Positions 1-64,000 of a DNA stretch of 64,000 nt are shown one piece after another (position 1 is the stretch's first letter; every line of letters begins with the position of its first letter). The position numbers were made by a program, and so were the translations under genes. Source of the stretch: a virus. The notes under the pieces are model-generated. The model did not search any database. It saw only the letters and a list, made by a program, of their open reading frames with translations, and was not told where the DNA came from. The DNA lies in the IMG/VR virus record IMGVR_UViG_3300041405_000299, positions 64,001-128,000 of that record; one strand, 5' to 3'.

Positions 1-756
1 ACCCACACGGTTCTTAATGCTCGGATTGGTGGCAATCCACTGACCGGTACCGACGTCAATCAAACCGCCACACTTGTCACAGGACGGACCCTGAGGTTTA
101 CAGATCGCAATGCACGTCTCGTAATCCCGAGGAATGACCCAGTGGTTACAGTGAGTACACTTGGTGGCCCACTCCAGACGGTTGGTCCTGAGCCAGAGTT
201 GCTCCAGCGTATTCGCCGAAGACTTAGACGTGCCAGCCAACACCTTCAGAGCGTACTCCGAGGCGTTCAGGATTTCAAAGATCGGCGGGAGCGCGTCATA
301 GGACACGTCCTGGACTTCGTCGACGGTCAGAAGGTCCGCCATCAGACCACGGATACGGTCGGCGTCGGATTCTGTCTGGGCGTACGACAGGTAAATCTTT
401 GAGCCGTTCGAGAAGGTCTTCTCAAACACGTTGCTCGTGTCGGTCGTTTTACGGAAGTACTTCTTCACAAGCGGGCTTTCCAGGAACGCATCGAGGTAAG
501 CATTCGAGAAACGCTTCGCCTGGATCTGGAACGGGGCGATGTACAGTGAGTTGAAGTACGCACGGCCGATACTCTTGGATACAAGGCGGCCCCCGAGGGA
601 TACGGACTTACCGATCTGACGACCGGCTTTGAAGACCATGATGTCCGGATCAATATCATAGATCTTCGTGAACGGTCTGTAGTTGTCAAAGTCGATCGGC
701 TTACCCTTCAGTTCGAGAAGAGCGGCGGCCAACTGACTGGATGTGGCTTTTTTCAT
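1..756 (-). CDS. terL: Terminase large subunit, N-terminal part (runs off left edge)
   Basis: This is the DNA-packaging motor ATPase, which docks on the portal and cuts and translocates the genome. Read on the minus strand from the ATG at 756, 252 residues are visible and the frame is open to the window edge. The ATPase fold is clear: a Walker A of the terminase type, GRQIGKS, at residues 45-51, and a Walker B ending in acidic DE at 146-147 (LLTVDE). A zinc-ribbon-like insertion follows, with CxxC pairs at C200/C203 and C226/C229, which is unusual between the ATPase and nuclease domains. The nuclease domain should lie beyond the left edge. The start is supported by AGGAG about 8 nt upstream (CAGGAGAAATTCATG). 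Confidence 0.9.
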   Translation of the reverse strand, partial: MKKATSSQLAAALLELKGKPIDFDNYRPFTKIYDIDPDIMVFKAGRQIGKSVSLGGRLVSKSIGRAYFNSLYIAPFQIQAKRFSNAYLDAFLESPLVKKYFRKTTDTSNVFEKTFSNGSKIYLSYAQTESDADRIRGLMADLLTVDEVQDVSYDALPPIFEILNASEYALKVLAGTSKSSANTLEQLWLRTNRLEWATKCTHCNHWVIPRDYETCIAICKPQGPSCDKCGGLIDVGTGQWIATNPSIKNRVG

Positions 757-779
757 GAATTTCTCCTGTGGCTATTCAA

Positions 780-787
780 TATTTTAG
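780..787 (-). promoter_or_regulatory. Putative late promoter box CTAAAATA
   Basis: On the minus strand CTAAAATA lies 24 nt before the terminase start. The same octamer recurs at similar distance before several other minus-strand virion genes (8058, 37971, 41260, 43123; CTAAAATC at 51827). Promoter function is inferred from recurrence and position only. Confidence 0.45.
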
Positions 788-795
788 AATACCTT

Positions 796-805
796 GGTAT
801 AATAA
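796..805 (+). promoter_or_regulatory. Putative promoter box GGTATAATAA for the ubiquitin-like cassette
   Basis: TTGGTATAATAA is a variant of the GGTATAAGTA box found before many plus-strand genes here. TATAAT is a perfect bacterial -10, and a weak TTCAAT lies 17 nt upstream. It is 56 nt before the start of the ubiquitin-like gene. Confidence 0.5.
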
Positions 806-861
806 ACCTGGTGAAGAATACTACCACCGTAAAACTAAACTTAACTTAATAAGGAAACACC

Positions 862-1251
862 ATGTCTACTATCACTTCTACTGTTGTTCACATTCCTGGC
901 CGCGACGCTCGTACTCTGGACGGCATGGATTTGACTAAAGAAGACGCAGCACGTCAGTTCGACCAGGCTTTCCAGACAGCGTCTATGGACGTTCGTGATG
1001 ACGTGGTTGATGGCGTTCGCCACATTTACTTCACCCGCCGTACCGGTACCAAAGGTGCGGAAATCAGCTCTACCGTTGTTCACATTCCTGGCCGTGACGC
1101 CCGTACTCTGGACGGCATGGATCTGACCAAAGAAGACGCAGCGCGTCAGTTTGATCAAGCGTTCCAGACTGCATCTATGGACGTTCGCGATGACGTAGTT
1201 GACGGCGTGCGTCACATCTACTTCACCCGTCGTACCGGTACTAAAGGCTAA
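862..1251 (+). CDS. Tandem (two-module) ubiquitin-like protein, PRTRC protein C-like
   Basis: A protein of 129 aa made of two consecutive modules of about 64 aa. Module 1 ends at G65 and module 2 at the C-terminal G129, both with the sequence RRTGTKG. From the STVVHIPGRD stretch to the terminal glycine the two modules are identical over 60 residues, yet their DNA differs at 21 synonymous codon positions, so the protein is under strong selection. Each module is the size of a beta-grasp ubiquitin-like domain, and a GTKG end is how I recall the PRTRC system protein C family. The downstream E2-like, JAMM and E1-like genes fit a modifier role. The last residue is already glycine, so only the internal junction would need cutting, presumably by the JAMM protein. 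The start has AAGGAA upstream. A terminator follows, separating it from the enzymes. Tandem poly-ubiquitin-like genes are known in bacterial operons; the assignment here is by motif and context. Confidence 0.75.
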   Translation: MSTITSTVVHIPGRDARTLDGMDLTKEDAARQFDQAFQTASMDVRDDVVDGVRHIYFTRRTGTKGAEISSTVVHIPGRDARTLDGMDLTKEDAARQFDQAFQTASMDVRDDVVDGVRHIYFTRRTGTKG

Positions 1252-1270
1252 GCCACTCGGCTTGGTCTAA

Positions 1271-1302
1271 AAGAGGAGCCCATTGGGCTCCTTTTCTTTT
1301 TT
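1271..1302 (+). terminator. Intrinsic terminator after the ubiquitin-like gene
   Basis: Stem GGAGCCC-ATT-GGGCTCC (1275-1291) followed by a T-rich tract. It lies between the modifier gene and the five genes behind it, so read-through would set a lower level for the enzymes than for the modifier. Confidence 0.8.
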
Positions 1303-1318
1303 AGTCACTGGAGGCTTT

Positions 1319-2287
1319 ATGTCCCAACCCCTATTCTCCCCGTCGTCTCCAGATGCCTTAAGGCATCTTTACCAAGAGCCATCCGATACCCATAACTTCC
1401 AAGCTATCGTCGAGCACATCACTACCGATGGCCTGGGCGTTCGTGTTAATCGCAATGGTTATACGGATAGTGCGAGCACTGAGTATAACTTCGGCCCTAT
1501 CTCCGGTGGTGAAACCCAGCAGAATCTCAACGCTTTGGAAAACTGGATTCGTTACCTGAACATGTCCGCCGAAGTGATAACCCTTGGGCTGTTCCGTGAA
1601 CGCTTAACACCTCACGTGCAGGCTGATAACCGCTCGGTGGCCGCAGCTTTCAACCGTCTGAACCACGACAGTGTTAATGCCATGCTTTCTATGATGGTGG
1701 GTTACATCGGGAAGGATATCAAATTACCGCTCCGAGCGCTAGGACCGATAGTGAATGGCTCGTGGTCTCACTATGAAGATCCTGATATCCGTTACACCGA
1801 AGATCAAACTGGCACTTACCATACGCTGTTACCACAGGGAGTGAGCGACGTACGCACCATTTCGTGTTACCTCGAAGATCAGCCGGTAGTCCGCCGCTAC
1901 CTGCGTTATATCGACAGCATTGCCCGTCGCCACGGTATCCGTTTGGTGTATCTCCCTAAACATTTTGCCCATTTGGAAGAAATCGACACGGTATCCAGCC
2001 CAACGCTTCATGTTGAGGATGGTGCAATGCGTCGTCGTATCAACCTGCCAGATGGCTACAAGGCCCTGTTCGTTTCACTGGCCTTCGACTACCGGGCATT
2101 CTCCCACCTGACTTTAGCCGAAACCGCCGTTCAACCTGAGCAACGTCAGAGGGAACCGGATGCCATGTGTTACGGTCCGGTGTTTGTAGAATACCTGGAC
2201 TCTATTATTCAAGTCCTCAAACAGCTGGGAGGTTTCTCCTCATGCAAGATCTTTTACAAGGCCTTCAGAACGCACGCGAGATCGTAG
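1319..2287 (+). CDS. Unknown protein of the ubiquitin-like cassette (PRTRC-F position)
   Basis: 322 aa. I chose ATG 1319, preceded by CTGGAGG, over an in-frame TTG inside the upstream terminator. I do not recognise a domain. The protein is soluble looking, without signal peptide or membrane segment. It sits between the modifier gene and the E2-like gene, the position held by protein F in PRTRC cassettes as I remember them (order C-F-B-A-ThiF), so it may be a diverged F homologue or a substrate or adaptor. Its 3' end overlaps the next gene by 46 nt, showing tight coupling. Confidence 0.7.
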   Translation: MSQPLFSPSSPDALRHLYQEPSDTHNFQAIVEHITTDGLGVRVNRNGYTDSASTEYNFGPISGGETQQNLNALENWIRYLNMSAEVITLGLFRERLTPHVQADNRSVAAAFNRLNHDSVNAMLSMMVGYIGKDIKLPLRALGPIVNGSWSHYEDPDIRYTEDQTGTYHTLLPQGVSDVRTISCYLEDQPVVRRYLRYIDSIARRHGIRLVYLPKHFAHLEEIDTVSSPTLHVEDGAMRRRINLPDGYKALFVSLAFDYRAFSHLTLAETAVQPEQRQREPDAMCYGPVFVEYLDSIIQVLKQLGGFSSCKIFYKAFRTHARS

Positions 2288-2487
2288 CCAGCGGGCCCGT
2301 TGTAATGGAAGAGATTCAGCGTCAATTGATGGCGGTCGAATCCCCTCTGGAACGTATGATGCTGCTTCGCAACATTCAGTTCCGCATCACTCGTCGAGCA
2401 CCTGATTCAGGCCGCCGTGGTCGTAACTCTGCCACGCCGGACTTCGGGGCTTATCGTCAAGTCCGCACTAAGAGTAACTACGTATGA
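2242..2487 (+). CDS. Small basic protein of the ubiquitin-like cassette, unknown
   Basis: 81 aa starting at ATG 2242 behind GGGAGG. The first half is predicted helical (DLLQGLQNAREIV, then EEIQRQLMAVESPLERMMLL). The second half is arginine-rich and probably flexible (RITRRAPDSGRRGRN). It overlaps the preceding gene by 46 nt, and its last 4 nt (ATGA) overlap the E2-like gene, so it is translationally coupled. There is no recognised family. Its place makes it a candidate adaptor or ligase-like factor, or a target, of the conjugation system; this is speculation. Confidence 0.65.
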   Translation: MQDLLQGLQNAREIVASGPVVMEEIQRQLMAVESPLERMMLLRNIQFRITRRAPDSGRRGRNSATPDFGAYRQVRTKSNYV

Positions 2488-3284
2488 GCAATAATGAAGG
2501 GATTACCGTTACCCTCTTTGACAGTCATGTTCGTGTTCCTAATGGCATGGGTGCCAATAAAAACATTTCGTTGACCGACTTCGTTGCCGAGCTGCAGCGT
2601 GTCGCCACCGGTGGTGAACAGCAACGGGAACCTCTGCGGGCTTTTCGCCTGCCGAATGAAGCCCTGAGCATCAAAGTAAATCGCAACGAGCTGCATATCC
2701 TGATGTACTTCCCGGAGCGTATCCACGATCTGCAGTACATCCCGAACCGCTCTCGTGACGGCCGCGGTACGTATTCCTGTCCGATTCCACCAACGGTCAT
2801 TTTCTGTAAGCTGCAGCATAATAGCAGCAACAACAAGTGGACCCTGGAGCAAGTCAAGTGGTTCTGTACTGATTACAAAGAAGATGAAGTACCGAGCCTG
2901 GAAGACTGGGGTACTAACCCTCAGAACCACCGTAACCACCTGTGGCCGCTGCCATTCCCTAACCAGTATGGTGATGGCAACATGTGTGTCGGTGCGAACT
3001 CCTACCGTACGCTCTATGAGCCGGACCTTCGTGGTTTGAACGAACTGTATCACCACGTGCTGCTGGCCTCGCCGTTTAACGACGACCTAGGCACGCGTAC
3101 GAAAGATGGTTGGGAACCTATCCGTTTGTTCCGGTTCCTGAAGGATAAACCTACGTTTCCGTTTGAAATTCTCCCGGGACATCCGGGAACTATTAACCGT
3201 GCTGAAGCTGAAGCGGCCGATGAGGCCAGCGATGAAGATGAAGACGACAATGACAACGACGATTGGGATGGAGAAGAAGAATGA
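2484..3284 (+). CDS. E2-like ubiquitin-conjugating protein (PRTRC protein B / prokaryotic E2 family D-like)
   Basis: 266 aa. Residues 155-170 read PLPFPNQYGDGNMCVG, which follows the E2 active-site pattern (PN...G.hChG), making Cys168 the candidate thioester residue. A hydrophobic strand pattern and a proline-rich stretch (PIPPTVIF, 100-107) precede it, as in E2 folds. The C-terminal 27 residues are almost all acidic (DEDEDDNDNDD), an unusual tail that could dock partners. The gene lies directly upstream of the JAMM gene with an ATGA overlap. In PRTRC cassettes protein B holds this place and is assigned to an E2-like family. Identification rests on the Cys motif and gene order, so a structure prediction would be the test. 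Confidence 0.7.
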   Translation: MSNNEGITVTLFDSHVRVPNGMGANKNISLTDFVAELQRVATGGEQQREPLRAFRLPNEALSIKVNRNELHILMYFPERIHDLQYIPNRSRDGRGTYSCPIPPTVIFCKLQHNSSNNKWTLEQVKWFCTDYKEDEVPSLEDWGTNPQNHRNHLWPLPFPNQYGDGNMCVGANSYRTLYEPDLRGLNELYHHVLLASPFNDDLGTRTKDGWEPIRLFRFLKDKPTFPFEILPGHPGTINRAEAEAADEASDEDEDDNDNDDWDGEEE

Positions 3285-4477
3285 GCACTAATGGCGTAAT
3301 TGAACTGGTACCTTTCATGAATTCACTGGTCACCGAAGATGCTTTCTTCGTGGGTGGCGACTTCCTGCAGAACCCGATTGTCCACGTGCTGGGCAAAGAC
3401 GGTGCGCTTTACCGTTATAACCAATTCTCTCTGGGCCGTTCTTCACTGATCAAAGTGGCGGATACCCCAATCAAGCTCGGTGCGTCCAAGCTTAAGCCTT
3501 ACCTGAACCCGCTGGTGAACAACCAGAAAATCCCTGTGCAGATGCTGCATGACATCCTGGAATTCTTCAAGAAAGTCATGACCATGATCGGCACCGGTGG
3601 TAAGCACGGTGAGTACGAAGCTATGGCCCACATTGTGTGGAACAAAACTTCCCAGTCTTACCGTGTTGCTATTCCGACGCAGAAAGTCTCCAAGGCCCGC
3701 GTGGCATACGACTGGACTCACGTGAAGGAAGATGAAGAGGTTATCCTCGACATTCACTCTCACAACACCATGGACGCGTTCTTCTCTGGCGTTGATGAAG
3801 CCGATGACAAAACCTATGCCGGTATTTCCGGTGTGGCCGGACAGCTGGATAAAGCTACTCCGAAAGTCATCTGGCGCTTCAATGCGTACGCGGACAAAGT
3901 GGGCAATCTCGATATGGGGGATTTCTTCGCGATGCCGGAAAAGTCTGTATCGCCGGAAGTGGACACCTGGATGGGAAACGTGGAAGTGCAGACGTACTCA
4001 GCACCAGCCTACAACTACCGCAATCCAGGCAGTACTTCGAAAGTGTTCGGTGGTGGATCACTTGCCGGCGCTGGCTCAGGAAAGTTAAACCGCTTTGATG
4101 ATGAAGTGCTGAGCGAGCAGGAGGAAAGCTGGAATGCCCGATTTCGCGGCACGGGCGAGACGGGAGCGTCGACGGGTTTTGGGTCCGCGAGATCTGAAGC
4201 GCTAGACTTTCTAGACCCGGAATTCCATAACAGCAACCTATTAGGCATGGGGATCGACGCGGACACCCCCTGGGATGACGTCGTAACGGATTTGGTAAAT
4301 TCCGTCTACAACGAAGATGACGACGAAATGAACGCTGCGGTTGCCAAAGAGCTGGCGAACAATGTCGTTGATGATGAAGTCCTGTTCCAGGAAGGCATCT
4401 TTGTTGTTACTACTGCGAGTGAAGCCCGCAAGGTCATTGCTCGTTTGAATAAAGATTTTGATATTCGGAGTGCGTAA
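3281..4477 (+). CDS. JAMM/JAB metalloprotease (deubiquitinase-like; PRTRC protein A-like)
   Basis: 398 aa; ATG 3281 overlaps the E2-like stop. The zinc-binding JAMM signature is complete: HSH at 159-161, seven residues, Ser169, two residues, Asp172 (HSHNTMDAFFSGVD). A glutamate at 111 or 113 (HGEYEAM) lies on the upstream strand. These residues hold the zinc and the catalytic water in Rpn11- and AMSH-type isopeptidases. The likely jobs are cutting the two-module modifier after G65 and removing it from targets. About 200 further residues follow the JAMM core (from 200), rich in Gly/Ser and acidic residues, with no recognised domain. The stop overlaps the E1-like start (TAATG). Confidence 0.88.
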   Translation: MSTNGVIELVPFMNSLVTEDAFFVGGDFLQNPIVHVLGKDGALYRYNQFSLGRSSLIKVADTPIKLGASKLKPYLNPLVNNQKIPVQMLHDILEFFKKVMTMIGTGGKHGEYEAMAHIVWNKTSQSYRVAIPTQKVSKARVAYDWTHVKEDEEVILDIHSHNTMDAFFSGVDEADDKTYAGISGVAGQLDKATPKVIWRFNAYADKVGNLDMGDFFAMPEKSVSPEVDTWMGNVEVQTYSAPAYNYRNPGSTSKVFGGGSLAGAGSGKLNRFDDEVLSEQEESWNARFRGTGETGASTGFGSARSEALDFLDPEFHNSNLLGMGIDADTPWDDVVTDLVNSVYNEDDDEMNAAVAKELANNVVDDEVLFQEGIFVVTTASEARKVIARLNKDFDIRSA

Positions 4478-5526
4478 TGTTTTCCTACAAAAACCGTCAG
4501 ATCATGAACAATGTGGTGGTTGTAGGCTGTGGCGGCACAGGTGGCCGCCTACTGCCAATGCTTGGCCAGATTATGTCACGCGGTCAGTGGAATGATCTGG
4601 TACCTACCATCACGCTGATTGATGGCGACGAGGTTGAAGTCAAAAACCTTACCCGCCAGAACTTTATCGTGGATGACGTAGGCCGTAATAAAGCCGAGTG
4701 TTTAGCGGAACGTTATGGCTCTGCGTTTGAAATCCCGATTGTGTGTGTACCGCGTTACTTTGAAGGCAGCGAAAACTTCACCCGTTGGTTGGCCGGTAAC
4801 GTACCGGAAAGCATGCGTCGTTTGGTGTGCGAACGCCCGACGACCTTCTTCCTGTGCGTTGACAATATGAAGGCTCGCTTTGAGATCATCCAAGCAATCC
4901 TCTACGCTACGTTGGCGTCTGACGTCGAGCACCTGATCATCGATGCCGGCAATGAGAACACCTACGGTCAAACCCGTGTGTATTCCTCTCGTGTGCTGTC
5001 GGGGTCGGATGTTTCCGGTGAATACGTGGCTCTTAACCACTTAGATCGTCTGGTGCCGAAAGAAACCGGTAGCACTATCCCTCTGCCTTACATTCCGTGT
5101 CCTATGGCGGAGTATCTGCGTGCTTCTGGTTATCAGGGCAACCCAGATGCTTCCTGTGCGGATCTGGAACAAACGGCAGCGGTAAATGCGGTAATGGCAA
5201 TGTCCATGTTCCAAATCTTCCAGAACATCTACATGATGATGCCGCTGAAAGTGGAAACGTGGTTCTATGACATTCACAACGGTAACGAGCAGGTGCGTTT
5301 TGACCGGAGCTGGCTGGAAGACGTGTTCAACGGGAACCGTTATAAAGTCGGTCGTGATGAAGATACTCGAATCTATCCAGTATCGACGAGAACAATGAAG
5401 AGCATCTACGATTCTAGCCACATGCATCTGTGGGGTGAAATCGAAGCGAGCATTGACAGTCAGTTGGAAGCGGGTACGCTCGAAAGAGTTTCCCCGCAGA
5501 TGGCTGAGATCTTGGGTATCAGTTAA
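4477..5526 (+). CDS. E1-like ThiF-family activating enzyme (PRTRC ThiF-like)
   Basis: 349 aa. A Rossmann adenylation domain is clear: glycine loop GCGGTGG at 17-23, ID-G-D at 49-51, the ThiF/E1 arginine in NLTRQNF at 57-63, and DVGRNKAE at 67-74 with the conserved lysine. The C-terminal part has SCADLEQTAAVNAV with Cys227, a plausible thioester cysteine in the position seen in related E1-like proteins. It would adenylate the GTKG terminus of the modifier and pass it to the E2-like protein. It is translationally coupled to the JAMM gene and ends the operon. The next gene is convergent with a 4-nt overlap and no visible terminator between them. Confidence 0.9.
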   Translation: MFSYKNRQIMNNVVVVGCGGTGGRLLPMLGQIMSRGQWNDLVPTITLIDGDEVEVKNLTRQNFIVDDVGRNKAECLAERYGSAFEIPIVCVPRYFEGSENFTRWLAGNVPESMRRLVCERPTTFFLCVDNMKARFEIIQAILYATLASDVEHLIIDAGNENTYGQTRVYSSRVLSGSDVSGEYVALNHLDRLVPKETGSTIPLPYIPCPMAEYLRASGYQGNPDASCADLEQTAAVNAVMAMSMFQIFQNIYMMMPLKVETWFYDIHNGNEQVRFDRSWLEDVFNGNRYKVGRDEDTRIYPVSTRTMKSIYDSSHMHLWGEIEASIDSQLEAGTLERVSPQMAEILGIS

Positions 5527-5756
5527 GCCTCAAGATCGGCCCGGCGTTCCCGTGTAGCTTTGTCGGGGGAATCAGAGACGGAATACACCCCGATTTCTGT
5601 TCCTTCGACATTGTACATGCGGAGAATGCCGGCTTTCTTATCCCACTGCCAGGAGCCCATTGTGGCTCCCTGCAGTTCACTCAGGAAGTCCAAACCCTTT
5701 TTTACATCGGAATGGAGGTCTTCCAGTTTGGCCATTACATCATCAATCGTTGCCAT
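5523..5756 (-). CDS. Small unknown protein, last gene of a minus-strand virion operon
   Basis: 77 aa. I chose ATG 5756 (GGAGCGAG upstream; TAATG overlap with the preceding gene) instead of a longer in-frame ORF. The N-terminal half is a probable amphipathic helix (DDVMAKLEDLHSDVKKGLDFL). The C-terminal half is beta-like (GSWQWDKKAGILRMYNVEG). No family is recognised. It is the fourth gene in a coupled run beginning at 8027. Confidence 0.65.
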   Translation of the reverse strand: MATIDDVMAKLEDLHSDVKKGLDFLSELQGATMGSWQWDKKAGILRMYNVEGTEIGVYSVSDSPDKATRERRADLEA

Positions 5757-6238
5757 TACACTCGCTCCATTGCTAAGGCGTACAGACGAATAGCTTTCGC
5801 CCGATCCGCTTTCTGCTCTTCGCTTTCCCACTGGTTCTCAAACGGAGCCGTGATAAAGTCGAACGGTGGCGGTGCTGACCCGAAGCCTTCATCCTGCAGG
5901 ATGTAGTGGCAGACGGTCTGAATGGCATTCGAATACTCCAAACCTGGCAGGATTCTTTTTAGCTCCATCAGACCCCAAGCCAGTTCCAGCACGTTAGGCA
6001 TGTAGGCAACCGTCGGGTCTACCGCGTGGGCGTTAGCCGCTTCCACGAACCGCAGGAAGTACGACGCGTCCTGTTCAAACAGGTGCGGGTGCTCGCCTAC
6101 GGCACGCAGAATGGTAAGCTGTGAAAGCATCACCGGTGTCAGCACGTGGCCAAGGTCCAGAGAGATGGTTTCCAGCTCGAGCTCAGGCCAATCAGGCCCA
6201 TAACGTTTATCCAGTGACGCTTTCAGTTTGCTTAGCAT
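5756..6238 (-). CDS. Unknown protein in minus-strand virion operon
   Basis: 160 aa, largely helical and soluble. The start ATG overlaps the end of the upstream gene (TGTAAATG) and its own stop overlaps the next start. I recognise no domain. The aromatic and proline-rich C-terminal third (APPPFDFITAPFENQW) may be an extended contact arm. Context with the terminase and other late genes suggests a virion or assembly role. Confidence 0.7.
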   Translation of the reverse strand: MLSKLKASLDKRYGPDWPELELETISLDLGHVLTPVMLSQLTILRAVGEHPHLFEQDASYFLRFVEAANAHAVDPTVAYMPNVLELAWGLMELKRILPGLEYSNAIQTVCHYILQDEGFGSAPPPFDFITAPFENQWESEEQKADRAKAIRLYALAMERV

Positions 6239-7101
6239 TTACACAGTCTCGCCAGTAGTTGTTTTTCAGGCAGTGGCAGGGCTTCCACACCACGCTTAAG
6301 GTTCATCAGGTCTCCACTCAGGAGATCCGCAATGTCATCACCGATCATCGACTGTACTTGGTCCTTCGGCAGGCCTTGCAGAGTAACCGCAGGAACCGAC
6401 TTGCTGCCCAGGTTCACAATGATAGAGCGATCAATGGCCACTTTGGTGATCATGAAGGCATCTTTGTAGAAGTCACCGAGGTATCCCGCTTTCTTCTCAA
6501 AGTGAACCACTGAGCCAGCCAGGGCACGGTTCTCTTCGACGGTCAAGGCGTCCGGGTTAGTACCGCGGAACACTTCTGCCAGTTTGGTGAACTCAGAACG
6601 TCCAGTCACTCGGGCACGGTGCTCGAGGGCCATCAGAGCAGCTTCTTTGTTCAGTTTGCCTGCACCGGCGTACAGACGAACGGTGTCAGATTTCAGTTCT
6701 TCAGAGTAGTTATCATACAGGGCTGCAGACTGGCTCGCAACCTTCTCGATATCCATGAAGCCTGAACATTTGGATTCAATGATGGCCTCAGCGGTACGGA
6801 GCTCATACTCAATACCACGGGCTTCTTCTGCACGAGCAGACGCAGCTTTTTCCATTTGGCCACTCAGACGACGAACTTCATCACCGACGCCATAGAGACG
6901 CACGGCTTTAGTAACCCGAGCGACATCGTCATAGTCCACAACCTGTCCAGCAACCTTCGTTAAGAAGTTGATTTCCAGAGCTGATGCAACAGTACTGTCC
7001 CGATCTTTGGTAGGGAAGTCTTCTTCCACATACGCACGTTTGATGAATCCTGAAGCTTCGGGAACAAGCTCAAGGACGCTTTTGATAGCATGAAGTGACA
7101 T
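6232..7101 (-). CDS. Probable virion protein with repeated h-x-K-x-A motifs
   Basis: 289 aa, mostly alpha-helical, no recognised family. It carries about eight copies of a hydrophobic-x-K-x-A motif spread along its length (LTKVAG, MEKAAS, IEKVAS, LNKEAA, FTKLAE, FEKKAG, ITKVAI and FIKRA). The same motif marks several head proteins between 30 and 38 kb, which ties this gene to the virion set. Start ATG 7101 overlaps the preceding stop (TAATG). Confidence 0.7.
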   Translation of the reverse strand: MSLHAIKSVLELVPEASGFIKRAYVEEDFPTKDRDSTVASALEINFLTKVAGQVVDYDDVARVTKAVRLYGVGDEVRRLSGQMEKAASARAEEARGIEYELRTAEAIIESKCSGFMDIEKVASQSAALYDNYSEELKSDTVRLYAGAGKLNKEAALMALEHRARVTGRSEFTKLAEVFRGTNPDALTVEENRALAGSVVHFEKKAGYLGDFYKDAFMITKVAIDRSIIVNLGSKSVPAVTLQGLPKDQVQSMIGDDIADLLSGDLMNLKRGVEALPLPEKQLLARLCKC

Positions 7102-8027
7102 TATTCAGCTCCTCTCTTAATGTCTCGCACGCGGCGGGCTACTTGAGCCAGGGCGTTAAATTGGTTGATGTTCGCTGCGTTTTGATCGTGCGAGGCGGCA
7201 ATGTCTTGTGCAACAGCTGCCGCAACAGGTGGATCAATGTTCAGTTCACGTTGAGAGTTTAAAACCAGATCGTGCATCTGAGAGCGAACGGGTTGCGTTT
7301 GCTCCATTTGGCCGACCATTTGGTCTAAACGATCGGGATCCAGAGGGTAGCCCTGCTGCATTTTCTGCTGTACACGTAAGCCAACACCGGACAGGTAAGC
7401 CGGATCGATATCCGCGGAAACACCATTCAAATGACCCAGGCGAGCGGAGGCCAGAATGCTTGGAGATGCGGCGTGGGCCAGAGCTTGGGTCACTGGCTTA
7501 GCGGAGAACTCTGACGGTGCACGTTTCCCACCGAGGCCGCCGAACAAGGCTGCTGACAGACCTTCTCCGCCCTGTGATGCATCTTCCAGACCGGAACGGA
7601 AGTCTGCACGATCCTGGCGGGCTGCATGCAGGTTCAGGGCTGAACGGATCAAACCACTCGCCGCACCGATAGCTGCACCGGTACCGATCAGCATGCGGAC
7701 GTTACGGTTCTGGGATGCCATCTTCAAAGCTTCGAGTACGCTCTTCTTGGTACCGTTCTCAGAAAGCTCCAAGCCCAGTGGAATAGCCAGGCCCATCGGG
7801 ATAGCTCCCGCAGCGCCGCCGGCCATGCTCTTTAGGACGGTAGTGATCGCACTGGCAGTCGATGTTGACTCGCCTTCTACACGTTGACGCAAACCACCCA
7901 ACACCTTTTGCTTTTCAGCCAGTGGGAGGTTAGCGAATAGGGGGTTGGCCATCAGGGCGGCGAAAGGTTGTCCCGCACGGTGCGCCCGGTACATACCCCC
8001 AATAACTTCTTCAGTTGTCAATGACAT
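7101..8027 (-). CDS. Probable virion protein with Gly/Ala-rich hydrophobic segments
   Basis: 308 aa from ATG 8027, which has GAGGAATT upstream; a longer frame back to 8177 runs into the promoter region and the repeat element and was rejected. Two Gly/Ala-rich hydrophobic stretches (GGAAGAIPMGLAIPLGL near 90 and IGTGAAIGAASGL near 125) could be membrane-active, as in internal ejection proteins. The C-terminal half is helical with many Gln and Asn. First gene of a four-gene operon. Confidence 0.7.
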   Translation of the reverse strand: MSLTTEEVIGGMYRAHRAGQPFAALMANPLFANLPLAEKQKVLGGLRQRVEGESTSTASAITTVLKSMAGGAAGAIPMGLAIPLGLELSENGTKKSVLEALKMASQNRNVRMLIGTGAAIGAASGLIRSALNLHAARQDRADFRSGLEDASQGGEGLSAALFGGLGGKRAPSEFSAKPVTQALAHAASPSILASARLGHLNGVSADIDPAYLSGVGLRVQQKMQQGYPLDPDRLDQMVGQMEQTQPVRSQMHDLVLNSQRELNIDPPVAAAVAQDIAASHDQNAANINQFNALAQVARRVRDIKRGAE

Positions 8028-8057
8028 TGCGGAATTCCTCGTAGTTAATCCTATTGA

Positions 8058-8065
8058 TATTTTAG
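8058..8065 (-). promoter_or_regulatory. Putative late promoter box CTAAAATA
   Basis: On the minus strand CTAAAATA stands 30 nt before the start at 8027, matching its placement before the terminase and polymerase genes. Confidence 0.45.
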
Positions 8066-8070
8066 CCAGA

Positions 8071-8320
8071 ACGCGTAAATACGTCAGACGTTCCAATGAC
8101 GTATCAGCGGAAAGCCTTGTGCCACAAGGGTTTAGGGCACTTTGATACGTCCATACGTCTGAAACGTCACTTAACACATACTTTAGAGAGTAACTGTTCC
8201 ACCATACTATAAACTACTTACTAAGGTTTTTAATAAGGTATATATAGTATGCCTTACCTCTCTAAGACTATAGGGAGGGTGTCATTCTCGACGTAAGTTC
8301 CGTATCGCCGTATCAAAACG
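8071..8320. repeat. Dispersed non-coding inverted-repeat element, copy A
   Basis: About 250 nt strongly similar to 42071-42315. Shared blocks in order: GACGTTCCAAYGACGTATCAGC (8087-8108); a CCTTGTG-C-CACAAGG hairpin (8115-8129); TGATACGTCCATACG (8143-8157); an AT-rich core with arms CATACTATA (8203-8211) and TATAGTATG (8243-8251), themselves nested in TTAGAGAG/CTCTCTAA; and a terminal CGTATCGCCGTATCA (8301-8315) pairing 13 of 15 with 8143-8157. It lies between divergent genes. No ORF is evident. The role (structured RNA, origin, regulator or MITE-like element) is unknown. Confidence 0.75.
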
Positions 8321-8380
8321 GTTAAAACCCTATTCTACCACCGCTTTCGCTGGAACGTGTTCAATAATTTTCCCCTGCCA

Positions 8381-8390
8381 GGTATAACCA
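8381..8390 (+). promoter_or_regulatory. Putative promoter box GGTATAACCA
   Basis: The 16-mer GGTATAACCAATATGG at 8381-8396 recurs exactly at 59455-59470 before another small gene. It is a variant of the plus-strand GGTATAAG box and would drive 8455 and the genes after it. Confidence 0.4.
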
Positions 8391-8454
8391 ATATGGATGG
8401 CCCCCAGCCCTATCATACCGATAGGAGACGATTCCGGGTCATCTTGGAGGAAGA

Positions 8455-8553
8455 ATGTTGTCTCGTATCACTTTGATTCATTTTTTGACTTTTATTCAGA
8501 CTATCGCAGCAATAGTAGTACGTGAGGCCATCAAACGTGGTTGTTTAGTATAA
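8455..8553 (+). CDS. Very small hydrophobic peptide, hypothetical
   Basis: 32 codons from ATG 8455, with GGAGG 6 nt upstream (TTGGAGGAAGAATG). One hydrophobic stretch (ITLIHFLTFIQTIAAIVV) fits a single membrane segment, followed by a basic end (REAIKRG). It ends just before the next gene. Plausible but unproven. Confidence 0.45.
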   Translation: MLSRITLIHFLTFIQTIAAIVVREAIKRGCLV

Positions 8554-8562
8554 GGGGATATC

Positions 8563-9030
8563 GTGGAAAAAGTAGCCAGCGTGTTTAGTTACCGAATGAT
8601 GGGTGATTCTAAGATGAACCCCTTCGCGGAGAAGCCCAGCTTCGTTAGCTCGACACTTGAAAACAAAGTGAATTACTTTGTGAACGTGGACTACGAGCAA
8701 GGCCCTCCCGGTGCAACCCCCATCCCAACGTTCTGTTATTACCCAATCAAGACGGAGATCATCGGTGGACGCTTGTTCCTCCGCAAGTTCCCTGCGATCT
8801 TAACAGACGGCATCATCATGCTAGCCCGCAAGAAGGCTATCGAGGTGTTCGTGGATGAAGTTGCTCGTGGTCGTGCCATTCTGGGTGACCGGGTAGAAGA
8901 CTTTGCCAGCCTGGCAGAGCGCTATGCTAACCTGGTTCCAGAACGCGTCGTAACCGCAGAAGCCGTTGACCCGCTAGCCGGCGTCGACTTGTTTACCTAT
9001 ACTGTTAACCCACAAGCCTACTGGCTGTAA
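8563..9030 (+). CDS. Unknown protein, GTG start
   Basis: 155 aa. The GTG start has AAGGGG upstream. The N-terminus MEKVAS matches the K-x-A motif common in virion proteins of this phage, though this gene lies on the accessory strand. No domain recognised: a mixed alpha/beta middle, then a helix (GIIMLARKKAIEVFVDEVARGRAIL). Followed after 8 nt by the next gene. Confidence 0.6.
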   Translation: MEKVASVFSYRMMGDSKMNPFAEKPSFVSSTLENKVNYFVNVDYEQGPPGATPIPTFCYYPIKTEIIGGRLFLRKFPAILTDGIIMLARKKAIEVFVDEVARGRAILGDRVEDFASLAERYANLVPERVVTAEAVDPLAGVDLFTYTVNPQAYWL

Positions 9031-9038
9031 GGATCAGA

Positions 9039-9944
9039 ATGAACCTGTTTATTAACGAAAATTTCATTGACACTTTTGCCTCAAAAGTGAATATCATCCA
9101 GCTGATCCGCCAGGTTGCTGACGATGAAGATGTCATCCAAAGCGAAGTGCTGGAAGTTATCGAAACTGCCTTCGGCGACGAAGAGCAGGATCTGATCAAT
9201 GCTGACGATAAACACTCGACCATTATGGACGACGTGTTGTATTGCGGTCCGGTTGCGATCCGTGTCATCTTCAACGAGCTGTACGATGAAGATTATGAAG
9301 GGGTGATCGCCCGGATCTGTGAAGCGCTGGAACAGGCCTCTGGGCCAACTCTGCGTCTGGACGTTAACGGGTTTGAGGTCGTGCCGGATGATACCACCGA
9401 AGTTCAAATCCAGCTGCCGATCAACGACTCTCAACCCATCGACGATACTCGCATGGGCTATGGCAGCCAAACGGCAGTGATCGATGACGTGGTAACTGAA
9501 TCGAAAGAACTGTTTGCTGAAGACGCGGAGGAGCCTAAAGCTTACCCGGGTGGCACTAGCGGTTCTATCTTCAATCCGAAACTGCCAGAACTGTGGTTCG
9601 GCGGCAGACGTATCAGTGTAATGCGTAAAGATGGTGATGACGTCGTTATGTATAACGTCGATCAGATGTATAATGCTGCGTATGGCATCCAGGCGGGTCC
9701 TGAGTTCCTGACCCAACTGTTTGTCCGCCGCCGTCTGGACATCGACCCAACGGAAGTTGAAGTTAATGGATCTTCTTTCTTTGCAAGTTCTTTCGTGCTG
9801 GCATCCCTTCACGGTGAACTCTCTCCGTACGCTGAGTTCAACTCAATCGTTTCGGTGATCGTTGAAACCTACGAAGATTGTCTCAACACGGAAAACGCTG
9901 TGTGGAGCAAGATTGATCTGGACATCACCGGCAATCTGAAGTAA
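9039..9944 (+). CDS. Unknown acidic protein
   Basis: 301 aa with a clear AAGGAT ribosome site. It is very acidic, especially in the first 80 residues and the middle (EVVPDDTTEVQIQLP), so a nucleic-acid-mimic or protein-binding role is conceivable. No family recognised. A strong terminator closes the transcript. Confidence 0.65.
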   Translation: MNLFINENFIDTFASKVNIIQLIRQVADDEDVIQSEVLEVIETAFGDEEQDLINADDKHSTIMDDVLYCGPVAIRVIFNELYDEDYEGVIARICEALEQASGPTLRLDVNGFEVVPDDTTEVQIQLPINDSQPIDDTRMGYGSQTAVIDDVVTESKELFAEDAEEPKAYPGGTSGSIFNPKLPELWFGGRRISVMRKDGDDVVMYNVDQMYNAAYGIQAGPEFLTQLFVRRRLDIDPTEVEVNGSSFFASSFVLASLHGELSPYAEFNSIVSVIVETYEDCLNTENAVWSKIDLDITGNLK

Positions 9945-9950
9945 CACTAT

Positions 9951-9974
9951 GGGGCTCTTACTGAGCCCCTTTTT
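9951..9974 (+). terminator. Intrinsic terminator
   Basis: Stem GGGGCTC-TTACT-GAGCCCC followed by TTTTT, directly after the acidic protein gene. Confidence 0.85.
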
Positions 9975-9985
9975 AGGAAAAGATC

Positions 9986-10420
9986 ATGGGAATACCACAA
10001 AACATTAAACCACATCGCATTTCTCTTCCAGAGTTCGGACTGGCATTCCCACTGGTTTGCTCATTACCCCGAGAAGAGATCCTTGACCGACTTCAACAGC
10101 AACCAGATTTAGAATGCTTTGAGTCGACCACTTTGGTGTTCGACGAAGACCGACGCTTGACGATCGATGACTTAGAAGACCTTCGGCGCCCGAGTAAAGA
10201 CTTGGCGGCCCGCTTGATGGATGAAGTCTTCCGGCATTTTTGCACCGGTACTTACTGGTGGTTCGGCGGCGTGTTAACCCTACTGGAAACGCGTGGCCTG
10301 GGTGGCCCTGAGATTGAGCTGGACGATGAAAACTTCATCCAGTTGCTGGCAGTTCTCGCTACTCTCCACGATACTAACTCAAAACCCGTTATGCTATTTT
10401 CAGCAGGAATGCTGGTATAA
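9986..10420 (+). CDS. Unknown protein
   Basis: 144 aa, ATG 9986, with AGGAAAAG upstream. Acidic and helical, with no recognised domain. Its last codons (CTG GTA TAA) form part of the GGTATAAGTA promoter box for the next small gene, an arrangement repeated at 56432. Confidence 0.55.
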   Translation: MGIPQNIKPHRISLPEFGLAFPLVCSLPREEILDRLQQQPDLECFESTTLVFDEDRRLTIDDLEDLRRPSKDLAARLMDEVFRHFCTGTYWWFGGVLTLLETRGLGGPEIELDDENFIQLLAVLATLHDTNSKPVMLFSAGMLV

Positions 10421-10423
10421 GTA
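10414..10423 (+). promoter_or_regulatory. Putative promoter box GGTATAAGTA
   Basis: CTGGTATAAGTAAGGTGTAA here also occurs at 51859-51878, again about 30 nt before a small gene. TGGTATAAG resembles an extended -10 element. Confidence 0.5.
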
Positions 10424-10450
10424 AGGTGTAACGGAAACAGGAGACCGATT

Positions 10451-10567
10451 ATGTTTGGTGCACTGATGCCCAAAATGCGTGTTATGACTCTGCCGCGTTA
10501 TCTTGTGATAATTCGGCTTGTTGCATCCCACATCTGCCGTCTCGGCGTGCGAGTGGGACTACTCTGA
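10451..10567 (+). CDS. Small hypothetical peptide
   Basis: 38 aa from ATG 10451 with CAGGAGA upstream and a promoter-like box 28 nt before it. Hydrophobic and basic (YLVIIRLVASHICRLGVRVGLL), possibly membrane-bound. A terminator follows at 10646. Supported mainly by its signals. Confidence 0.4.
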   Translation: MFGALMPKMRVMTLPRYLVIIRLVASHICRLGVRVGLL

Positions 10568-10645
10568 TAGAAGGATAAGCTAATGTGTACAGCTTCGGAA
10601 AGTGAGATGAACCAAACCATCTAACAACCCACCTTCTATTCCTTT

Positions 10646-10669
10646 GGGGAGCTCATGCTCCCCTTTTTA
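10646..10669 (+). terminator. Intrinsic terminator
   Basis: GGGGAGC-TCAT-GCTCCCC then TTTTT. The stretch 10568-10759 around it shows no other convincing gene. Confidence 0.85.
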
Positions 10670-10759
10670 GAACGCTCTCAGACGCTCTGTACGGGCCGCT
10701 GAGGGTAGGACGTAGGTCAGCCCGTTTTTAGCCAGAAAACGCCGGAGGATGCCGCTGGC

Positions 10760-11056
10760 TCATCCGAAGTACACGCTGGTGGCCGCCCCGTCGGCAGAGA
10801 GCACATCGCCATCTGAAACGGAGTCACCAACCCGGGCCACTGAAATTCCACCGATCTTTACCTTGGAGGATCCGGACAAGACGAAACACGGGCGATCCCG
10901 GTCATCTTTGTGGTGGGTCTCCCCTCCGGATCCTACCACCAGCACTTTCTTCCCGCCGATCTTCACCACTGGGCTGGCATTAGCGAAGAGCGGAATGCGG
11001 GACCATCCGGTGATCCCTGCGGTAATCGTTCCTTCCACTGCCACGAGATTAGTCAA
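10760..11056 (-). CDS. PAAR-repeat tail spike tip protein
   Basis: 98 aa. PAAR proteins cap the central spike of contractile tails and sharpen it for membrane puncture. The C-terminal half has the typical glycine and aspartate pattern (KVKIGGISVARVGDSVSDGD), and the size and place next to the spike fit. The likely start is TTG 11056, with GAGGTG 7 nt upstream, overlapping the end of the spike gene by 8 nt. Confidence 0.75.
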   Translation of the reverse strand: MTNLVAVEGTITAGITGWSRIPLFANASPVVKIGGKKVLVVGSGGETHHKDDRDRPCFVLSGSSKVKIGGISVARVGDSVSDGDVLSADGAATSVYFG

Positions 11057-12221
11057 AGTTCACCTCATTCGCCTTCACATTCAGCTTGCCTACGGTCATC
11101 GTTGCGTCGCCGCCACCGCTGGCCGACGTGAAGTTCAGGCCACCGCCGGCCCCAAAGTTCATCGATCCCGCTGACTCAAAGTCCATGTTACCCCCGGATT
11201 TCAGCTTCATGTTCGCTGTACACTCCATGGTGATATCTCCTGAACGAGGAATGACTAGCTTACCTTGGCCTGCCACGTCGATCGTGATCCCGTCCTTGTT
11301 GGCATCAACTTTCACATCGCCGCCGACGTCAAAGTGAATGGTATTCTCGTCCATGTTGAAAAACGTAGTATCACCGCCGTGTACCTTGGTGGAATGGCCG
11401 GTAATGGTCGTGTCCGTCTCGACTTTGCTGCCCCCGGTTTCGATGATCTGGTGTTTACGGCCGTTGGCGTACTCCGTTTGCTGAGAAGTCTGCACGCCGG
11501 CGTCATCGAAGGTTGTACGACGAGCAATCCCACCGGCATCACCCACGGCATCAGCACCTCCACGAACTTCTCGCATGGAAGGTAACTCGGAGCGGGCCCG
11601 GGCTGACGTTGGGTAAACCTCGTGGGTCATCGACACGGCGCCACCGGAAGAGATCTTGCGGGTGCTGTCGACGTCGGTAAAGTGCTCCCAGTTACGCGTC
11701 ACCAAGCGCCCCAAGTCATCGAACGGGGATAACATCAGCATGCTGGTGGGAGACGCTTTCATCATGACCGTTCCGGCACGCAGCAAAGCGATCATTCCGC
11801 CGCCGTGGCTCGTACGGGTCCAATCCCCTACGCGTTGATCGGCAGGATGTGACTGATCACCTGATACGGAATCAGACTGAGATACCGAGAAATTGGCTAA
11901 TTCCTCTGGATACATACCCTGTTTACCAATGGCAGGGCCTACTGCACGAATATCGACGTTCGTCTGTACGGGAATGTAACCCAAAATCCAGTGCTGGTTG
12001 TTCGGCATCCGCATGACCATGACGCGGTCTTTCTCTGCCGGGGTAGTGTTATCACCGTAACTCGATGATCCACCAGCATTTTTTAGCCAACGAACACCGT
12101 TAATGGTCTGGCCGTAGTCCGTTCGGATCTTGCACTCGTGACGCTGCATGTCGACGCCGGCCACGTAGGCCTCATAGAAATAAGCTTGTGAACCACCAGG
12201 TTGTCTTGCTGTGTTGAACAT
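11049..12221 (-). CDS. Baseplate central spike protein (gp5/VgrG-like), no lysozyme domain
   Basis: 390 aa. The N-terminal region (about 10-100) fits the OB-fold of gp5-type spikes: CKIRTDYGQTINGVRWLKN, then RVMVMRMPNNQHWILGYIP. The C-terminal 140 residues are short beta repeats (DTTITGHSTKVHGGDTTFF, KLKSGGNMDFESAGSMNF) typical of a triple-stranded beta-prism. There is no lysozyme domain between them, unlike T4 gp5. PAAR gene directly downstream; tube gene upstream. Confidence 0.8.
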   Translation of the reverse strand: MFNTARQPGGSQAYFYEAYVAGVDMQRHECKIRTDYGQTINGVRWLKNAGGSSSYGDNTTPAEKDRVMVMRMPNNQHWILGYIPVQTNVDIRAVGPAIGKQGMYPEELANFSVSQSDSVSGDQSHPADQRVGDWTRTSHGGGMIALLRAGTVMMKASPTSMLMLSPFDDLGRLVTRNWEHFTDVDSTRKISSGGAVSMTHEVYPTSARARSELPSMREVRGGADAVGDAGGIARRTTFDDAGVQTSQQTEYANGRKHQIIETGGSKVETDTTITGHSTKVHGGDTTFFNMDENTIHFDVGGDVKVDANKDGITIDVAGQGKLVIPRSGDITMECTANMKLKSGGNMDFESAGSMNFGAGGGLNFTSASGGGDATMTVGKLNVKANEVNFD

Positions 12222-12234
12222 TCTTTTCTCCCAA

Positions 12235-12258
12235 TAAAAAAGGGCCCGAAGGCCCTTT
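12235..12258 (-). terminator. Intrinsic terminator after tube gene
   Basis: On the minus strand GGGCC-TTCG-GGCCC then TTTTTTATT, just before the spike ribosome site. It probably limits transcription from the abundant tube gene into the spike gene. Confidence 0.8.
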
Positions 12259-12274
12259 CACGTTAGTCTATCCG

Positions 12275-12967
12275 TTACTGCAGATCAACAGGTACAGCAC
12301 GGTCGAACTCAATCTGCACGTTTTCCTGGATCACAGGGGCAGAAGACTGCACGTTGAACTGCCATCCTGACAGCATGCAATACTCGAGGTATGCCGCTCC
12401 CAGAATTTTACCACGCAGACCAGAAGCACCTTCAGAACCTTTGGTCTTGAACAGCATCAGCATACCGAACGGTACGCCCATCATTTCAGAATCCAGGTTC
12501 AGATACAGATTGCTCACACCGGCGGCTTTAGTACCCTGAGCATCCAGAGTGTACTTACCAGCCAGCAGAGAGTTGCTGTTGTACGCTTCCTGAGTCAGAA
12601 CCTTCAGCAGGTTCTGTTGGTCAGCGATCATCGAGCTGATCTGAATCTGGCTGATCGTCTTGCCGCGGGTGAAGAACGAACGGTTAGAACCGATTTCGAA
12701 CATACGCTGCAGCTGAGCAGAGCTCGAGAAACTGAAACCGTCGATCAGACCGATTGGGTGCAGCTTCTTGGTGTTACTGCCGATACCGGTAAAACGAGCG
12801 GGACCAGCGAACAGAATTGTGGTGTCTGGAGTAGCAGAACCTTGAGAAAAACGCTCAAGACCGTCACCACTCGAGAGACCGTCAACATATTCACCTTTCC
12901 AGTCCCAAGCAGCCGACAGACCTTCGTTGTCGGTAGCGACGCCCAGAGCGTCATTTGGAGTAGCCAT
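12275..12967 (-). CDS. Probable tail tube protein
   Basis: 230 aa with GAGGATTT upstream of the ATG. Predicted mostly beta with one long helix, without repeats. Its size, terminator-flanked position and place between sheath and spike match the tube gene of contractile phages. I see no diagnostic motif, so this is a call by context; another baseplate or hub protein is possible. Confidence 0.55.
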   Translation of the reverse strand: MATPNDALGVATDNEGLSAAWDWKGEYVDGLSSGDGLERFSQGSATPDTTILFAGPARFTGIGSNTKKLHPIGLIDGFSFSSSAQLQRMFEIGSNRSFFTRGKTISQIQISSMIADQQNLLKVLTQEAYNSNSLLAGKYTLDAQGTKAAGVSNLYLNLDSEMMGVPFGMLMLFKTKGSEGASGLRGKILGAAYLEYCMLSGWQFNVQSSAPVIQENVQIEFDRAVPVDLQ

Positions 12968-13009
12968 GTTTAAATCCTCTTGTTAACTGTACTGAGTTTA
13001 CAGCGTATC

Positions 13010-13441
13010 TTAGATATCAGAATTACGTTCGCGATTGAAACCCTCAAGCATATTTTTAGTATGCTTTTGCTGCCGTTTCCGATGAATATCCTTGGCAACT
13101 TGATACATACCCGCTGCACCAGCAGTTGCACCGCCTACCGCGGCTGTTGCTTTATGGCTAGCTTTTAGAACGTGTGCGAGCGACGCCCCTGCAAAGCCCA
13201 AACCCGCAATGTGACCCGCCGTAAAGCGATTTTCTTTGCGATGTGCCAGACTGTGATTCAACTCATGCACATGATGGGTATCGTGGGGATTACCTTTATA
13301 ACCAATCTTGTGGTTGATGTGAGCTGTAACACGAGCCAGATCATTCTCAGCAGCTAAATATTCCGGAGACCATTTAGGATTCTTACGCTCCTTACGGTGG
13401 AGCTTTTCAAACTTGGATAGCGCGTCGTTATAAGTAGTCAT
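13010..13441 (-). CDS. Unknown protein with Gly/Ala-rich hydrophobic segment
   Basis: 143 aa. The first 85 residues are charged and rich in histidine (HDTHHVHELNHSLAHRKENR). A glycine/alanine hydrophobic stretch follows (GHIAGLGFAGASLAHVL, then AAVGGATAGAAGMYQ) and a basic tail. There is no good ribosome site; a terminator lies just upstream, so expression may be low. No family known to me. Confidence 0.6.
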   Translation of the reverse strand: MTTYNDALSKFEKLHRKERKNPKWSPEYLAAENDLARVTAHINHKIGYKGNPHDTHHVHELNHSLAHRKENRFTAGHIAGLGFAGASLAHVLKASHKATAAVGGATAGAAGMYQVAKDIHRKRQQKHTKNMLEGFNRERNSDI

Positions 13442-13446
13442 ATCAC

Positions 13447-13469
13447 TAAAAGGGCCCCGAAGGGCCCTC
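13447..13469 (-). terminator. Intrinsic terminator after sheath gene
   Basis: Minus strand GGGCCC-TTCG-GGGCCC followed by TTTTAG, immediately downstream of the sheath stop. Confidence 0.75.
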
Positions 13470-13473
13470 TCCG

Positions 13474-15594
13474 TTAGATCACTAAGTGAACATCAGTGTA
13501 GTTGTTCGGATCGACGATGGCTACATTCATAACCAGGTTGATCTTATCCTTCGTCGTCGCGTCCTGTTCCAGCGTTTTAATGCTGTAGGATACCAGCGGA
13601 GCACCGATACGTGGCTGCTTCTGGGCCTTCAGGTTCTCAGACGCTGAGATCACCGTTTGGCGAATAACACGCAGGGTGTCATCAACGATGTTCCAGTTAC
13701 CGATGAACGGATCCAGGATATCCTTGTAGAAGTACGACAGGTAATCCCAGTTCTTCACCTTCAGAAGCTCGCGGTATTCCAGCACGCTCATGTCGGTAGT
13801 CAGTTCGTGACGGCAATAAGGAGGAGCAGACTGCGTATCCTGAACGAAGATCATCGTACCGGCCGCAGCCATGGTGTTCAGATCGTCTTTGGAGAAGTAG
13901 AAGTTACTTCCCTGCAGCGAGTCAATGCCCGCAAGCGTCAGGTTGGTCAGACCCTGTTGAACCGGGAAGCCAGCAACCATACCACCCACGGCACAAGCCA
14001 GGTAGTAAGACGGCAGGTACTTCACGACGCTGTCCTCGGTGATACCCACCAGGCAAGGCATGATGTGAACCATACGCTTGTTCTTGAAGGTTGAAGAGAT
14101 CGACGCGATGTTCTTCGCCTTCGTGGTGTGGTCCAGGTTACGAACGATGTCGAACTTGGTCACGTTGGTTTCTACTTCCGGGATGTAGCCAGTTTCGCCT
14201 GCCAGACCCGCTTTGATACCCAGAGTGGTGTTCGAGTAGATCGTGTCGATCTTGAACGTACCCTGGATGGTTGCGTCGTCGGCAGTCACGATGCTTGCCA
14301 TATCGCCAGGTTCGATACCGTCGTTCAGGAAGGTTGCACCCGGAACGGTCAGGATCATGTTGTGACGACCAGCAGAATCACCGATTGAGCTCTTCTTGAT
14401 GGCATAAGAGCCTTCGAAAGAACCCAGGTTCAGCACATCACTTGGATCGGAAGAGACGATACCTACACGCCACATACCTGTTTCTGGCTCTGACATCTGG
14501 CTAACGTGAGTGCTAACCATGGTCAGGATTTCCATCTTCGAAGTCAGTGGGATGACCGAGTACAGACGTTCGTTCTGGATCAGCTGCAGAGCAGTTGCAT
14601 ACGCTTCAACGGTGTCTTCTTCGATTGCTACCGCACGGATGCTGGTAGTGGTGTTCTTCAGGGCCAGGCTAACGCCCAGTGCCAGCGGGTTAGTGCTGGT
14701 AGCTTTGCCCAGTTTTGACTCCAGGTCACCGGCAGTCTGTTCGATCGTCAGGATCTCACGAGATTTGTCGGTACGCAGAGCACGGTAGCCCACGTAAGTC
14801 TGAGTAGCTTTGCCACCTTCAGACTGAGCAGGTGAACGCAGGGTGTAAGAACCGTCGCCGGCCACCGGAGTGTTCAGTACCTGGTACTGGTTGCTGATCT
14901 TCAGCACTTCCTGACCCAGCAGCATCTGAGAAACGTCGACATCCGAAGCATTAACGCGGAAGATGTTCAGTTCCAGACCGGTCTGCAGGCGGTAGACTTC
15001 GAAAGTCACCGGAGTAGAACCACCCAGGGCTGCCAGAGAATCGGTCACGCTCAGCGTCAGGTTGGTACCAGACAGTTTCACCGCAGAGATAGTGGTCTCT
15101 ACAGTCAGCGTACCGTTGCTCGCGATCAGGAAATCACCTGAACGAACGTGGGCAGTCTTATCCCCGAACGCCAGAGACGCCAGCGGGTTGTTATCGGCAA
15201 AACCGAACTGAACTGCTGAAACGTCTGCTACGAACTGTGCCGCAGTAGCTGGCTCAACAAAGCTCAGGGATGGCATGGTGAACGCGTAGGTTTTCACCTG
15301 AACGTTCATCAGGTACAGACGAATGCTTTCATCGTCAACAACCTTCTGACCAGAGTAGGTAGAAGTACCGTTGATTGCGATCTCCAGCATCTTGCGAGCT
15401 TCACCGGTTTCGAGCCAATGAGAGATCTCGGTGCCTTTGGCGTTAGCCAGAGACGTTTCATCGGACGGATCGATCTTCACTTCGTTATAAAGTGGACCGA
15501 TTACGACCGTCTGGAGGTCAGGAGTGACCGCAGCCGCTCCGCCAGAGTTTTCCAACTCCTGGTACACAGCGGTACTAGGTTTTCTGTAAGCCAT
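13474..15594 (-). CDS. Contractile tail sheath protein
   Basis: 706 aa with GAGGAAAG before the ATG. Sheath subunits form the contracting outer cylinder. The C-terminal 200 residues have the conserved sheath end: a helical stretch (LEYRELLKVKNWDYLSYFY), then DDTLRVIRQTVISASENL and a closing beta strand (INLVMNVAIVDPNNY). The middle holds variable beta domains, making it somewhat larger than T4 gp18 (659 aa). It is flanked by the tail-terminator-like and tube-like genes, and a terminator follows. Confidence 0.8.
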   Translation of the reverse strand: MAYRKPSTAVYQELENSGGAAAVTPDLQTVVIGPLYNEVKIDPSDETSLANAKGTEISHWLETGEARKMLEIAINGTSTYSGQKVVDDESIRLYLMNVQVKTYAFTMPSLSFVEPATAAQFVADVSAVQFGFADNNPLASLAFGDKTAHVRSGDFLIASNGTLTVETTISAVKLSGTNLTLSVTDSLAALGGSTPVTFEVYRLQTGLELNIFRVNASDVDVSQMLLGQEVLKISNQYQVLNTPVAGDGSYTLRSPAQSEGGKATQTYVGYRALRTDKSREILTIEQTAGDLESKLGKATSTNPLALGVSLALKNTTTSIRAVAIEEDTVEAYATALQLIQNERLYSVIPLTSKMEILTMVSTHVSQMSEPETGMWRVGIVSSDPSDVLNLGSFEGSYAIKKSSIGDSAGRHNMILTVPGATFLNDGIEPGDMASIVTADDATIQGTFKIDTIYSNTTLGIKAGLAGETGYIPEVETNVTKFDIVRNLDHTTKAKNIASISSTFKNKRMVHIMPCLVGITEDSVVKYLPSYYLACAVGGMVAGFPVQQGLTNLTLAGIDSLQGSNFYFSKDDLNTMAAAGTMIFVQDTQSAPPYCRHELTTDMSVLEYRELLKVKNWDYLSYFYKDILDPFIGNWNIVDDTLRVIRQTVISASENLKAQKQPRIGAPLVSYSIKTLEQDATTKDKINLVMNVAIVDPNNYTDVHLVI

Positions 15595-15611
15595 TATGCT
15601 TTCCTCACTGG

Positions 15612-16193
15612 TTATTTGGTTACACGTACATCACCGACGATCTGCTTAAGGAGCACTGCATCTGGGGTATAGTTCCAGCGATCCTCAACGATGTACGGCA
15701 TCTGTACCTGTATTTTAAATTTCTCTTTGTCTTCTGTGCTGCCTTCGCACTCAGAAACCACAATCTGCCATCCAAAACGTTGGAAGCCGAACTCTTCTTC
15801 GAACATAGGACGGTTACGGGTTACGAAACGGCGGACCGCTTCCGCTAACGCTTCACAGGTTCCCTCATTGTCAGCTTCGACAATAACTTGAATCGAACCG
15901 TTCAGGTCCATTCGCATTTTCTTGATGGGCTGCTGCTGCGTTCCCTCGACCACTTCCTCACTGTTATTGATGAATTGGACATTCTGTTGGACGGCACCAC
16001 GTTGGCAGAGAATACGCGGCATCTTCTGGTTGGCTTCATTACTATTATAGTCGTTCACGTTGCCAATCCAGATTTGATTCTTCTTCGGGTCCGGATCCCA
16101 TGCGAAGTCTGGTCCGCCATACTGACGGAACCAGACCCGTAGGCTATCACGGAACATGCTGACGACTTTCAGCGGCGTGAAGTTAATAGCCAT
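15612..16193 (-). CDS. Probable tail terminator / tail completion protein
   Basis: 193 aa. I chose ATG 16193 (AAGGAG upstream, TAATG overlap with the preceding frame) over an in-frame TTG four codons earlier. Mixed alpha/beta with a helix holding many acidic residues (NEGTCEALAEAVRRFVT) flanked by strands, reminiscent of gpU/gp15-type terminators. Its position just before the sheath gene supports this; no specific signature was seen. Confidence 0.5.
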   Translation of the reverse strand: MAINFTPLKVVSMFRDSLRVWFRQYGGPDFAWDPDPKKNQIWIGNVNDYNSNEANQKMPRILCQRGAVQQNVQFINNSEEVVEGTQQQPIKKMRMDLNGSIQVIVEADNEGTCEALAEAVRRFVTRNRPMFEEEFGFQRFGWQIVVSECEGSTEDKEKFKIQVQMPYIVEDRWNYTPDAVLLKQIVGDVRVTK

Positions 16194-16250
16194 TAGATTA
16201 ACCAATCTCCTTCGATGAGATCAGGGCGTTCATCAAACCCGTCGAATTCA

Positions 16251-16367
16251 TCAAACACCCCAGTTCTCCTCGTTGCGGATACCTTCGCCGAAACCTGAGA
16301 GAATCCCCCAATCTTCTTCCTGGGAGATGCCTTCGCCATAGCCGATATCAAAACATCCTGATTGCAT
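16251..16367 (-). CDS. Small protein with GEGI-xxEExWG repeats, possibly extended by +1 frameshift to 16193
   Basis: 38 aa from ATG 16367 (GTGAGGTT upstream). It has an internal duplication: GYGEGISQEEDWG then GFGEGIRNEENWG. The frame stops at GTT TGA (TGA at 16251-16253). In the +1 frame the sequence continues as DEFDGFDERPDLIEGDWLI to 16193 and echoes the same repeat. GTT TGA resembles the CTT TGA slip site of prfB, and GAGGAG lies upstream, so a programmed +1 shift giving about 58 aa is possible. Overlapping separate ORFs are the alternative. Function unknown. Confidence 0.5.
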   Translation of the reverse strand: MQSGCFDIGYGEGISQEEDWGILSGFGEGIRNEENWGV

Positions 16368-16374
16368 TTTAACC

Positions 16375-17265
16375 TCACTGGTGAATGTGTTGCGGTCTTT
16401 CCCGCAGTGGAGACCAACCTCCACGCTGGAGCAACCGGTTTTCGATCGATGTCTTGGACAGCTGCGTCAACTTGAAGATCTGACGCTGCGGTACAGTCAT
16501 GATCGTCGTGTTCTGCGTCATTTCCACGCGGTACACGGTATAGTCGGTCAATCGAATGATAATATCATGCGGTTTGATCGTTGGGTAGTTCAACGTCCAG
16601 GCCATGACCTGGTTTGGTTCATACTTACCGAAGTACGTATTGCTCTTCGTGCCGGCCCACTGGTTGAATTGCAGCAACTGGGAAATTCCCTTGTAGTAGC
16701 CACCTTCATAGCTGGTACCGAAGCAATGCTCACAGTGATCACGAGTGACTTTCTCGTTCTTACTGTCCCAGCAGTAGGAACAACGCTGACCGTATTCCTT
16801 TCGGCGGAAGATCACGCAGTCAACCCCGATGAATTTATCCAGGGCGATCCACTCACGGCGGGTGATCTCCTTCCAGCGAAGGAATTGCCAGCGTGGCAGT
16901 CGGTTCCCGATGACCTGCGGCGCCGACTTCAGGACGCGACCGTCACTGAGCAGGACTTGCAGGACGTAGAACTCACGGCCGAGCTTTGAGGAATCGAACG
17001 TGTTTTCTACCGTGGTGAACGGATCGGGGGACCACTGTGGTGAGCATTCCCTGAACGGGCCTTCCTCAGACTCGGAGACGAGTACTCGGAACCGCGGGTT
17101 CAGGTCCAACATTTCCCCGGGCACTTCCCAGTCCATACGGATTGAAGAGAACCAATCGGGGAAAAAGTTGATACGCACGTCGAAGTATCCCATCTCGTCG
17201 CCCACAATCGTGTCGACTTCAACGAAGCCTGTAAAGTTAAGCCAAGATACTCCAATCGGAAACAT
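16375..17265 (-). CDS. Probable neck or tail structural protein with zinc ribbon
   Basis: 296 aa. A four-cysteine zinc site is visible near the middle: RCSYCWDS, then DHCEHCFG. The N-terminal half is beta-rich (an Ig- or fibronectin-like pattern, FVEVDTIVGDEMGYFDVRI). It sits between a connector-like gene and the tail-terminator-like gene, suggesting a neck or connector role. Start ATG 17265 with GGTGAT upstream. Confidence 0.55.
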   Translation of the reverse strand: MFPIGVSWLNFTGFVEVDTIVGDEMGYFDVRINFFPDWFSSIRMDWEVPGEMLDLNPRFRVLVSESEEGPFRECSPQWSPDPFTTVENTFDSSKLGREFYVLQVLLSDGRVLKSAPQVIGNRLPRWQFLRWKEITRREWIALDKFIGVDCVIFRRKEYGQRCSYCWDSKNEKVTRDHCEHCFGTSYEGGYYKGISQLLQFNQWAGTKSNTYFGKYEPNQVMAWTLNYPTIKPHDIIIRLTDYTVYRVEMTQNTTIMTVPQRQIFKLTQLSKTSIENRLLQRGGWSPLRERPQHIHQ

Positions 17266-17268
17266 AAA

Positions 17269-17697
17269 TCACCACACTGGGAAAGTTGCGTAGTCGGAAG
17301 AGACACTGTCCCAACCAGACTCCATGTTGAGCTGAATCTTCTCAGCTTTGGCCGAAGCCTTGAACGAATCGCCATAGAACTGCATCATCTGAGCATAATA
17401 CGGGAAGCGTTCTTCGATCGGGATGTCTAATCCGCCATCACTGTATGACATCGTGTTACGAGCCGCCAGTGCCATTTGCCCACGATAGATGTGGTAGCAC
17501 GTGCCGTCAAGCAGGGTCGCCATGTACGGGAAGTCAACGAGCTGGAAGGTTGACTTCGGCGGGATTGCGTTGAATTCACTGAGTGCCATCTTCATCGCAA
17601 GGTTAATGCGAGAATCGGTGAACTCAATGTCATCGAGCAAGTGGTTGTTTTCCTTACTGTCCGCCAGGTAGTCACGGACGTCTTGGGTTGTCAGCAT
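17269..17697 (-). CDS. Probable head-tail connector protein
   Basis: 142 aa, helical, with AAGGAG before the ATG. The N-terminus (TTQDVRDYLADSKENNHLLDDIEFTDSRI) resembles connector/adaptor proteins that begin with a short helix and a conserved aspartate loop. Position among neck genes agrees. Assigned by pattern and context. Confidence 0.45.
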   Translation of the reverse strand: MLTTQDVRDYLADSKENNHLLDDIEFTDSRINLAMKMALSEFNAIPPKSTFQLVDFPYMATLLDGTCYHIYRGQMALAARNTMSYSDGGLDIPIEERFPYYAQMMQFYGDSFKASAKAEKIQLNMESGWDSVSSDYATFPVW

Positions 17698-17699
17698 GA

Positions 17700-18359
17700 T
17701 TACTCCTTCGCTTCGTAGATCAGACCGGAGATGACGTAGGACGCCTTCTTCATTTCACGATCAACACGGGCCAGATCCAGATCGTTAGGGTCAACCCGCC
17801 AGGTCGCGATCAGCACGCCGATCATCGAGCCATCATTCGGCGATTGAACCGGGCACATGTACGTACGGCGTGAACCGTATTCGGCAAACTGAGCACGGGC
17901 CACAATGGTGCCAACCTCGCTGTCATTAGCAACCATGACACATTCGCCATTTAATAGCGGGGTCCACATCCCGGCGAAGATCGACGTCGGAATATTCTGG
18001 AAGTCCATCAGGACCCGAGTTAACCCTTTGTCGTCCGACTCGTATGTGCCGCTCATGTAGGCAAAACGTACACCCGTAGTGTTCTTCTTCCCGTCATGAA
18101 GTTCAGTAATGATCAAGCGGTCCGCCCCGATGTTATCACGGAAGGTATCCATGATCGGAGTGATCTTGTCATCTGCCTTCAGGCGTTTGGCCAGAGAAGA
18201 ATAGTATTCTGAGTTTCCAGTGAGATACAGCGTGGTGGCTTGGTACACCAGGGCGCCGCCTCCGATCAGTAGCATCAACGTGATACTCATCAGGAATCGC
18301 TTCCATGAGTCCGTCAGTGCGACGATCGAATTGAGAATCGCCCGAATTTTAGTAAGCAT
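17700..18359 (-). CDS. Membrane-anchored GAF-like domain protein
   Basis: 219 aa from ATG 18359, which lies inside the last codons of the upstream gene. One transmembrane helix near residues 24-48 (FLMSITLMLLIGGGALVYQA). The rest looks like a GAF-type sensor domain: RLIITELHDGKKNTTG, then FQNIPTSIF and a closing SMIGVLIATWRVD strand. Such TM+GAF proteins occur in phages and plasmids without a settled role. Here it lies among tail and neck genes, so a virion membrane contact or host-signalling role is possible. Confidence 0.55.
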   Translation of the reverse strand: MLTKIRAILNSIVALTDSWKRFLMSITLMLLIGGGALVYQATTLYLTGNSEYYSSLAKRLKADDKITPIMDTFRDNIGADRLIITELHDGKKNTTGVRFAYMSGTYESDDKGLTRVLMDFQNIPTSIFAGMWTPLLNGECVMVANDSEVGTIVARAQFAEYGSRRTYMCPVQSPNDGSMIGVLIATWRVDPNDLDLARVDREMKKASYVISGLIYEAKE

Positions 18360-18663
18360 AGTAAGGCCCTTTCTGATTGCGTTTGTTCCGTTCATGCAAC
18401 AGGGTCGCAGATCCACCAATGATCGTCGCTGCCCGTGCTACATGTGTCTTTACACGTTCCTTGTTGAAGGCATGACGTTCTTGCTGTGTGCCGTATCTAT
18501 CTACCATCCGTTTCATGATTTTACTGTCTGCGTTCAATGTTGCTTTCGCTTTACGCAGAAGCGGGTTGTTGTGACCCCGAATGGCGTCCATAGCGTTACC
18601 ACCGGCCACGATATTCACTGCTTTAATCGGCAGCTTGGCGATTCTTGATACGATTTGGTTCAT
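18349..18663 (-). CDS. Small basic unknown protein
   Basis: 104 aa. ATG 18663 has GGAGATCACC upstream and is preferred over an ATG four codons earlier. Very basic, with an Ala/Gly segment near the end (ARAATIIGGSATLL). It overlaps the following GAF-like gene by 11 nt. No family recognised. Confidence 0.6.
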   Translation of the reverse strand: MNQIVSRIAKLPIKAVNIVAGGNAMDAIRGHNNPLLRKAKATLNADSKIMKRMVDRYGTQQERHAFNKERVKTHVARAATIIGGSATLLHERNKRNQKGPYYAY

Positions 18664-18674
18664 GGTGATCTCCA

Positions 18675-18699
18675 TAAAAAAGGCCCCGAAGGGCCTTTA
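18675..18699 (-). terminator. Intrinsic terminator after the giant Ig-like gene
   Basis: Minus strand GGCCC-TTCG-GGGCC then TTTTTT, just after the stop of the 2704-residue gene. A CTAAAATA string overlaps that stop codon and may be coincidental. Confidence 0.8.
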
Positions 18700-18703
18700 T
18701 ATT

Positions 18704-21700
18704 TTAGGCAGGTGCCCGGTTGATACCGAAGTTCATAGTAAGTCTCGTCTCGATACTCTGAGACGGAGACGATACTGTCGCCTGGAACCATGCTGTGGTG
18801 CTAGTAACGTCGTTATAGATGTTGAGCCAACGAAGCTTCAGCAAGTATACACCATCGGAACCATCTGTCTTAGGTACCAAGGATTGTGCCCAGGTTAAGC
18901 CAGAACGCAGACCGATGGTTGTTGCCGCCGGATACCCCTTCGATGACGTCGGTGCTGGATTTTCCAAGATTACAGCATCGGTGATCGGTGCGCCCAGATC
19001 ATCCAGGATGGTAACTGTGATATCCGCAAAGTCCGCCGGTGGAATCGATGAGTATGGTCGGGTCTCAATATACTGCTGGTTTTTCAACGGCGTCCATGTG
19101 AGATAAGGCACACGAACGACATCAAACGCATCTGACCAGATCTGAGTACGAACAGAACCGTTGCTCACCCACCCACCGATCATTACCACGTCTTTCTGTG
19201 GCGTAACGTTGATCGTTGGATTATAGATCAAACGGTTAGTGTTCGCATAGTCATTCTGTACGTTCCCACCAATTGCTCCCAGTGAAACTCCATCGATCGT
19301 CTGCAACGTCGGAGCTGCAAAGCTCGTGAAGGTCGCATTCAACCAGTTATTCACTGGCGTGACTGGCACTGGAGTACCTGCACGACTTGGCCATCCGCCG
19401 TCCACGGTTACCTGGCCACCCGGGGTTCCTGACGCCAGAACCTGAACCGCCAGGGGTACAGTGATGCTTTCAGCACCCTGACGGTGATACGTGATGTTAA
19501 TCGTATCGTTATACGTCCCACCACTCGTAGAGGTACCTCGACCAGGAGCCGTCAACGGCACTTTGTACACACCTCGAGTTGCATCGTAAGCCGTGAATGC
19601 ACCGGCAGCCGCATCGACGTAAGTTCCCGCCGTTGTCGCTGTAATGGTTGCATCCGCAATACGTCCAGTACCATCTTGCAGAACCACGTAAACGTCACGT
19701 GTCGCTCCGACGATTACAGGAACTGTCGCTGTTGCACCGCGAAGGGTTGGGAACGTCTGTTGAGCACCTGTGTAGAAGGTTTTGCTCAAAGGCCAACTCC
19801 AACGCGGCGTCAAGATTACGTTACCGCTGGTAGCGGTGATCGTAGCCGTGATCGCGTAGATTCCTTGGGTAGCATCAATCGGCTTCAAGCTTGACAGATT
19901 GCTTAAACCTGAACCTACTGATGCGGCACTTCCCTGAACGGCGTTCGTTACCGGTTTACCTGAAATAGCGTATGTCAGCTTGAACTTAATGTCCAGCGTA
20001 CGGCCATATTCCAGCGCTCCCGTGGTGATCATTGTCAGGTTCGCGTTATCGTGGATGTTGATCTCGTCGCTGTGGACGGTATAAACAAACCCGGTGTTGC
20101 GAGACGTGATGACGATCGACCAGTGCAGCGTTGCGTAGTCATTCTGCAGAACAGTCGCACGGAACGTCGCAGAGTTATTACCGTAAACGGCATCCGGTGC
20201 GGCACCAGCTGGATTGATAACTCCATCCGCTGCATACACTTTAATACTCGTACGGTCAACCAGCGTTGCTGACTGCATGTCAAAACCTGCTGGGGTGGTA
20301 CCCAGTTTTGTTACCAGATAGCACGGAGCAGACATCAAACCTACAGTCGTTTCAGTGTTCACACCGGAAGGGGCAAAACGCAACTCGTAACGGTTCTCAA
20401 CATTCGTCGGGCAGCCATTTAGATAGTTTGTCCCACCTTTAGCTGCTGTCACCGTGAAGCCTTCATTTGACTCTGCCGTCGGCGTGACTACCATGCTATA
20501 GGTACCGTCTGAATTACGCACAGGTTGCGTCGTAATGACCCACTGGGTAGGTTTACTCGTTACAGTTAATGTCTCAGTACCGTCGTAAGTCACCCCAGCT
20601 GGAGGAGTCATGTTGAAGATCAACGTGTTAGCCTTCTCCGCATACATCGGCACGCCACCAACAACGGTGATCGTGCCCGCATCGGCCACCGTAACCACTA
20701 ATGGCAGATCGTAAGTCGCACCGTTAAGTGTGATACGAACGGTCCACGTTTGGTTACCGCTAACAAGAGGCATTGCAACGAAGTCGATGTAGTTTCCTGA
20801 CTGAGGGTTGATTACAGCACTTTTCATCGAGTAGTTGTTCGAGGCACCCAGAATGTTGACGCCAAACTGAACCGCAGAGCCACCCCCGCCGCCGATGGTG
20901 TTTGTCAGCCCCATGGTTACACCGTCTTTGGTTACCGTAATGGTCACCTTACCATTGATGTTCTTGGCCAACGGGTCGCTGGAAACAACGGACATCTGCA
21001 GGACCTGAACGGGGACGATCGGGAAATCGATGTTGAATACGTAGCCTACACCGCCGATGGTCGCGTTAATGGTAACCTGTGGATTAGCTGCACCATCATA
21101 ACGGGTTTTTACAAACCAACGGTAAATCCCGCTGCCCGCGTTCGTTGGGCCGCTCGTAACGCTTTCAACCGCCGGGCCAGTAATGGTCCAGGAGTTAATC
21201 ACGGCGTTAGTGATCGGGGTGCCACCTTGAGCAATCAGGACGTCCATCGATACGCCGTTAGACTGAGCGCTGCGCCCGAGGGTGTTATTGGCCGTGGCCA
21301 CGATCGGAGCTGGAGTAACGGCAACCGTTTGTGCAGTGAACGTGTTGATCACCGTCGGCATCGCTGCCTGCTTCACTTTTAGCGTCACAACCATAGACGT
21401 TACGGCACCGTTCGGCGTCACATCGATACCGTAAGTACCGGTAGCAGCGTCGATCAAGTACAACGTCCGGTTAATTGTCGCGTTCGTCACGGTGGTGACA
21501 GCATCTGCAGCGTCGGTTACTGGCGTGGTTCCAGAGATCAGCTTCACTTTCAGCGTTTTCTTAACCGCACCTTGTGCACCAGCGATGTCTGTCCAAGTAG
21601 CAGTCATCGGTTTTTGCAGGCGGAAGAAGCCGGCAATCTTGTACACACGGAGACCGGAGTTCCAGTCAAACGTGTAGTCCGCGTCAACGATGTCAACCTG

Positions 21701-24700
21701 GTTAGCACTCACGTAGAATGAACCGCGGGCAGACGACGGAGAGCCGGGTACAGAGAAGCTTGACCAGCCGGTGATGTTATTGACAGAACCGCGGCCTACA
21801 ACTTTCAAGCTGTCCATGTCAACTTTGGTGTAAACACCGAAGATTGCATTAGTTGCCGTGTTATACACGTCGAATACGACCTGGTTAGTCAGCGAGGAAG
21901 AATCGAGTGGAGTCGTACCGACATAACGGGCTTCCAGTCCCCACCATGCTTCGAGCGTGATGGTGTGTTTACGAACAACACCCGTTGCCGTCTCGGTGAC
22001 AACGATGCTAATCGGACCGCTCAGTCTTTCCGTAGAGGGAGTAAATCCAACGGTAAAACTACCGTCTGCCAACCGGGTTAATGCTGGATTGACAGAGAAC
22101 GGTGAGTTAGCCACGGCAAAGGTAAAGCCGGTAGCCGGGTACACCTTCCCATCCACTCCATTCATGGTAAACGTAGTGGTATTTACCATACCGACGGTCA
22201 GTTTCGGGCTTGACGTCAGGGTCGCCGGATACACTTCACTCACGGTTACGCGGATAACGGATGAGTAGCTCGCACCCTTCCAGGTGAAGTTAATAGTCAG
22301 ATCAACGGCTCCCGCAGTGGTCGGAATACCTGTCAATACGCCGGCTGAGCTCAACACGGGGTTGGTCAGAGGCCCATCTACCGAGTCCAGCGTTACCGCT
22401 GAAGTAATCGACGTCGTTCCGTTCAGGAATGACAGGGTCGCTGATGATGACACGCCACGATCAAATGAAGATGAAACCAGAGTTACCGTCGGCAGAACAC
22501 CTGCTTGAATCTGAGCAGTGAACTTCAACGTCACCGGCTCACCGCGTACGGTACCAACGATAGTGACTGGAATCGGGTCTGAGTACGCAGAGGTGTTAAC
22601 CTGAATGCGATACTGGCCCTGAGCCACGTTAACGTTGATCACAGTCTGCGGGTACGAGCTGACAGAACGCGAGTTCATCACGATGCTCTGCACCATGAAG
22701 GCGTCCGCACACGCCACGGTTCCACGCATTAACGTGAAGTCCATGTTGGTAGCAGTAGTGTTGGTCACCAAGGTATTAGTGCTTACCGCTGTCACCGGAG
22801 GCTCGACCAAAGCAGTCTTCGTGAAGCTCAACGGATAGTCGATGCCCGCCAGCGTTACGGTGAATCCAACGTTGATGGTTCCTCCCATGCCGTTAGTCTG
22901 AACAGACAGCTTGAAGTTGCCCGGAGAGACTTGGACGATCGTCGGAGTATATCCTGCTACGGCTGCACCGGTTACGGTCAAGTTCTTCACCATCGCGTTC
23001 GTGAAAACAGACGGGTTCGCAGCACCACGGTTAACGGTGAAGGTCAGGTCGCTGGTGGCCTGGAACGGCAGGTCCGCACCAGTTGCGGCGATCTGCAGGG
23101 CTGGCAGTGGGTTGACGGTGTAGTCAAATTCCTGCGTGATTTCAGCGCCTTCGTAGATGACTTTCAGCACGATGTGAATGTTGCCACCGGTGTTATTTAC
23201 CATGACGTTCGGGATGCGATACGTTTTGGTGCCGGCATCTTGGTAAATCAGTGGGGTTTCAGCCGTCGGTGATACTAAGCAGCTACCAGTAATTACCGCA
23301 GTTCCGCTCGTGATTGCAACCGGCGTACCGTTGTCCAGATGTGAAACGAAGTCGATATTCGTCAGGACTTCTGGCACGGGACCATTAACCTGCGTTGCTT
23401 TCCACGGGTGATAGATGTCCGCTGTACCGGTAAAGGTCAGATTCGGGTAATCTACTCCGCCTTCATTCAGGTCGAAGATCACATCGATGTTGCCACCCAC
23501 GTCGTTTGGCGTCACGGTGGTACCGTATTGCCCTGCTGCAGCGTTCACTACCACCAGGTTTTGCTTAGCGTTGGCGACTGGCGTACCGCTCACACGGATA
23601 TTCGTGATGGTATTGGCCGTTACCGGCTTACCGTTACGAGACAGGGTGAATACCAGAGTAGCTTCCTGGCGGGCAACCATCATCTTGGCCTGAGGTGTTA
23701 CCGTCGGTGCCGGTGCCTGTGCCAGAGTGAAAGATTGCTCCATAGGGTGCCACGTAACGCCGTTGACGCTAGCGCTGGCTTTCAGCTTAACTGCACCACC
23801 TTGAGAATCCAGCGATACCGAAGTAACCCGGAAGGTGGTTTCACTGAGTTTCTCAGCGTTATTCGTTGAGCTCAGGACACTGGCGCCGGTAACCGTCACG
23901 TCTTTGACGCTCGGGTTCTTAACCGGATCACCACCACGCAGGAACGAGAAAGACTGAGGACCGGTGGTCGCCGCCGTCGGGGCAGTCGCTACCATTTTCC
24001 AACCAGAACCATCCCCTACAGTGCTGAGGTCTTTGGCCGTCGTGTCAAAGCTTACCGGATACAGCATGCCAACGAAGGTCGCGCCCAGAGTGACGTGGAC
24101 ATTGCCGCCTTTGTCATTGGTGATCACGTTCACACGGTAAAGACCGGTGTCCGCATCCACCAGACCGAATTCACTGAAACTCTCAATGGCATCACCGGTG
24201 ACTTTTACGTCACTCAGAACAGCATCAGGGATTGGCGTCACACCCTGCTTCATAGTGAAGTACATGGTCTGGATAGCTTCGCATTCCAGTACAGTCACGT
24301 TGCTGATGGTTGGTGCCGCCGGGGCGTTACGAATAACGAAATTCAGCGGGTAAGTGATCCCGTCGATGACCATCGAGCCGGTAATCGTCAGGTAACCACC
24401 GTCAGTTGTCGTTGTCAGATTGGTAATACACGCGATGCCCGGGCCTTTGATGGTCAGCTGCTGATCTGGGCCTGATGCCAGAACAACGCCGGATGCCGAC
24501 ACGGTACCGCTAGTGATATTGGCAGGTTTACCATCCACTTCGAAGTACATGCAGTAATCTTGAGTCATCCCGCCTGCCAGGTTTCCACCTACCAGTCCCG
24601 GAACAACCGGACCACCACCAGGAACAGTTTGGCCAGCACCTGGGTTGCTTGACGAGCCACCGCCGACGTTAAACGTAGGCATAGCTTCGGTGTAGCTGTT

Positions 24701-26818
24701 GAAGACAACCGTGTAGCTGTACCCCTTGATGATCACCGGGAGGCTGATCTGGAAGTACGCTTGGGTGGCTGGGGCGCCTGCTGTCACGCTGCGAATCTGG
24801 AAACGGCCGGTATTGGCGTCGATTGCCGTCACGGTGCCATCATAGCTAACGATCTCGCCACCGGTCAGCGTGGCTTTACCCACTTTGATGCTGGTCAGGG
24901 CCAGGCCGTCACGAGTCAGATTGAACTGAATGTTGTCGGTCGTGGTTGGACGCAGGTGAGTCACGTTAGATGCCACGATGTTAGATACCGGGTTAACCGG
25001 GACAGTCGTGGTCATTGTCTGGCTATAACCTTTAACCAGTGCGGTAACGGAGATGTTCAGCACGCCGCCTTTACCATTCACATCAACATCTACGATTTCG
25101 TAAGTGCCTTTACCTGTACGACGGATAATTCCGTTGGCCACGTAGGATGATCCTGACAGACGAACCGTCGCGTTAGTCACGTCGAAGTCTACGCCGTCCA
25201 GCTTAATGTTCAGCGGAAGATTCTGAACGGTTTCACCCGTCAGAGCAGGACCGGTCGCCGTTAAAACAGCGTCAGACAACTTAGCTGCAGACGTTGAGAA
25301 GCTAACGTTAACATCTTCGCCGTCAATCGTCAGGGTTGCGGAAACAGGAACGCTACCACCAAGGTTATTGGTAGTAACCGACACCTTGTAAACGCCCAGC
25401 CCAACGGCCTCAACAGAACCATTAACGCGAGCAACGGCAGAACCGCCCAGGGTGAAGACTTTCGCGACCACGCCAACGAGGTTGGTCACACCGCCCAGAC
25501 GTTCCTGGGTAACACGGAAAGTCAGGTCTGCAGTGTCGGCTGCCGGCAGGGTGTTCAGGGCTACGGCTTTAACCGCAGTGCTGCGAGCTGTCAGGTTGTA
25601 GAAGTCGGGATATGGGTTGCCACTGGTAGACAGAACCGAACGGATGCTGATCGGGCCGCCTTTATGGTTGGTCGTTACGCGGTACGCATAGACGCCGTTA
25701 GCCGGATCAACAGGGATCAACTCAGGGTCAACGTTATGGATGCATGCACCGGTGATGCTGATCTGCACGGCAGTCGCATCGGTCACGGGACGTTGAGAGG
25801 TAGCGCCCAGCTTCAGGGTAATTTCTACCAGCTGAGTCTTGTTTGCTTCCAGCACGTCAGTCGTGTGGGTGATGTACAGTGCTTCTTTGCTCAGCAGCTT
25901 GATCGGCACAGCAATCTCACCGATGTAATTTGAAGCAAAGCGGTAAGTCGTGTCGATGGTTGACACCGCACCGACTTCATCCGTTGCTTTCACGTTCAGG
26001 GTGTAGATCGCCTGGGCTGAATCAATCAGCTTGAACGTACCGACTTTTTCGATCAGATCGGTATTCACGCCCGCGACAGACTGCGGATTAGGGGTAGCCT
26101 GAAGCGGAGTTCCCAGTGGGGCCGGAACGCCTTCCATCAGAAGCTGCCATTTCAGATCTTTGGTCTGTTCTGCGTGCAGTTCGAGATCTACCGGAACGAG
26201 TTCCAGCTTAGGTTCACGCACAGTAATGCGGACCGGAGCTTCATAGACAGAGTTACGCAGCGATACACCGGTAACTTCGATGTTCAGGACATCGTCGCTC
26301 GGCGCCATGGCGGTATAGAAAGTCAGTTCGTAAATGCCGTTAGTGGCATCCACTGGAACCAGACTGAGTGAACTAAAGGCACTGGTCAGTTGGGCATCGA
26401 CCACAGGCTTACCACCGAAGGTAAAGGCCATACGGATGCGTTGCTCCTTGCCAGGTTCCAGCACTTCGTAGGTTTGCAGAGACGCAAAAACGTCACGGCT
26501 GAGTACGAATACGCCAGTCGCGTCCAGGTCAAAGTGAATCGGAGAATCGTCCCCTTCTTCGTCGAGTTGCACACGGAAGAAGTCGCCTTTACGCATGACT
26601 GCGTTTGCTGCTTCCAGTGTGATGTCCTTAACGATTTTCCAGGTGTCTCGAGATACCTTTTGCACACCGTCAGAGCCGATCAGGTTGATCAAGGCTTTTT
26701 CACGTGTACGATGAGTACCAAAGACTTGGTCAATAGGAATGTCGATGACTTCCTCGACCGCAAAGACGCTATCTCCGAGGGATTGGGTGGTAAGAAAGCT
26801 TAATTTAGTAATCTGCAT
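18704..26818 (-). CDS. Giant Ig-like-repeat virion surface protein
   Basis: 2704 aa. The first ~88 residues form a domain shared with the two neighbouring genes (26888 and 28125), ending in a K-G-D-x-F motif (MRKGDFFRV). After it come roughly 20 or more beta-sandwich repeats of about 100 residues. Each carries a recognisable step such as VTTNNLGGSVPVSATL, VITNDKGGNVHVTLGATF or VQTNGMGGTINVGFTVTL, where GG precedes a strand and an aromatic-proline end. A proline/glycine linker near 750 (GGGSSSNPGAGQTVPGGGP) breaks the array. No signal peptide or enzyme motif. The likely role is a capsid or tail surface fibre binding host or matrix glycans; a tape measure is unlikely because it is all beta. ATG 26818 has GAGGT upstream. 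Confidence 0.75.
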   Translation of the reverse strand: MQITKLSFLTTQSLGDSVFAVEEVIDIPIDQVFGTHRTREKALINLIGSDGVQKVSRDTWKIVKDITLEAANAVMRKGDFFRVQLDEEGDDSPIHFDLDATGVFVLSRDVFASLQTYEVLEPGKEQRIRMAFTFGGKPVVDAQLTSAFSSLSLVPVDATNGIYELTFYTAMAPSDDVLNIEVTGVSLRNSVYEAPVRITVREPKLELVPVDLELHAEQTKDLKWQLLMEGVPAPLGTPLQATPNPQSVAGVNTDLIEKVGTFKLIDSAQAIYTLNVKATDEVGAVSTIDTTYRFASNYIGEIAVPIKLLSKEALYITHTTDVLEANKTQLVEITLKLGATSQRPVTDATAVQISITGACIHNVDPELIPVDPANGVYAYRVTTNHKGGPISIRSVLSTSGNPYPDFYNLTARSTAVKAVALNTLPAADTADLTFRVTQERLGGVTNLVGVVAKVFTLGGSAVARVNGSVEAVGLGVYKVSVTTNNLGGSVPVSATLTIDGEDVNVSFSTSAAKLSDAVLTATGPALTGETVQNLPLNIKLDGVDFDVTNATVRLSGSSYVANGIIRRTGKGTYEIVDVDVNGKGGVLNISVTALVKGYSQTMTTTVPVNPVSNIVASNVTHLRPTTTDNIQFNLTRDGLALTSIKVGKATLTGGEIVSYDGTVTAIDANTGRFQIRSVTAGAPATQAYFQISLPVIIKGYSYTVVFNSYTEAMPTFNVGGGSSSNPGAGQTVPGGGPVVPGLVGGNLAGGMTQDYCMYFEVDGKPANITSGTVSASGVVLASGPDQQLTIKGPGIACITNLTTTTDGGYLTITGSMVIDGITYPLNFVIRNAPAAPTISNVTVLECEAIQTMYFTMKQGVTPIPDAVLSDVKVTGDAIESFSEFGLVDADTGLYRVNVITNDKGGNVHVTLGATFVGMLYPVSFDTTAKDLSTVGDGSGWKMVATAPTAATTGPQSFSFLRGGDPVKNPSVKDVTVTGASVLSSTNNAEKLSETTFRVTSVSLDSQGGAVKLKASASVNGVTWHPMEQSFTLAQAPAPTVTPQAKMMVARQEATLVFTLSRNGKPVTANTITNIRVSGTPVANAKQNLVVVNAAAGQYGTTVTPNDVGGNIDVIFDLNEGGVDYPNLTFTGTADIYHPWKATQVNGPVPEVLTNIDFVSHLDNGTPVAITSGTAVITGSCLVSPTAETPLIYQDAGTKTYRIPNVMVNNTGGNIHIVLKVIYEGAEITQEFDYTVNPLPALQIAATGADLPFQATSDLTFTVNRGAANPSVFTNAMVKNLTVTGAAVAGYTPTIVQVSPGNFKLSVQTNGMGGTINVGFTVTLAGIDYPLSFTKTALVEPPVTAVSTNTLVTNTTATNMDFTLMRGTVACADAFMVQSIVMNSRSVSSYPQTVINVNVAQGQYRIQVNTSAYSDPIPVTIVGTVRGEPVTLKFTAQIQAGVLPTVTLVSSSFDRGVSSSATLSFLNGTTSITSAVTLDSVDGPLTNPVLSSAGVLTGIPTTAGAVDLTINFTWKGASYSSVIRVTVSEVYPATLTSSPKLTVGMVNTTTFTMNGVDGKVYPATGFTFAVANSPFSVNPALTRLADGSFTVGFTPSTERLSGPISIVVTETATGVVRKHTITLEAWWGLEARYVGTTPLDSSSLTNQVVFDVYNTATNAIFGVYTKVDMDSLKVVGRGSVNNITGWSSFSVPGSPSSARGSFYVSANQVDIVDADYTFDWNSGLRVYKIAGFFRLQKPMTATWTDIAGAQGAVKKTLKVKLISGTTPVTDAADAVTTVTNATINRTLYLIDAATGTYGIDVTPNGAVTSMVVTLKVKQAAMPTVINTFTAQTVAVTPAPIVATANNTLGRSAQSNGVSMDVLIAQGGTPITNAVINSWTITGPAVESVTSGPTNAGSGIYRWFVKTRYDGAANPQVTINATIGGVGYVFNIDFPIVPVQVLQMSVVSSDPLAKNINGKVTITVTKDGVTMGLTNTIGGGGGSAVQFGVNILGASNNYSMKSAVINPQSGNYIDFVAMPLVSGNQTWTVRITLNGATYDLPLVVTVADAGTITVVGGVPMYAEKANTLIFNMTPPAGVTYDGTETLTVTSKPTQWVITTQPVRNSDGTYSMVVTPTAESNEGFTVTAAKGGTNYLNGCPTNVENRYELRFAPSGVNTETTVGLMSAPCYLVTKLGTTPAGFDMQSATLVDRTSIKVYAADGVINPAGAAPDAVYGNNSATFRATVLQNDYATLHWSIVITSRNTGFVYTVHSDEINIHDNANLTMITTGALEYGRTLDIKFKLTYAISGKPVTNAVQGSAASVGSGLSNLSSLKPIDATQGIYAITATITATSGNVILTPRWSWPLSKTFYTGAQQTFPTLRGATATVPVIVGATRDVYVVLQDGTGRIADATITATTAGTYVDAAAGAFTAYDATRGVYKVPLTAPGRGTSTSGGTYNDTINITYHRQGAESITVPLAVQVLASGTPGGQVTVDGGWPSRAGTPVPVTPVNNWLNATFTSFAAPTLQTIDGVSLGAIGGNVQNDYANTNRLIYNPTINVTPQKDVVMIGGWVSNGSVRTQIWSDAFDVVRVPYLTWTPLKNQQYIETRPYSSIPPADFADITVTILDDLGAPITDAVILENPAPTSSKGYPAATTIGLRSGLTWAQSLVPKTDGSDGVYLLKLRWLNIYNDVTSTTAWFQATVSSPSQSIETRLTMNFGINRAPA

Positions 26819-26846
26819 GATGACCTCGGGTTGAAAAGTTCTCTGA

Positions 26847-26854
26847 TAGTTTAA
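26847..26854 (-). promoter_or_regulatory. Putative late promoter box TTAAACTA
   Basis: Minus-strand TTAAACTA lies 29 nt before the giant gene. The same octamer stands about 30-40 nt before 28060, 32426 and 54465. Confidence 0.4.
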
Positions 26855-26860
26855 CAGAAT

Positions 26861-26880
26861 CCCTCTGGATATCCAGAGGG
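26861..26880 (-). terminator. Perfect 20-nt palindrome, terminator-like
   Basis: CCCTCTGGATATCCAGAGGG is fully self-complementary and falls between the stop of 26888 and the promoter-like box of the next gene. It has no U-tract, so it may terminate weakly, protect the mRNA end or bind a protein. Confidence 0.4.
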
Positions 26881-26887
26881 AGCTGTC

Positions 26888-28060
26888 TTAACCACCCTTG
26901 CGAACAATGATTGTTTGCTGAGGCAAAACGTAATCCACACCGTCGACAGTAATGGTGATATCGAAGTACATCGGACCTTCGGTGGAGTTCGTGTAGACCG
27001 ACCACTGCCAGGTACCCTGATCGTCGACCTTGACGAGCTTCTTGGTGTAGGTGTTGTACGAACGAGACCCACTGGCCACCAGAGATTTGGTCGTCAGGTT
27101 GGTCACCGGCTTGCCTTCCAGCACGATCTTCATCCGCACGAGTTGTGTCAGGTTGATGTCCAGCACGCTACCTTGCAGTTCTGTAGCGGTTTCCTTAGTG
27201 GTCACCGAAATCGGGAAGACAACCGGATAAGTCCAACCTCCCAGATCGAACGTCGCCTTCACGTTCATCGTTGCTGCCACCGCCGCCGCGGTAACAAAAA
27301 GTTGCCACTCACCTTTCGACTTGTCGATCTCGACCAGATCCTTAACGATACCACCGCCATCTGCCGTTGCCGATACGAGTTTCAGGTCAGGTTTAGTCCC
27401 TGCGACGTCAACCGTAAAGGCGATACCGAGAGTCTGACCTCCGAGCATGCTCTTCGTGGATTGTACGAAGGTCACTGCCGGAGATTTCACGTTCAAAAGC
27501 AGCGGGTAGGCGTAGTTCGTGTCGCCGGCTTTGAAAACAACCGTCAAGCTGAGCACGCCGGGCTTCAAAGGTGCCGTCACTTGCAGCGAATACTTCCCGG
27601 CGGCCTCATCGACCGGCGTTAAGTCTGCCCCAGTGACTTTCACCGGCTTGGTTCCATCCATGAAGGTCAATCCGACGACGGTGATCTGGCCAGGCTCGAT
27701 CAACGCGGTATCGGACGTCATGCTAACCGACGCGATATGCATCACGTAATCGCCCACAGCGTCCTCAGAGAAGGTAACCAGGCCTAGGGTACCGCTTTCT
27801 TGAGGAAGCCCGTAGAAGCGGTCTCCTTTACGCAGCGTAACGCTACCGACGTTAAGGATCAGATCACGGGTAATTTTGTAGTAACCCCGAGAGATTTCCT
27901 CGAAGAGCTCTTCTTTAAAGAGGTTCAAAGGGGCCAGTTCTCGAGTGTAATAAGGGCCGAAGAATTGTTCCGCCGGTGCGGTAAAGCCATACCCCGGGGA
28001 ATACACGTCGTCGCCCAGCTTAATTGGTTCTAGGAATGAGACTTTGAATAGTTGTGACAT
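26888..28060 (-). CDS. Ig-like-repeat virion protein, medium length
   Basis: 390 aa. The N-terminal ~88 residues match the shared domain of the 2704-aa and 284-aa neighbours (YYKITRDLILN, then LRKGDRFYG). About three Ig-like repeats follow, with strand patterns such as GKYSLQVTAPLKPGVLSLTVVF. Probably a decoration protein using the same attachment domain with a different reach. Start has GAGGT. Confidence 0.7.
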   Translation of the reverse strand: MSQLFKVSFLEPIKLGDDVYSPGYGFTAPAEQFFGPYYTRELAPLNLFKEELFEEISRGYYKITRDLILNVGSVTLRKGDRFYGLPQESGTLGLVTFSEDAVGDYVMHIASVSMTSDTALIEPGQITVVGLTFMDGTKPVKVTGADLTPVDEAAGKYSLQVTAPLKPGVLSLTVVFKAGDTNYAYPLLLNVKSPAVTFVQSTKSMLGGQTLGIAFTVDVAGTKPDLKLVSATADGGGIVKDLVEIDKSKGEWQLFVTAAAVAATMNVKATFDLGGWTYPVVFPISVTTKETATELQGSVLDINLTQLVRMKIVLEGKPVTNLTTKSLVASGSRSYNTYTKKLVKVDDQGTWQWSVYTNSTEGPMYFDITITVDGVDYVLPQQTIIVRKGG

Positions 28061-28089
28061 AGGTAACCTCGCGAAGTAAGTCCTGAGGT

Positions 28090-28097
28090 TAGTTTAA
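28090..28097 (-). promoter_or_regulatory. Putative late promoter box TTAAACTA
   Basis: Minus-strand TTAAACTA 30 nt before the start at 28060, immediately after the terminator of the upstream gene. Confidence 0.4.
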
Positions 28098-28120
28098 AAG
28101 AAAAGGGCCCGGAGGCCCTT
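28097..28120 (-). terminator. Intrinsic terminator
   Basis: Minus strand AGGGCC-TCCG-GGCCCT then TTTCTTTT after the 284-residue protein gene; its 3' end merges with the promoter box for the next gene. Confidence 0.75.
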
Positions 28121-28124
28121 ATTG

Positions 28125-28979
28125 TTACGCAGCTGCGGTAACGGTGACGGTACGAGTACCTTTCTTCGCACCATTGGTGGAAGTGAAGCTGATTGCAGAA
28201 GTACCTGCAGCCACACCGGTAACGAGACCGTTCTGGTCAACCGTTGCGACGCTGGTATCGGCAGATGCCCAAGTACCAGACTTGTCAGTAGCGCCAGCCG
28301 GAGCAACCGTTGCGGTCATCTGGATAGTACTACCTACTTCAACGCTCGGAGAGGTTGGGCCAACAGTTACGCCAGTTACTGCAACAACGGCAGCAGTGAT
28401 CGTAACGTCAGCTACAGCAACTTTAGCACCGTCGGTTGAAGTGAAGGAGATCTTCGCTGTACCAACTTTAACGCCAGTTACCAGGCCGTTTGCGTCAACG
28501 GTTGCAACGGTAGCGTCAGAAGACGACCATGCACCAGTCTGATCGTCGGCGTCAGCCGGAGCCACCGTAGCGGTCAGTTGCTGGGTTTTACCGACTTCGA
28601 TAGAGAAGCTGGTCGGAGCCACAGTCACACCAGAAACGTGCTTGATGCCGTCATCCAGAGCAAACAGACCTTTAGCCACACCGGCAGCTACCCACGCAGG
28701 ATAGTCAACAACGTCTTCGTAGTCGAACACCTTGTTGGCCACGAACTGGTCGTTCTTACCGAAGATGATACCACGGGAGTTAACTTCAACGTCGCCAACC
28801 ACTTTGTAGGTATTCTCGGACACTTCCTGAATGGTACCAGCGTCCAGCAGTTTCTGAATGCCAGAACTCACCTTCAGAACTTCACGGTGAATCAGGGTCT
28901 TGTTTACCGGAACTTCATCGCCGGCTTCGTATTGCTTACCGATGATGCTCACCGGCTTAATGATTTTGAGCTGTAACAT
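28125..28979 (-). CDS. Capsid decoration protein with two Big_2-type Ig domains
   Basis: 284 aa. The first ~85 residues are the attachment-like domain shared with the two larger neighbours (NTYKVVGDVEVN, then FGKNDQF). Residues about 105-190 and 195-284 are two bacterial Ig-like (Big_2) domains, each beginning VTGVTV-P and containing A-T-V-x-P-A then A-T-V-D-x-N-G-L-V-T-G-V. Such domains decorate many phage capsids and tails and bind carbohydrates weakly. It lies next to the capsid gene. Start with GAGGAAA. Confidence 0.8.
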   Translation of the reverse strand: MLQLKIIKPVSIIGKQYEAGDEVPVNKTLIHREVLKVSSGIQKLLDAGTIQEVSENTYKVVGDVEVNSRGIIFGKNDQFVANKVFDYEDVVDYPAWVAAGVAKGLFALDDGIKHVSGVTVAPTSFSIEVGKTQQLTATVAPADADDQTGAWSSSDATVATVDANGLVTGVKVGTAKISFTSTDGAKVAVADVTITAAVVAVTGVTVGPTSPSVEVGSTIQMTATVAPAGATDKSGTWASADTSVATVDQNGLVTGVAAGTSAISFTSTNGAKKGTRTVTVTAAA

Positions 28980-28993
28980 GCTGTTTCCTCTAA

Positions 28994-29018
28994 TAAAAAA
29001 CCCCCTTTCGGGGGTTTA
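28994..29018 (-). terminator. Intrinsic terminator after the capsid gene
   Basis: Minus strand CCCC-GAAAG-GGGG followed by TTTTTTATT, downstream of the major capsid gene. Confidence 0.85.
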
Positions 29019-29048
29019 TTGAAAGGTCCTTGAGAACCGGGTTGGCGA

Positions 29049-29966
29049 TTAAGCCAGATCGACTTTACCGATCACGAAGCCTTTGGTGTTACCGATACCG
29101 ATACCAATTGATTCGTAGGTCTGGAATTCGATCATGTCAGCTTTCGCTTCCAGGAACACAGTTGGTTCCTGCAGGCTGTAGAACTGACCCAGGTATTCTT
29201 CAGGAGCGAAGATCGCAACCAGGTCGCCCAGGTTCTGACCTTCTTCAGATGACAGGATGTCACCCTTGATGGTCGTTACGATTTCGAAGCCGTAGAAACC
29301 GTCCATTGAACCAGTTTCGAAGTGCTTAGATGCAACCGCATCACCCAGCTGGGTAGCTGGCTCACGCAGCATCTGCAGATACAGGCTGTGTGACAGCAGG
29401 ATCTTACCAGGTTTCTGGTGGTCTTTAACCAGAGTCTGGATCAGGTTCATAACGCGGTCGGTGATACGATCACCAGTGGTAGTTACGAACTCAGCACCAC
29501 GAGTTTCTTTCTGGATTGCACGCAGACCAGCGAAGAAGTTCACGTCTTCCTGCTTCTGCAGGTCCTTCACGGAGTTTTCCTGAAGAATGTTACGGATGTC
29601 CGTACGGTAAGTTGCCAGCTCGAACTTCGACTTAACGAAACGCTCAGACTGGATCTTATAGAACGGAACTTCGTAACGGCTGCCCTTGAAGTAACGAACA
29701 GTCGGCTGACCAGACAGGCTCATGAAAGCAGCTACTGAGTCAGGCTCTTTTTCGATGATCACACGTGGTTGATCATCCAGGCCGCGGTCCAGGTCCGACG
29801 CAGTAATCATCTGCGGGGTCAGGATCTTACGGGTGAAGCCAGTTTCACGCAGCTTCTGACGAACGAATGCAGACATAGCAGCACCCGCTTCTTTGACCAG
29901 ACCCTGATCGATCTTGTCGATGAAAGATTGGTTCAGGAACTGAACGTTGGTAGTTTCGGTGTTCAT
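29049..29966 (-). CDS. Major capsid protein (HK97-like fold)
   Basis: 305 aa, with AGGAG upstream of the ATG. The layout fits an HK97-fold capsid protein: a helical N-arm (AMSAFVRQKLRETGF), an E-loop-like region (FKGSRYEVPFYKI), a spine helix region (DRVMNLIQTLVKDHQ) and P-domain strands (GFYGFEIVTTIKG). It is flanked by decoration genes and a strong terminator, as expected for the most abundant virion protein. Its N-terminus contains GLVKEAGA at 22-29, a K-x-A site where the prohead protease might trim. Assigned by pattern and context rather than a unique motif. Confidence 0.7.
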   Translation of the reverse strand: MNTETTNVQFLNQSFIDKIDQGLVKEAGAAMSAFVRQKLRETGFTRKILTPQMITASDLDRGLDDQPRVIIEKEPDSVAAFMSLSGQPTVRYFKGSRYEVPFYKIQSERFVKSKFELATYRTDIRNILQENSVKDLQKQEDVNFFAGLRAIQKETRGAEFVTTTGDRITDRVMNLIQTLVKDHQKPGKILLSHSLYLQMLREPATQLGDAVASKHFETGSMDGFYGFEIVTTIKGDILSSEEGQNLGDLVAIFAPEEYLGQFYSLQEPTVFLEAKADMIEFQTYESIGIGIGNTKGFVIGKVDLA

Positions 29967-29978
29967 CGTGTTCTCCTA

Positions 29979-30458
29979 TTAACGAACCAGGATCACGAGG
30001 GCTTTCTTGCCATCGGACAGGGTTTCAACTTCCAGGACTGTACCCAGTACCGGATCAGCAGCAGCTGCTTTGCCAAACACGCCGGCAGCAGATGCGTTTA
30101 CAGCGTCGCCTTCAACGTAAGTTGCAGTGTCGTCGAACGCGTTAGTGCGAACGATGTAGCCACCGAACAGAACGATACAGGTGTTTCCGCCACCAACAAC
30201 TTTAGTGCCGTCGCCAGCAGCAATACCGCCTGCTACACGTACAGATTTGTCATCGGCCGGTCCGCGAACTACGATACCCACGCCATGAGCTTTGCCAGCA
30301 GCGTCAACACGTTTGACTTTGCCGCCAGCTACTGGAACAACCAGGTCGCCGTTGGCCAGAGTCACGTCGTCGCTCTGGTAGTTCATGTGGAGCCCGTTGG
30401 CACGTGGCCAACCGTGGAGGAACTCCGCACGGTATTCTAATTGAGGCAGTCTGCTCAT
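29979..30458 (-). CDS. Probable capsid decoration / head stabilisation protein
   Basis: 159 aa, beta-rich with many glycines and valines (GDLVVPVAGGKVKRVDAAG, VRVAGGIAAGDGTKVVGGG). A small beta protein immediately upstream of the capsid gene is usual for a head decoration or stabilisation protein. No signature motif. Start with CAGGAG. Confidence 0.55.
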   Translation of the reverse strand: MSRLPQLEYRAEFLHGWPRANGLHMNYQSDDVTLANGDLVVPVAGGKVKRVDAAGKAHGVGIVVRGPADDKSVRVAGGIAAGDGTKVVGGGNTCIVLFGGYIVRTNAFDDTATYVEGDAVNASAAGVFGKAAAADPVLGTVLEVETLSDGKKALVILVR

Positions 30459-30475
30459 TTAATTCTCCTGGTTAA

Positions 30476-30994
30476 TTAGGATGTCAGGAAGGCGACCATC
30501 GGGTCTACCGATGAAGCGCTCAGTCCGTTTGTTGCTCGACCAAGATCCCATGGATCCTGGCTGCTTGCGATCTTACTCAGCGTACCTTCTGGAAGAGATT
30601 TTAACGCCTCCAAATCAGCTTCGCTGAAACCGCCCTTGGATTTTAACGCATCCAGTTGCGGATTAACAGTAGCGGCTTTAATCAGCTCGGCAACCTGTTC
30701 TTCACTACTTTGTAGTTTAGCACTGAGATTATCAATAACATCAGCAACTTTTTCAAGAACATTCGCTTGCTTCTCAAAATCCGCAGCAGCTTGCAGCATT
30801 TCGCCGGCATGGCTAGGAGTAAATTGTTGCTCGTAACCTTGCAGCATGCTTTCCGCCTGGGCTAAATCCACGCCTTTCTCTGACAGAGATTTTAACGTAG
30901 CTTCCTTCACCAGAGAGAAATCATATTTACTACGAATTTCTGCAGCTTGTTTGGTAAGATCACCAGCTCGGTTACGAATCAATTCAGTATTCAT
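30476..30994 (-). CDS. Helical head protein with K-x-A motifs
   Basis: 172 aa from ATG 30994 (GAGAGGATCT upstream); the longer frame is rejected. Highly helical and coiled-coil-like (ADFEKQANVLEKVADVIDNL). It carries LTKQAA, LVKEAT, FEKQAN and LEKVAD, the repeated motif of this head block. A scaffold or inner-core role is plausible. Confidence 0.6.
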   Translation of the reverse strand: MNTELIRNRAGDLTKQAAEIRSKYDFSLVKEATLKSLSEKGVDLAQAESMLQGYEQQFTPSHAGEMLQAAADFEKQANVLEKVADVIDNLSAKLQSSEEQVAELIKAATVNPQLDALKSKGGFSEADLEALKSLPEGTLSKIASSQDPWDLGRATNGLSASSVDPMVAFLTS

Positions 30995-31007
30995 AGATCC
31001 TCTCTGG

Positions 31008-31625
31008 TCAAATGCTTCCGTCTTTCTTACGGAAATTATACACTGCGGCACGCCCTGCGGCGCCATCCAATTTCTCGTCGGCCACGTGGGTCACACCGAG
31101 ACTCAATGCACCAGCAGTAGTACCTGCAACGATTTTAGTCGCTGTGGGTGCCTTTTTGCCATACAAACGAGCCAAAGCCAACCCGCGGTTCACTAACCCA
31201 GAGGATTTCGTCATGGAAGCGCCGGCAATGGCACCTGCAGCAAGCGAAGTCTTAACGGGATTAGCTTTAATCGTATTGGCCACACGTTTAGCAACCGGTG
31301 AAGCGAGTCCCCGTACCGAATTCCCGTTTCGCGTCACAAAGCCTCGAGCAGCAGTGATCCCATTTCGGAGAAATTGTCCGAGGGCCGCTTGCTTCTTCAT
31401 TGCGTCGCCATAACCGAGATGGTACATGCTGGCTTGTGCAGCCGCTGACCCACTGTAACCGCCAACCATGTGACCGGCCACGAGCCCACCGCCGATGGCA
31501 GCAGGAGAGATGGACTTAATAGGGCGATACGCTTTCATGACCTTTTTGCCAACAGCAGCCTTACCCGCCCGAGCAGAACTCAGGGCAGCTTTCGCTACGT
31601 CGACGATCGATGATTCTTTCTGCAT
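31008..31625 (-). CDS. Basic head protein with glycine/alanine hydrophobic segments
   Basis: 205 aa from ATG 31625, GAGGTG 5 nt upstream. Basic, with several Ala/Gly-rich hydrophobic stretches (AAIGGGLVAGHMVGGYSGSAAA; SLAAGAIAGASM; ATKIVAGTTAGALSLGV). One MKKQAA motif. It could be an internal, membrane-active ejected protein. A terminator lies upstream. Confidence 0.6.
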   Translation of the reverse strand: MQKESSIVDVAKAALSSARAGKAAVGKKVMKAYRPIKSISPAAIGGGLVAGHMVGGYSGSAAAQASMYHLGYGDAMKKQAALGQFLRNGITAARGFVTRNGNSVRGLASPVAKRVANTIKANPVKTSLAAGAIAGASMTKSSGLVNRGLALARLYGKKAPTATKIVAGTTAGALSLGVTHVADEKLDGAAGRAAVYNFRKKDGSI

Positions 31626-31636
31626 ATACACCTCGA

Positions 31637-31657
31637 GAAAACCCCGCCGAAGCGGGG
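31637..31657 (-). terminator. Intrinsic terminator
   Basis: Minus strand CCCCGC-TTCG-GCGGGG then TTTTCTC, after the 252-residue head protein gene. Confidence 0.8.
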
Positions 31658-31667
31658 CTACAGGGAC

Positions 31668-32426
31668 TTACTGACCAGCTACAACAGCTTCGATGGCTGA
31701 CAGGGCGTCAGCGAAGGAGAAACCTTCGTCCATCAGTTGTTCCAGAGCAGCTTTCTTTTCCAGATCGCTGTATTCGCCTTCAGCAGGCTGTTCACCAGCT
31801 TGCTTCACCAGCTCAACTGCGTCAGCGAAGTCGATACCGTTGTCCATCAGAGAAGAAACTGCAGCAGCCTTCTCCAGGTCAGCGTTCAGCTGAGCCTGAG
31901 CTTCTTTAACCAGCTCGGCAGCTTCTACGAAGTCAACGCCGTCAGCGATCAGAGCAGACAGAGCTTCGGCAGCTTGTTTGTCCAGTTGAGAATCGATAGG
32001 GGCACGGCCAGCGGTCTGAGCGCCACCTTCAGCTTTCACTTCGTTGTCAACGTGAGCAGGCTTCTCAGTTTTACCTTCTGAAGCGGCACGTGCCAACAGA
32101 GCTTGAGCAACTTCGCTAACGGTTTTGCCCGCTACCGGAGTTTCTTTAATTTTGGCATCGTCTTCTTTAACCATAGTGTTGGTTTCTGAAGCTACTGCGT
32201 TTTCAGAGGCTTGCTTCTGCAGGCCAGCCAGGATGGCGTCAGCGATAGACTGACCAGCCAGTTCGTGTGCACTCTTAGTCATGGTGTTGTTTTCTCCAAC
32301 GTTGTCATTTGAGAGAGCCAGTTCAAGCTCCGTTGCGGCATCAGATGCCTGTTTGGTCATGTCCTGATTTGCTTCGTCCTGTACGGAGATGCTATCGATC
32401 AGACTGTCCAGCGTAATATTACTCAT
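31668..32426 (-). CDS. Probable scaffold/core head protein with three helical repeats
   Basis: 252 aa from ATG 32426 (CAGGAG upstream). Acidic, without cysteine and mostly helical, as scaffolds are. Three repeats of about 35 residues fill the C-terminus: LDKQAAEALSALIADGVDF, LEKAAAVSSLMDNGIDFAD and LEKKAALEQLMDEGFSFAD. Eight h-x-K-x-A motifs occur along it, the densest set in the window. It is directly downstream of the protease gene, where phage scaffolds are often encoded. Confidence 0.6.
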   Translation of the reverse strand: MSNITLDSLIDSISVQDEANQDMTKQASDAATELELALSNDNVGENNTMTKSAHELAGQSIADAILAGLQKQASENAVASETNTMVKEDDAKIKETPVAGKTVSEVAQALLARAASEGKTEKPAHVDNEVKAEGGAQTAGRAPIDSQLDKQAAEALSALIADGVDFVEAAELVKEAQAQLNADLEKAAAVSSLMDNGIDFADAVELVKQAGEQPAEGEYSDLEKKAALEQLMDEGFSFADALSAIEAVVAGQ

Positions 32427-33901
32427 TTTACTCTCCTGCAATGGCGTTTAATGGAACCTTCCATTAGTTTAACAGTTACCTCTGCGGATTTCACGATTGT
32501 TTCAACACTTGGCATTTTAATCCAACTGTTAGACTTTTCCAACTTCCGTTTTACAAGGCCAGCAATCATGTACTTAGCCAGTAAAGCAGAGCCGGCAATC
32601 GTCAGCAGGGTATTCAGCAGGCTCGGATCCTGCTCCTCTACCGGGACGTCCATCTTAATGGTCGGAGGCGGTAACCGCCCGAGTTCCCAGTTGGTGTAAC
32701 CCGAAGGTACACCCGGTTTGCCCATGATGTAAGCTGCCGCACGCTTTTCAACCATGTCAGTTCGATAGGACGAGCCCTCGACATACTTGACTAATAGTTT
32801 AATCAGCATTGGGCTAGCTTCTTTCTCCTCGATCTCCGGAATATTCTGAGGATCGATCGGAAGGGCCGCCGGACCGACGTGGTCTGCTACGGCCATTGCG
32901 AGAGCTCCCATGTGCTCTTTCCCCAAGTACATACGAGCAAAGTACTTGGACCAAAAGCCCATAGATGGGTTCATGCCGAGCTCGGCAAAGGCATTTAGGA
33001 CTTCCGCGAACGGATAGGCCTGGAGTACCGAAATCAAGCTGTCTTCCGGATCCAGGATACGATCGAGGATACGGTCAAGTTGAGTATCAACGTTTGCAAC
33101 GTCGCCGTCAACCTGCTTGATCAAATCCGCTAATTTCTCAACGGCTTCCTTTTTGATACCCACCGGGGTTACAACCTTCTCTTCGAACATTAAACCTTCC
33201 GCTTCAGCGGCTTCGACAGAGGAGATAACACCTTGATGGTTCGCTACTTTTTCCAGCACGGATGACGTAACGTCGGCTGGACGGATGACGATCGAGATGT
33301 CAAAGAACTTCAGCGGACCGAGGTTCAGGGCCATGACCTTACGGCCGTCCGGGTAGAGCGTGTTCAATTGGGTAGTCAGGTGAGTACAGTACTGCAAGCG
33401 GGAATGGGCTTTGTTGCCACAGATGGAGCACACGTCAAACGGCGTATTACATGCCATAGAGGTCGCCGGGTATTGACCCAGTTGTGTGATCTTCATGTAC
33501 TCATCCGCACCAAGAACCTTGCTGACCTCAACGATAAGTTCAACACGGTGCATACGTGGGTTATAGTACGAGAAGATGACCTTACCAATAGATTTGGCCG
33601 GGTCTTTGTTGACGTGGTGGCGGAATACGTGGGCAGGTGACGTTTCAAACGTCTTGTGCCATCGGATCAGTTGAGCCTCTGGGAAATAGTCACCATTTCT
33701 GTTCGAGCCGTAGTACTCGCCGGCACCCATGGCATTGATGTGCAGGTAAAAGAAGCCGTCGCGAACAGGAATATCCTTCACGAAGCTATCGATTTCTGCA
33801 GCCGCTGCAGTCTTTGTCAGACCACCAGCGTCATCAAACAGTAACGTCGCCTGACCAAGCTCAACATGGCCTTCATGGCGACTGTCTAAAAGTTTATCCA
33901 T
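32423..33901 (-). CDS. Probable prohead maturation protease
   Basis: 492 aa. Residues 90-175 fit the phage prohead protease family: HVFRHHVNKD with His95/96, a glycine-valine strand (SIGKVIFSYYN), then VELIVEVSK and PATSMAC with Ser148 as the likely nucleophile. A metal-binding-like cluster follows (C151, C158, C161, C172 and H174; DVCSICGNKA, YCTH). The long C-terminal region is helical with a possible membrane segment near 430-450 (TIAGSALLAKYMIAGLV). Location before the scaffold and capsid genes supports it. ATG 33901 with GAGGAA. Confidence 0.65.
   Translation of the reverse strand: MDKLLDSRHEGHVELGQATLLFDDAGGLTKTAAAAEIDSFVKDIPVRDGFFYLHINAMGAGEYYGSNRNGDYFPEAQLIRWHKTFETSPAHVFRHHVNKDPAKSIGKVIFSYYNPRMHRVELIVEVSKVLGADEYMKITQLGQYPATSMACNTPFDVCSICGNKAHSRLQYCTHLTTQLNTLYPDGRKVMALNLGPLKFFDISIVIRPADVTSSVLEKVANHQGVISSVEAAEAEGLMFEEKVVTPVGIKKEAVEKLADLIKQVDGDVANVDTQLDRILDRILDPEDSLISVLQAYPFAEVLNAFAELGMNPSMGFWSKYFARMYLGKEHMGALAMAVADHVGPAALPIDPQNIPEIEEKEASPMLIKLLVKYVEGSSYRTDMVEKRAAAYIMGKPGVPSGYTNWELGRLPPPTIKMDVPVEEQDPSLLNTLLTIAGSALLAKYMIAGLVKRKLEKSNSWIKMPSVETIVKSAEVTVKLMEGSIKRHCRRVK
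32465..32472 (-). promoter_or_regulatory. Possible late promoter box TTAAACTA within the protease gene
   Basis: Minus-strand TTAAACTA 39 nt before the 252-residue gene, inside the end of the protease gene. Same octamer as at 26847, 28090 and 54501. Confidence 0.3.
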
Positions 33902-33939
33902 GTGGGTTCCTCTAGGGTGCCTTTCGGCACCCAGTTATA

Positions 33940-34500
33940 TTACAGCGAGAAGTTGCGAGCGGTCAAGGGTGAACCTTGAGTACGACGAGATTCCAGCTCA
34001 GCGAGCATCTTAACAGTCTGGATGTCCAGGTTTTCACCACGGATGGCGTTAACCAGAACCTGACCGAGGATGTTCGGGTCGGTAGAAACATTCGGGGCAG
34101 TGGCGTAAATGCTGTCGGCCAGAGACTTAACGCGTTCCTGATCGGCGTGCTGCAGAACGGCATTACGGGAAATAGCCATACGCAGAGAATTTTCGAACTT
34201 GTTACGGTTCATACCGTTGGAGATTGAGCTCACTGCTTTCGCAGCAGCCGCAACACCCAGGCCACCCAGAAGAGGAACGCCGGCTTTCAGCACAGCTTGA
34301 CCCACTTCTTTACCACCGAAAGCTTCACGCATGCCAGAGAAGAAACCCGGGGTTTCGCTAGCCAGCTTCTCGAAGTTTTCCATCGTCATGTCAACGAATT
34401 GGCGCTGCTCTTCGCTCAGTTCGGAAACACCGGCTTCTTTAGTCAAACCGGCTTCCAGGCCCTCGCGGAGCCCTTTCAGTAATTCTTGATTGTCGTTCAT
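33940..34500 (-). CDS. Head-block protein, unknown
   Basis: 186 aa with AGAGGTCACC upstream. A helical N-terminus with LTKEAG and FEKLAS motifs, a Gly/Ala hydrophobic stretch (AGVPLLGGLGVAAAAKAV), then a helical end. A hairpin GGGTGC-CTTTCG-GCACCC at 33915-33932, between the protease gene and this one, has no U-tract. No family recognised. Confidence 0.6.
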   Translation of the reverse strand: MNDNQELLKGLREGLEAGLTKEAGVSELSEEQRQFVDMTMENFEKLASETPGFFSGMREAFGGKEVGQAVLKAGVPLLGGLGVAAAAKAVSSISNGMNRNKFENSLRMAISRNAVLQHADQERVKSLADSIYATAPNVSTDPNILGQVLVNAIRGENLDIQTVKMLAELESRRTQGSPLTARNFSL

Positions 34501-34509
34501 GGTGACCTC

Positions 34510-35448
34510 TTAGCTATGGAGACTGCTCCAGATATCGTTCTTGGGTGCCGACGTACGAGAAATCTGTGAGACTTCTGGTGCGGCTACTGCGATTGTACCA
34601 CCTAGTTTAACGCTCTTACCAGCGTTAGCCAGGCCAGGCTTGGCACCACGGAGGACCGTTCCTGCTGCACGAACCAGAGAACCGATGAAGGCTTCCTTGT
34701 CCATGCCCGCCGGGCAGATCTCGCCGGCCAGCTTCGTCAGGCGTTCTTCTAAGTTTTTACGCTCAGTTGATGCCTGCTTAGCCAGACCCAGTTGGTTTGC
34801 CAACTCTTGTACATTCAGCAGGTCTGCTTGATTGCGAACCGGAGAGCGTGATGCTTCCTTCACGTGACCGAAGACCAGGTTGCAGAGCTCACCGTATTTA
34901 CGGTTGTCTCCACCCGCCAGGGCAGCAATCTTGTTCAGGGCATCGGGATCACTCTTCACGGCTGCCGCGGCTTTCTGCAGGCCTTCCACGATGTTGACTT
35001 CTTCTACGTCCATGCGCTTCAGCTGGTCGCGACCGGCGTAAAACGCACGTTCTGCCTGCTTGTGGGCTTCGGCCGGGTCCAGTTGGAACTGATGATCGGC
35101 TTCACTTGCCACTTTCTCCATTGGCTCAGCTAAAAGAGAGAGTGGAGACGGGCGGCGAGCGGACGCAGCCTTCTCGATTGACGGTGGAGCGATGATCGCG
35201 GAGATCACCTGCTCGTAATCCGCCAGCGGGAATTCTGCCGTCTTGTTCATCGAAGAATGTGGGCCGGACAGGTATGCCAGTTGGTTCACAGTCTCAACGA
35301 GACGGGCCACTTGGTCGGCGTTGAGTTGGTTAGCACTCGCCGCCTTAATGATCCCTTCATTCAGGGTGACACCTTCCGGTCCACCCGTACGGAACGCTGC
35401 AACGATCCCTGCACCAACGTTCTTTAAAAAATCTACGGACATATCCAT
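34510..35448 (-). CDS. Head-block protein rich in K-x-A motifs
   Basis: 312 aa from ATG 35448 (TGATG overlap with the upstream stop; GGAGAA upstream); the longer frame is out-of-frame shadow of that gene. Helical, with about nine h-x-K-x-A sites (IIKAAS, IEKAAS, MEKVAS, LQKAAA, LNKIAA, LAKQAS, LTKLAG, MDKEAF and others). Possibly a core protein cleaved during maturation. No known family. Confidence 0.65.
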   Translation of the reverse strand: MDMSVDFLKNVGAGIVAAFRTGGPEGVTLNEGIIKAASANQLNADQVARLVETVNQLAYLSGPHSSMNKTAEFPLADYEQVISAIIAPPSIEKAASARRPSPLSLLAEPMEKVASEADHQFQLDPAEAHKQAERAFYAGRDQLKRMDVEEVNIVEGLQKAAAAVKSDPDALNKIAALAGGDNRKYGELCNLVFGHVKEASRSPVRNQADLLNVQELANQLGLAKQASTERKNLEERLTKLAGEICPAGMDKEAFIGSLVRAAGTVLRGAKPGLANAGKSVKLGGTIAVAAPEVSQISRTSAPKNDIWSSLHS

Positions 35449-36092
35449 CAAGTATTCTCCAGGTCTTCTTCGGTTGGGAAGGTGATATCGTCGCCCATGT
35501 ACTGCTCGAGTGCGATGTTGATATCCTTCATGGCTTCGTTCGCGTCGGTTACCCACGACTTCAACAGGCGGGCAACTTCCACCGCTTGTTTGGTCCATTT
35601 GGCTGCTTCCTTCGAAGCTTCCGACGAGTTGCCATTGAAGAACGCTTCCTTACTCTTGTAGTAGCAATCCGAGAAGATTGACGTCAGTCCTTCCACTGGG
35701 GAGATTCTCACGTCGTTCCCGAAACGCCACTCCAAGAAGCGAACGCCCTGGGTCAAAGCCCAGGACTTCATGTTCCGCTCTGGACCGTCTTTGATACCGT
35801 CCAGATAGGCCATTCTTTGTAACTTGGTCAGTCTTGCCACATCGAAGTACAACGACCGGTACATGTCCAGGACGGCGACCTCAACTTCTAAGAAGCGGGA
35901 TACCACCTCGAGATCGTTCGTGGCCAGTAGGCTAGACTCCACGTACATTCTCTGTGTACGGTCTTTGTAAAGCACCGTGGCGGCAGCAACAATCTCGGGA
36001 AACACACCGTCGAGGAGCTGATCCACGATCGGATCAACTCCCTTAGTGCCCTTTGCCAAGAGCTTGCCACGGTAGTCTACAGAATTAGACAT
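35448..36092 (-). CDS. Helical head-block protein, unknown
   Basis: 214 aa. ATG 36092 lies within the last codons of the upstream gene, so it is translationally coupled. All-helical, with aromatic-rich middle helices (SLYFDVARLTKLQRMAYLDG) and an acidic C-terminus. No recognised domain. Confidence 0.65.
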   Translation of the reverse strand: MSNSVDYRGKLLAKGTKGVDPIVDQLLDGVFPEIVAAATVLYKDRTQRMYVESSLLATNDLEVVSRFLEVEVAVLDMYRSLYFDVARLTKLQRMAYLDGIKDGPERNMKSWALTQGVRFLEWRFGNDVRISPVEGLTSIFSDCYYKSKEAFFNGNSSEASKEAAKWTKQAVEVARLLKSWVTDANEAMKDINIALEQYMGDDITFPTEEDLENT

Positions 36093-37944
36093 TCGATGCA
36101 ATCTGCTCAAGTTTGATGTAGCTCTCACCCAAGTTGGTGTAAGAACTACGCAGGTTCGTGACCATGTTACTCAGTGCCTCTGGGTCCATTGTACCGGACA
36201 GTTTGTTTGAGTTAACACGGGCCAGGAACAGCACGCGACCAATGCGATCCACTGCTTGGCCGATATCCGGCAGATATTCGTTAATGGTACCGAACATATC
36301 CGGATCGTTAAGAAGCTCGGAGATGATCGTCGCTTCGATAACAGACTTATCCTTGGTCTTCGCAGCCGCTGACATACGGTCGTTCATCCCCATGGCACGC
36401 TGACGGGCGTCACCCGAGATCTGTGTCTGAGGAGGCAGTTTCGCACCGTATTCAGGCATCGGGGTAGGACGTGAACTATCCGCCGCTTCCTTCGACATGT
36501 GCATTTCAACCTTACGCTTCTCTTCTGCCGACTTCAGCATCGCTTCAGTATCGGTAGGCTGCAGTTTCAGATCTTCAACCAGGATACGAGCCGCTTCACC
36601 ACGTCCGCCCACCATACGACCATCAATAGCGAACTGGCCATTGTGATAGGTCATGGTGTGGAACTCTGGCAGCACGCTCATCGTACGGTGTTCATGACGA
36701 ACCATCGCTGAGGACAGAGACGTCTCGAAACGATCACGCATGGATGGCTTGTAGCCGATGAACGCTTTGCAGGATGCATTCAGGTAAATGTTCAGGCCTT
36801 TGTCTTCACGGGTTTGAACGTGAATCAGACCGTGCATCCCTTCTGAAATAATCAGGCGAGCGGAAATCATCTGGCCTGGGCCTTTCAGAATGTTACCGTT
36901 CATGACCGTTACACCATCGTCCAGCATAGCCGGGCCGCCTGCACGGAACACGAAGTAGGCGCTGCCGTCAAAGAACATCACTTGGCTGTTATCACCTTGC
37001 TCAACCAGCACAAAGGCTTCGCTCGCTTTGGTCTCGACCAAATGCTTCACGATGTTTTCGTACGGTTGTTCCTGCTGGTGGATAACCACGCCAGGAGCAA
37101 TAAAGCCAAAGGTGCCATCGGGTTGAGCTACCAGAATGTGGTCAGACGTCAGGCTCATGCTGCTCTGAGGCAGCACAGCGATTGGCATTTCGTGACCACC
37201 AATGCCTTCCGCGGTGTATGCGTGGCCAGGTTCACCGGCTTTCAGCGTAGTAAAGTGGCTGGCACCGGCAGATTCAACAACCACACGGGTCACGTTGTGT
37301 TCACCGTCGATGTGATAACCCTTGTTCAGGATGTTCTGAATCGCTTCGTTTGGCAGGCCATCTCCATCAAACAGCACACGGGCTTGCTTCTGCATCTCAA
37401 AGGTCAGCTGCTCGTTCTCACGCAGAGACTGGGTCAGTGCAGGAACATCCAGCATTGAGCTCAGTGCGTCATTGATTTCAGCAGACTTCTCGATGACATC
37501 AGCTAGATCCTTACGGATTTCCTGGCTGGACAGAGCGATAATACCACCCAGGCGGCCGTCGCTTGCGTACATAAACTTACCGGTACGCGGCGGAACGACC
37601 AGATCTTTCAGATCCGGGTTGGTGATCGCACCCTGAGGGATACGAGCGGTGCTGCCCACATTCGAGTTCTGTGAGGTCTTGATCTGCTCGATCGTCTTCT
37701 TGGTTAACGGGAAGAACGCCTTACGATCAGCCAAATAGATGGAATCGATTGGGAACGTCACGCCGCCGCGACAGATCACTGGGACGTAGAACAGGCTTCC
37801 ACCGTTACGCATGATGAAGACGCCGACCTCTACCCCGTCTGAATCTTGCAGTTCAGAGGACATGTCCTTGAACGCAATCACGTACTTGCTCAGGCCGGGA
37901 GAAGCAGCATTCAGCTTTTCCAGAGCCATCTGACTAAAATTCAT
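36085..37944 (-). CDS. Large virion protein, unknown
   Basis: 619 aa with CGGAGAA upstream of the ATG. The central 400 residues are beta-rich without clear repeats; the last 170 are helical (AIISELLNDPDMF, DIGQAVDRIGRVLFLARVN). Contains MQKQAR and MSKEAA motifs. Preceded by a late promoter box. It stands at the head of the capsid block after the polymerase genes. No family recognised. Confidence 0.65.
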   Translation of the reverse strand: MNFSQMALEKLNAASPGLSKYVIAFKDMSSELQDSDGVEVGVFIMRNGGSLFYVPVICRGGVTFPIDSIYLADRKAFFPLTKKTIEQIKTSQNSNVGSTARIPQGAITNPDLKDLVVPPRTGKFMYASDGRLGGIIALSSQEIRKDLADVIEKSAEINDALSSMLDVPALTQSLRENEQLTFEMQKQARVLFDGDGLPNEAIQNILNKGYHIDGEHNVTRVVVESAGASHFTTLKAGEPGHAYTAEGIGGHEMPIAVLPQSSMSLTSDHILVAQPDGTFGFIAPGVVIHQQEQPYENIVKHLVETKASEAFVLVEQGDNSQVMFFDGSAYFVFRAGGPAMLDDGVTVMNGNILKGPGQMISARLIISEGMHGLIHVQTREDKGLNIYLNASCKAFIGYKPSMRDRFETSLSSAMVRHEHRTMSVLPEFHTMTYHNGQFAIDGRMVGGRGEAARILVEDLKLQPTDTEAMLKSAEEKRKVEMHMSKEAADSSRPTPMPEYGAKLPPQTQISGDARQRAMGMNDRMSAAAKTKDKSVIEATIISELLNDPDMFGTINEYLPDIGQAVDRIGRVLFLARVNSNKLSGTMDPEALSNMVTNLRSSYTNLGESYIKLEQIASNV

Positions 37945-37970
37945 AGTTCGGTTCTCCGTTAAATAAACAG

Positions 37971-37978
37971 TATTTTAG
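37971..37978 (-). promoter_or_regulatory. Putative late promoter box CTAAAATA
   Basis: Minus-strand CTAAAATA 27 nt before the start at 37944. A second copy at 37990-37997 overlaps the stop codon of the upstream ATPase gene. Confidence 0.45.
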
Positions 37979-37993
37979 CTAATCACTCGTATT

Positions 37994-39412
37994 TTAGCCA
38001 TTGCTATCGGTCATGGCCTTGAGGATCTCTTTAGTCAAAGCGTCTTTTGTATCCGAAGAGTTTTTCAGATAGTCATCGATGCCTTGTCCACGTGAAAAAT
38101 GTCCGAAGAGTTTTGGCTTCGAGGCAGCGTACCGCATGACCCGGACCTTACGTTCTTCTTCCGGTAAATCCGCATGCGACTTATAGCGAATGCCGCGGCC
38201 AATTACCTGGTCAATTTTCTTGTTGTTGAAGTGTGGCTCCATACCTTGGAAGGAACGCGTTCCTTTGAGGTCAAGGCCTTCCGAACCTGCTGATGATAAC
38301 AGAATTGCCTTCACTCGTCCTTCGTTATAATCCTTCACCGCTTGCTTGCGCTCGGCTGCCGTAGTCTTGCCGGTGAACATCACTGTCGGGATTCCCTTTT
38401 CGGTCATCTGACGGTGTGCTTCTTCCAGGCCTGACCCTAAGTAGTTCGAGTAGATAATACCTTTGTGATTAGGATTGTCCTTCATCATACCTTGGAAATC
38501 GCTGACAATGCGATCAATCTTTGGTGCCGATGGGTGACGCGTGGTAAAACCGGCATCGGTGTTACTGATTTGGCGGATCGCAGCGGAGAAGGCGTTCAGG
38601 TTCTGGGCCTCTTTCTTATCCAGCGGCAGGTTCATACGGATCTTAAGCCGAAGTGGCAGAGGGATAGTCCCTTCCGCATACTGATAAGCCCGAAGTTGCT
38701 GTGGGCTCATGTCGACATGAACCATCTCATCGGTACGATCAGGGAATTCATTCTTCAGGGATTCCATGGCGTTAAAGCGGTCCATGTAGTCCTTCCCGAT
38801 GCGACGCAGTATCGCCTGGTTCTTCACGGTCATCTTCTCGCCCGGTGTGACACCCAGGATACGCATCAAGAGACCCGGTTTTACCTGTGTCTTTGAGATG
38901 AACGCGTCATCAAACTTCGCTGCGTCTTCTGGCATAACCTCAGAGCCGGCCGTGGTGTTAATCACCTTAGCGATGTCTGATCGTTGGTTGTAAATCGGGG
39001 TTGCCGTCAGGAGCAATCGCTGCTTGGCAGACCGGGAGATTTCACGAACGGCGTCAGAGCGAAGACCGGAGTTACGCACGCGGTGGGCTTCATCCATCAC
39101 CACCAAGTGATACTTCTTGTTCTTGTACGCTTCAGACTTATTGGTCGCACCCTCATAGGAATCCACATCGATGCGACTACGGATTTCCGGGTCAATACCG
39201 TGCTTGTCCATCTCCTTGTGGAGGTTGTCTCGCAGCGGCGCCGGCACGACAAACAACGAGCGTGCCCCGGGGTTCGCTTTCAGTACTTTGCTGGCGGAAT
39301 CCAGAGCCGAAAGGGTCTTCCCTGACCCTAACGAGTGATAAGCGAGGACAGACTTGCCCTCACCGATCTTATTGGAAATCCGCTCCTGATGTTCCTGGAG
39401 GTGATATGCCAT
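37994..39412 (-). CDS. SNF2-type superfamily 2 ATPase/helicase next to RNA polymerase
   Basis: 472 aa with a full motif set: Walker A SLGSGKT at 27-33, DEAH at 106-109 (VVMDEAHRVRN), LLLTATPIYN at 132-141, a GSEGLDLKG motif and QVIGRGIRY near the end. The order and style are like compact SNF2/poxvirus NTPase-type enzymes that act with RNA polymerase. The start overlaps the beta-prime C-terminal gene stop (TAATG), so the two proteins are probably made together and may work together in transcription elongation, termination or DNA remodelling. This functional link is inferred. Confidence 0.85.
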   Translation of the reverse strand: MAYHLQEHQERISNKIGEGKSVLAYHSLGSGKTLSALDSASKVLKANPGARSLFVVPAPLRDNLHKEMDKHGIDPEIRSRIDVDSYEGATNKSEAYKNKKYHLVVMDEAHRVRNSGLRSDAVREISRSAKQRLLLTATPIYNQRSDIAKVINTTAGSEVMPEDAAKFDDAFISKTQVKPGLLMRILGVTPGEKMTVKNQAILRRIGKDYMDRFNAMESLKNEFPDRTDEMVHVDMSPQQLRAYQYAEGTIPLPLRLKIRMNLPLDKKEAQNLNAFSAAIRQISNTDAGFTTRHPSAPKIDRIVSDFQGMMKDNPNHKGIIYSNYLGSGLEEAHRQMTEKGIPTVMFTGKTTAAERKQAVKDYNEGRVKAILLSSAGSEGLDLKGTRSFQGMEPHFNNKKIDQVIGRGIRYKSHADLPEEERKVRVMRYAASKPKLFGHFSRGQGIDDYLKNSSDTKDALTKEILKAMTDSNG

Positions 39413-41229
39413 TAGTATTTACCGTTTGCCCCTTCCCCGAACGCACCGCCGAGAATGTACGGAGCAATTGGGTCTGTACTGGTTGCCGGTGATTCCATAC
39501 CGGTTGACGCGGCTTCACGTAAAGTTTTACCGATCTGCTTAAACGCCAAACGAGAAAGCCAGTTGGTGTCATGCAGCTTGGCCGTCTTGATACCTGGGAC
39601 GATCGGGTCTACGATCAGACCAGACTTCGTCGTGTGCACTTCACTGATGCCGTGCTTGTTCAGGTACTGCAGGTGGTTTGCATCCAGCAGCGTACCCGGA
39701 GTCAGTTCCAGAACCGGACGGGCCAGACGTTTACCGGCAGCACGCTCAAGTGGCAGCGTTTCGGTATCTTTCTGCAGTTCATCCTGGATGTGGTTTACCG
39801 ACACCGTTTGTCCCGGGAGGTAACCGGTCTCACCGGCATCTCGCACTTTCACGTACTTGATCAGGTTCTTCGCGATCAGGTCAAAGTGACGTGGGTCCAT
39901 GCCGCCGCCATAAATTTCGGACAGCTGGTTAGACATGTATCGACGACCTTCACCAAGGCCACGCAGGGCCACCAGCTCACGCGGGTTGATCGTACCGGTA
40001 GACAGCGCCTGACCGATTTTGATCTTGTGACCCTCACCGACAATGACGTCCTGTGAGTTAGGAATGAAGTATTCCTTGCCGCTAACGTGCACTTTTGCGT
40101 CACCCAAGCTGGTGGTTTCCACGTGAGTCACTTCCCCGTTGTGTTCCGCAATGATCGCTTTGTCCGGGAACTTCTCCTGGTTAACCAAGAGGTTGGAGGT
40201 CTGGTCAAACGGGTTAGCGGACTTACCGGACTTGGCGTCGTGCTTGGTACCGAGGATCATCTGGGTCAGAACTTCCGATGCCGATTGAGCCGCGACCACG
40301 CCGACGTTCTCACCGATTTCCGGCAGGTGACCACGAGAGTCCAGGCCGTAGCACTTCTGGCACACACCTTCTTTAGCTTGGCACGTCATAGTGTTACGCA
40401 CTTTTACGCTCTTGGTTCCGTCCTGCTTGAGATCGTTGAAGTAACGCTCGTCGATCAGGCGGTTCGTTGAAGCTTCAAAATGGTACAGCACGCGTTTCTT
40501 ATCGGACATAGGCTCTACGATACCGTTATGGGTACCGCAATCGACTTCCGTTACAACCTCATGATAAAGGTTAGGCGTGATCGATTTGAACATGTCACCG
40601 GGCTTTGACGTCGAAAGCTGTGCCTGTACGGTGTTACCGCGGCCCCAATAAGACATCGCCAAGTGTTCCGCCGGCGTCAGACCTTCAGCGAATGAGTGAG
40701 TAATCGCCAGAGGAATTGGCGTACCGTCAATTCGCTTAGACTGGATCGGTGAAGACGTACCCTGTTGAAGCTGGTTAGGGTTACCACGGGCACCGGTCTG
40801 AGCCATCAGGGCTGCCGTCGACTTACGTGACATCATATACTTCAGGTTTTGATCGGTCAGGATCTTCTGGTACTTCGTGGAGATCTCTAGGAGTTCTTCA
40901 CGCTTTTCACGTTCAGACAGGCCTTGCTTGTCGTTCACGTGGTTTACCGCGGTTTCGTACTCTTTCAGCAGAGCTGAGCGTTCGTCCGAATCGTTGTAGT
41001 AATCCGACAGTGGCGTCGAATACCCGTGGTCCGTTGCCGTGTGGAAGAAAAGGTGAGACAGATCGGAAATCGTATCTGCTGCCTTGTCACCGCCGTGCGT
41101 GATCACGTTTGAGATCAAGTCTTTTACGCCATTCTTGTTCAACACTTGCGTGGGATCGAAGTGCTGTTTTGAGTTTTCAGGAAGCATGCTGCGAATGAGT
41201 AGCGCCCCGGGAGTGATAATTTGAGTCAT
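39412..41229 (-). CDS. rpoC: RNA polymerase beta-prime subunit, C-terminal part
   Basis: 605 aa. ATG 41229 has AAAGGTG at better spacing than the ATG three bases before it. Conserved beta-prime landmarks: GARGNPNQLQQ; SFAEGLTPAEHLAMSYWGRG; four zinc cysteines in DCGTHNGI and TCQAKEGVCQKCYG (equivalent to E. coli C814, C888, C895, C898); bridge-helix region GENVGVVAAQSASE; and a trigger-loop-like LTQMILGTKHD with its histidine. It complements the beta/beta-prime-N fusion at 45237-49820. The split falls after the catalytic DxDGD site, comparable with, though not the same as, the split subunits of cyanobacteria and phiKZ-type phages. Confidence 0.92.
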   Translation of the reverse strand: MTQIITPGALLIRSMLPENSKQHFDPTQVLNKNGVKDLISNVITHGGDKAADTISDLSHLFFHTATDHGYSTPLSDYYNDSDERSALLKEYETAVNHVNDKQGLSEREKREELLEISTKYQKILTDQNLKYMMSRKSTAALMAQTGARGNPNQLQQGTSSPIQSKRIDGTPIPLAITHSFAEGLTPAEHLAMSYWGRGNTVQAQLSTSKPGDMFKSITPNLYHEVVTEVDCGTHNGIVEPMSDKKRVLYHFEASTNRLIDERYFNDLKQDGTKSVKVRNTMTCQAKEGVCQKCYGLDSRGHLPEIGENVGVVAAQSASEVLTQMILGTKHDAKSGKSANPFDQTSNLLVNQEKFPDKAIIAEHNGEVTHVETTSLGDAKVHVSGKEYFIPNSQDVIVGEGHKIKIGQALSTGTINPRELVALRGLGEGRRYMSNQLSEIYGGGMDPRHFDLIAKNLIKYVKVRDAGETGYLPGQTVSVNHIQDELQKDTETLPLERAAGKRLARPVLELTPGTLLDANHLQYLNKHGISEVHTTKSGLIVDPIVPGIKTAKLHDTNWLSRLAFKQIGKTLREAASTGMESPATSTDPIAPYILGGAFGEGANGKY

Positions 41230-41259
41230 CATGTCACCTTTTCGTTGATCAACTGAACC

Positions 41260-41277
41260 TATTTTAGGGTATAAGTA
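41260..41277. promoter_or_regulatory. Divergent promoter pair between beta-prime C gene and plus-strand island
   Basis: TATTTTAG (41260-41267, minus-strand CTAAAATA, 31 nt before the beta-prime gene) touches GGTATAAGTA (41268-41277, 25 nt before the 41302 gene). Both box classes abut in 18 nt. Confidence 0.5.
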
Positions 41278-41301
41278 AGGTAGAGAAAACGAGGAGAGTT
41301 T

Positions 41302-41568
41302 ATGTTCAGTAAGTTGTTCGTTGTTCGTCACCGAGGCTTCCGTAGAGATTTCGAAGTACCGGTCCCCAACTACATCGACCGAGAGTTACGGAGCTACAAC
41401 TTCTTCGTCAAAGAGATTCTACTCTTTGGCGTCATCCGGGTCTATAGCAAGACCCTTTTCAAAGAGCATGTGCCTAACTGGGCATGGATACAGGAGGGAA
41501 CACAAGGCTTTACTGAGTGGAGATCCACAGCGCCACAAGAGCTCTGGGATTTATGCAAGAAGGTTTAG
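41302..41568 (+). CDS. Small unknown protein, accessory island
   Basis: 88 aa with GAGGAGAG upstream and a promoter-like box. Rich in aromatic and basic residues, with no clear domain (NFFVKEILLFGVIRVYSKTLF). First gene of the plus-strand island that separates the two halves of the polymerase. Role unknown. Confidence 0.6.
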   Translation: MFSKLFVVRHRGFRRDFEVPVPNYIDRELRSYNFFVKEILLFGVIRVYSKTLFKEHVPNWAWIQEGTQGFTEWRSTAPQELWDLCKKV

Positions 41569-41611
41569 GCGATATCCTTGGATCGTAGAGCCCTCATAGA
41601 GGGGCAAGTCT

Positions 41612-41621
41612 GGTATAAGTA
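41612..41621 (+). promoter_or_regulatory. Putative promoter box GGTATAAGTA
   Basis: TGGTATAAGTAGTACAGTAT, 69 nt before the 41690 gene. A short CCCTC-ATA-GAGGG hairpin just upstream may end the preceding transcript. Confidence 0.45.
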
Positions 41622-41689
41622 GTACAGTATAGAATAGTCAACCAAGGTTTATCACAAATTATGGAGGGAGCCTGAGTGCTCATAATAGT

Positions 41690-42037
41690 ATGTTAACGAA
41701 AACAATTCAGCTAGAAAACTTCAGCATCAACCTTTTGAACGCTGACGACACCACCTGGGTATCTGTTAAGTCATTGAGCGAGTTTTTGGGACTCGACTAC
41801 GAGGAGGAAGTTCGGGATCTCGTGGTTAACACTTCTATGTCAGCGTTGGGCCAGGATTCTCGCGTCCTGCCTCATGCTAAGGTAATGCAAACTCCGGACG
41901 GGAAAAAGGAACTCTGGATCCCGCTCGACAACGTTTCACTGTATGCATCAAAGGTTCAACTGAAGGATCTGTCCAAGTTAGGACGCCAGCGTACCTGCAT
42001 GACCAAGTTGCCAAATCTCATGGCTAACGCGTTTTGA
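41690..42037 (+). CDS. Antirepressor N-domain-like small protein
   Basis: 115 aa. The pattern TWVSVKSLSEFLGLDYEEEVRDLV, followed by a loop and KKELWIPLDNVSLYASKV, resembles the P22-type antirepressor N-terminal domain, which is DNA- or protein-binding. The usual C-terminal domain is missing. GGAGGGAG lies 20 nt before the ATG, so an upstream non-ATG start is possible. A strong terminator follows. Confidence 0.5.
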   Translation: MLTKTIQLENFSINLLNADDTTWVSVKSLSEFLGLDYEEEVRDLVVNTSMSALGQDSRVLPHAKVMQTPDGKKELWIPLDNVSLYASKVQLKDLSKLGRQRTCMTKLPNLMANAF

Positions 42038-42046
42038 TAGAACTAA

Positions 42047-42069
42047 GGGGAGCAATACTCCCCTTTTTT
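42047..42069 (+). terminator. Intrinsic terminator
   Basis: GGGGAG-CAATA-CTCCCC then TTTTTT. Element copy B begins directly after it. Confidence 0.85.
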
Positions 42070-42070
42070 A

Positions 42071-42315
42071 CGTTTTGATACGTCCGACGTTCCAACGACG
42101 TATCAGCACAAACCCTTGTGGCACAAGGCTTCCCGAGGAGTTGATACGCCGATACGTCTGGAACGTCACTTTTGACATATATTAAGGTGCAACTGTTTCA
42201 CTATACTATAAACTACTTACTAAGACTTTTAATAAGGTATATATAGTATGTCTACCTACTCTATAGATTCAGAGGGGTGTGGTTAGAAACACGTAAGTTC
42301 CGTATCGGCGTATCA
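42071..42315. repeat. Dispersed non-coding inverted-repeat element, copy B
   Basis: Second copy of the 8071-8320 element. It begins with a hairpin of perfect arms TGATACGTC (42076-42084) and GACGTATCA (42097-42105), then CCTTGTG-G-CACAAGG. A perfect 15-bp inverted pair, TGATACGCCGATACG (42142-42156) and CGTATCGGCGTATCA (42301-42315), encloses the AT-rich core with ATACTATA/TATAGTAT arms and the shared GGTATATATAGTATG string. It lies between convergent genes, and its last 3 nt supply the stop codon of 42313-42954. No gene evident inside. Confidence 0.75.
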
Positions 42316-42954
42316 GACCTCCTCGTCCTTGCGATCGGCGTAATACCCGGCGATGTTCCCAGCTGCGTTCCCTGCACGGGATAGCAGATAGGCAGAACCC
42401 AGGGATCCAGCCACGGCACCCAGCGGGGATGTATTCGCCTTCATGAATAAACGGAGAGACAACGGCACTGCCGCAGCAATCCCTGCAGCCGATCCAATGT
42501 TGGACCATTTCGACTGGCGATCACTCATGATGTTGACGTGTGTCAACGACTCCGGAAGTACGCCGGCAGCTTCCGCTCGACTCACTGCGACGTCGGCGAT
42601 ACGTTTACCGAGTGCACCGGCAACGGTAGACCCTGCCATAGCCCCTCCAATCCATCCTACGAGCTGTGCTTTGCCAGACCTTGGCGCTACCATTCCTGCA
42701 ATGCGACGACCCAGCTGTGAGCCTCCCAGAGCCCCTGCTCCCTGTACTCCGTCGACGGCTAAGTATGACAGGTCATCGATCGGACGGGTCCAGAGTGCTT
42801 TCTTTTCGTGAGAGCGTCCGAGGAGCAACCGGATCTTGGCTTTCAGAAATGCCGAGGCAACCTTGTGTGGCCGCGGGTCGGTCATGGTCCGAAGGATAGC
42901 TTTGGTCTCTGGCTGTCGGTAGACCTCTACGCTCAGTGGTTTAGATTCTTCCAC
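42313..42954 (-). CDS. Glycine-rich membrane-type protein, unknown
   Basis: 213 aa with a GTG start at 42954 that overlaps the upstream small gene by 14 nt. The second half is Gly/Ala-rich and hydrophobic (QLVGWIGGAMAGSTVAGALG, AGIAAAVPLSLRLF, SPLGAVAGSLGSAYLL), suggesting membrane association or internal ejection function. Its stop codon is the edge of repeat copy B. Confidence 0.6.
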   Translation of the reverse strand: MEESKPLSVEVYRQPETKAILRTMTDPRPHKVASAFLKAKIRLLLGRSHEKKALWTRPIDDLSYLAVDGVQGAGALGGSQLGRRIAGMVAPRSGKAQLVGWIGGAMAGSTVAGALGKRIADVAVSRAEAAGVLPESLTHVNIMSDRQSKWSNIGSAAGIAAAVPLSLRLFMKANTSPLGAVAGSLGSAYLLSRAGNAAGNIAGYYADRKDEEV

Positions 42955-43099
42955 GTGAACCTCTCAGTTTGTTAGCTCGGCGATAAATGCCCTTACCTGC
43001 TTGACGGGACCCTTTAAAGATCCCTCGTAGGGCGACGATGGCCCCGAGCGTTGCACCCAACTTGATGCCACGCTCCATGTAGTCTTGCGTTTCGTTCAT
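42941..43099 (-). CDS. Small basic protein, hypothetical
   Basis: 52 aa from ATG 43099 with GGAGGAGATCACC upstream and a CTAAAATA box 24 nt before it. One short hydrophobic stretch (KLGATLGAIVAL), then a basic end (RGIFKGSRQAGKGIYRRANK). Overlaps the next gene by 14 nt, suggesting coupled translation. Good signals, no known family. Confidence 0.6.
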   Translation of the reverse strand: MNETQDYMERGIKLGATLGAIVALRGIFKGSRQAGKGIYRRANKLRGSRGRI

Positions 43100-43122
43100 G
43101 GTGATCTCCTCCATTCAGCCTT

Positions 43123-43140
43123 TATTTTAGGGTATAAGCA
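43123..43140. promoter_or_regulatory. Divergent promoter pair
   Basis: TATTTTAG (43123-43130; minus-strand CTAAAATA for 43099) directly abuts GGTATAAGCA (43131-43140; 38 nt before the 43178 gene). Same arrangement as at 41260. Confidence 0.5.
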
Positions 43141-43177
43141 ATGTGTACACAAACCCATCAAATTCTTGGAGCCTATT

Positions 43178-43900
43178 ATGCAACATTCACAACACGAACT
43201 GAACTTCTACGGTGTTACTCTGATCACTTATGTCCGTAACGGTTTCGTCTTCTTGCATGAACGTAGTGTCGCTGAACTCTTCGGTGTTGACAACGATGCC
43301 GAACACATGGAACCGTTCGCTCCCGTCACTCACAATGGTGACATCACGTTGAACGCCCTGGAAGATCGCATCGTACAAATGATCGAGCATACCCTGGGTA
43401 ATACTAAGCAGGAGTATCACGCTTCACGTTCAGCGTACTTTGATCTCATCAAGGCAGAGCTGGTGGATACGGTTGTTAAACAACTCACCTTCCAATATCA
43501 AGCCCTTCCACTGATCAACATGGGCGACGTCATCAGTACCAGTGGGATCATTGATTGCCATATGCCGTTTGAAAACTCTCAGGGTTATTTCATCCCACGT
43601 TCAGTCCAGCAGCTCTCACAAACCTGCCAACCGGTTCGTTTGCCGGTAGACGTACCTTACCGTCACCTGATCGTGCGGGATAAGGTGTGGTCACCGAACG
43701 AACCGGTTGGCACTAAATCATATGTCGTGGAGAAGGTGATCGAGTTGCGTTATTTAGGCTACGTCTTGGAACACAACGCCACGACGATCACCATGGATGA
43801 ATTAAGCAAAAAGACTGCGAATCCACTTCGGTCTTCTGCCTTCCGCTCTTCCACTCTTCCTAAAACCGAACCACAAAGTGCGATCGACTTTAGAAAGTAA
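43178..43900 (+). CDS. Unknown accessory-island protein
   Basis: 240 aa from ATG 43178 with GGAGCC upstream; the longer frame is rejected because it starts before the promoter. The N-terminus (GVTLITYVRNGFVFLHERSVAELFGV) has the strand-turn-helix layout of antirepressor-like N domains seen also in 41690. The rest is unrecognised. Possibly a regulator of host or phage expression. Confidence 0.6.
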   Translation: MQHSQHELNFYGVTLITYVRNGFVFLHERSVAELFGVDNDAEHMEPFAPVTHNGDITLNALEDRIVQMIEHTLGNTKQEYHASRSAYFDLIKAELVDTVVKQLTFQYQALPLINMGDVISTSGIIDCHMPFENSQGYFIPRSVQQLSQTCQPVRLPVDVPYRHLIVRDKVWSPNEPVGTKSYVVEKVIELRYLGYVLEHNATTITMDELSKKTANPLRSSAFRSSTLPKTEPQSAIDFRK

Positions 43901-43905
43901 AATCA

Positions 43906-43922
43906 GGGCGGAGGTACCGCCC
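43906..43922 (+). promoter_or_regulatory. Hairpin that encloses the ribosome site of the next gene
   Basis: GGGCGG-AGGTA-CCGCCC forms a perfect 6-bp stem ending at the base before ATG 43923; the Shine-Dalgarno GGAGG lies partly in the stem and partly in the loop. It could limit initiation unless opened by ribosomes arriving from the preceding gene. Confidence 0.5.
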
Positions 43923-44258
43923 ATGGTTAATATTCTGTACATCAATACCCTTCCGGTCAGCACCATCAAATTCGACAAAGTGATCTACGTCGACATTGCT
44001 CTGCTCTGGAAAACGCTGCGGGTCAGGGAGAACATCTCTCCGATCCCGGCGTACGCAAACATCATCACTAACGATTCTGACAAGTCCTTTGTTCTGGGAA
44101 GCTACTGCACAGTCCCTGATACAATGGCAGCACTTCAGGCCATTCCGGATAACGGACTGGATTACCCATCCCAACGCGATCTCTTCGTGACGGCTCTGGA
44201 AGAAGTGCTCTCCCGCTTCTGGTCAACCCAACCGGAATTCACTCCACTTAAACACTAA
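43923..44258 (+). CDS. Unknown accessory-island protein
   Basis: 111 aa from ATG 43923 (GGAGG 8 nt upstream, in a hairpin). N-terminal strand pattern LPVSTIKFDKVIYVDIALLWKTLRV parallels its neighbours' N-domains. No recognised family. A terminator follows. Confidence 0.55.
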   Translation: MVNILYINTLPVSTIKFDKVIYVDIALLWKTLRVRENISPIPAYANIITNDSDKSFVLGSYCTVPDTMAALQAIPDNGLDYPSQRDLFVTALEEVLSRFWSTQPEFTPLKH

Positions 44259-44278
44259 GGCCCCCCGAGGGCCTTTTC
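44257..44278 (+). terminator. Intrinsic terminator
   Basis: AAGGCCC-CCCGA-GGGCCTT followed by TTCC. It falls just before the next start codon, so that gene depends on read-through. Confidence 0.65.
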
Positions 44279-44281
44279 CTT

Positions 44282-44602
44282 ATGAAAAAGACCACCAATA
44301 GCAAGATTGGACAGAACATCATGTCCTTCCGTGGACTGCAGCTTGTGCAAGATCGCCGCCGTCCGTTTATCACCCTCAGCTCTATCCGCAATCTTTCCGA
44401 AATAGGAGGCGACATCGTTAAGGAGGCTATGAAACTCGCAGGCATTCGTCCGCACCGGGTCTTCATAAGCTGGGGCATGAGGGAGTTTCACACTACGTGT
44501 ATCCGTCTACAGGACTTGCCCACCCTGAACGAAAAGCTCAACGGAACGCTCCCCTCTGAACTTGTTACAGAAATAACTGAAGACTACAGGAACCTCGTAT
44601 GA
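44282..44602 (+). CDS. Unknown accessory-island protein
   Basis: 106 aa, ATG 44282 without a clear ribosome site (only GAGGG about 10 nt upstream, in the terminator stem). Basic first half, then HRVFISWGMREFHTTCIRL. Ends with an ATGA overlap onto the next gene. An antisense ORF of similar length exists but has weaker signals. Confidence 0.5.
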   Translation: MKKTTNSKIGQNIMSFRGLQLVQDRRRPFITLSSIRNLSEIGGDIVKEAMKLAGIRPHRVFISWGMREFHTTCIRLQDLPTLNEKLNGTLPSELVTEITEDYRNLV

Positions 44603-45207
44603 ACTTCTTTGGCCGTGATATTGAAGTGACTAAAGTAGAAGACCAATTCTACGTCAAAATGGAAGGCATCCTTAACTCGGAGCTTGTCCGCCAACGAGCC
44701 GTTTCTCTCGGCATTCCCCTTGATGACATCCTGCCACTGATGGGTACCCTGCAAACCACAGGGTGGGATGGATTGTTTAAACGTGAGCTCATAAGCCACA
44801 TTGTCCTCGACCGAACGTTTCAAGTCGGTGACATGAATATCCCGATGATCGTCGATGTCGACTTCGGGCGTCGCTTCCGGTTATCTACTTACCGTGAAGG
44901 CGGCAGGATCTGGGTCTGTGCTATTCAGCTCGAGCAAGCAGCCCATGGGATCTTCTATGATCTGCGGGTAGCGAAGAGCTTGGTGCCAAGCCTGAAGGAT
45001 TACATCCCGGCACCCTTCCGTCCACGGGTAGTGTGGCAGAATGATGAAGAGATGATGGTATATTTCATTCCGTTGGAACATGCAGATGCTTACATGAAAC
45101 TTATGGAAAGTGACATCACTAAGATGTACACCGATAAGTACTGCGGAACGATTAAATCGACTGTAGAAGCCGTTTGGGAAGAACAAACCCGGCTCCGGTT
45201 GGTGTAA
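44599..45207 (+). CDS. Unknown accessory-island protein
   Basis: 202 aa, coupled to the previous gene by ATGA. N-terminus IEVTKVEDQFYVKMEGILNSELV again shows strands then a helix. Mixed alpha/beta fold, no recognised domain. Last gene of the island; a bidirectional terminator separates it from the convergent polymerase gene. Confidence 0.6.
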   Translation: MNFFGRDIEVTKVEDQFYVKMEGILNSELVRQRAVSLGIPLDDILPLMGTLQTTGWDGLFKRELISHIVLDRTFQVGDMNIPMIVDVDFGRRFRLSTYREGGRIWVCAIQLEQAAHGIFYDLRVAKSLVPSLKDYIPAPFRPRVVWQNDEEMMVYFIPLEHADAYMKLMESDITKMYTDKYCGTIKSTVEAVWEEQTRLRLV

Positions 45208-45212
45208 ACAGG

Positions 45213-45238
45213 AAGGGGCCCGAAGGCCCCTTTCTTTT
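45213..45238. terminator. Bidirectional terminator
   Basis: GGGGCC-CGAA-GGCCCC with TTTCTTTT on the plus side, between convergent 44599 and the polymerase gene (whose stop it overlaps). Confidence 0.75.
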
Positions 45239-48200
45239 AGCCAATTTTGATTGGCGTGTTCGACTTGATCTTACCTTCCTTCAAGGCTGCCAGCGCTTCC
45301 GCTTCGGTCTTGAAGTGATGGACTTCCTGGTCCATGTCCGGTTTGGTCAAGTGCACGGAACCGAGGATGGCTTCGTGACCCGGGGCGAACATTGGGTTAC
45401 CGAACCCACGGCGAGCATCGTGCAGGTGAGAAGAAGGTCTTAACTTCTCGCGAGCTTCCTTCACAGCTTCCGGTGTCATCGGCACGTACATCGACAAGGC
45501 ATCACCGTCGTAGTCCGCTGCGTAACCCGGCAGGTGCAGGATGTTTAGACCGATGGTCTTCCCGTCAGATGGAATCGGCTTCATGGCCATGATGTTGGTA
45601 CGCATCAGGGTTGGAGCACGGTTCAGCAGAACAGGCACGGTATCCACGATGTGGTTGAAAGAAGCTGTCGCCGCGTCGTTACGTGACTCGTAGGCGTTCT
45701 TCGCTTCCGCTAAGTCGTAGCCCTTCTGGCTCAGGTCGCGGATGATGTGCATCTTGTACATCTCCCACAGCTGATCCTTCGGAATCTTCGCTTCGTTGAA
45801 GCCCACGTCCGGCGCCGCGTAAATGGTACCACGACCAGAGAAGTCCTGCTTTTTAGACAGTAATTTGCTCTGGAAGAAACCATTCTTCGGTCCTTCGTTA
45901 CCTTCAATCTGCTCGAGCAGACCTTTCAAACCTTTCTGCTTCGCCTGGAAGTCGATTGGCTCACCGCCGGCCATGATGGCCTTCGCACCGTTATACAGAT
46001 CACGACGCAGATCGGTCATACCTTCCATGTCTGGAGAAATCAGGTCCATGTCCCCGACTTCATCTTCCAGACGCTTCAGACGGCCGTTGACCAGCATGTG
46101 GTGCTTGTACAGGTCGTTCACGTCAGCAAAGCCCAGACGGGTACCAGAGATTGAGTACGGACGCATCACCGGAGGAATGACCGGCATGTTGTGCAGCACG
46201 TACGCTTTCGACGGGTCGGTAAAGTCTTGCTTATCCAGACCGGCCAGGTACTTCATCTTCTTAACCATCTTGTCACGCTTGCTAGCAGATTTCTCGTCTA
46301 CGATTGACGCTTTCAGATGATTCAGCTCGTCCTGAACGTTGATGTCACCCAACATGGCTTTCAGAGCGTGGCCGCCAACCAGGGTATCACCCTCATCTGA
46401 AGCTTGCTTGTCCAGCATACCGGAAACGTTCACACGCTTAATCAGCTCGTCATCCTTGTGAGTGTCCACGAGGTCGAACTGGCCTTTTCCACGACGGATA
46501 ACGCCGAACTTACCAGACACGATGTTGTTGAACTGATCCTGGTTCAGACCCAGCAGGGTTTTCACCGGTGCTTCCATGATCGGGTTTACGATCGGTTCCA
46601 TCAGCTTGTAGTGAGACCAGTTGGTACCTTCCGGTCCGCCGGTCACGGTCATATCGAACAGACCGCCTTTCACTGGTGCCACGTTACGAGCCAGAATCAT
46701 GTCAGGTTTCTGCACTTCACCTGAAGAGTTCGCCAGGACTTCCCGGTCGGTCATCGGCCCCGCGACGAGGTTACCATTACGCTCGGACACGCTGATCCCA
46801 GAACCACGCAGATAATCGAAGAACTTCTTCGTTGCGAAGGTCGTTTTCGGCTGTGGCAGCGGAAGGCCACGCATGAATTTGTCCCAGTAGTCGTGCGTAT
46901 CGGCATGATCACCACCTTCTGATTTGACCGTACCGATCTCTTTCAGGTTGGCACGGGCGTTTGAGCCCAGCAGGCCCAGGAACTCCATGTAACCAACAGA
47001 CTTCGCACCGTCGTCACCGCCTTTGGTAGGCTGAGCGTTGTTGTCGTAACCGCCGACAGAACGGGCTGAGTAGTTGGCATCGGTCGTCTTGTTCAGCTTC
47101 AGAATGTACTGTGGACCCGTCAGCACGCGGTCACCGTAAACCTGACCGGTCTTCGGGTTGTACAGTGTGTCGGTGTCACTCAGGCCATGCTCTTTCAGCT
47201 TCTCCATCATGTTCTTCACGACGGTGCCTTCGTCATAGACTTTAGTCTTGTACGGAGTACCTGTCTTCTGGGCGATCTTGCCGGCAGCGGCTTCGAATAC
47301 TTGGCCCAGGTTGATACGTGAAGTCACAGACGCTGGGTTCAGGATCATATCCAGAGGTTTACCGGTTGTCTTCGAGTGCGGCATATCTTCATCTTCTTCG
47401 ATGAGAGAAACGACACCCTTGTTACCGTGCAGGCCGGTTACCTTGTCACCGACTTCCAGCTTACGCTCAGAACGGACCATGATGCGGATCTTCGACCCAT
47501 CGGTAGAACAGTCGGTTACTACGCCTGGCTCTTCGTGATCCCAGATCTCAGCGGCTGAACGGTATGGGTTCACCAGGGTCTTGTGCAGACGGCCCAGAAC
47601 CATATCGGTTTCAGTCAGCGTACGCGTCTCGAGAACGGCGTAAACCGGGTCACCGTAATGCAGCGTCACACCCGGCTTAGCGAAGCCACGGTTATCCAGC
47701 TTGTTCAGCTGATCGGCTGTGAACTTACCGGCGAACGCAGACTTGTACTTGCCGAGATCCGCAACGGTTTCTTTACCCATTGAGTACTCGATTTTGTACG
47801 CGTGGTTCGACGTCAGCTTCTCACAAGCAGAACGTGACACAACGATACCATCTTCATGGTTAAAGCCTTTGTACGGCATGTACGCCGTTTCCAGGTTCTT
47901 ACCGATAGCGAACTCGCCGCCTTTGGTGTAGTTGTTGTCAGACAGCACTTGGCCGGCTTTGACTTCATCACCAACGTTCAGACCGTGAGCTTCGTCGTCG
48001 TGGAAACCTTTCATGTTAAACGGCAGGTTCTTCACGAAGTCGATCTTGTGGTCCGAACCATCTTCATGGGAACGGATGGTTACACTGTTCGGCTCGGCTT
48101 TGATGACCTTACCAGCTACCGGCGACACCGTGGATACGATCTGACCGATTTGCTTGACGAACGTCTGACCGTTGTCCGCCACGGTTTGCACCAGTGGTGC

Positions 48201-49820
48201 TTCACGATGAACCAGTGACAGTGCCTGAGGGATCGCCTTACCCGCCATGGTCAGACGACCTGGGTGGTTGGTGTTCAGGAACGGCACGAGGTTAGTCGTG
48301 ATGGTGTACATGTCGGTACCTGATGGAATCCAGTATTCAACCTGAGCACGCGGAACGCTTTTGAACTCACCGTTAACCTGGGCCTGCACGTCTGGCTTAC
48401 CGCTGTTACGACCATCTGGGAAGCCGATGACTTTGGTCATCAGTTCATTCGCCGACAGGTAAACCGTCTTACCGGTTTTCGCATCGATAGCACGAGAGTA
48501 CATGCCACCTTCTTTGTCACGACGGGCAGAAATGGTGAAACGCTGGTCCAGACCGGCAGATGATGACTCTGGGGTACGGCTTGGGTCGATGATTCCCAGG
48601 TTTGACGGGTGCACGTTACGTGACTCGGTCGTTGCCTGACGCTCAGAGGACATACCACCTTCGCCTTTCGCAATCAGCGTAACCTTACCGACGTTTTCGA
48701 TAGATTCGATCGGGTTGGTTTCATCCGGCGTTGAAGACAACTGTGAGCCGATAACAAAATCGGTGTAGATCTTGTTGAAAGGCTTAGCCGGCACAACTTC
48801 ACGCAGACTTGGTGCTTCATCCTTCAGACGGCTCATGTTGTACTTGATGCGGTCAAAGGCCTTGCCTACGGTCTGGTGCTGCTTGTTTTCTTCGAAGCGA
48901 CGAGCGATAAAGTCCGGCAAGTTCTGGACACGCTTGAATTGCAGTGAGTCACGGTTGTCTTCCGGGCGCTTCTTAGAGTACACGCTAACGATGTTCTTCA
49001 TCGCACGCAGTAGGGTTTCTGCCTCGATGCCACCGAAGGATTTACCGAGGGTGATTTCGGTTGTTTCCTTGTCCAGAGTCATCTCTGCCAAACGTTTCTT
49101 CAGGGCGGCACCCATCTCTTCACCAGAGACATTCTTCGATTGCTCGCGACGGTCCACCAGACGACGGTACAGTTGGTTCAGAGCAACATCTTCTTTGCCT
49201 TGAGTCAACTTCACGTTTGCCTGCCACACGTCCGTTGGAACGAACTTCAGGATCTCAGCCGTACCCAAACCGAAGCCTTTGGTCAGCAGCGGTGCGATCG
49301 GGATGTGCAGCGTGTTGCCGTTAATCTTGGAGAAATAAATCTCCATGGTCTTCGAATCCAGGCCGAGTGAGAACGTTGCACCTTTACCGGTGTTGATGTT
49401 GGTCTCGAGCTCGCCATTATTGGTCCGACGGGTATACACGCCAGGACGCAGCTGCATCAGGTTAGCAACCGAGTAGTTGTTCCCTTTGTACAGCAGCGTG
49501 TGCTTGTTGGTCACGTGGAAGGTATCCGCCAAGGCGAAGTCTTTCACACGGTCCACCAGCTTGCCGGTTGCACGGTCGTGCAGCAGCAGCGTGCCACGGA
49601 TTGGATAGGTCAGCGAGCGAGACTTAAGGATGGCTTCCTTTTCATCGGCCGTGGTGTACGTCTTTTTATCGATGTACGGGTCCGTAATCGAAAGGGTGTA
49701 CTTACCGGTTTCGATAGGGAATTGCTTGACGATCCCGTCCATCATCGCCCCGTCAGTCGCATCATTGATGGACTTAGGTGATGAGAAAATCGGAATCAGT
49801 TCACTGGCTGACTTAGGCAT
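45237..49820 (-). CDS. rpoBC: RNA polymerase beta subunit fused to N-terminal part of beta-prime
   Basis: 1527 aa from ATG 49820 (ATGGAGAAACG upstream, overlapping the previous gene). The beta part begins near residue 70 with YPIRGTLLLHD and RPGVYTRR and ends with the conserved GDKVTGLHGNKGVVSLIEEDEDMP and LNPASVTSRINLGQ block. Beta-prime starts in the C-terminal quarter: NRAPTLMRTNIMAMKP, then YAADYDGDALSMYVP, where Asp1436, 1438 and 1440 would hold the catalytic magnesium (NADFDGD in bacteria). The rest of beta-prime is in 39412-41229. It lies between the portal and protease genes, so it is probably late, perhaps packaged. No alpha or omega gene is seen. Confidence 0.93.
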   Translation of the reverse strand: MPKSASELIPIFSSPKSINDATDGAMMDGIVKQFPIETGKYTLSITDPYIDKKTYTTADEKEAILKSRSLTYPIRGTLLLHDRATGKLVDRVKDFALADTFHVTNKHTLLYKGNNYSVANLMQLRPGVYTRRTNNGELETNINTGKGATFSLGLDSKTMEIYFSKINGNTLHIPIAPLLTKGFGLGTAEILKFVPTDVWQANVKLTQGKEDVALNQLYRRLVDRREQSKNVSGEEMGAALKKRLAEMTLDKETTEITLGKSFGGIEAETLLRAMKNIVSVYSKKRPEDNRDSLQFKRVQNLPDFIARRFEENKQHQTVGKAFDRIKYNMSRLKDEAPSLREVVPAKPFNKIYTDFVIGSQLSSTPDETNPIESIENVGKVTLIAKGEGGMSSERQATTESRNVHPSNLGIIDPSRTPESSSAGLDQRFTISARRDKEGGMYSRAIDAKTGKTVYLSANELMTKVIGFPDGRNSGKPDVQAQVNGEFKSVPRAQVEYWIPSGTDMYTITTNLVPFLNTNHPGRLTMAGKAIPQALSLVHREAPLVQTVADNGQTFVKQIGQIVSTVSPVAGKVIKAEPNSVTIRSHEDGSDHKIDFVKNLPFNMKGFHDDEAHGLNVGDEVKAGQVLSDNNYTKGGEFAIGKNLETAYMPYKGFNHEDGIVVSRSACEKLTSNHAYKIEYSMGKETVADLGKYKSAFAGKFTADQLNKLDNRGFAKPGVTLHYGDPVYAVLETRTLTETDMVLGRLHKTLVNPYRSAAEIWDHEEPGVVTDCSTDGSKIRIMVRSERKLEVGDKVTGLHGNKGVVSLIEEDEDMPHSKTTGKPLDMILNPASVTSRINLGQVFEAAAGKIAQKTGTPYKTKVYDEGTVVKNMMEKLKEHGLSDTDTLYNPKTGQVYGDRVLTGPQYILKLNKTTDANYSARSVGGYDNNAQPTKGGDDGAKSVGYMEFLGLLGSNARANLKEIGTVKSEGGDHADTHDYWDKFMRGLPLPQPKTTFATKKFFDYLRGSGISVSERNGNLVAGPMTDREVLANSSGEVQKPDMILARNVAPVKGGLFDMTVTGGPEGTNWSHYKLMEPIVNPIMEAPVKTLLGLNQDQFNNIVSGKFGVIRRGKGQFDLVDTHKDDELIKRVNVSGMLDKQASDEGDTLVGGHALKAMLGDINVQDELNHLKASIVDEKSASKRDKMVKKMKYLAGLDKQDFTDPSKAYVLHNMPVIPPVMRPYSISGTRLGFADVNDLYKHHMLVNGRLKRLEDEVGDMDLISPDMEGMTDLRRDLYNGAKAIMAGGEPIDFQAKQKGLKGLLEQIEGNEGPKNGFFQSKLLSKKQDFSGRGTIYAAPDVGFNEAKIPKDQLWEMYKMHIIRDLSQKGYDLAEAKNAYESRNDAATASFNHIVDTVPVLLNRAPTLMRTNIMAMKPIPSDGKTIGLNILHLPGYAADYDGDALSMYVPMTPEAVKEAREKLRPSSHLHDARRGFGNPMFAPGHEAILGSVHLTKPDMDQEVHHFKTEAEALAALKEGKIKSNTPIKIG

Positions 49821-50094
49821 GCAGTCGTTTCTCCATGTAAATAACAACACAGGTGTAAACCCCTGTGGTACCCGAGATCGAGTCTTTGCGTTCGAGGACA
49901 ACAACGTCACCACTTAAGCTGCGGGTCAGCAGCGTTTCAAGTGGGATGGTATCATCATCTTCGCCGCCGATCGTGAAGTGACCGACGCGATAGACGAACT
50001 GCGACGGGTCAAACCCGACGTCTTCAAGAGCCGGGGTCATCCCCGGCATGCTCGATCCCTTATTGCTGGTTTCCAGCGGATTGATCTTGCTCAT
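49813..50094 (-). CDS. Small unknown protein between portal and RNA polymerase
   Basis: 93 aa from ATG 50094 (CAGGAGCAC upstream). Overlaps the portal end by 35 nt and the polymerase start by 8 nt. C-terminal half beta-like (GDVVVLERKDSISGTTGVYTC), N-terminus flexible. Tight coupling hints at an assembly or polymerase-associated role; nothing recognised. Confidence 0.6.
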   Translation of the reverse strand: MSKINPLETSNKGSSMPGMTPALEDVGFDPSQFVYRVGHFTIGGEDDDTIPLETLLTRSLSGDVVVLERKDSISGTTGVYTCVVIYMEKRLHA

Positions 50095-51796
50095 TTTGTG
50101 CTCCTGGTTGTTCTTCGGAACTGCCCGGCTGAGGCAGATCATTCAGGACGCCCATCACGGTTTGATACAGTGTTGGGTCGTTGTGTTGGATTTCCATAAG
50201 GATATCACGTTGTGCCTCTGGAGTTCCAGCTGCCAGCACTTTCTTCGCGATCGCGTAAGCTTCCTTACGGTTATCTTCGTAGCCAGAAGAGTCCTTGTCA
50301 CTGCTCAAGCCTTTCGACTTCATGTACATCGCTTTGTCGACCAGATCTTTGACCTCGATTTCCTTCTCGGAAACGGCCACTTGGTCACGACCCATTTTGT
50401 CGAGCTCTTCGTTGTAGTCCATACCGTACGCTTCAAGCAGGGTAGAGGCAGACACAACTTTCGCTTTCCACATGTCGAGCATGGCCGCTTTGAGCGCTTC
50501 GTTATCCGTAAGTTTAAACGGCACGAGCTTAACGTCGGTGATCTCGATAGCCAGATACTGAGCGATCTTCTCCATGACCCAGTTGATCAATTCACTGACC
50601 TGACCCACGTAGTTGTTCATCGTGTTCTCAAGCAAACGCAGACCGACCGTTGAGGATGTCCAGTTGGTCGTACCGGACAGCAGCTCACGGGAAACACCCA
50701 TCGACATCAGCTGTTGCTCTTCCGCGTACTGCAGCTCTTGGTTCACCAGCAGTGAACGACCTTGGCCACCCAGTTGCTGATAACCGATCTGCACCGGAGA
50801 AATCAGGATGTGGTTCGGGTCCGTCTTCATCTGACGCATCGTCTTCTTCATGTTCTTCGCAAAGCCACGCATGCTCATCTGAGCAATCGGGTCACCCTGA
50901 GCAGAAGTCTGCTGAGGGAACAGCACACGAAGTGGAACCATGTGTTCGGCGGCCACGGCTTCGTTCGCTTTACGCAGCATCTGTTGATAGAACACCAGGC
51001 CGTAATGCGAGATCAGCGGTGGAATCCCCAGTCCATCGACCATCGAGCCCATCGAGATGGATTTCATGTGGTAGATGTTGCTTGGGTCAAACATGTAGTC
51101 TTTACCAAAACGTACAGCTTCAACCATGGACCATGGAACGGTCGCCAGGAAGAGCGGATCGCCTTGCATGATCTTGCGTTTCACGTCGCCAGGAATCTGG
51201 TAGTAGAACTCAGACTCACCGGTCACCGGGTTATGGTTCAAGGAGACGTGTTCGGGTTTCCACTTCACCAGGTTGATACGGCTGATGTCACGTGACTTGG
51301 TGTCCACCACTTTGTAGTTCACTTTCTGCAGGCAGTTCGGGCATTCACCCTGGAAGACCCACTTCTTGAACGCCGCAAAGCCTGAACGCATCGCTGCTTT
51401 CACTTCGTAGCTCGACTTACAGCTCGGGCAGTGCAGGTGACGGTCGATTGGGAAATAGATCGACGTGTAAACGTTACCCAGCGTGTAGAAGTCAAAGCCG
51501 AAATCACAAAGCTTCTCTTTGAACTTGATGCTCTTGAAGATTTTCTTGTACGTATCAACTGTCAGTTCCTGGTCGGAATCCATCAGGAAGTCCGTGATCG
51601 GATACGAAGACAGCTTACGGATCACCTCAGTCGTCGTTGGCGCCTGGGTGGTAATGTAACGTGACCACTTGATGATGTCGTGGAAGCTACGAGGAATAAA
51701 CTGGTTCGCCTGGTTGAAAAACGGGTTGGGCAGCGTACCGACTTCGTAGCTGTCCGCCATACCGCTAGGCGTAGGGTTCAATCCGAACATTGACAT
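50060..51796 (-). CDS. Portal protein with zinc-ribbon insertion
   Basis: 578 aa. ATG 51796 is chosen because GAGGAAAACC precedes it; an ATG five codons earlier lacks a ribosome site. Portals form the dodecameric ring for packaging and tail attachment. The stem and wing pattern fits (NIYHMKSISMGSMVDGLGIP, GVSRELLSGTTNWTSSTVGL, and a long C-terminal helical region). A four-cysteine site, C123/C126 and C152/C155 (HCPSCKS, GECPNCLQ), is an added zinc ribbon. The tail is Gln- and Glu-rich. Preceded by a CTAAAATC box. Confidence 0.85.
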   Translation of the reverse strand: MSMFGLNPTPSGMADSYEVGTLPNPFFNQANQFIPRSFHDIIKWSRYITTQAPTTTEVIRKLSSYPITDFLMDSDQELTVDTYKKIFKSIKFKEKLCDFGFDFYTLGNVYTSIYFPIDRHLHCPSCKSSYEVKAAMRSGFAAFKKWVFQGECPNCLQKVNYKVVDTKSRDISRINLVKWKPEHVSLNHNPVTGESEFYYQIPGDVKRKIMQGDPLFLATVPWSMVEAVRFGKDYMFDPSNIYHMKSISMGSMVDGLGIPPLISHYGLVFYQQMLRKANEAVAAEHMVPLRVLFPQQTSAQGDPIAQMSMRGFAKNMKKTMRQMKTDPNHILISPVQIGYQQLGGQGRSLLVNQELQYAEEQQLMSMGVSRELLSGTTNWTSSTVGLRLLENTMNNYVGQVSELINWVMEKIAQYLAIEITDVKLVPFKLTDNEALKAAMLDMWKAKVVSASTLLEAYGMDYNEELDKMGRDQVAVSEKEIEVKDLVDKAMYMKSKGLSSDKDSSGYEDNRKEAYAIAKKVLAAGTPEAQRDILMEIQHNDPTLYQTVMGVLNDLPQPGSSEEQPGAQNEQDQSAGNQQ

Positions 51797-51826
51797 GATG
51801 GTTTTCCTCATTAATTAGACTAACAG

Positions 51827-51834
51827 GATTTTAG
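51827..51834 (-). promoter_or_regulatory. Putative late promoter box CTAAAATC
   Basis: One-base variant of the CTAAAATA box, 31 nt before the portal start; it heads the portal and polymerase genes. Confidence 0.4.
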
Positions 51835-51860
51835 CGGATCCCACGATTGGAATCCACTCT

Positions 51861-51870
51861 GGTATAAGTA
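51861..51870 (+). promoter_or_regulatory. Putative promoter box GGTATAAGTA
   Basis: CTGGTATAAGTAAGGTGTAA is identical to the site at 10412; 31 nt before the 51901 gene. Confidence 0.5.
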
Positions 51871-51900
51871 AGGTGTAACGAAACTAGAGGAAACTTTCTA

Positions 51901-52065
51901 ATGTCCGTCTTGAAGAATTTCAAACAGTCTAAACAATCTACCGCGGTAACCCTGTCCCTTATCGCAGCAAGCGCCTTTGCTATCGGTGCCGTTCACTTTC
52001 ACAACAAACGTATCGAAGAGCTGGAACGCAAAGTCGATCATATCATCAATGACATGGAGAAGTAA
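51901..52065 (+). CDS. Small membrane protein, FKQ family member 1
   Basis: 54 aa from ATG 51901 (AGAGGAAA upstream). Begins MSVLKNFKQS, has one transmembrane stretch (TVALSLIAASAFAIGAVHF-like) and a short charged coiled end (RIEELERKVDHI). The same opening recurs in the next gene. Inner-membrane location likely; function unknown. Confidence 0.6.
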   Translation: MSVLKNFKQSKQSTAVTLSLIAASAFAIGAVHFHNKRIEELERKVDHIINDMEK

Positions 52066-52068
52066 CTC

Positions 52069-52284
52069 ATGAGCGTATTAAAGAATTTCAAGCAGTCAGC
52101 CGGTAAAGGTGCCATGGTTGGTTTGGTCGTAGGATCTGCCGTCGGTGTCGTTGCGGGTGCGTACGTTATCCGTCAGCAGCAAAAGACGCTGAACATGCAC
52201 AACCAGGCTATCATGATGAACACCTCTGCTATCCTGGCACTGACCACTCACGTGGCTAAGCAACAGAAATCCAATAACCAATAG
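52069..52284 (+). CDS. Small membrane protein, FKQ family member 2
   Basis: 71 aa, opening MSVLKNFKQS exactly as in the preceding gene, then a glycine-rich membrane helix (GAMVGLVVGSAVGVVAGAYV) and a polar tail. Three bases after the previous stop. Clearly a paralogue that has diverged after the opening. Confidence 0.65.
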   Translation: MSVLKNFKQSAGKGAMVGLVVGSAVGVVAGAYVIRQQQKTLNMHNQAIMMNTSAILALTTHVAKQQKSNNQ

Positions 52285-52291
52285 CTGAAAA

Positions 52292-52367
52292 GGTATAAGT
52301 TAGTTGTATACAGAATAGGCGTAAACCGCCTAAGTATCAATATCTTACAAGCGAAACGGTATAAGTA
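52292..52367 (+). promoter_or_regulatory. Two tandem promoter boxes
   Basis: GGTATAAGTT at 52292 and GGTATAAGTA at 52358, with a small AGGCG-TAAAC-CGCCT hairpin between them; they precede the 52414 gene. Confidence 0.5.
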
Positions 52368-52413
52368 GTTTGTAGTAAGAGTACCATTAAACTTTCATCC
52401 CTAGGAGAATACC

Positions 52414-52875
52414 ATGACTACCCCTAACAAAAACACTGCTGCTAAAAACATGACTTCTGACGAAATGGCCGAGATGATGCAAAACATCCTGAACGGTCAG
52501 CAGGAACTGTTAAACAAGCAGGAAACGATGAGCCGCACCGTCGGTGAATTCGATTCTCGTCTGAGCAAGATCGAGAACAAAACTGTACAGCAACCGGCTG
52601 CGGAAGCACTGGAAGCGGCAGTTGAAGCTCAGGCTGCCAAAGCTGGCGTGCTGGGCAAATTCAAACAAGCCTCTACCGGTAAGAAAGTGGTTATCGCAAC
52701 CGCTACTACTGCCGTTGTTGCAGGCGCTGCGTATGCCGGTTACAAAGGCTACGAAATGTACCAGGGTCGTAAAGAAGTTCTGGATAGCAACATCGTGAAC
52801 GTCGATGCACTGGGTACTGCAATTACCCCAGCTAAGCAGGATGCTATCCGTCAAGGCTTGAGCATCTCCAAGTAA
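52414..52875 (+). CDS. Membrane protein with coiled coil, FKQ family member 3
   Basis: 153 aa with AGGAG upstream. First 60 residues are a likely coiled coil (MAEMMQNILNGQQELLNKQE). Then comes VLGKFKQAS, the family motif in internal position, followed by a membrane helix (VVIATATTAVVAGAAYAGY) and a soluble tail. Probably cytoplasmic coiled coil anchored in the inner membrane. Confidence 0.65.
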   Translation: MTTPNKNTAAKNMTSDEMAEMMQNILNGQQELLNKQETMSRTVGEFDSRLSKIENKTVQQPAAEALEAAVEAQAAKAGVLGKFKQASTGKKVVIATATTAVVAGAAYAGYKGYEMYQGRKEVLDSNIVNVDALGTAITPAKQDAIRQGLSISK

Positions 52876-52921
52876 CCCACTATCGAGGGGTCAATAGCTA
52901 AGGCCCCTTAAGGATTTAATC

Positions 52922-53152
52922 ATGGCAGTAGAACCAAAACCGGGTCTCCTCGGGAAGTTTAAACAAAGTGATGAAAGCGTAAAATTGGCTGTAGCGGTAG
53001 GCGCTGGAGTCGCCGTCGGCGTGGCCGGTACCCTGGCGTTACAGGCGTACGGCAAAAAGCGAGAGAATGATGCGTTCCGCACTGCGATCGGCGGTGAGCT
53101 GGACGCCACCCCTCGCGCTCTGGCTGTGGTCCGCATCACACCGCAACAGTAA
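52922..53152 (+). CDS. Small membrane protein, FKQ family member 4
   Basis: 76 aa from ATG 52922, AAGGATTT upstream. LLGKFKQSDE, then a Gly/Ala/Val membrane helix (VAVGAGVAVGVAGTLALQAYG) and a basic, polar tail. Fourth consecutive gene with the motif and topology. Confidence 0.65.
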   Translation: MAVEPKPGLLGKFKQSDESVKLAVAVGAGVAVGVAGTLALQAYGKKRENDAFRTAIGGELDATPRALAVVRITPQQ

Positions 53153-53161
53153 CTGGTAAGC

Positions 53162-53236
53162 CCTGTAGTGCTCAGTGTATCCTCCCCGGACACAATCGAC
53201 TGAGCGCTACAGGCATCCCAAAGGCTACGGCCTTTT
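53162..53236 (+). ncRNA. Long hairpin with CCTCCCC loop, structured RNA candidate
   Basis: CCTGTAGTGCTCAGT (53162-53176) pairs with ACTGAGCGCTACAGG (53199-53213) over 15 bp with one G-U. An inner stem GTATCC/GGACAC has one mismatch and closes a TCCCC loop (53183-53187); CCTCCCC resembles an anti-Shine-Dalgarno. A weak terminator (AAGGC-TAC-GGCC then TTTTTT) follows to 53236. It may be a small RNA or a leader of the 53259 gene. Confidence 0.5.
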
Positions 53237-53258
53237 TTACTTTACATTAGGGTTAACG

Positions 53259-53543
53259 ATGGATTACATGCAAATTGTGAAAGACGCACGAGATCCTAAC
53301 TCGAAGGATAACTCTCTGCGTTTGTTTTGGGCGAAGTACCAGCAGGTTAGCCATCACGTGAAAGACCGCAACATCATTTGCTTTCCGATGAAGGTGTTGG
53401 AAACGAACGTGAAGAGAATCGCTGAGTTAGCGAAAGAGATTCGGTTGCAAGCGGATAAAGATCTGAGGGATAAGGCCGCCAAGGAAGCCCTCGAGCTTGT
53501 CGAGAAATCCCTGACGACCATGGATGAACTGCTTAAATTGTGA
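53259..53543 (+). CDS. Small helical protein, unknown
   Basis: 94 aa from ATG 53259 (AGGGTTAACG upstream); the longer frame is rejected since it runs through the hairpin. Charged helices, coiled-coil-like (VKRIAELAKEIRLQADKDLRD). Its 3' end overlaps the convergent virion gene by 11 nt. No known family. Confidence 0.6.
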   Translation: MDYMQIVKDARDPNSKDNSLRLFWAKYQQVSHHVKDRNIICFPMKVLETNVKRIAELAKEIRLQADKDLRDKAAKEALELVEKSLTTMDELLKL

Positions 53544-54465
53544 TGTTACCGTAGGTGTAAACCCGGGTTTGCACCACAGTTACTTCTGTGTCGTAGTCCA
53601 GTTCTCCGCCGAGGATGACTGTGTGGTTAACAGTATCGATCGAGAAGTTAGTCTGGTGAACACCAGATACGAACACGTCCAGTGAATCCTTACCGTAAGT
53701 CAGGTCGATATCCGGGAAGTTAGTCAGGTTCACGATCTTAGAACCTTTCACCACGGTTTGCGACGCACGGTACTTGATGAAACGGGCGTTTTCCAGCTTG
53801 GTCTTCGACTGACCGGTAACCAGATCGGAGATGTTTGACTGATCAACCCAGTGGATTGACGTGATGTCATTCTTCGTCAGGCTCGTCTGGCCGTATTTGA
53901 TCACGAAGCTCAGTACCGCGGTATTGCCGGTATCGGGATACATGATCGGTTCCGCCTGCGTTGAGTCATACTCGCCGCTCGACTTCAAGGCAAAACGGGC
54001 CACTTTGGTCAGAGAGTCAACACCCGGAACGATTGACGTTGCCGTTGCTTCTTCCATGTAACCCTGCAGCAGGTACTTAATGCTCTTGCCGGCAGTGGTC
54101 GGTGCCGCGACGTTCACCAGATTGGTTGGCTCGTCGTGGATCGCCATGGTCGGTACACGGAAATTCGGGTTGTCGATGTCATACGGAATCGTCTGAATCA
54201 AGTAGCCGAACAGTACGTTCAGGTTCAGACCACCTGGGAAATACAGGTTGCCAACGAACGCTTGGTCTGTAGCAAACTGGATGCCGATGGCAGCCGCTGC
54301 CAGAGAACCGCGGTTGAACGACCCCTTGGTGATATCCAGCTGATCTGCTAGAATTACCATGTTGTCCATAATGTCCTTCAGAGGACGGTTATCGACGTCT
54401 ACATAGTAGGGGTCCAACTGCGTGTAGTAGCGGACCTGCTTTAATTTCGATTGAGTTGTAGCCAT
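53533..54465 (-). CDS. Probable baseplate or tail fibre protein
   Basis: 310 aa, with GAGGATAAC before the ATG. The N-terminal YYTQLDPYYVDVDNRPLKDI pattern is, to my knowledge, seen in phage tail/baseplate structural proteins. The remainder is beta-rich. Preceded by a TTAAACTA box. A single late gene amid plus-strand genes. Precise role not determined. Confidence 0.5.
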   Translation of the reverse strand: MATTQSKLKQVRYYTQLDPYYVDVDNRPLKDIMDNMVILADQLDITKGSFNRGSLAAAAIGIQFATDQAFVGNLYFPGGLNLNVLFGYLIQTIPYDIDNPNFRVPTMAIHDEPTNLVNVAAPTTAGKSIKYLLQGYMEEATATSIVPGVDSLTKVARFALKSSGEYDSTQAEPIMYPDTGNTAVLSFVIKYGQTSLTKNDITSIHWVDQSNISDLVTGQSKTKLENARFIKYRASQTVVKGSKIVNLTNFPDIDLTYGKDSLDVFVSGVHQTNFSIDTVNHTVILGGELDYDTEVTVVQTRVYTYGNITI

Positions 54466-54500
54466 GTTGTGTTATCCTCGCGCTAGGAACAGGTTACCCA

Positions 54501-54508
54501 TAGTTTAA
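54501..54508 (-). promoter_or_regulatory. Putative late promoter box TTAAACTA
   Basis: Minus-strand TTAAACTA 36 nt before the start at 54465; same octamer as before the Ig-like genes. Confidence 0.4.
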
Positions 54509-54521
54509 CCATAGGTGGAGC

Positions 54522-56438
54522 ATGCAATTAACTTTCACTCCGGACAGGAAGAACATTCGGTTCGTTCCTGAGACGACGGCCGAGGATACGATCCTTACGG
54601 CGTTCCCGGCTTTGTATAAGGTACGCGGCGAGCGTTGGGCGCCGGCATTCCCTAGTATTTTACAGAATATCGTCGGGCGTTTAAAGAAGAAGCTCAAGAC
54701 GCCGATCCAAACCAAAGAAAAAGACATCGTTGACTTGCTCCGCAAGGAATCGACCTTACTCCCAATCCCTGATCACTTCAAGTATCACACGCAACCGCTC
54801 GAGCACCAAGAGCTCGCCCTTCGTTTCCTTTACACTCGGGGCGGCGGAGGTTTACTGCTGGATCCGGGTTTAGGGAAAACGAAGGTCGTCCTCGATTACA
54901 TCGCGTTGATGGGCTTTAAGAAAAGCCTGATCGTCTGCCCAGTGGCCCTGCGTCACGTGTGGCTCGATGAGGTTCGGGACCATCGTCCGGACAAGACGAT
55001 TCACATCATGGAATCCACTAACTGGAATCGCTCTTTGATTTCCGCCCGCCAGCGTGTGGAGAAATGGGAGAAGATCTTAGCGGAGCTCGAGGAGGGTACC
55101 GAGAAGTGGAAGCGTGCCCGGGCTAACGTGAAGTCGGCAGAACGTGAAGTGGCCAACATCCCGAATAAACGTGAAGCTGACTTGGCGGCCGCGGCGGCAG
55201 CTGACATTATCGTGATCAACTACAACAAGGCGGTCATAGATACGGACCTGGTCTCTCATGGGATTGCAACCGGTGTGGACTTCTTGTCGAAGAACTTCAA
55301 GATCGACTTCGTGGCACTCGATGAAGCCCTCATCAAGACTCACAACTCGGCCCGTACCCGCGATCTCCTGAAGCTCGCCGCGGTGGTGCCGTACCGTGTG
55401 ATCATGTCTGGAACGCTCATCAACAACACGGCCCTGGATGCCTTTGCTCCGATTCGTTTCCTCCAGCCAGCCCTGACCGGTATGGCGTACGGGAAATTCG
55501 ATCAGCATTACGGCATCAAGATTAAACCTCGGGGCAAATCCTTCGAGGTGACCATCGGGGTAAGCAAGGCCAACGTACAGGAAATCCGAGAGATCCTCGA
55601 GTCTTGCTCAATCGTCATGCGGAAAGAAGACTGGCTGCAGCTGCCTCAGAAGAATTACCATCCGGTACGCTTCGAAATGTCGGAAATCCAAAAGGCGATG
55701 TATTCTGGACTTGTTAGCAATTACGTCTACACTTTACCTAATGGCGAAGTCGTGGCGGTGGATAACGGTCTGGGCATGCTCTCGAAGGTACAGCAGATCG
55801 CCAATGGCTTCCTGTACTACAAAGAGCAGGAAGATGACTACCTGGACATCCTGTTTGGCGGCGAAAAGAAAGAATCGCCCCGCAAGACGTACTTCTTCGA
55901 TGAACAACCGAAGTTGAACGTGTTGGGTGGGTTGATGGATGGCGATATCGCCGGCCGCAAGTTCATCCTGTGGTACAACTGTCAGGCAGAGCACGAGCTG
56001 ATCACTCGTTTCCTCGATCGCCGAGGTGTGAGTCATCTCTCGGTTCGCGGCGGCACGAAAGACACGGGCGCCATCGTCCGTCAGTTCAACACCGATCCTT
56101 CCGTGACGGTGATGATCTGCCAAGCCAAAGCTGTGAACTACGGGATTACCGTACTCGGAAAAGACCCGGAAGCCCTCGAAGGTATCGAGGAAGTACTACC
56201 GGAATTCTCCACCCGTGTGTACACTCACGTGTTCTATTCATTGAATTACTCTCTGGAAGTGTTTTTGCAGCAGCAAGACCGCTCGCACCGTATCGGTCAA
56301 ACCCACGAGGTGGACTATTACATCCTCTTGGCCGAGTGTGAGGCCGAAACGCAGGTCTACGAAGCGCTTCAAAACAAGATGGTGATCCGTGAATCGGTAC
56401 TCGTGGACTTTTCGAAAAGACTTAAACCACTGGTATAA
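54522..56438 (+). CDS. SNF2-family helicase with DEAL in motif II
   Basis: 638 aa. Motif I DPGLGKT at 114-120; motif II reads ALDEALIK, DEAL rather than DEAH; motif III SGTLINNTALD; motif VI QQQDRSHRIGQTHEVDYYIL. These are SNF2-type translocase motifs. A charged helical insertion (about 170-215) lies between Ia and II. Likely roles are recombination, replication fork handling or displacement of proteins from DNA. Its stop codon (CTG GTA TAA) forms the next gene's promoter box. The start overlaps the divergent late promoter region. Confidence 0.87.
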   Translation: MQLTFTPDRKNIRFVPETTAEDTILTAFPALYKVRGERWAPAFPSILQNIVGRLKKKLKTPIQTKEKDIVDLLRKESTLLPIPDHFKYHTQPLEHQELALRFLYTRGGGGLLLDPGLGKTKVVLDYIALMGFKKSLIVCPVALRHVWLDEVRDHRPDKTIHIMESTNWNRSLISARQRVEKWEKILAELEEGTEKWKRARANVKSAEREVANIPNKREADLAAAAAADIIVINYNKAVIDTDLVSHGIATGVDFLSKNFKIDFVALDEALIKTHNSARTRDLLKLAAVVPYRVIMSGTLINNTALDAFAPIRFLQPALTGMAYGKFDQHYGIKIKPRGKSFEVTIGVSKANVQEIREILESCSIVMRKEDWLQLPQKNYHPVRFEMSEIQKAMYSGLVSNYVYTLPNGEVVAVDNGLGMLSKVQQIANGFLYYKEQEDDYLDILFGGEKKESPRKTYFFDEQPKLNVLGGLMDGDIAGRKFILWYNCQAEHELITRFLDRRGVSHLSVRGGTKDTGAIVRQFNTDPSVTVMICQAKAVNYGITVLGKDPEALEGIEEVLPEFSTRVYTHVFYSLNYSLEVFLQQQDRSHRIGQTHEVDYYILLAECEAETQVYEALQNKMVIRESVLVDFSKRLKPLV

Positions 56439-56441
56439 GAA
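56432..56441 (+). promoter_or_regulatory. Putative promoter box GGTATAAGAA
   Basis: TGGTATAAGAAAAGAGTGTA overlaps the end of the SNF2 gene, 31 nt before the 56473 gene. Confidence 0.45.
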
Positions 56442-56472
56442 AAGAGTGTATACACACAATTGAGGTTAAGTA

Positions 56473-58086
56473 ATGCTTACGGATTTCTTCCCGTTTTCTT
56501 CGATTCGAGAAACGCAAGAACGAGTTTTGACTGCTCTGGATCCCATTCTGGAGCGTCATCGTTTCGTTCTGTTGGAAAGTCCTGTCGGTTCTGGGAAGTC
56601 AGGTATGGGTATCGCCTTTGCTCTGCAAGGAGGTGAAAGCTTCATCCTGACTCCTCGAAAGAGCCTTCAAGATCAGTACTTTGATGATTTCAGCGAACAC
56701 GTAGTAACACTTAAAGGCCGCTCGGCCTACCCCTGCGTCGACCCCAGACGTCCAGGGCTTGAATCTTTACCGGTTCATCAGATCGAAAGTGAAATTCTTG
56801 AGGGTAATCTCTCCCCGCGTTTCCTGCAGGGAATCATGTGTAACCAGGGCCGATGCTTAACCCCGACCACACCGGATGCCCGTATCGCCTATCAGGAGAG
56901 CTGTGAGCGTCTGTCCGGGATTCAGTGCCCATATCAGACAGCAGTGAACCTGGCCATGGAGTCAGATCACGTGGTGTGTAACCTGCACTCTTTCATCTTC
57001 CAGACGAACTACGCTGGCCGCTTTGAGCGTCGCCCGCGGTTGGTCATCGATGAGTGTCACGACTTGTCAGGTATCGTCCGAGATACTGTTGCCAAGACGA
57101 TATTCATCAAAGGTGTTCGATTGGAAGAGACTCCCGCTATGGACCGTTGGTCTATGCAGGATTGGCAGCGTTACTTCCGGGCTCCGGCTAACCAGCCGAT
57201 GGGTGCCTTCACCCGTGAGTATCGGCAGTATCTGAGTGATTTAGGCGAACAGATCGACAACATGTACGTCGTCAATAGTGATGGTACAACCAGCAGCATG
57301 ATGTTTGGGCCTTTCGCCGCCGACGTCGTGATTAAAGACAGTGGTACGCTCTTCACGTTTCGTCCTCTGGACGTGTCCCGTCAATCCCGCTCTTTGATCT
57401 TCGACCACGCGGACAAGATTCTGCTCATGTCCGGTACGATCTTCAGCAAGAACATGTTCTGCTATGAGAACGGGTTGGACCCGGCGGAAACGGCATACCT
57501 GCGGGTGAACTCAACGTTCCCTGTGGCTAACCGTCCTGTCGTGCTCGATCCGGGTGCTGTGAAAACCAGTGCTGCAGAATGGGACAACAACTTCGGTCAT
57601 CTCATCGATCGAATCCGTCGGATCCTTAACCGTCACCCCGAGGATAAAGGTCTGATCCACGCGAGTAGCTATGTTAAAGCCGCCCAGTTACGGGAAGCAC
57701 TCGGCTCTCGCACTGTAACGCACAACTCTGATGACTTTGCAGTTCAGCTGTCAGGGTTCTATCGTCGTCGTGACAACTCGGTCTTCATCTCACCGATCTG
57801 TCAGCAAGGCGTCGATTTCAAGGATGATCGTGCACGTTTCCAGATCGTCACCACTGTTCCCTACCTCAATGTCGGTGACAAGGTAGTGAGCAAGATGATG
57901 GCCCGGAACCCGGCATGGTACGATTTGAAAACACTAGTAGTATTCGGCCAGATGTTAGGACGGCCAGTAAGATCAGAGCAAGACTACGGGATCACTTATC
58001 TACTCGATAGCCGATTCCCATCCTTTCTACACCGCACACGCCAGTGGATACCACAGTGGCTGAAGGATTCCTTCGAGGGGTTTTAA
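56473..58086 (+). CDS. XPD/DinG-like helicase with Fe-S cysteines
   Basis: 537 aa. Walker A PVGSGKS at 37-43; DECH at 193-196 (VIDECHD); LLMSGTIF motif III; a C-terminal helicase domain with GQMLGRPVRSEQD. Cysteines C88, C123, C128, C144 and C152 lie between motifs I and II, where XPD and DinG carry a 4Fe-4S cluster. It would unwind DNA 5'-3', including damaged or R-loop structures. It starts a run of plus-strand nucleic-acid genes. Confidence 0.88.
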   Translation: MLTDFFPFSSIRETQERVLTALDPILERHRFVLLESPVGSGKSGMGIAFALQGGESFILTPRKSLQDQYFDDFSEHVVTLKGRSAYPCVDPRRPGLESLPVHQIESEILEGNLSPRFLQGIMCNQGRCLTPTTPDARIAYQESCERLSGIQCPYQTAVNLAMESDHVVCNLHSFIFQTNYAGRFERRPRLVIDECHDLSGIVRDTVAKTIFIKGVRLEETPAMDRWSMQDWQRYFRAPANQPMGAFTREYRQYLSDLGEQIDNMYVVNSDGTTSSMMFGPFAADVVIKDSGTLFTFRPLDVSRQSRSLIFDHADKILLMSGTIFSKNMFCYENGLDPAETAYLRVNSTFPVANRPVVLDPGAVKTSAAEWDNNFGHLIDRIRRILNRHPEDKGLIHASSYVKAAQLREALGSRTVTHNSDDFAVQLSGFYRRRDNSVFISPICQQGVDFKDDRARFQIVTTVPYLNVGDKVVSKMMARNPAWYDLKTLVVFGQMLGRPVRSEQDYGITYLLDSRFPSFLHRTRQWIPQWLKDSFEGF

Positions 58087-58226
58087 TGAATATCTGGAAC
58101 TGGGGTTATTTCCCGAACGGAGATGAAGATGAAGATCGAAACGAACGATTGTCAACTAACGATAACGCCCGAGGGCGTCTACGAGAGAAAAACCATCGAA
58201 AAGAAGACGAAGTTAGCTATGGCTAG
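58086..58226 (+). CDS. Short charged peptide, uncertain
   Basis: 46 codons beginning in the stop of the helicase gene (TAATG) with GAGGGG upstream. Aromatic start (MNIWNWGYF), then a run of charged residues. It overlaps the 58129 frame for 98 nt, so possibly only one of the two is translated. Confidence 0.35.
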   Translation: MNIWNWGYFPNGDEDEDRNERLSTNDNARGRLREKNHRKEDEVSYG

Positions 58227-58401
58227 GTTCGGCGTATCTGCCCGTGTGGCTCGTATCTATGCGGCAGTTGCAATCTGTTCGGAGATCCTGCCGGACATTC
58301 GAGTTGAGCCACGTCAGGTAATTTACCAGGACAGGTCGTTCTCGATATACCCCAGGGCGCTTGACGGAACGTCATACCCAGAAGTTGTCGTTTGCCCGTA
58401 A
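58129..58401 (+). CDS. Small unknown protein overlapping the sigma factor gene antisense
   Basis: 90 aa from ATG 58129 with CGGAG 8 nt upstream. Basic helical middle (TKLAMARFGVSARVARIYAAVAICSEIL), possible DNA-binding. Its last 79 nt overlap the 3' end of the sigma gene on the other strand. Confidence 0.5.
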   Translation: MKIETNDCQLTITPEGVYERKTIEKKTKLAMARFGVSARVARIYAAVAICSEILPDIRVEPRQVIYQDRSFSIYPRALDGTSYPEVVVCP

Positions 58402-59183
58402 CCGTCTTCCATAACTACACGCAGCAAATCCATGCTCTTACTCAAGGAGCGCTTAACGTAAGCCTGGTTATACTTCGGATTATTGAGTTCACGGACGACC
58501 TCAACCGGTTTCATCTCGACGCCGTCGGTGATACCGTAAGACATCTTCAGGATCTCATTATCCGGGTAAGGCAATTGATTGATAGCGGACAGTAAGCTAT
58601 CGTTTTCCAGCTCGTCCACCAGCTGGTCAATCGGGTGGACCATCGGCGTATCGGTTTCCTTCATGTTATCCAGATAGAAGGTGATGTACTGGGTTTTACT
58701 CAGCTCACGCAGATCCTTCACTGAAGCATTGGGAAACTCCTCTTTCAGCTCATCAATCGTCGGCATCTCGTCCTTAGTCTCAACGAATTTCTTGATCTTC
58801 GTGGCGAGTTGCTGTTTCTGAGCAGGCAGAGCTACCAGGCGCCAGCGGGACATTTCCTTTAGCTGACGCTGCATGACCCACCAACCGGCATAGCTTAACA
58901 GGCGAACGCCGGACGTCGGATCGAATTTGTCCAGACCCGCCAGAAGTCCCTCGTTGCCGGCGGCAATGAGATCTTCGAATTGTTCAACGTTACCGCGAGA
59001 ATATCTCTTGGCTTTCTTGAACACGAAACGCAGGTTTGAGCAGATGAGAGTATCCCGAGCACGTGCCTTTTGGGCGTCCGTGGACGTTGGCGAGAAGTAC
59101 ACCTCTAGCTGTTTGTTTTCTTCCTCACGGCTGAGGATAGGGTATCTTTCGCAGATATCCTCATAGTATTTCGTCAAGCCCAT
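58323..59183 (-). CDS. RNA polymerase sigma-70 family factor
   Basis: 286 aa from ATG 59183 (TTGGAGAAC upstream), preferred over a GTG seven codons earlier. Sigma region 2 is evident at about 40-110: ARDTLICSNLRFVFKKAKRYSRG, then QFEDLIAAGNEGLLAGLDKFDPT and LLSYAGWWVMQRQLKEM, the core-binding and -10-reading helices. Region 3-like helices follow (PTIDELKEEFPNASVKDLREL). Region 4 looks degenerate (INQLPYPDNEILKMSYGI, VVRELNNPKYNQAYVKRSL). Probably directs the phage or host polymerase to late promoters such as CTAAAATA. The only late-strand gene in this plus-strand area. Confidence 0.85.
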   Translation of the reverse strand: MGLTKYYEDICERYPILSREEENKQLEVYFSPTSTDAQKARARDTLICSNLRFVFKKAKRYSRGNVEQFEDLIAAGNEGLLAGLDKFDPTSGVRLLSYAGWWVMQRQLKEMSRWRLVALPAQKQQLATKIKKFVETKDEMPTIDELKEEFPNASVKDLRELSKTQYITFYLDNMKETDTPMVHPIDQLVDELENDSLLSAINQLPYPDNEILKMSYGITDGVEMKPVEVVRELNNPKYNQAYVKRSLSKSMDLLRVVMEDGYGQTTTSGYDVPSSALGYIENDLSW

Positions 59184-59224
59184 TGTGTTCTCCAAGTTAG
59201 TCACGGTATAGTACCCGCCACAGT

Positions 59225-59234
59225 GGTATAAGTC
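59225..59234 (+). promoter_or_regulatory. Putative promoter box GGTATAAGTC
   Basis: TGGTATAAGTC, 24 nt before the ATG at 59249. On the minus strand, GGTACTATACC lies just upstream of the sigma gene. Confidence 0.45.
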
Positions 59235-59248
59235 AATTGAGGACAGAT

Positions 59249-59446
59249 ATGATTAAGATCGATGCATTAAAGAAACCGAACGGTATCACCACCCTGGTGC
59301 TTACTTCTAACGATCCGACTGGTGACAAGGACAAACTTGATCTCATCGGAGCGGCCATCATGGATAAAGGCGAAAAGCGTGGCGCCTATCCGCTCTCCGG
59401 CGACGGTGCAGTGATGGAGATCCACGTTAAAGATTCCACAATCTAA
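59249..59446 (+). CDS. Small unknown protein
   Basis: 65 aa from ATG 59249 (TTGAGGACAG upstream); an ATG four codons earlier is less well placed. Beta-alpha-beta type pattern (GITTLVLTSN, KLDLIGAAIMDKGEKRG, VMEIHVKD). No family recognised. Confidence 0.55.
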   Translation: MIKIDALKKPNGITTLVLTSNDPTGDKDKLDLIGAAIMDKGEKRGAYPLSGDGAVMEIHVKDSTI

Positions 59447-59454
59447 CGAGAGCG

Positions 59455-59464
59455 GGTATAACCA
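59455..59464 (+). promoter_or_regulatory. Putative promoter box GGTATAACCA
   Basis: Part of GGTATAACCAATATGG, identical to 8381-8396. Here the ATG inside the 16-mer opens a gene, so the box may instead serve the ssDNA-binding protein gene. Confidence 0.35.
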
Positions 59465-59466
59465 AT

Positions 59467-59625
59467 ATGGAGAAATCAGGTCGCATCGTCCTGACCCCCG
59501 AGGATCTTGCCGAATTTAAAAACGGCCGAGTATCTCAACGAATTCGTGAAACTTGGGGCTTGACTTTAGGTGAGCTTTCCGAGATAATTAAAGCTCACCA
59601 ATACACTTCTACAGAGGAAAACTGA
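59467..59625 (+). CDS. Small putative HTH-type protein
   Basis: 52 aa from ATG 59467. The pattern RVSQRIRETWGLTLGELSEIIKAHQYT fits a short helix-turn-helix-like fold. Ribosome site weak (CGAGAGCGGG). It ends 2 nt before the ssDNA-binding protein gene, so it may regulate or be co-translated with it. Confidence 0.5.
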   Translation: MEKSGRIVLTPEDLAEFKNGRVSQRIRETWGLTLGELSEIIKAHQYTSTEEN

Positions 59626-59627
59626 AA

Positions 59628-60311
59628 ATGGCAGCAGCTGATCAATTGAAAGAACTCGAACAACGCATCATCATCGGCCCAGTAGCGGGCGAATGGTTCC
59701 ACCTGCTGGAGCCAGACACCAAGTTCAACGCAATGGGTGAGTTCAAAGTCACTGTTTACCCTAAGCCTGAAGAAATGGCCCAGTACTTTGAAGCGATGAA
59801 GTCTATCGCTGCACGTGCTCTGCCGATCTACCAGGAAGAAGAAAACGCAGAAGCGGCGAAGAAGAAGCGTAAGCCTAAAGAGCTGAAACTGTCTGACACC
59901 CAGCCGTGGAACGCTCCAGAAATGGAAAACGGTACGCTGATGCTTAAGCTGAAACGTGCTGCTCGCTTCACCGACAAAGACGGCGCTATCCAGGATATCA
60001 ACCTGCCGATCGTTGATACCAAAGGTAAGTACCTGACCAAAGAACAGCTGGCGGCCGCGAAGGTTGGCAACGGTTCTGTCGTTCGTGTGATCGTTACTGC
60101 TCGTCCGTACAACATGGCAACTCAGGGTGTAGGTGTGAGCCTGCGTCTGGAGAAAATCCAGCTGATCAAAGTTGTGCCTTACGGCGGCAACGGCACCGAT
60201 AACGAGTTCGGTGAGTTCGAAGGCGGCGAGTTCGCTGCTCCGGAAGTACCGGTTGAAGCACGCGACCAGGAATTCTCTGGCGAAGCTGACGAAACCAACT
60301 ACACCGTATAA
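59628..60311 (+). CDS. ssb: Single-stranded DNA-binding protein (T7 gp2.5-like)
   Basis: 227 aa with AGAGGAAA upstream. An OB-fold core is suggested by strands such as FKVTVYPKPEEM and GSVVRVIVTARPYNM, with GVGVSLRLEKIQLIKVV. A lysine-rich loop lies near 80 (AAKKKRKPKELKL). The acidic C-terminal tail (EFEGGEFAAPEVPVE, ending DETNYTV) is typical for interacting with replication partners. It is flanked by helicase and nuclease genes and ends with a strong terminator, as expected for an abundant protein. Confidence 0.7.
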   Translation: MAAADQLKELEQRIIIGPVAGEWFHLLEPDTKFNAMGEFKVTVYPKPEEMAQYFEAMKSIAARALPIYQEEENAEAAKKKRKPKELKLSDTQPWNAPEMENGTLMLKLKRAARFTDKDGAIQDINLPIVDTKGKYLTKEQLAAAKVGNGSVVRVIVTARPYNMATQGVGVSLRLEKIQLIKVVPYGGNGTDNEFGEFEGGEFAAPEVPVEARDQEFSGEADETNYTV

Positions 60312-60322
60312 GGTGTACGCTA

Positions 60323-60346
60323 GGGCCCTACGGGGCCCTTTCTTTT
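60323..60346 (+). terminator. Intrinsic terminator
   Basis: GGGCCC-TACG-GGGCCC then TTTCTTTT after the ssDNA-binding protein gene. Between it and the next gene an AGGTTAA/TTAACCT inverted repeat could be an operator. Confidence 0.85.
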
Positions 60347-60396
60347 AGTGCCTGGAGAGGTTAAACTCTTATCAGATTAACCTTTCAGGAGATTTC

Positions 60397-61293
60397 ATGA
60401 GTCAGCAACAAGAACTGGACGAAGCGCTATCCCGTGTAGAGCTCGTTACGGATATTTCCCCAACGGGTTTCGGTGCGTGGTCCGTCTCCAAGTTAAAAAC
60501 GTTGGAGAAGTGTCCTCTACAATTTTTACTTCAGTATGGCGTTAAGCTGCGTGTTCTCGGCGAAGAGAACCCGGATGATGTCCTGCTGCGTAACACCGGC
60601 ACCGCCTTGCACCGCATGCTTGAACTGATGTTCGAAGGTCATTCATTTGACGAAGCCGAAGCCGTCAGCAAGACCGAAAACTTAGCGGCAGTCACTGAAG
60701 AACGCTGGTGGTTCGTTGAAAAGCACTACCCGAACCTCAAAGCTTTCCGTAATCGCATGGGCGTGTTCGAAGAGAATCACCCGATCGAAGATATCGTTCC
60801 GGAGCTGAAGCTCGCGATTACCCGCGACTACAAGCCTACCGGTTTCTTTGATAAAGACGCGTACTTCCGGGGTGTGATCGATATGCCGATTCACCTGCAG
60901 AACAATGACGCCGTGGTCATTGACCATAAGCGTGGTGGCTCTCCGGCCTACGGGTTGAAGTATCACCAGGCTCAGCTTTCGACGTATCACTTGCTGTACC
61001 ACTTCGGGCACCGTCCGGTTCGTGGTATTCAGTCAGGGATTCACTTCATGGAAGCCGGTGCGGTGGTCATGGGGAACTACGTGAAGGCGAAGAACATCGA
61101 GGATCTGCTCCCCTCTTGGTTAGACAACAAGATTGAGACGGCAGTTAAGACGGTAGTTGAAGCCGAAGAATTCTTCCCCATCAAGGGAACGGCGTGTACG
61201 TACTGTGATTTCAAACCGCTTTGCAAGAACGGGAAGCGGAACACGTGCGGTTCGCTCCAAGACATTAGGGTCGCTTCCAAGAAGCTATTCTAA
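60397..61293 (+). CDS. PD-(D/E)xK nuclease, RecB/AddB/Cas4-like with Fe-S cysteines
   Basis: 298 aa. N-terminal SVSKLKTLEKCPLQF with Cys39, GTALHRMLE at 68-76, catalytic GVID at 159-162 and IDHK at 175-178 (D176-x-K178), and QAQLSTY. Cys267, Cys270 and Cys276 near the C-terminus, with Cys39, would hold a 4Fe-4S cluster as in AddB and Cas4. It would process DNA ends in recombination or replication. Preceded by AGGAG; followed by a bidirectional terminator. Confidence 0.88.
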   Translation: MSQQQELDEALSRVELVTDISPTGFGAWSVSKLKTLEKCPLQFLLQYGVKLRVLGEENPDDVLLRNTGTALHRMLELMFEGHSFDEAEAVSKTENLAAVTEERWWFVEKHYPNLKAFRNRMGVFEENHPIEDIVPELKLAITRDYKPTGFFDKDAYFRGVIDMPIHLQNNDAVVIDHKRGGSPAYGLKYHQAQLSTYHLLYHFGHRPVRGIQSGIHFMEAGAVVMGNYVKAKNIEDLLPSWLDNKIETAVKTVVEAEEFFPIKGTACTYCDFKPLCKNGKRNTCGSLQDIRVASKKLF

Positions 61294-61294
61294 A

Positions 61295-61327
61295 AGAAAA
61301 ACCCCGGTTCTCCCGGGGTTTCTTTTT
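61295..61327. terminator. Bidirectional terminator
   Basis: AACCCCGG-TTCTC-CCGGGGTT with TTCTTTTT on one side and an A-rich tract on the other, between the convergent nuclease and tail fibre genes. Confidence 0.8.
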
Positions 61328-62897
61328 AGCTAGGATCTACAAGAGTCCAGGTAGTGGTGGCCGTAACGTTGCTTGGCAATCCACTAGTCAGTGACCACGA
61401 AGGTGTTGCCCCTCCGATTAGTTCCCAGGTACCGAAGCGATCAGTAGGTGCATCTGAGAATTCACAGTATGCAGTTAAGCGTACTGATTTCCCAGTTACG
61501 AAAACTTCAACCCGAGCTTGATACATCTTACTAATCCCGTTAGTAGGCCCGTTCTGCAAGATTGCACCTACTTCCAAGAAGTATACACCCTTATCTGCGG
61601 TCAAAGGGTTCAATACTGCCGTAGTAAGTACTTGTTTAACAACCGGAAGCAACTCCCCGGCATTCTTCTCAGTTACGAGCTTGTAACTAACCCCTGCTTG
61701 CGACACGGTAGGATCTTGGCTGGATTGTAAGTGCAGTGGGGAAGATACTACTCCTACATCTACCGATGTTGTTGATGCGGCCAGTACGTTTACTGGAACG
61801 GCATCTTCTGAAAGTTCTGCCATCAGTGCAACACCGCTTTTTAGAAGCAGAGAAGATACGCGTCCTTTGCTATCGAGCTTCAAGTAAGAAGACAGATCCG
61901 CAGCTTGAGGGATTTTCTCCCAAGTTGAATCTTTACGGAAGTACACCCCATCTAAATCATCCGGAAATGCCAAAGCACACAGAACATTCGAATCACCGCC
62001 TGTTGCCATGACGATAATCTTCCCTGAAGTTGATCCGGCCGGACGATCTGTCATGTTGGTCGTGATTGGGTTACCGTCGGCATCCAGGTCATCCCCCTGA
62101 GCGTAAGCATAAAAGCCAGATCCTTGAGCCGATTCTAACAGTGTGCCGGCAGTGATAAGCTGCGGTGTCATACCCAGACCGAAGTCATTGAGGAGAGGCA
62201 TGTATAGGTTCAGCTTGTTATCGACTTCGGTACGGGAGTAGCTATCCCCACCGGCAATAGTAAGGCCGTCGCCGGTTAAAGGTTGGCCGTTGATTTTGAA
62301 TGAGCGAGGTACCACATCTTCAGTTTTCGGCGATCCGATATCTGCAGGAGTTAGCGTGATGTCACTATCCAGTGCAACGTTGTTGACCTTACGGGTGGTT
62401 GGGACGTAGCCGTTCAGCTTGTTGTCCGTTTCCGTTTTGGTGTAAGCATTAACGTCTGAGGCACCAAGGGTAATATCAGCATCCAAAGGCTTCCCGTTAA
62501 CCATACGGGTTTCCGGTACCAAGTCACTGACCTTATCGTCAACTTCCTGAGAACTGTACGCACCGATATCGCCTGCAGACAGGATGATGTCTCGGTCCAG
62601 CAGTTTACCGTTGACGTGAACCGGATTGTAACCGGTACTGGCCACTGCATTGATCTTCTGGTCGATGGTTTCCTTATCGTAAGTGTTAAGGTCGTCCACC
62701 GTCAGCAGAATATCTTCGTTCAGTGGCAGGTTGTTGATAGTACGACCAACTGGAACCCGCGTCTCGAGTAACTCAGCGGTGCTCTTCGCCTGGCCGGCCG
62801 CGTCGTTAGCGACTTCGGTAACCTGGTTCAGGTCGTCTTTGAGGGCCACATCTGGACGGGTTACACCGCCAGAACCCACTTGAGTTAAGTTGCTCAA
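61326..62897 (-). CDS. Tail fibre protein with repeated stalk
   Basis: 523 aa, TTG start at 62897 (GGAG 6 nt upstream). Five or so repeats of about 40 residues in the first half follow the pattern R-x-(I/V)-N-G-x-P-L-x-x-D-I-x-L, then a D-I-x-x-Y-x-x-x-E-V-D helix, as in fibre stalks. The C-terminal part (from ~250) is a variable receptor-binding region ending in Ser/Thr-rich strands (WSLTSGLPSNVTATTTWTL). Followed upstream by its chaperone gene. Confidence 0.85.
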   Translation of the reverse strand: MSNLTQVGSGGVTRPDVALKDDLNQVTEVANDAAGQAKSTAELLETRVPVGRTINNLPLNEDILLTVDDLNTYDKETIDQKINAVASTGYNPVHVNGKLLDRDIILSAGDIGAYSSQEVDDKVSDLVPETRMVNGKPLDADITLGASDVNAYTKTETDNKLNGYVPTTRKVNNVALDSDITLTPADIGSPKTEDVVPRSFKINGQPLTGDGLTIAGGDSYSRTEVDNKLNLYMPLLNDFGLGMTPQLITAGTLLESAQGSGFYAYAQGDDLDADGNPITTNMTDRPAGSTSGKIIVMATGGDSNVLCALAFPDDLDGVYFRKDSTWEKIPQAADLSSYLKLDSKGRVSSLLLKSGVALMAELSEDAVPVNVLAASTTSVDVGVVSSPLHLQSSQDPTVSQAGVSYKLVTEKNAGELLPVVKQVLTTAVLNPLTADKGVYFLEVGAILQNGPTNGISKMYQARVEVFVTGKSVRLTAYCEFSDAPTDRFGTWELIGGATPSWSLTSGLPSNVTATTTWTLVDPS

Positions 62898-62950
62898 TGT
62901 TTTCTCCAAATATCTGTTGTCTCACCCTGAGGGGTGACAATCTGGCCGGA

Positions 62951-63517
62951 TTACTCCGGCCAAGTCTTATTGACGAATCCGTTCTGTATTGCTTGTGCCA
63001 TCAACCACTCCGAAACACTCGGCAGGGGGACCATGGGCCACCCTGGAGTCTTTGGCCAGGCCTTCATCGCCACACGGGTCTTGGCAGCTTCCCGGCGTTG
63101 ATCCTCGGAGATTAGCTCGTCGTTGATGGAGTAATCGATAACCATCAGCGGATCTGTAGCCTTCAAGAACGCGTTGCGTAAAGCCCGAGCCTCAATGTCA
63201 TACTGCGAGAGGAGGCGAGAGACAAGACCATCTTGATATACCCACTTCTTACTAGGATCGATAGAGATATGTGAAGGGACCATGTCCGCGTCCATCTCAA
63301 CGACGCTCAAACCCTCTGGGGTAAAAACTGAGGGGTTAAACGTTGCTACCGAAATCTGACCTTCTGCTTCTGGATCGTAAAACACTTTGATGGTGCCTTC
63401 TTGGAACTCATCTTGCATTTTATACCAGTCTCGCCCTTGATCATCTTGAAGATAGACCACGTTGCCTAACCAGGGGTCTTCAGGGGTATACGTTCGAATG
63501 TTCTTCATGTGTAGCAT
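62951..63517 (-). CDS. Tail fibre assembly protein (chaperone)
   Basis: 188 aa from ATG 63517 (AAGGTACTGCC upstream). The C-terminal DPLMVIDYSINDELISEDQRRE, then RVAMKAWPKTPGWP, is the conserved end of tail fibre assembly proteins, which fold fibres. The stop codon lies in a hairpin loop (GGCCGG-AGTAAT-CCGGCC), with another hairpin next to it. Located between two fibre genes. Confidence 0.8.
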   Translation of the reverse strand: MLHMKNIRTYTPEDPWLGNVVYLQDDQGRDWYKMQDEFQEGTIKVFYDPEAEGQISVATFNPSVFTPEGLSVVEMDADMVPSHISIDPSKKWVYQDGLVSRLLSQYDIEARALRNAFLKATDPLMVIDYSINDELISEDQRREAAKTRVAMKAWPKTPGWPMVPLPSVSEWLMAQAIQNGFVNKTWPE

Positions 63518-63526
63518 GGCAGTACC

Positions 63527-64000
63527 TTAACCGTTAGTGTATGGAACCAGGGCCCACGTTCCGTTACGATAAATCTGTAAAGGACGCAGTACAACCCAAT
63601 AGTTTGAACCACCGTAGTCCGCCCAAGACGTCATCACCCCACCACTCATACGTTCTGCCGCCCGACGTTCTTTGAACGTCTGTTGTGCACCCAAACGAAC
63701 ATTCGTTGAGTTAGCATTGATCAATGCGTTGATCTCAGCAGCGGTGTATGTCCCAATCAAACCGGGAGTAATGTTAATGTCACCGGTCAGAGGTAGTCCG
63801 TTGATACGACGGCTTAGTGGAACACGGTTGTTCGCATTGTTGTTCGCATTGATCGCCGTGTCATAGGCCACTTTAACGGCGTTCGCCGAGCCTGCGTTGA
63901 CCTGATCTGTGCTAGAGATAGAGTCTAACACTTTCGTTAAGCCATCAACAGTGCCCGATGCATGAGGGATATCACGAAGCTCAATCTTCTTCTTCCAGCC
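63527..64000 (-). CDS. Tail fibre protein, C-terminal part (runs off right edge)
   Basis: 158 visible codons; the frame stays open to the window end (IELRDIPHASGTVDGLTKVL at the edge). Contains the same stalk unit as the downstream fibre (RRINGLPLTGDINIT), then a short C-terminal domain (SGGVMTSWADYGGSNYWVVLRPLQIY). A short fibre or the end of a larger one, with the chaperone gene next to it. Confidence 0.75.
   Translation of the reverse strand, partial: GWKKKIELRDIPHASGTVDGLTKVLDSISSTDQVNAGSANAVKVAYDTAINANNNANNRVPLSRRINGLPLTGDINITPGLIGTYTAAEINALINANSTNVRLGAQQTFKERRAAERMSGGVMTSWADYGGSNYWVVLRPLQIYRNGTWALVPYTNG

Follow-up and report, generated by a model that had tools for sequence, protein, structure and literature searches.

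Ubiquitin-like conjugation in bacteria is known chiefly as an anti-phage defence. In Bil and type II CBASS (Cap2/Cap3), E1, E2 and JAMM activities are encoded in one operon, Cap2 of CBASS being an E1-E2 fusion. PRTRC plasmids, e.g. pMOL28 of Cupriavidus metallidurans, carry the series ParB-E-C-F-B-A-ThiF. Conjugation has been predicted both for PRTRC systems and for the type 6d operons of Iyer, Burroughs and Aravind (2006; PMC1779556). Type 6d has separate genes for a single ubiquitin-like protein (Ubl), an E2 with a conserved downstream His, a JAB protease with an N-terminal JAB-N domain and conserved Arg and Trp, an E1, and a largely helical fifth protein; in type 6e polyUbl operons, tandem Ubl modules lie in one gene, the JAB is fused to the E1, and the E2 is inactive (PMC1779556). 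Eukaryotic polyubiquitin genes encode head-to-tail modules that are identical in protein, diverged at synonymous sites and variable in copy number.

The locus described here lies in a 64,000-nucleotide stretch of a viral record (IMGVR_UViG_3300041405_000299, positions 64,001 to 128,000), hereafter the window. It shares the C-F-B-A-ThiF order and strand with PRTRC plasmids; however, it has a terminase gene upstream in place of ParB and E, and no match to ParB or protein E was found among the six cassette proteins. The C gene has one module in the plasmids examined, whereas phage arrays have up to six. As in type 6d, the Ubl, E2, JAB and E1 genes are separate and accompanied by a fifth protein predicted to be largely helical, but the phage Ubl is an array and the downstream His of the E2 is missing in the Arash branch. 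Tandem Ubl modules in one gene are shared with type 6e; however, the phage has unfused JAMM and E1 genes and an E2 that retains its Cys. The three activities of Bil and CBASS are likewise present in one operon, but with E1 and E2 as separate genes, and no CD-NTase match was found among the six proteins. In a search of PADLOC-DB 2023, the matches to E1-E2 models were weak and confined to the E1 domain, and there was no Bil model among the matches. All the listed features of eukaryotic polyubiquitin recur in the phages; this is analogy, not membership. The phage modules end in GTKG rather than GG, and the putative processor is a JAMM encoded in the cassette.

The cassette is also carried by Salmonella phage Arash (OQ632216) and by the Vibrio phages D69, D148 and D181; in Arash and D69 all six genes and their order were confirmed. 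Neither the records nor the Arash paper (PMC10585845) recognises it as a conjugation system. The open-access literature (subscription journals and preprints lay outside the search) yielded no account of a phage-borne system of this kind.

Gene organization of the cassette

The source of the window is a large phage related to Arash. Its record measures 172 kb, and related genomes range from about 165 to 193 kb; the usual lower size limit of a jumbo phage is 200 kb, and the "jumbo phage" label given in a first-pass annotation therefore fails on size. The features of the locus are as follows.

1..756, minus strand: terminase large subunit, N-terminal part (phrog_675, 1.9e-30; synteny), fixed upstream neighbour
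773..805, plus strand: upstream element containing an extended -10-like sequence (TATTCAATATTTTAGAATACCTTGGTATAATAA), candidate Ubl promoter
862..1251, plus strand: polyubiquitin-like gene, 129 aa, modules 862-1056 and 1057-1248, each ending in TGTKG
1246..1267, plus strand: predicted RNA hairpin across the Ubl stop codon, shared by 7 phages and containing covarying pairs
1271..1303, plus strand: intrinsic terminator (stem of 11 pairs with a T run) dividing the Ubl gene from the enzyme genes
1319..2287, plus strand: protein "F", 322 aa, in the position of PRTRC protein F
2242..2487, plus strand: small protein "G", 81 aa, overlapping the 3′ end of F
2484..3284, plus strand: E2-like conjugating enzyme, motif FPN-x4-G-x2-C with Asn160 and Cys168
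3281..4477, plus strand: JAMM/JAB metalloprotease that may process the Ubl and remove it from conjugates
4477..5526, plus strand: E1/ThiF activating enzyme, conserved Asp49, Arg60, Lys72, Asp129 and Cys227
5523..7101, minus strand: three fixed downstream neighbours (ORFs of 102, 160 and 289 aa), whose Arash homologues occur in virion preparations

The two-module Ubl, F, G, E2-like, JAMM and E1/ThiF genes thus form one plus-strand block (862-5526), which the first-pass annotation had read as a ubiquitin-like cassette with overlapping starts and stops. Both points were confirmed: the gene parts, the catalytic motifs and the recurrence in related phages agree with a cassette, and successive overlaps from F through E1 are 46, 4, 4 and 1 bases. 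The resemblance to PRTRC noted there was also borne out, with Ubl (C), E2 (B), JAMM (A) and ThiF in fixed order as in the plasmids. All six genes recur in the same order in related phages, indicating that the cassette is no chance arrangement.

The Ubl gene and its flanking signals

The Ubl had been annotated as a two-module protein ending in GTKG; both modules do close in this way, the second directly at the stop codon, and the modifier C-terminus is a single glycine, not Gly-Gly. Comparison of the two window modules over 59 codons revealed 38 identical codons, 21 synonymous differences and 0 non-synonymous differences (dN 0, dS 0.80). Three other arrays gave synonymous/non-synonymous counts of 34/0, 31/0 and 26/0. 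The number of tandem modules among relatives ranges from 1 to 6 (1 in Arash, 3 in Vibrio phage D69), and 5 changes in module number occurred on the lineage E1 tree; branches with good support require 3 of these. The modules are kept identical in protein under selection while their DNA diverges; judged by its sequence, the Ubl gene behaves as a polyubiquitin gene. In some lineage members extra residues follow the last GTKG, so that cutting is required there. An uncut fused di-Ubl, as in ISG15 or BilA, would suit the short linker between the window modules (AEIS) and a precursor that already ends in GTKG and could be activated without a cut. We consider it quite improbable, because close relatives have a single module, arrays reach six, and adjacent modules have identical protein and diverged synonymous sites in polyubiquitin fashion, whereas the two domains of ISG15 differ.

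The polyubiquitin-like evolution of this gene had been overlooked in the first reading. The Arash Ubl gene (66 aa, L002:107-307) was likewise overlooked in GenBank, where the wrong frame is annotated. L032 was considered as a further two-module Ubl and rejected; the GVKG in its tail is no second module.

The Ubl is tied to Prok_Ub/PRTRC_C via the homologues L134, L096 and L072, the six modules of L134 matching Prok_Ub at 5.9e-30. By this homology, a beta-grasp fold is predicted for the Ubl.

The core of the element at 773..805 is invariant in 6 related phages and occurs once within the window. A sigma-70 scan did not pick this element; it may act as promoter of the Ubl gene. The terminator at 1271..1303 is kept in 7 phages with compensatory changes.

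Conjugation and protease genes

Cys168 of the E2-like protein, named in the first-pass annotation, and Asn160 are both invariant in 40 homologues. The Asn of the HPN-like motif lies 8 residues ahead of the catalytic Cys, as is characteristic of an E2; the sequence SPFN occupies the place of THPN in the plasmid proteins. The conserved His downstream of Cys168 was absent in six Arash-branch sequences. E2 homologues match Pfam Prok-E2_D and PRTRC_B. The first-pass annotation had proposed structure prediction as a check. The AlphaFold model of the E2 is confident (pLDDT 87) and has the order helix, sheet, Cys loop, helices, but a fold search against the PDB gave no match at E <= 0.001 and left the E2 fold unconfirmed. 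Profile searches with the E2 and the JAMM against solved structures also gave no match. In a viral structure library, every match of the E2 model was to a viral protein that is unnamed or uncharacterised; one of these is a 294-aa protein of ME3. An E2-like ORF seen in phage ME3 has the same length.

The JAMM protein contains the full motif annotated earlier (HSH-x7-S-x2-D, residues 159-172), and its Glu113 is likewise invariant. It matched Pfam Prok-JAB at 2.9e-7 and PRTRC_A at 1.6e-20. It has an N-terminal extension of ~110 residues, and Arg53 and Trp120 are invariant in the Arash branch. The E1 contains, as annotated, GCGGTGG (residues 17-23) and Cys227, and matched Pfam ThiF at 8e-14; Cys227 is invariant in homologues down to 24% identity. 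The catalytic residues of all three enzymes (E1, E2 and JAMM) show no variation even among distant phages, and identity to Arash is 64% for the E1 and 59% for the JAMM.

Scores with the PRTRC NCBIfam models were below the cut-offs: 73.5 of 101.8 bits for PRTRC_A, 55.1 of 144.75 for PRTRC_ThiF and 15.8 of 45.95 for PRTRC_C. HMMs built from phage proteins alone matched plasmid PRTRC_A (best 3e-15) and PRTRC_ThiF (best 1.5e-9), and the Ubl and E2 reach Prok_Ub and Prok-E2_D via intermediate phages.

A ThiF-type E1 with a small beta-grasp protein is also common to ThiS/MoaD-like pathways, in which the pair would serve as sulfur carrier or in small-molecule chemistry instead of protein conjugation. 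This is very unlikely for the present cassette: the E1 is accompanied across the lineage by an E2-like protein whose Cys and Asn are invariant, Pfam and NCBIfam searches found no sulfurtransferase domain in the six proteins, and the PRTRC/type 6d relatives were themselves predicted to conjugate (PMC1779556).

F (1319-2287) and G (2242-2487) are the two extra proteins listed as uncharacterised in the first-pass annotation. Pfam and NCBIfam profile searches gave no family match for F, and profile comparison with PRTRC_F detected no homology. The predicted structure of F is mostly helical and of low confidence (pLDDT 70), and a fold search with it gave no significant match. F-position homologues are present in most of the terminase-linked lineage; G is confined to the Arash/Vibrio D69 branch.

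Conservation in the phage lineage

The lineage was scanned with terminase as marker. In 35 of the 37 contigs having a related terminase and enough flank, the cassette adjoins the terminase gene; in the other 2 it lies elsewhere on the contig. Contigs L071-L097, which bear PRTRC genes and are classed as "viral", are in most cases probably misfiled plasmids and were left out of all claims on phages. The cassette is situated between terminase and structural genes, and appears to belong to the core of a lineage of ~165-193 kb phages. Because of this fixed position, a core element fits better than the accessory weapon or shield that the first-pass annotation had suggested; its other proposal, a PRTRC-type conjugation cassette on a phage, is upheld by homology, active sites and gene order.

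A role in counter-defence, with Ubl put on host defence proteins or JAMM removing host tags (e.g. those attached by Bil or CBASS) from phage proteins, has in its favour that broadly comparable bacterial Ubl systems (Bil, CBASS) act against phages and that a complete reversible cascade is suited to attack or protection. It is nevertheless rather unlikely. Counter-defence genes are usually patchy and located in variable regions, whereas no testable contig of the lineage lacks this cassette, and its place is nearly always fixed; moreover, a shield would need no E1, E2 or Ubl of its own.

The gene order shared with plasmids could also suggest a passenger, i.e., a PRTRC cassette captured recently from a plasmid and having no phage role. 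This is scarcely credible, since the E1s of the phage lineage and those of plasmids form separate clades with good support, a search of the 84,980 bacterial and archaeal species in the genome_contigs collection found no member of the E2 subfamily, and the genes are under strong purifying selection.

Proposed function

Homology, active-site conservation and gene order support a PRTRC-type conjugation cassette. We consider it likely that the locus is a phage-borne cassette of this type (Iyer type 6d) with a polyubiquitin-type modifier, core to its lineage and modifying proteins of the phage cycle.

From knowledge of these families we infer the following expression ratio, processing, thioesters and conjugation. 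The Ubl gene would be driven by its own promoter and most transcripts would stop at the terminator, giving an excess of modifier; read-through would supply F, G, E2, JAMM and E1 at lower levels. JAMM would cleave the precursor after every GTKG, releasing near-identical monomers of ~65 residues. E1 would adenylate the terminal glycine and form a thioester on Cys227; E2 would accept the Ubl on Cys168, with Asn160, and pass it to a lysine, from which JAMM could take it off again.

Since the cassette is core to the lineage, modification of proteins of the phage's own cycle is the most likely use. Protein tagging is probably part of the reproduction of these phages, because nearly all relatives retain the cassette next to the gene for DNA packaging; a target in virion assembly or DNA packaging is our guess. 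A stronger proposal, that the lineage depends on reversible modification of virion or packaging proteins by its own Ubl, made from a polyubiquitin-type precursor, as an obligatory assembly step, is tentative.

A complete Ubl system with a polyubiquitin-like gene as core element of a phage lineage contrasts with the defence role of such systems and raises the question why a phage would tag proteins. The phage arrays also bear on the origin of polyubiquitin genes, and Arash provides a cultured, testable model for the uncharacterised PRTRC systems.

Detection of cassette proteins in Arash particles

Mass spectrometry of purified Arash particles detected F, JAMM, E1 and probably E2, with 2-5 unique peptides per protein (PMC10585845). 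These detections may reflect carry-over from the lysate. Routine searches of such data would miss Ubl conjugates: trypsin cleaves within GTKG, and the one glycine it leaves on the lysine (+57.0215) has the same mass as carbamidomethylation; longer remnants would add +444.2332 (TGTKG) or +600.3343 (RTGTKG). We rejected the assumption that gene numbers in the Arash paper equal those in GenBank: the coverage published for F, JAMM, E1 and one neighbour agrees with the lengths of these proteins (4 of 4) only when the numbering of the paper is shifted by one.

Cassette identity and relation to PRTRC systems

The parent virus record is 172,104 bp long, and the window covers its positions 64001-128000. 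The first-pass annotation had described a six-gene ubiquitin-like conjugation cassette at 862-5526 (+); ORFs and translations were checked, and all six genes (Ubl, F, G, E2-like, JAMM, E1) were present as stated. The JAMM protein matched Pfam Prok-JAB (2.9e-7) and NCBIfam PRTRC_A (1.6e-20), and E1 matched Pfam ThiF (8e-14) and NCBIfam PRTRC_ThiF (6.8e-15), the PRTRC_A and PRTRC_ThiF scores being below the equivalog cut-offs. Ubl, E2-like, F and G had no convincing match of their own in Pfam and NCBIfam profile searches. Iterated profile searches over the ORFs of viral loci and PRTRC plasmids recovered the order C(Ubl)-F-(G)-B(E2)-A(JAMM)-ThiF in many large-phage contigs; plasmid PRTRC loci have the order ParB-E-C-F-B-A-ThiF. 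Phage-only profiles matched plasmid JAMM and E1 directly (best 3e-15 and 1.5e-9, respectively). Plasmid Ubl and E2 were connected to these profiles solely via intermediates, of which L072, L096, L134 (six modules) and Bacillus phage KLEB27-3 (four modules) passed the Pfam cut-off for Prok_Ub, and L036 and L062 that for Prok-E2_D. The window Ubl matched L134 at 6e-6.

The nearest annotated phage, Salmonella phage Arash, has the six genes in identical order, and four IMG/VR contigs carry close copies. The Arash Ubl is an unannotated 66-residue single-module ORF (L002:107-307), overlapped in GenBank by a wrong frame (L002:102-320, gp251c). In Vibrio phage D69, which also carries the cassette, the Ubl gene consists of three modules. 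The D69 E1 (L003:7929-8909) lacks a usual start codon, having ATT or ATC after AGGAG, and the annotated gene starts late and misses the nucleotide-binding loop.

In the homologue alignment, E1 residues Asp49, Arg60, Lys72, Asp129 and Cys227 were invariant to 24% identity. Glu113, His159, His161, Ser169 and Asp172 were invariant among JAMM homologues. Pro102, Asn160 and Cys168 were the sole invariant residues in 40 E2 homologues. Asn160 lies eight residues N-terminal to Cys168, the same Asn-Cys spacing as in the HPN-Cys motif of eukaryotic E2s, with Phe replacing His. The E2 structure model (pLDDT 87) showed a helix, beta-meander, Cys loop and C-terminal helices. Because Foldseek found no significant match to it in the PDB, assignment of the Cys168 protein as a putative E2 is based on sequence homology.

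Four parts of the phage cassette are homologous to those of PRTRC and type 6d operons (Iyer, Burroughs and Aravind 2006, PMC1779556), and by analogy it would work like them. However, it lacks ParB and E of PRTRC, profile comparison found no homology of F to PRTRC F, and the family cut-offs are not reached; the E2 histidine specific to type 6d is also absent. A polyubiquitin-type gene, otherwise known from type 6e, is present. The cassette is classed here as a new phage form of the PRTRC/type 6d kind with a polyubiquitin-type gene. No paper describing such a phage system was found in the open-access literature, and 224 jumbo phages have been surveyed without mention of one (PMC7824862).

Ubl arrays

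The two modules of the window Ubl (862-1251), compared over 59 aligned codons, had 38 identical, 21 synonymous and no non-synonymous codons (dN 0, dS 0.80). Neighbouring modules in other arrays gave synonymous/non-synonymous counts of 34/0, 36/0, 31/0 and 26/0; the remaining pairs were less similar, with a maximum of 24 non-synonymous codons (L044). Genes contained one to six modules. On the E1 tree of the lineage (~165-193 kb phages with related terminase), a minimum of five switches between single- and multi-module genes was needed, three of them forced by well supported branches. PRTRC C occurred at 72 places in 70 plasmid records; therefore, plasmid arrays are absent or rare. Judged from the sequences, this pattern is that of a precursor cut, putatively, into interchangeable monomers. 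In several members extra residues follow the last GTKG and would need protease removal.

Other Ubl arrangements were as follows.
L004:2718-3425, Bacillus phage KLEB27-3: a gene annotated as hypothetical, with four Prok_Ub modules that are nearly identical and end in GVKG.
L134:1271-2350, L098:2742-3494 and L105:3114-3863: further contigs from very large phages, reaching 264 kb, with four to six modules; the E1 tree places them apart from the Arash lineage.
L063:4357-4548 and 4622-4807: two adjacent separate single-module genes without a fused array, in one phage.

Genomic position and expression

Phages of the lineage have the cassette (+) flanked on one side by terminase (-) and on the other by three genes (-) whose homologues encode Arash particle proteins. 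In an independent search by terminase alone, counting contigs with at least 5.7 kb on the relevant side, the cassette was beside terminase in 35 of 37 and elsewhere on the same contig in the other two, in a set containing near-duplicates and found with a terminase profile built from cassette-bearing phages. That the position is so constant and so widespread favours a role for the cassette in the phage's own cycle. The E2 subfamily was not found in the genome_contigs collection at the sensitivity used.

A conserved element ending TGGTATAATAA precedes the Ubl gene. Upstream of this promoter-like site, an inverted repeat with 5-base arms (773-792, TATTC-AATATTTTA-GAATA), mostly kept in six phages, is a possible operator. 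Two hairpins directly follow the Ubl stop, the second being an intrinsic terminator; seven phages share both, and the base changes between them are compensatory. The enzyme genes behind the terminator have no recognisable promoter of their own. This layout would naturally yield more modifier than enzymes.

Cassette proteins in Arash particle preparations

Arash particle proteins have been listed by number (PMC10585845). Four coverage values below 100% fit gp243 (159 aa), gp246 (E1, 346 aa), gp247 (JAMM, 412 aa) and gp250 (F, 320 aa) if the paper's numbers equal those of GenBank plus one, and no value fits at other offsets. Given this one-number shift, F, JAMM and E1, and probably E2 (Gp249, 100%), are produced during infection and co-purify with the particles. 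Carry-over is possible, since each was represented by only 2-5 unique peptides (PMC10585845). Ubl was undetectable in these data because it is absent from the annotation searched.

The first-pass annotation had proposed mass spectrometry for GTKG-linked lysines. By computation, trypsin would leave one glycine on the target lysine (+57.02), isobaric with carbamidomethylation; the proposed search would have to use either a different protease or the masses 444.2332 or 600.3343. The sole lysine of Arash Ubl is that of GTKG, suggesting that chains are unlikely in this phage and single tags likelier.

RNA polymerase genes

Two further genes of the window encode RNA polymerase domains.
45237-49913 (-): 1558-aa protein with Rpb2 (beta) and N-terminal Rpb1 (beta') domains in one chain.
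39412-41331 (-): separate gene with a further beta' domain.
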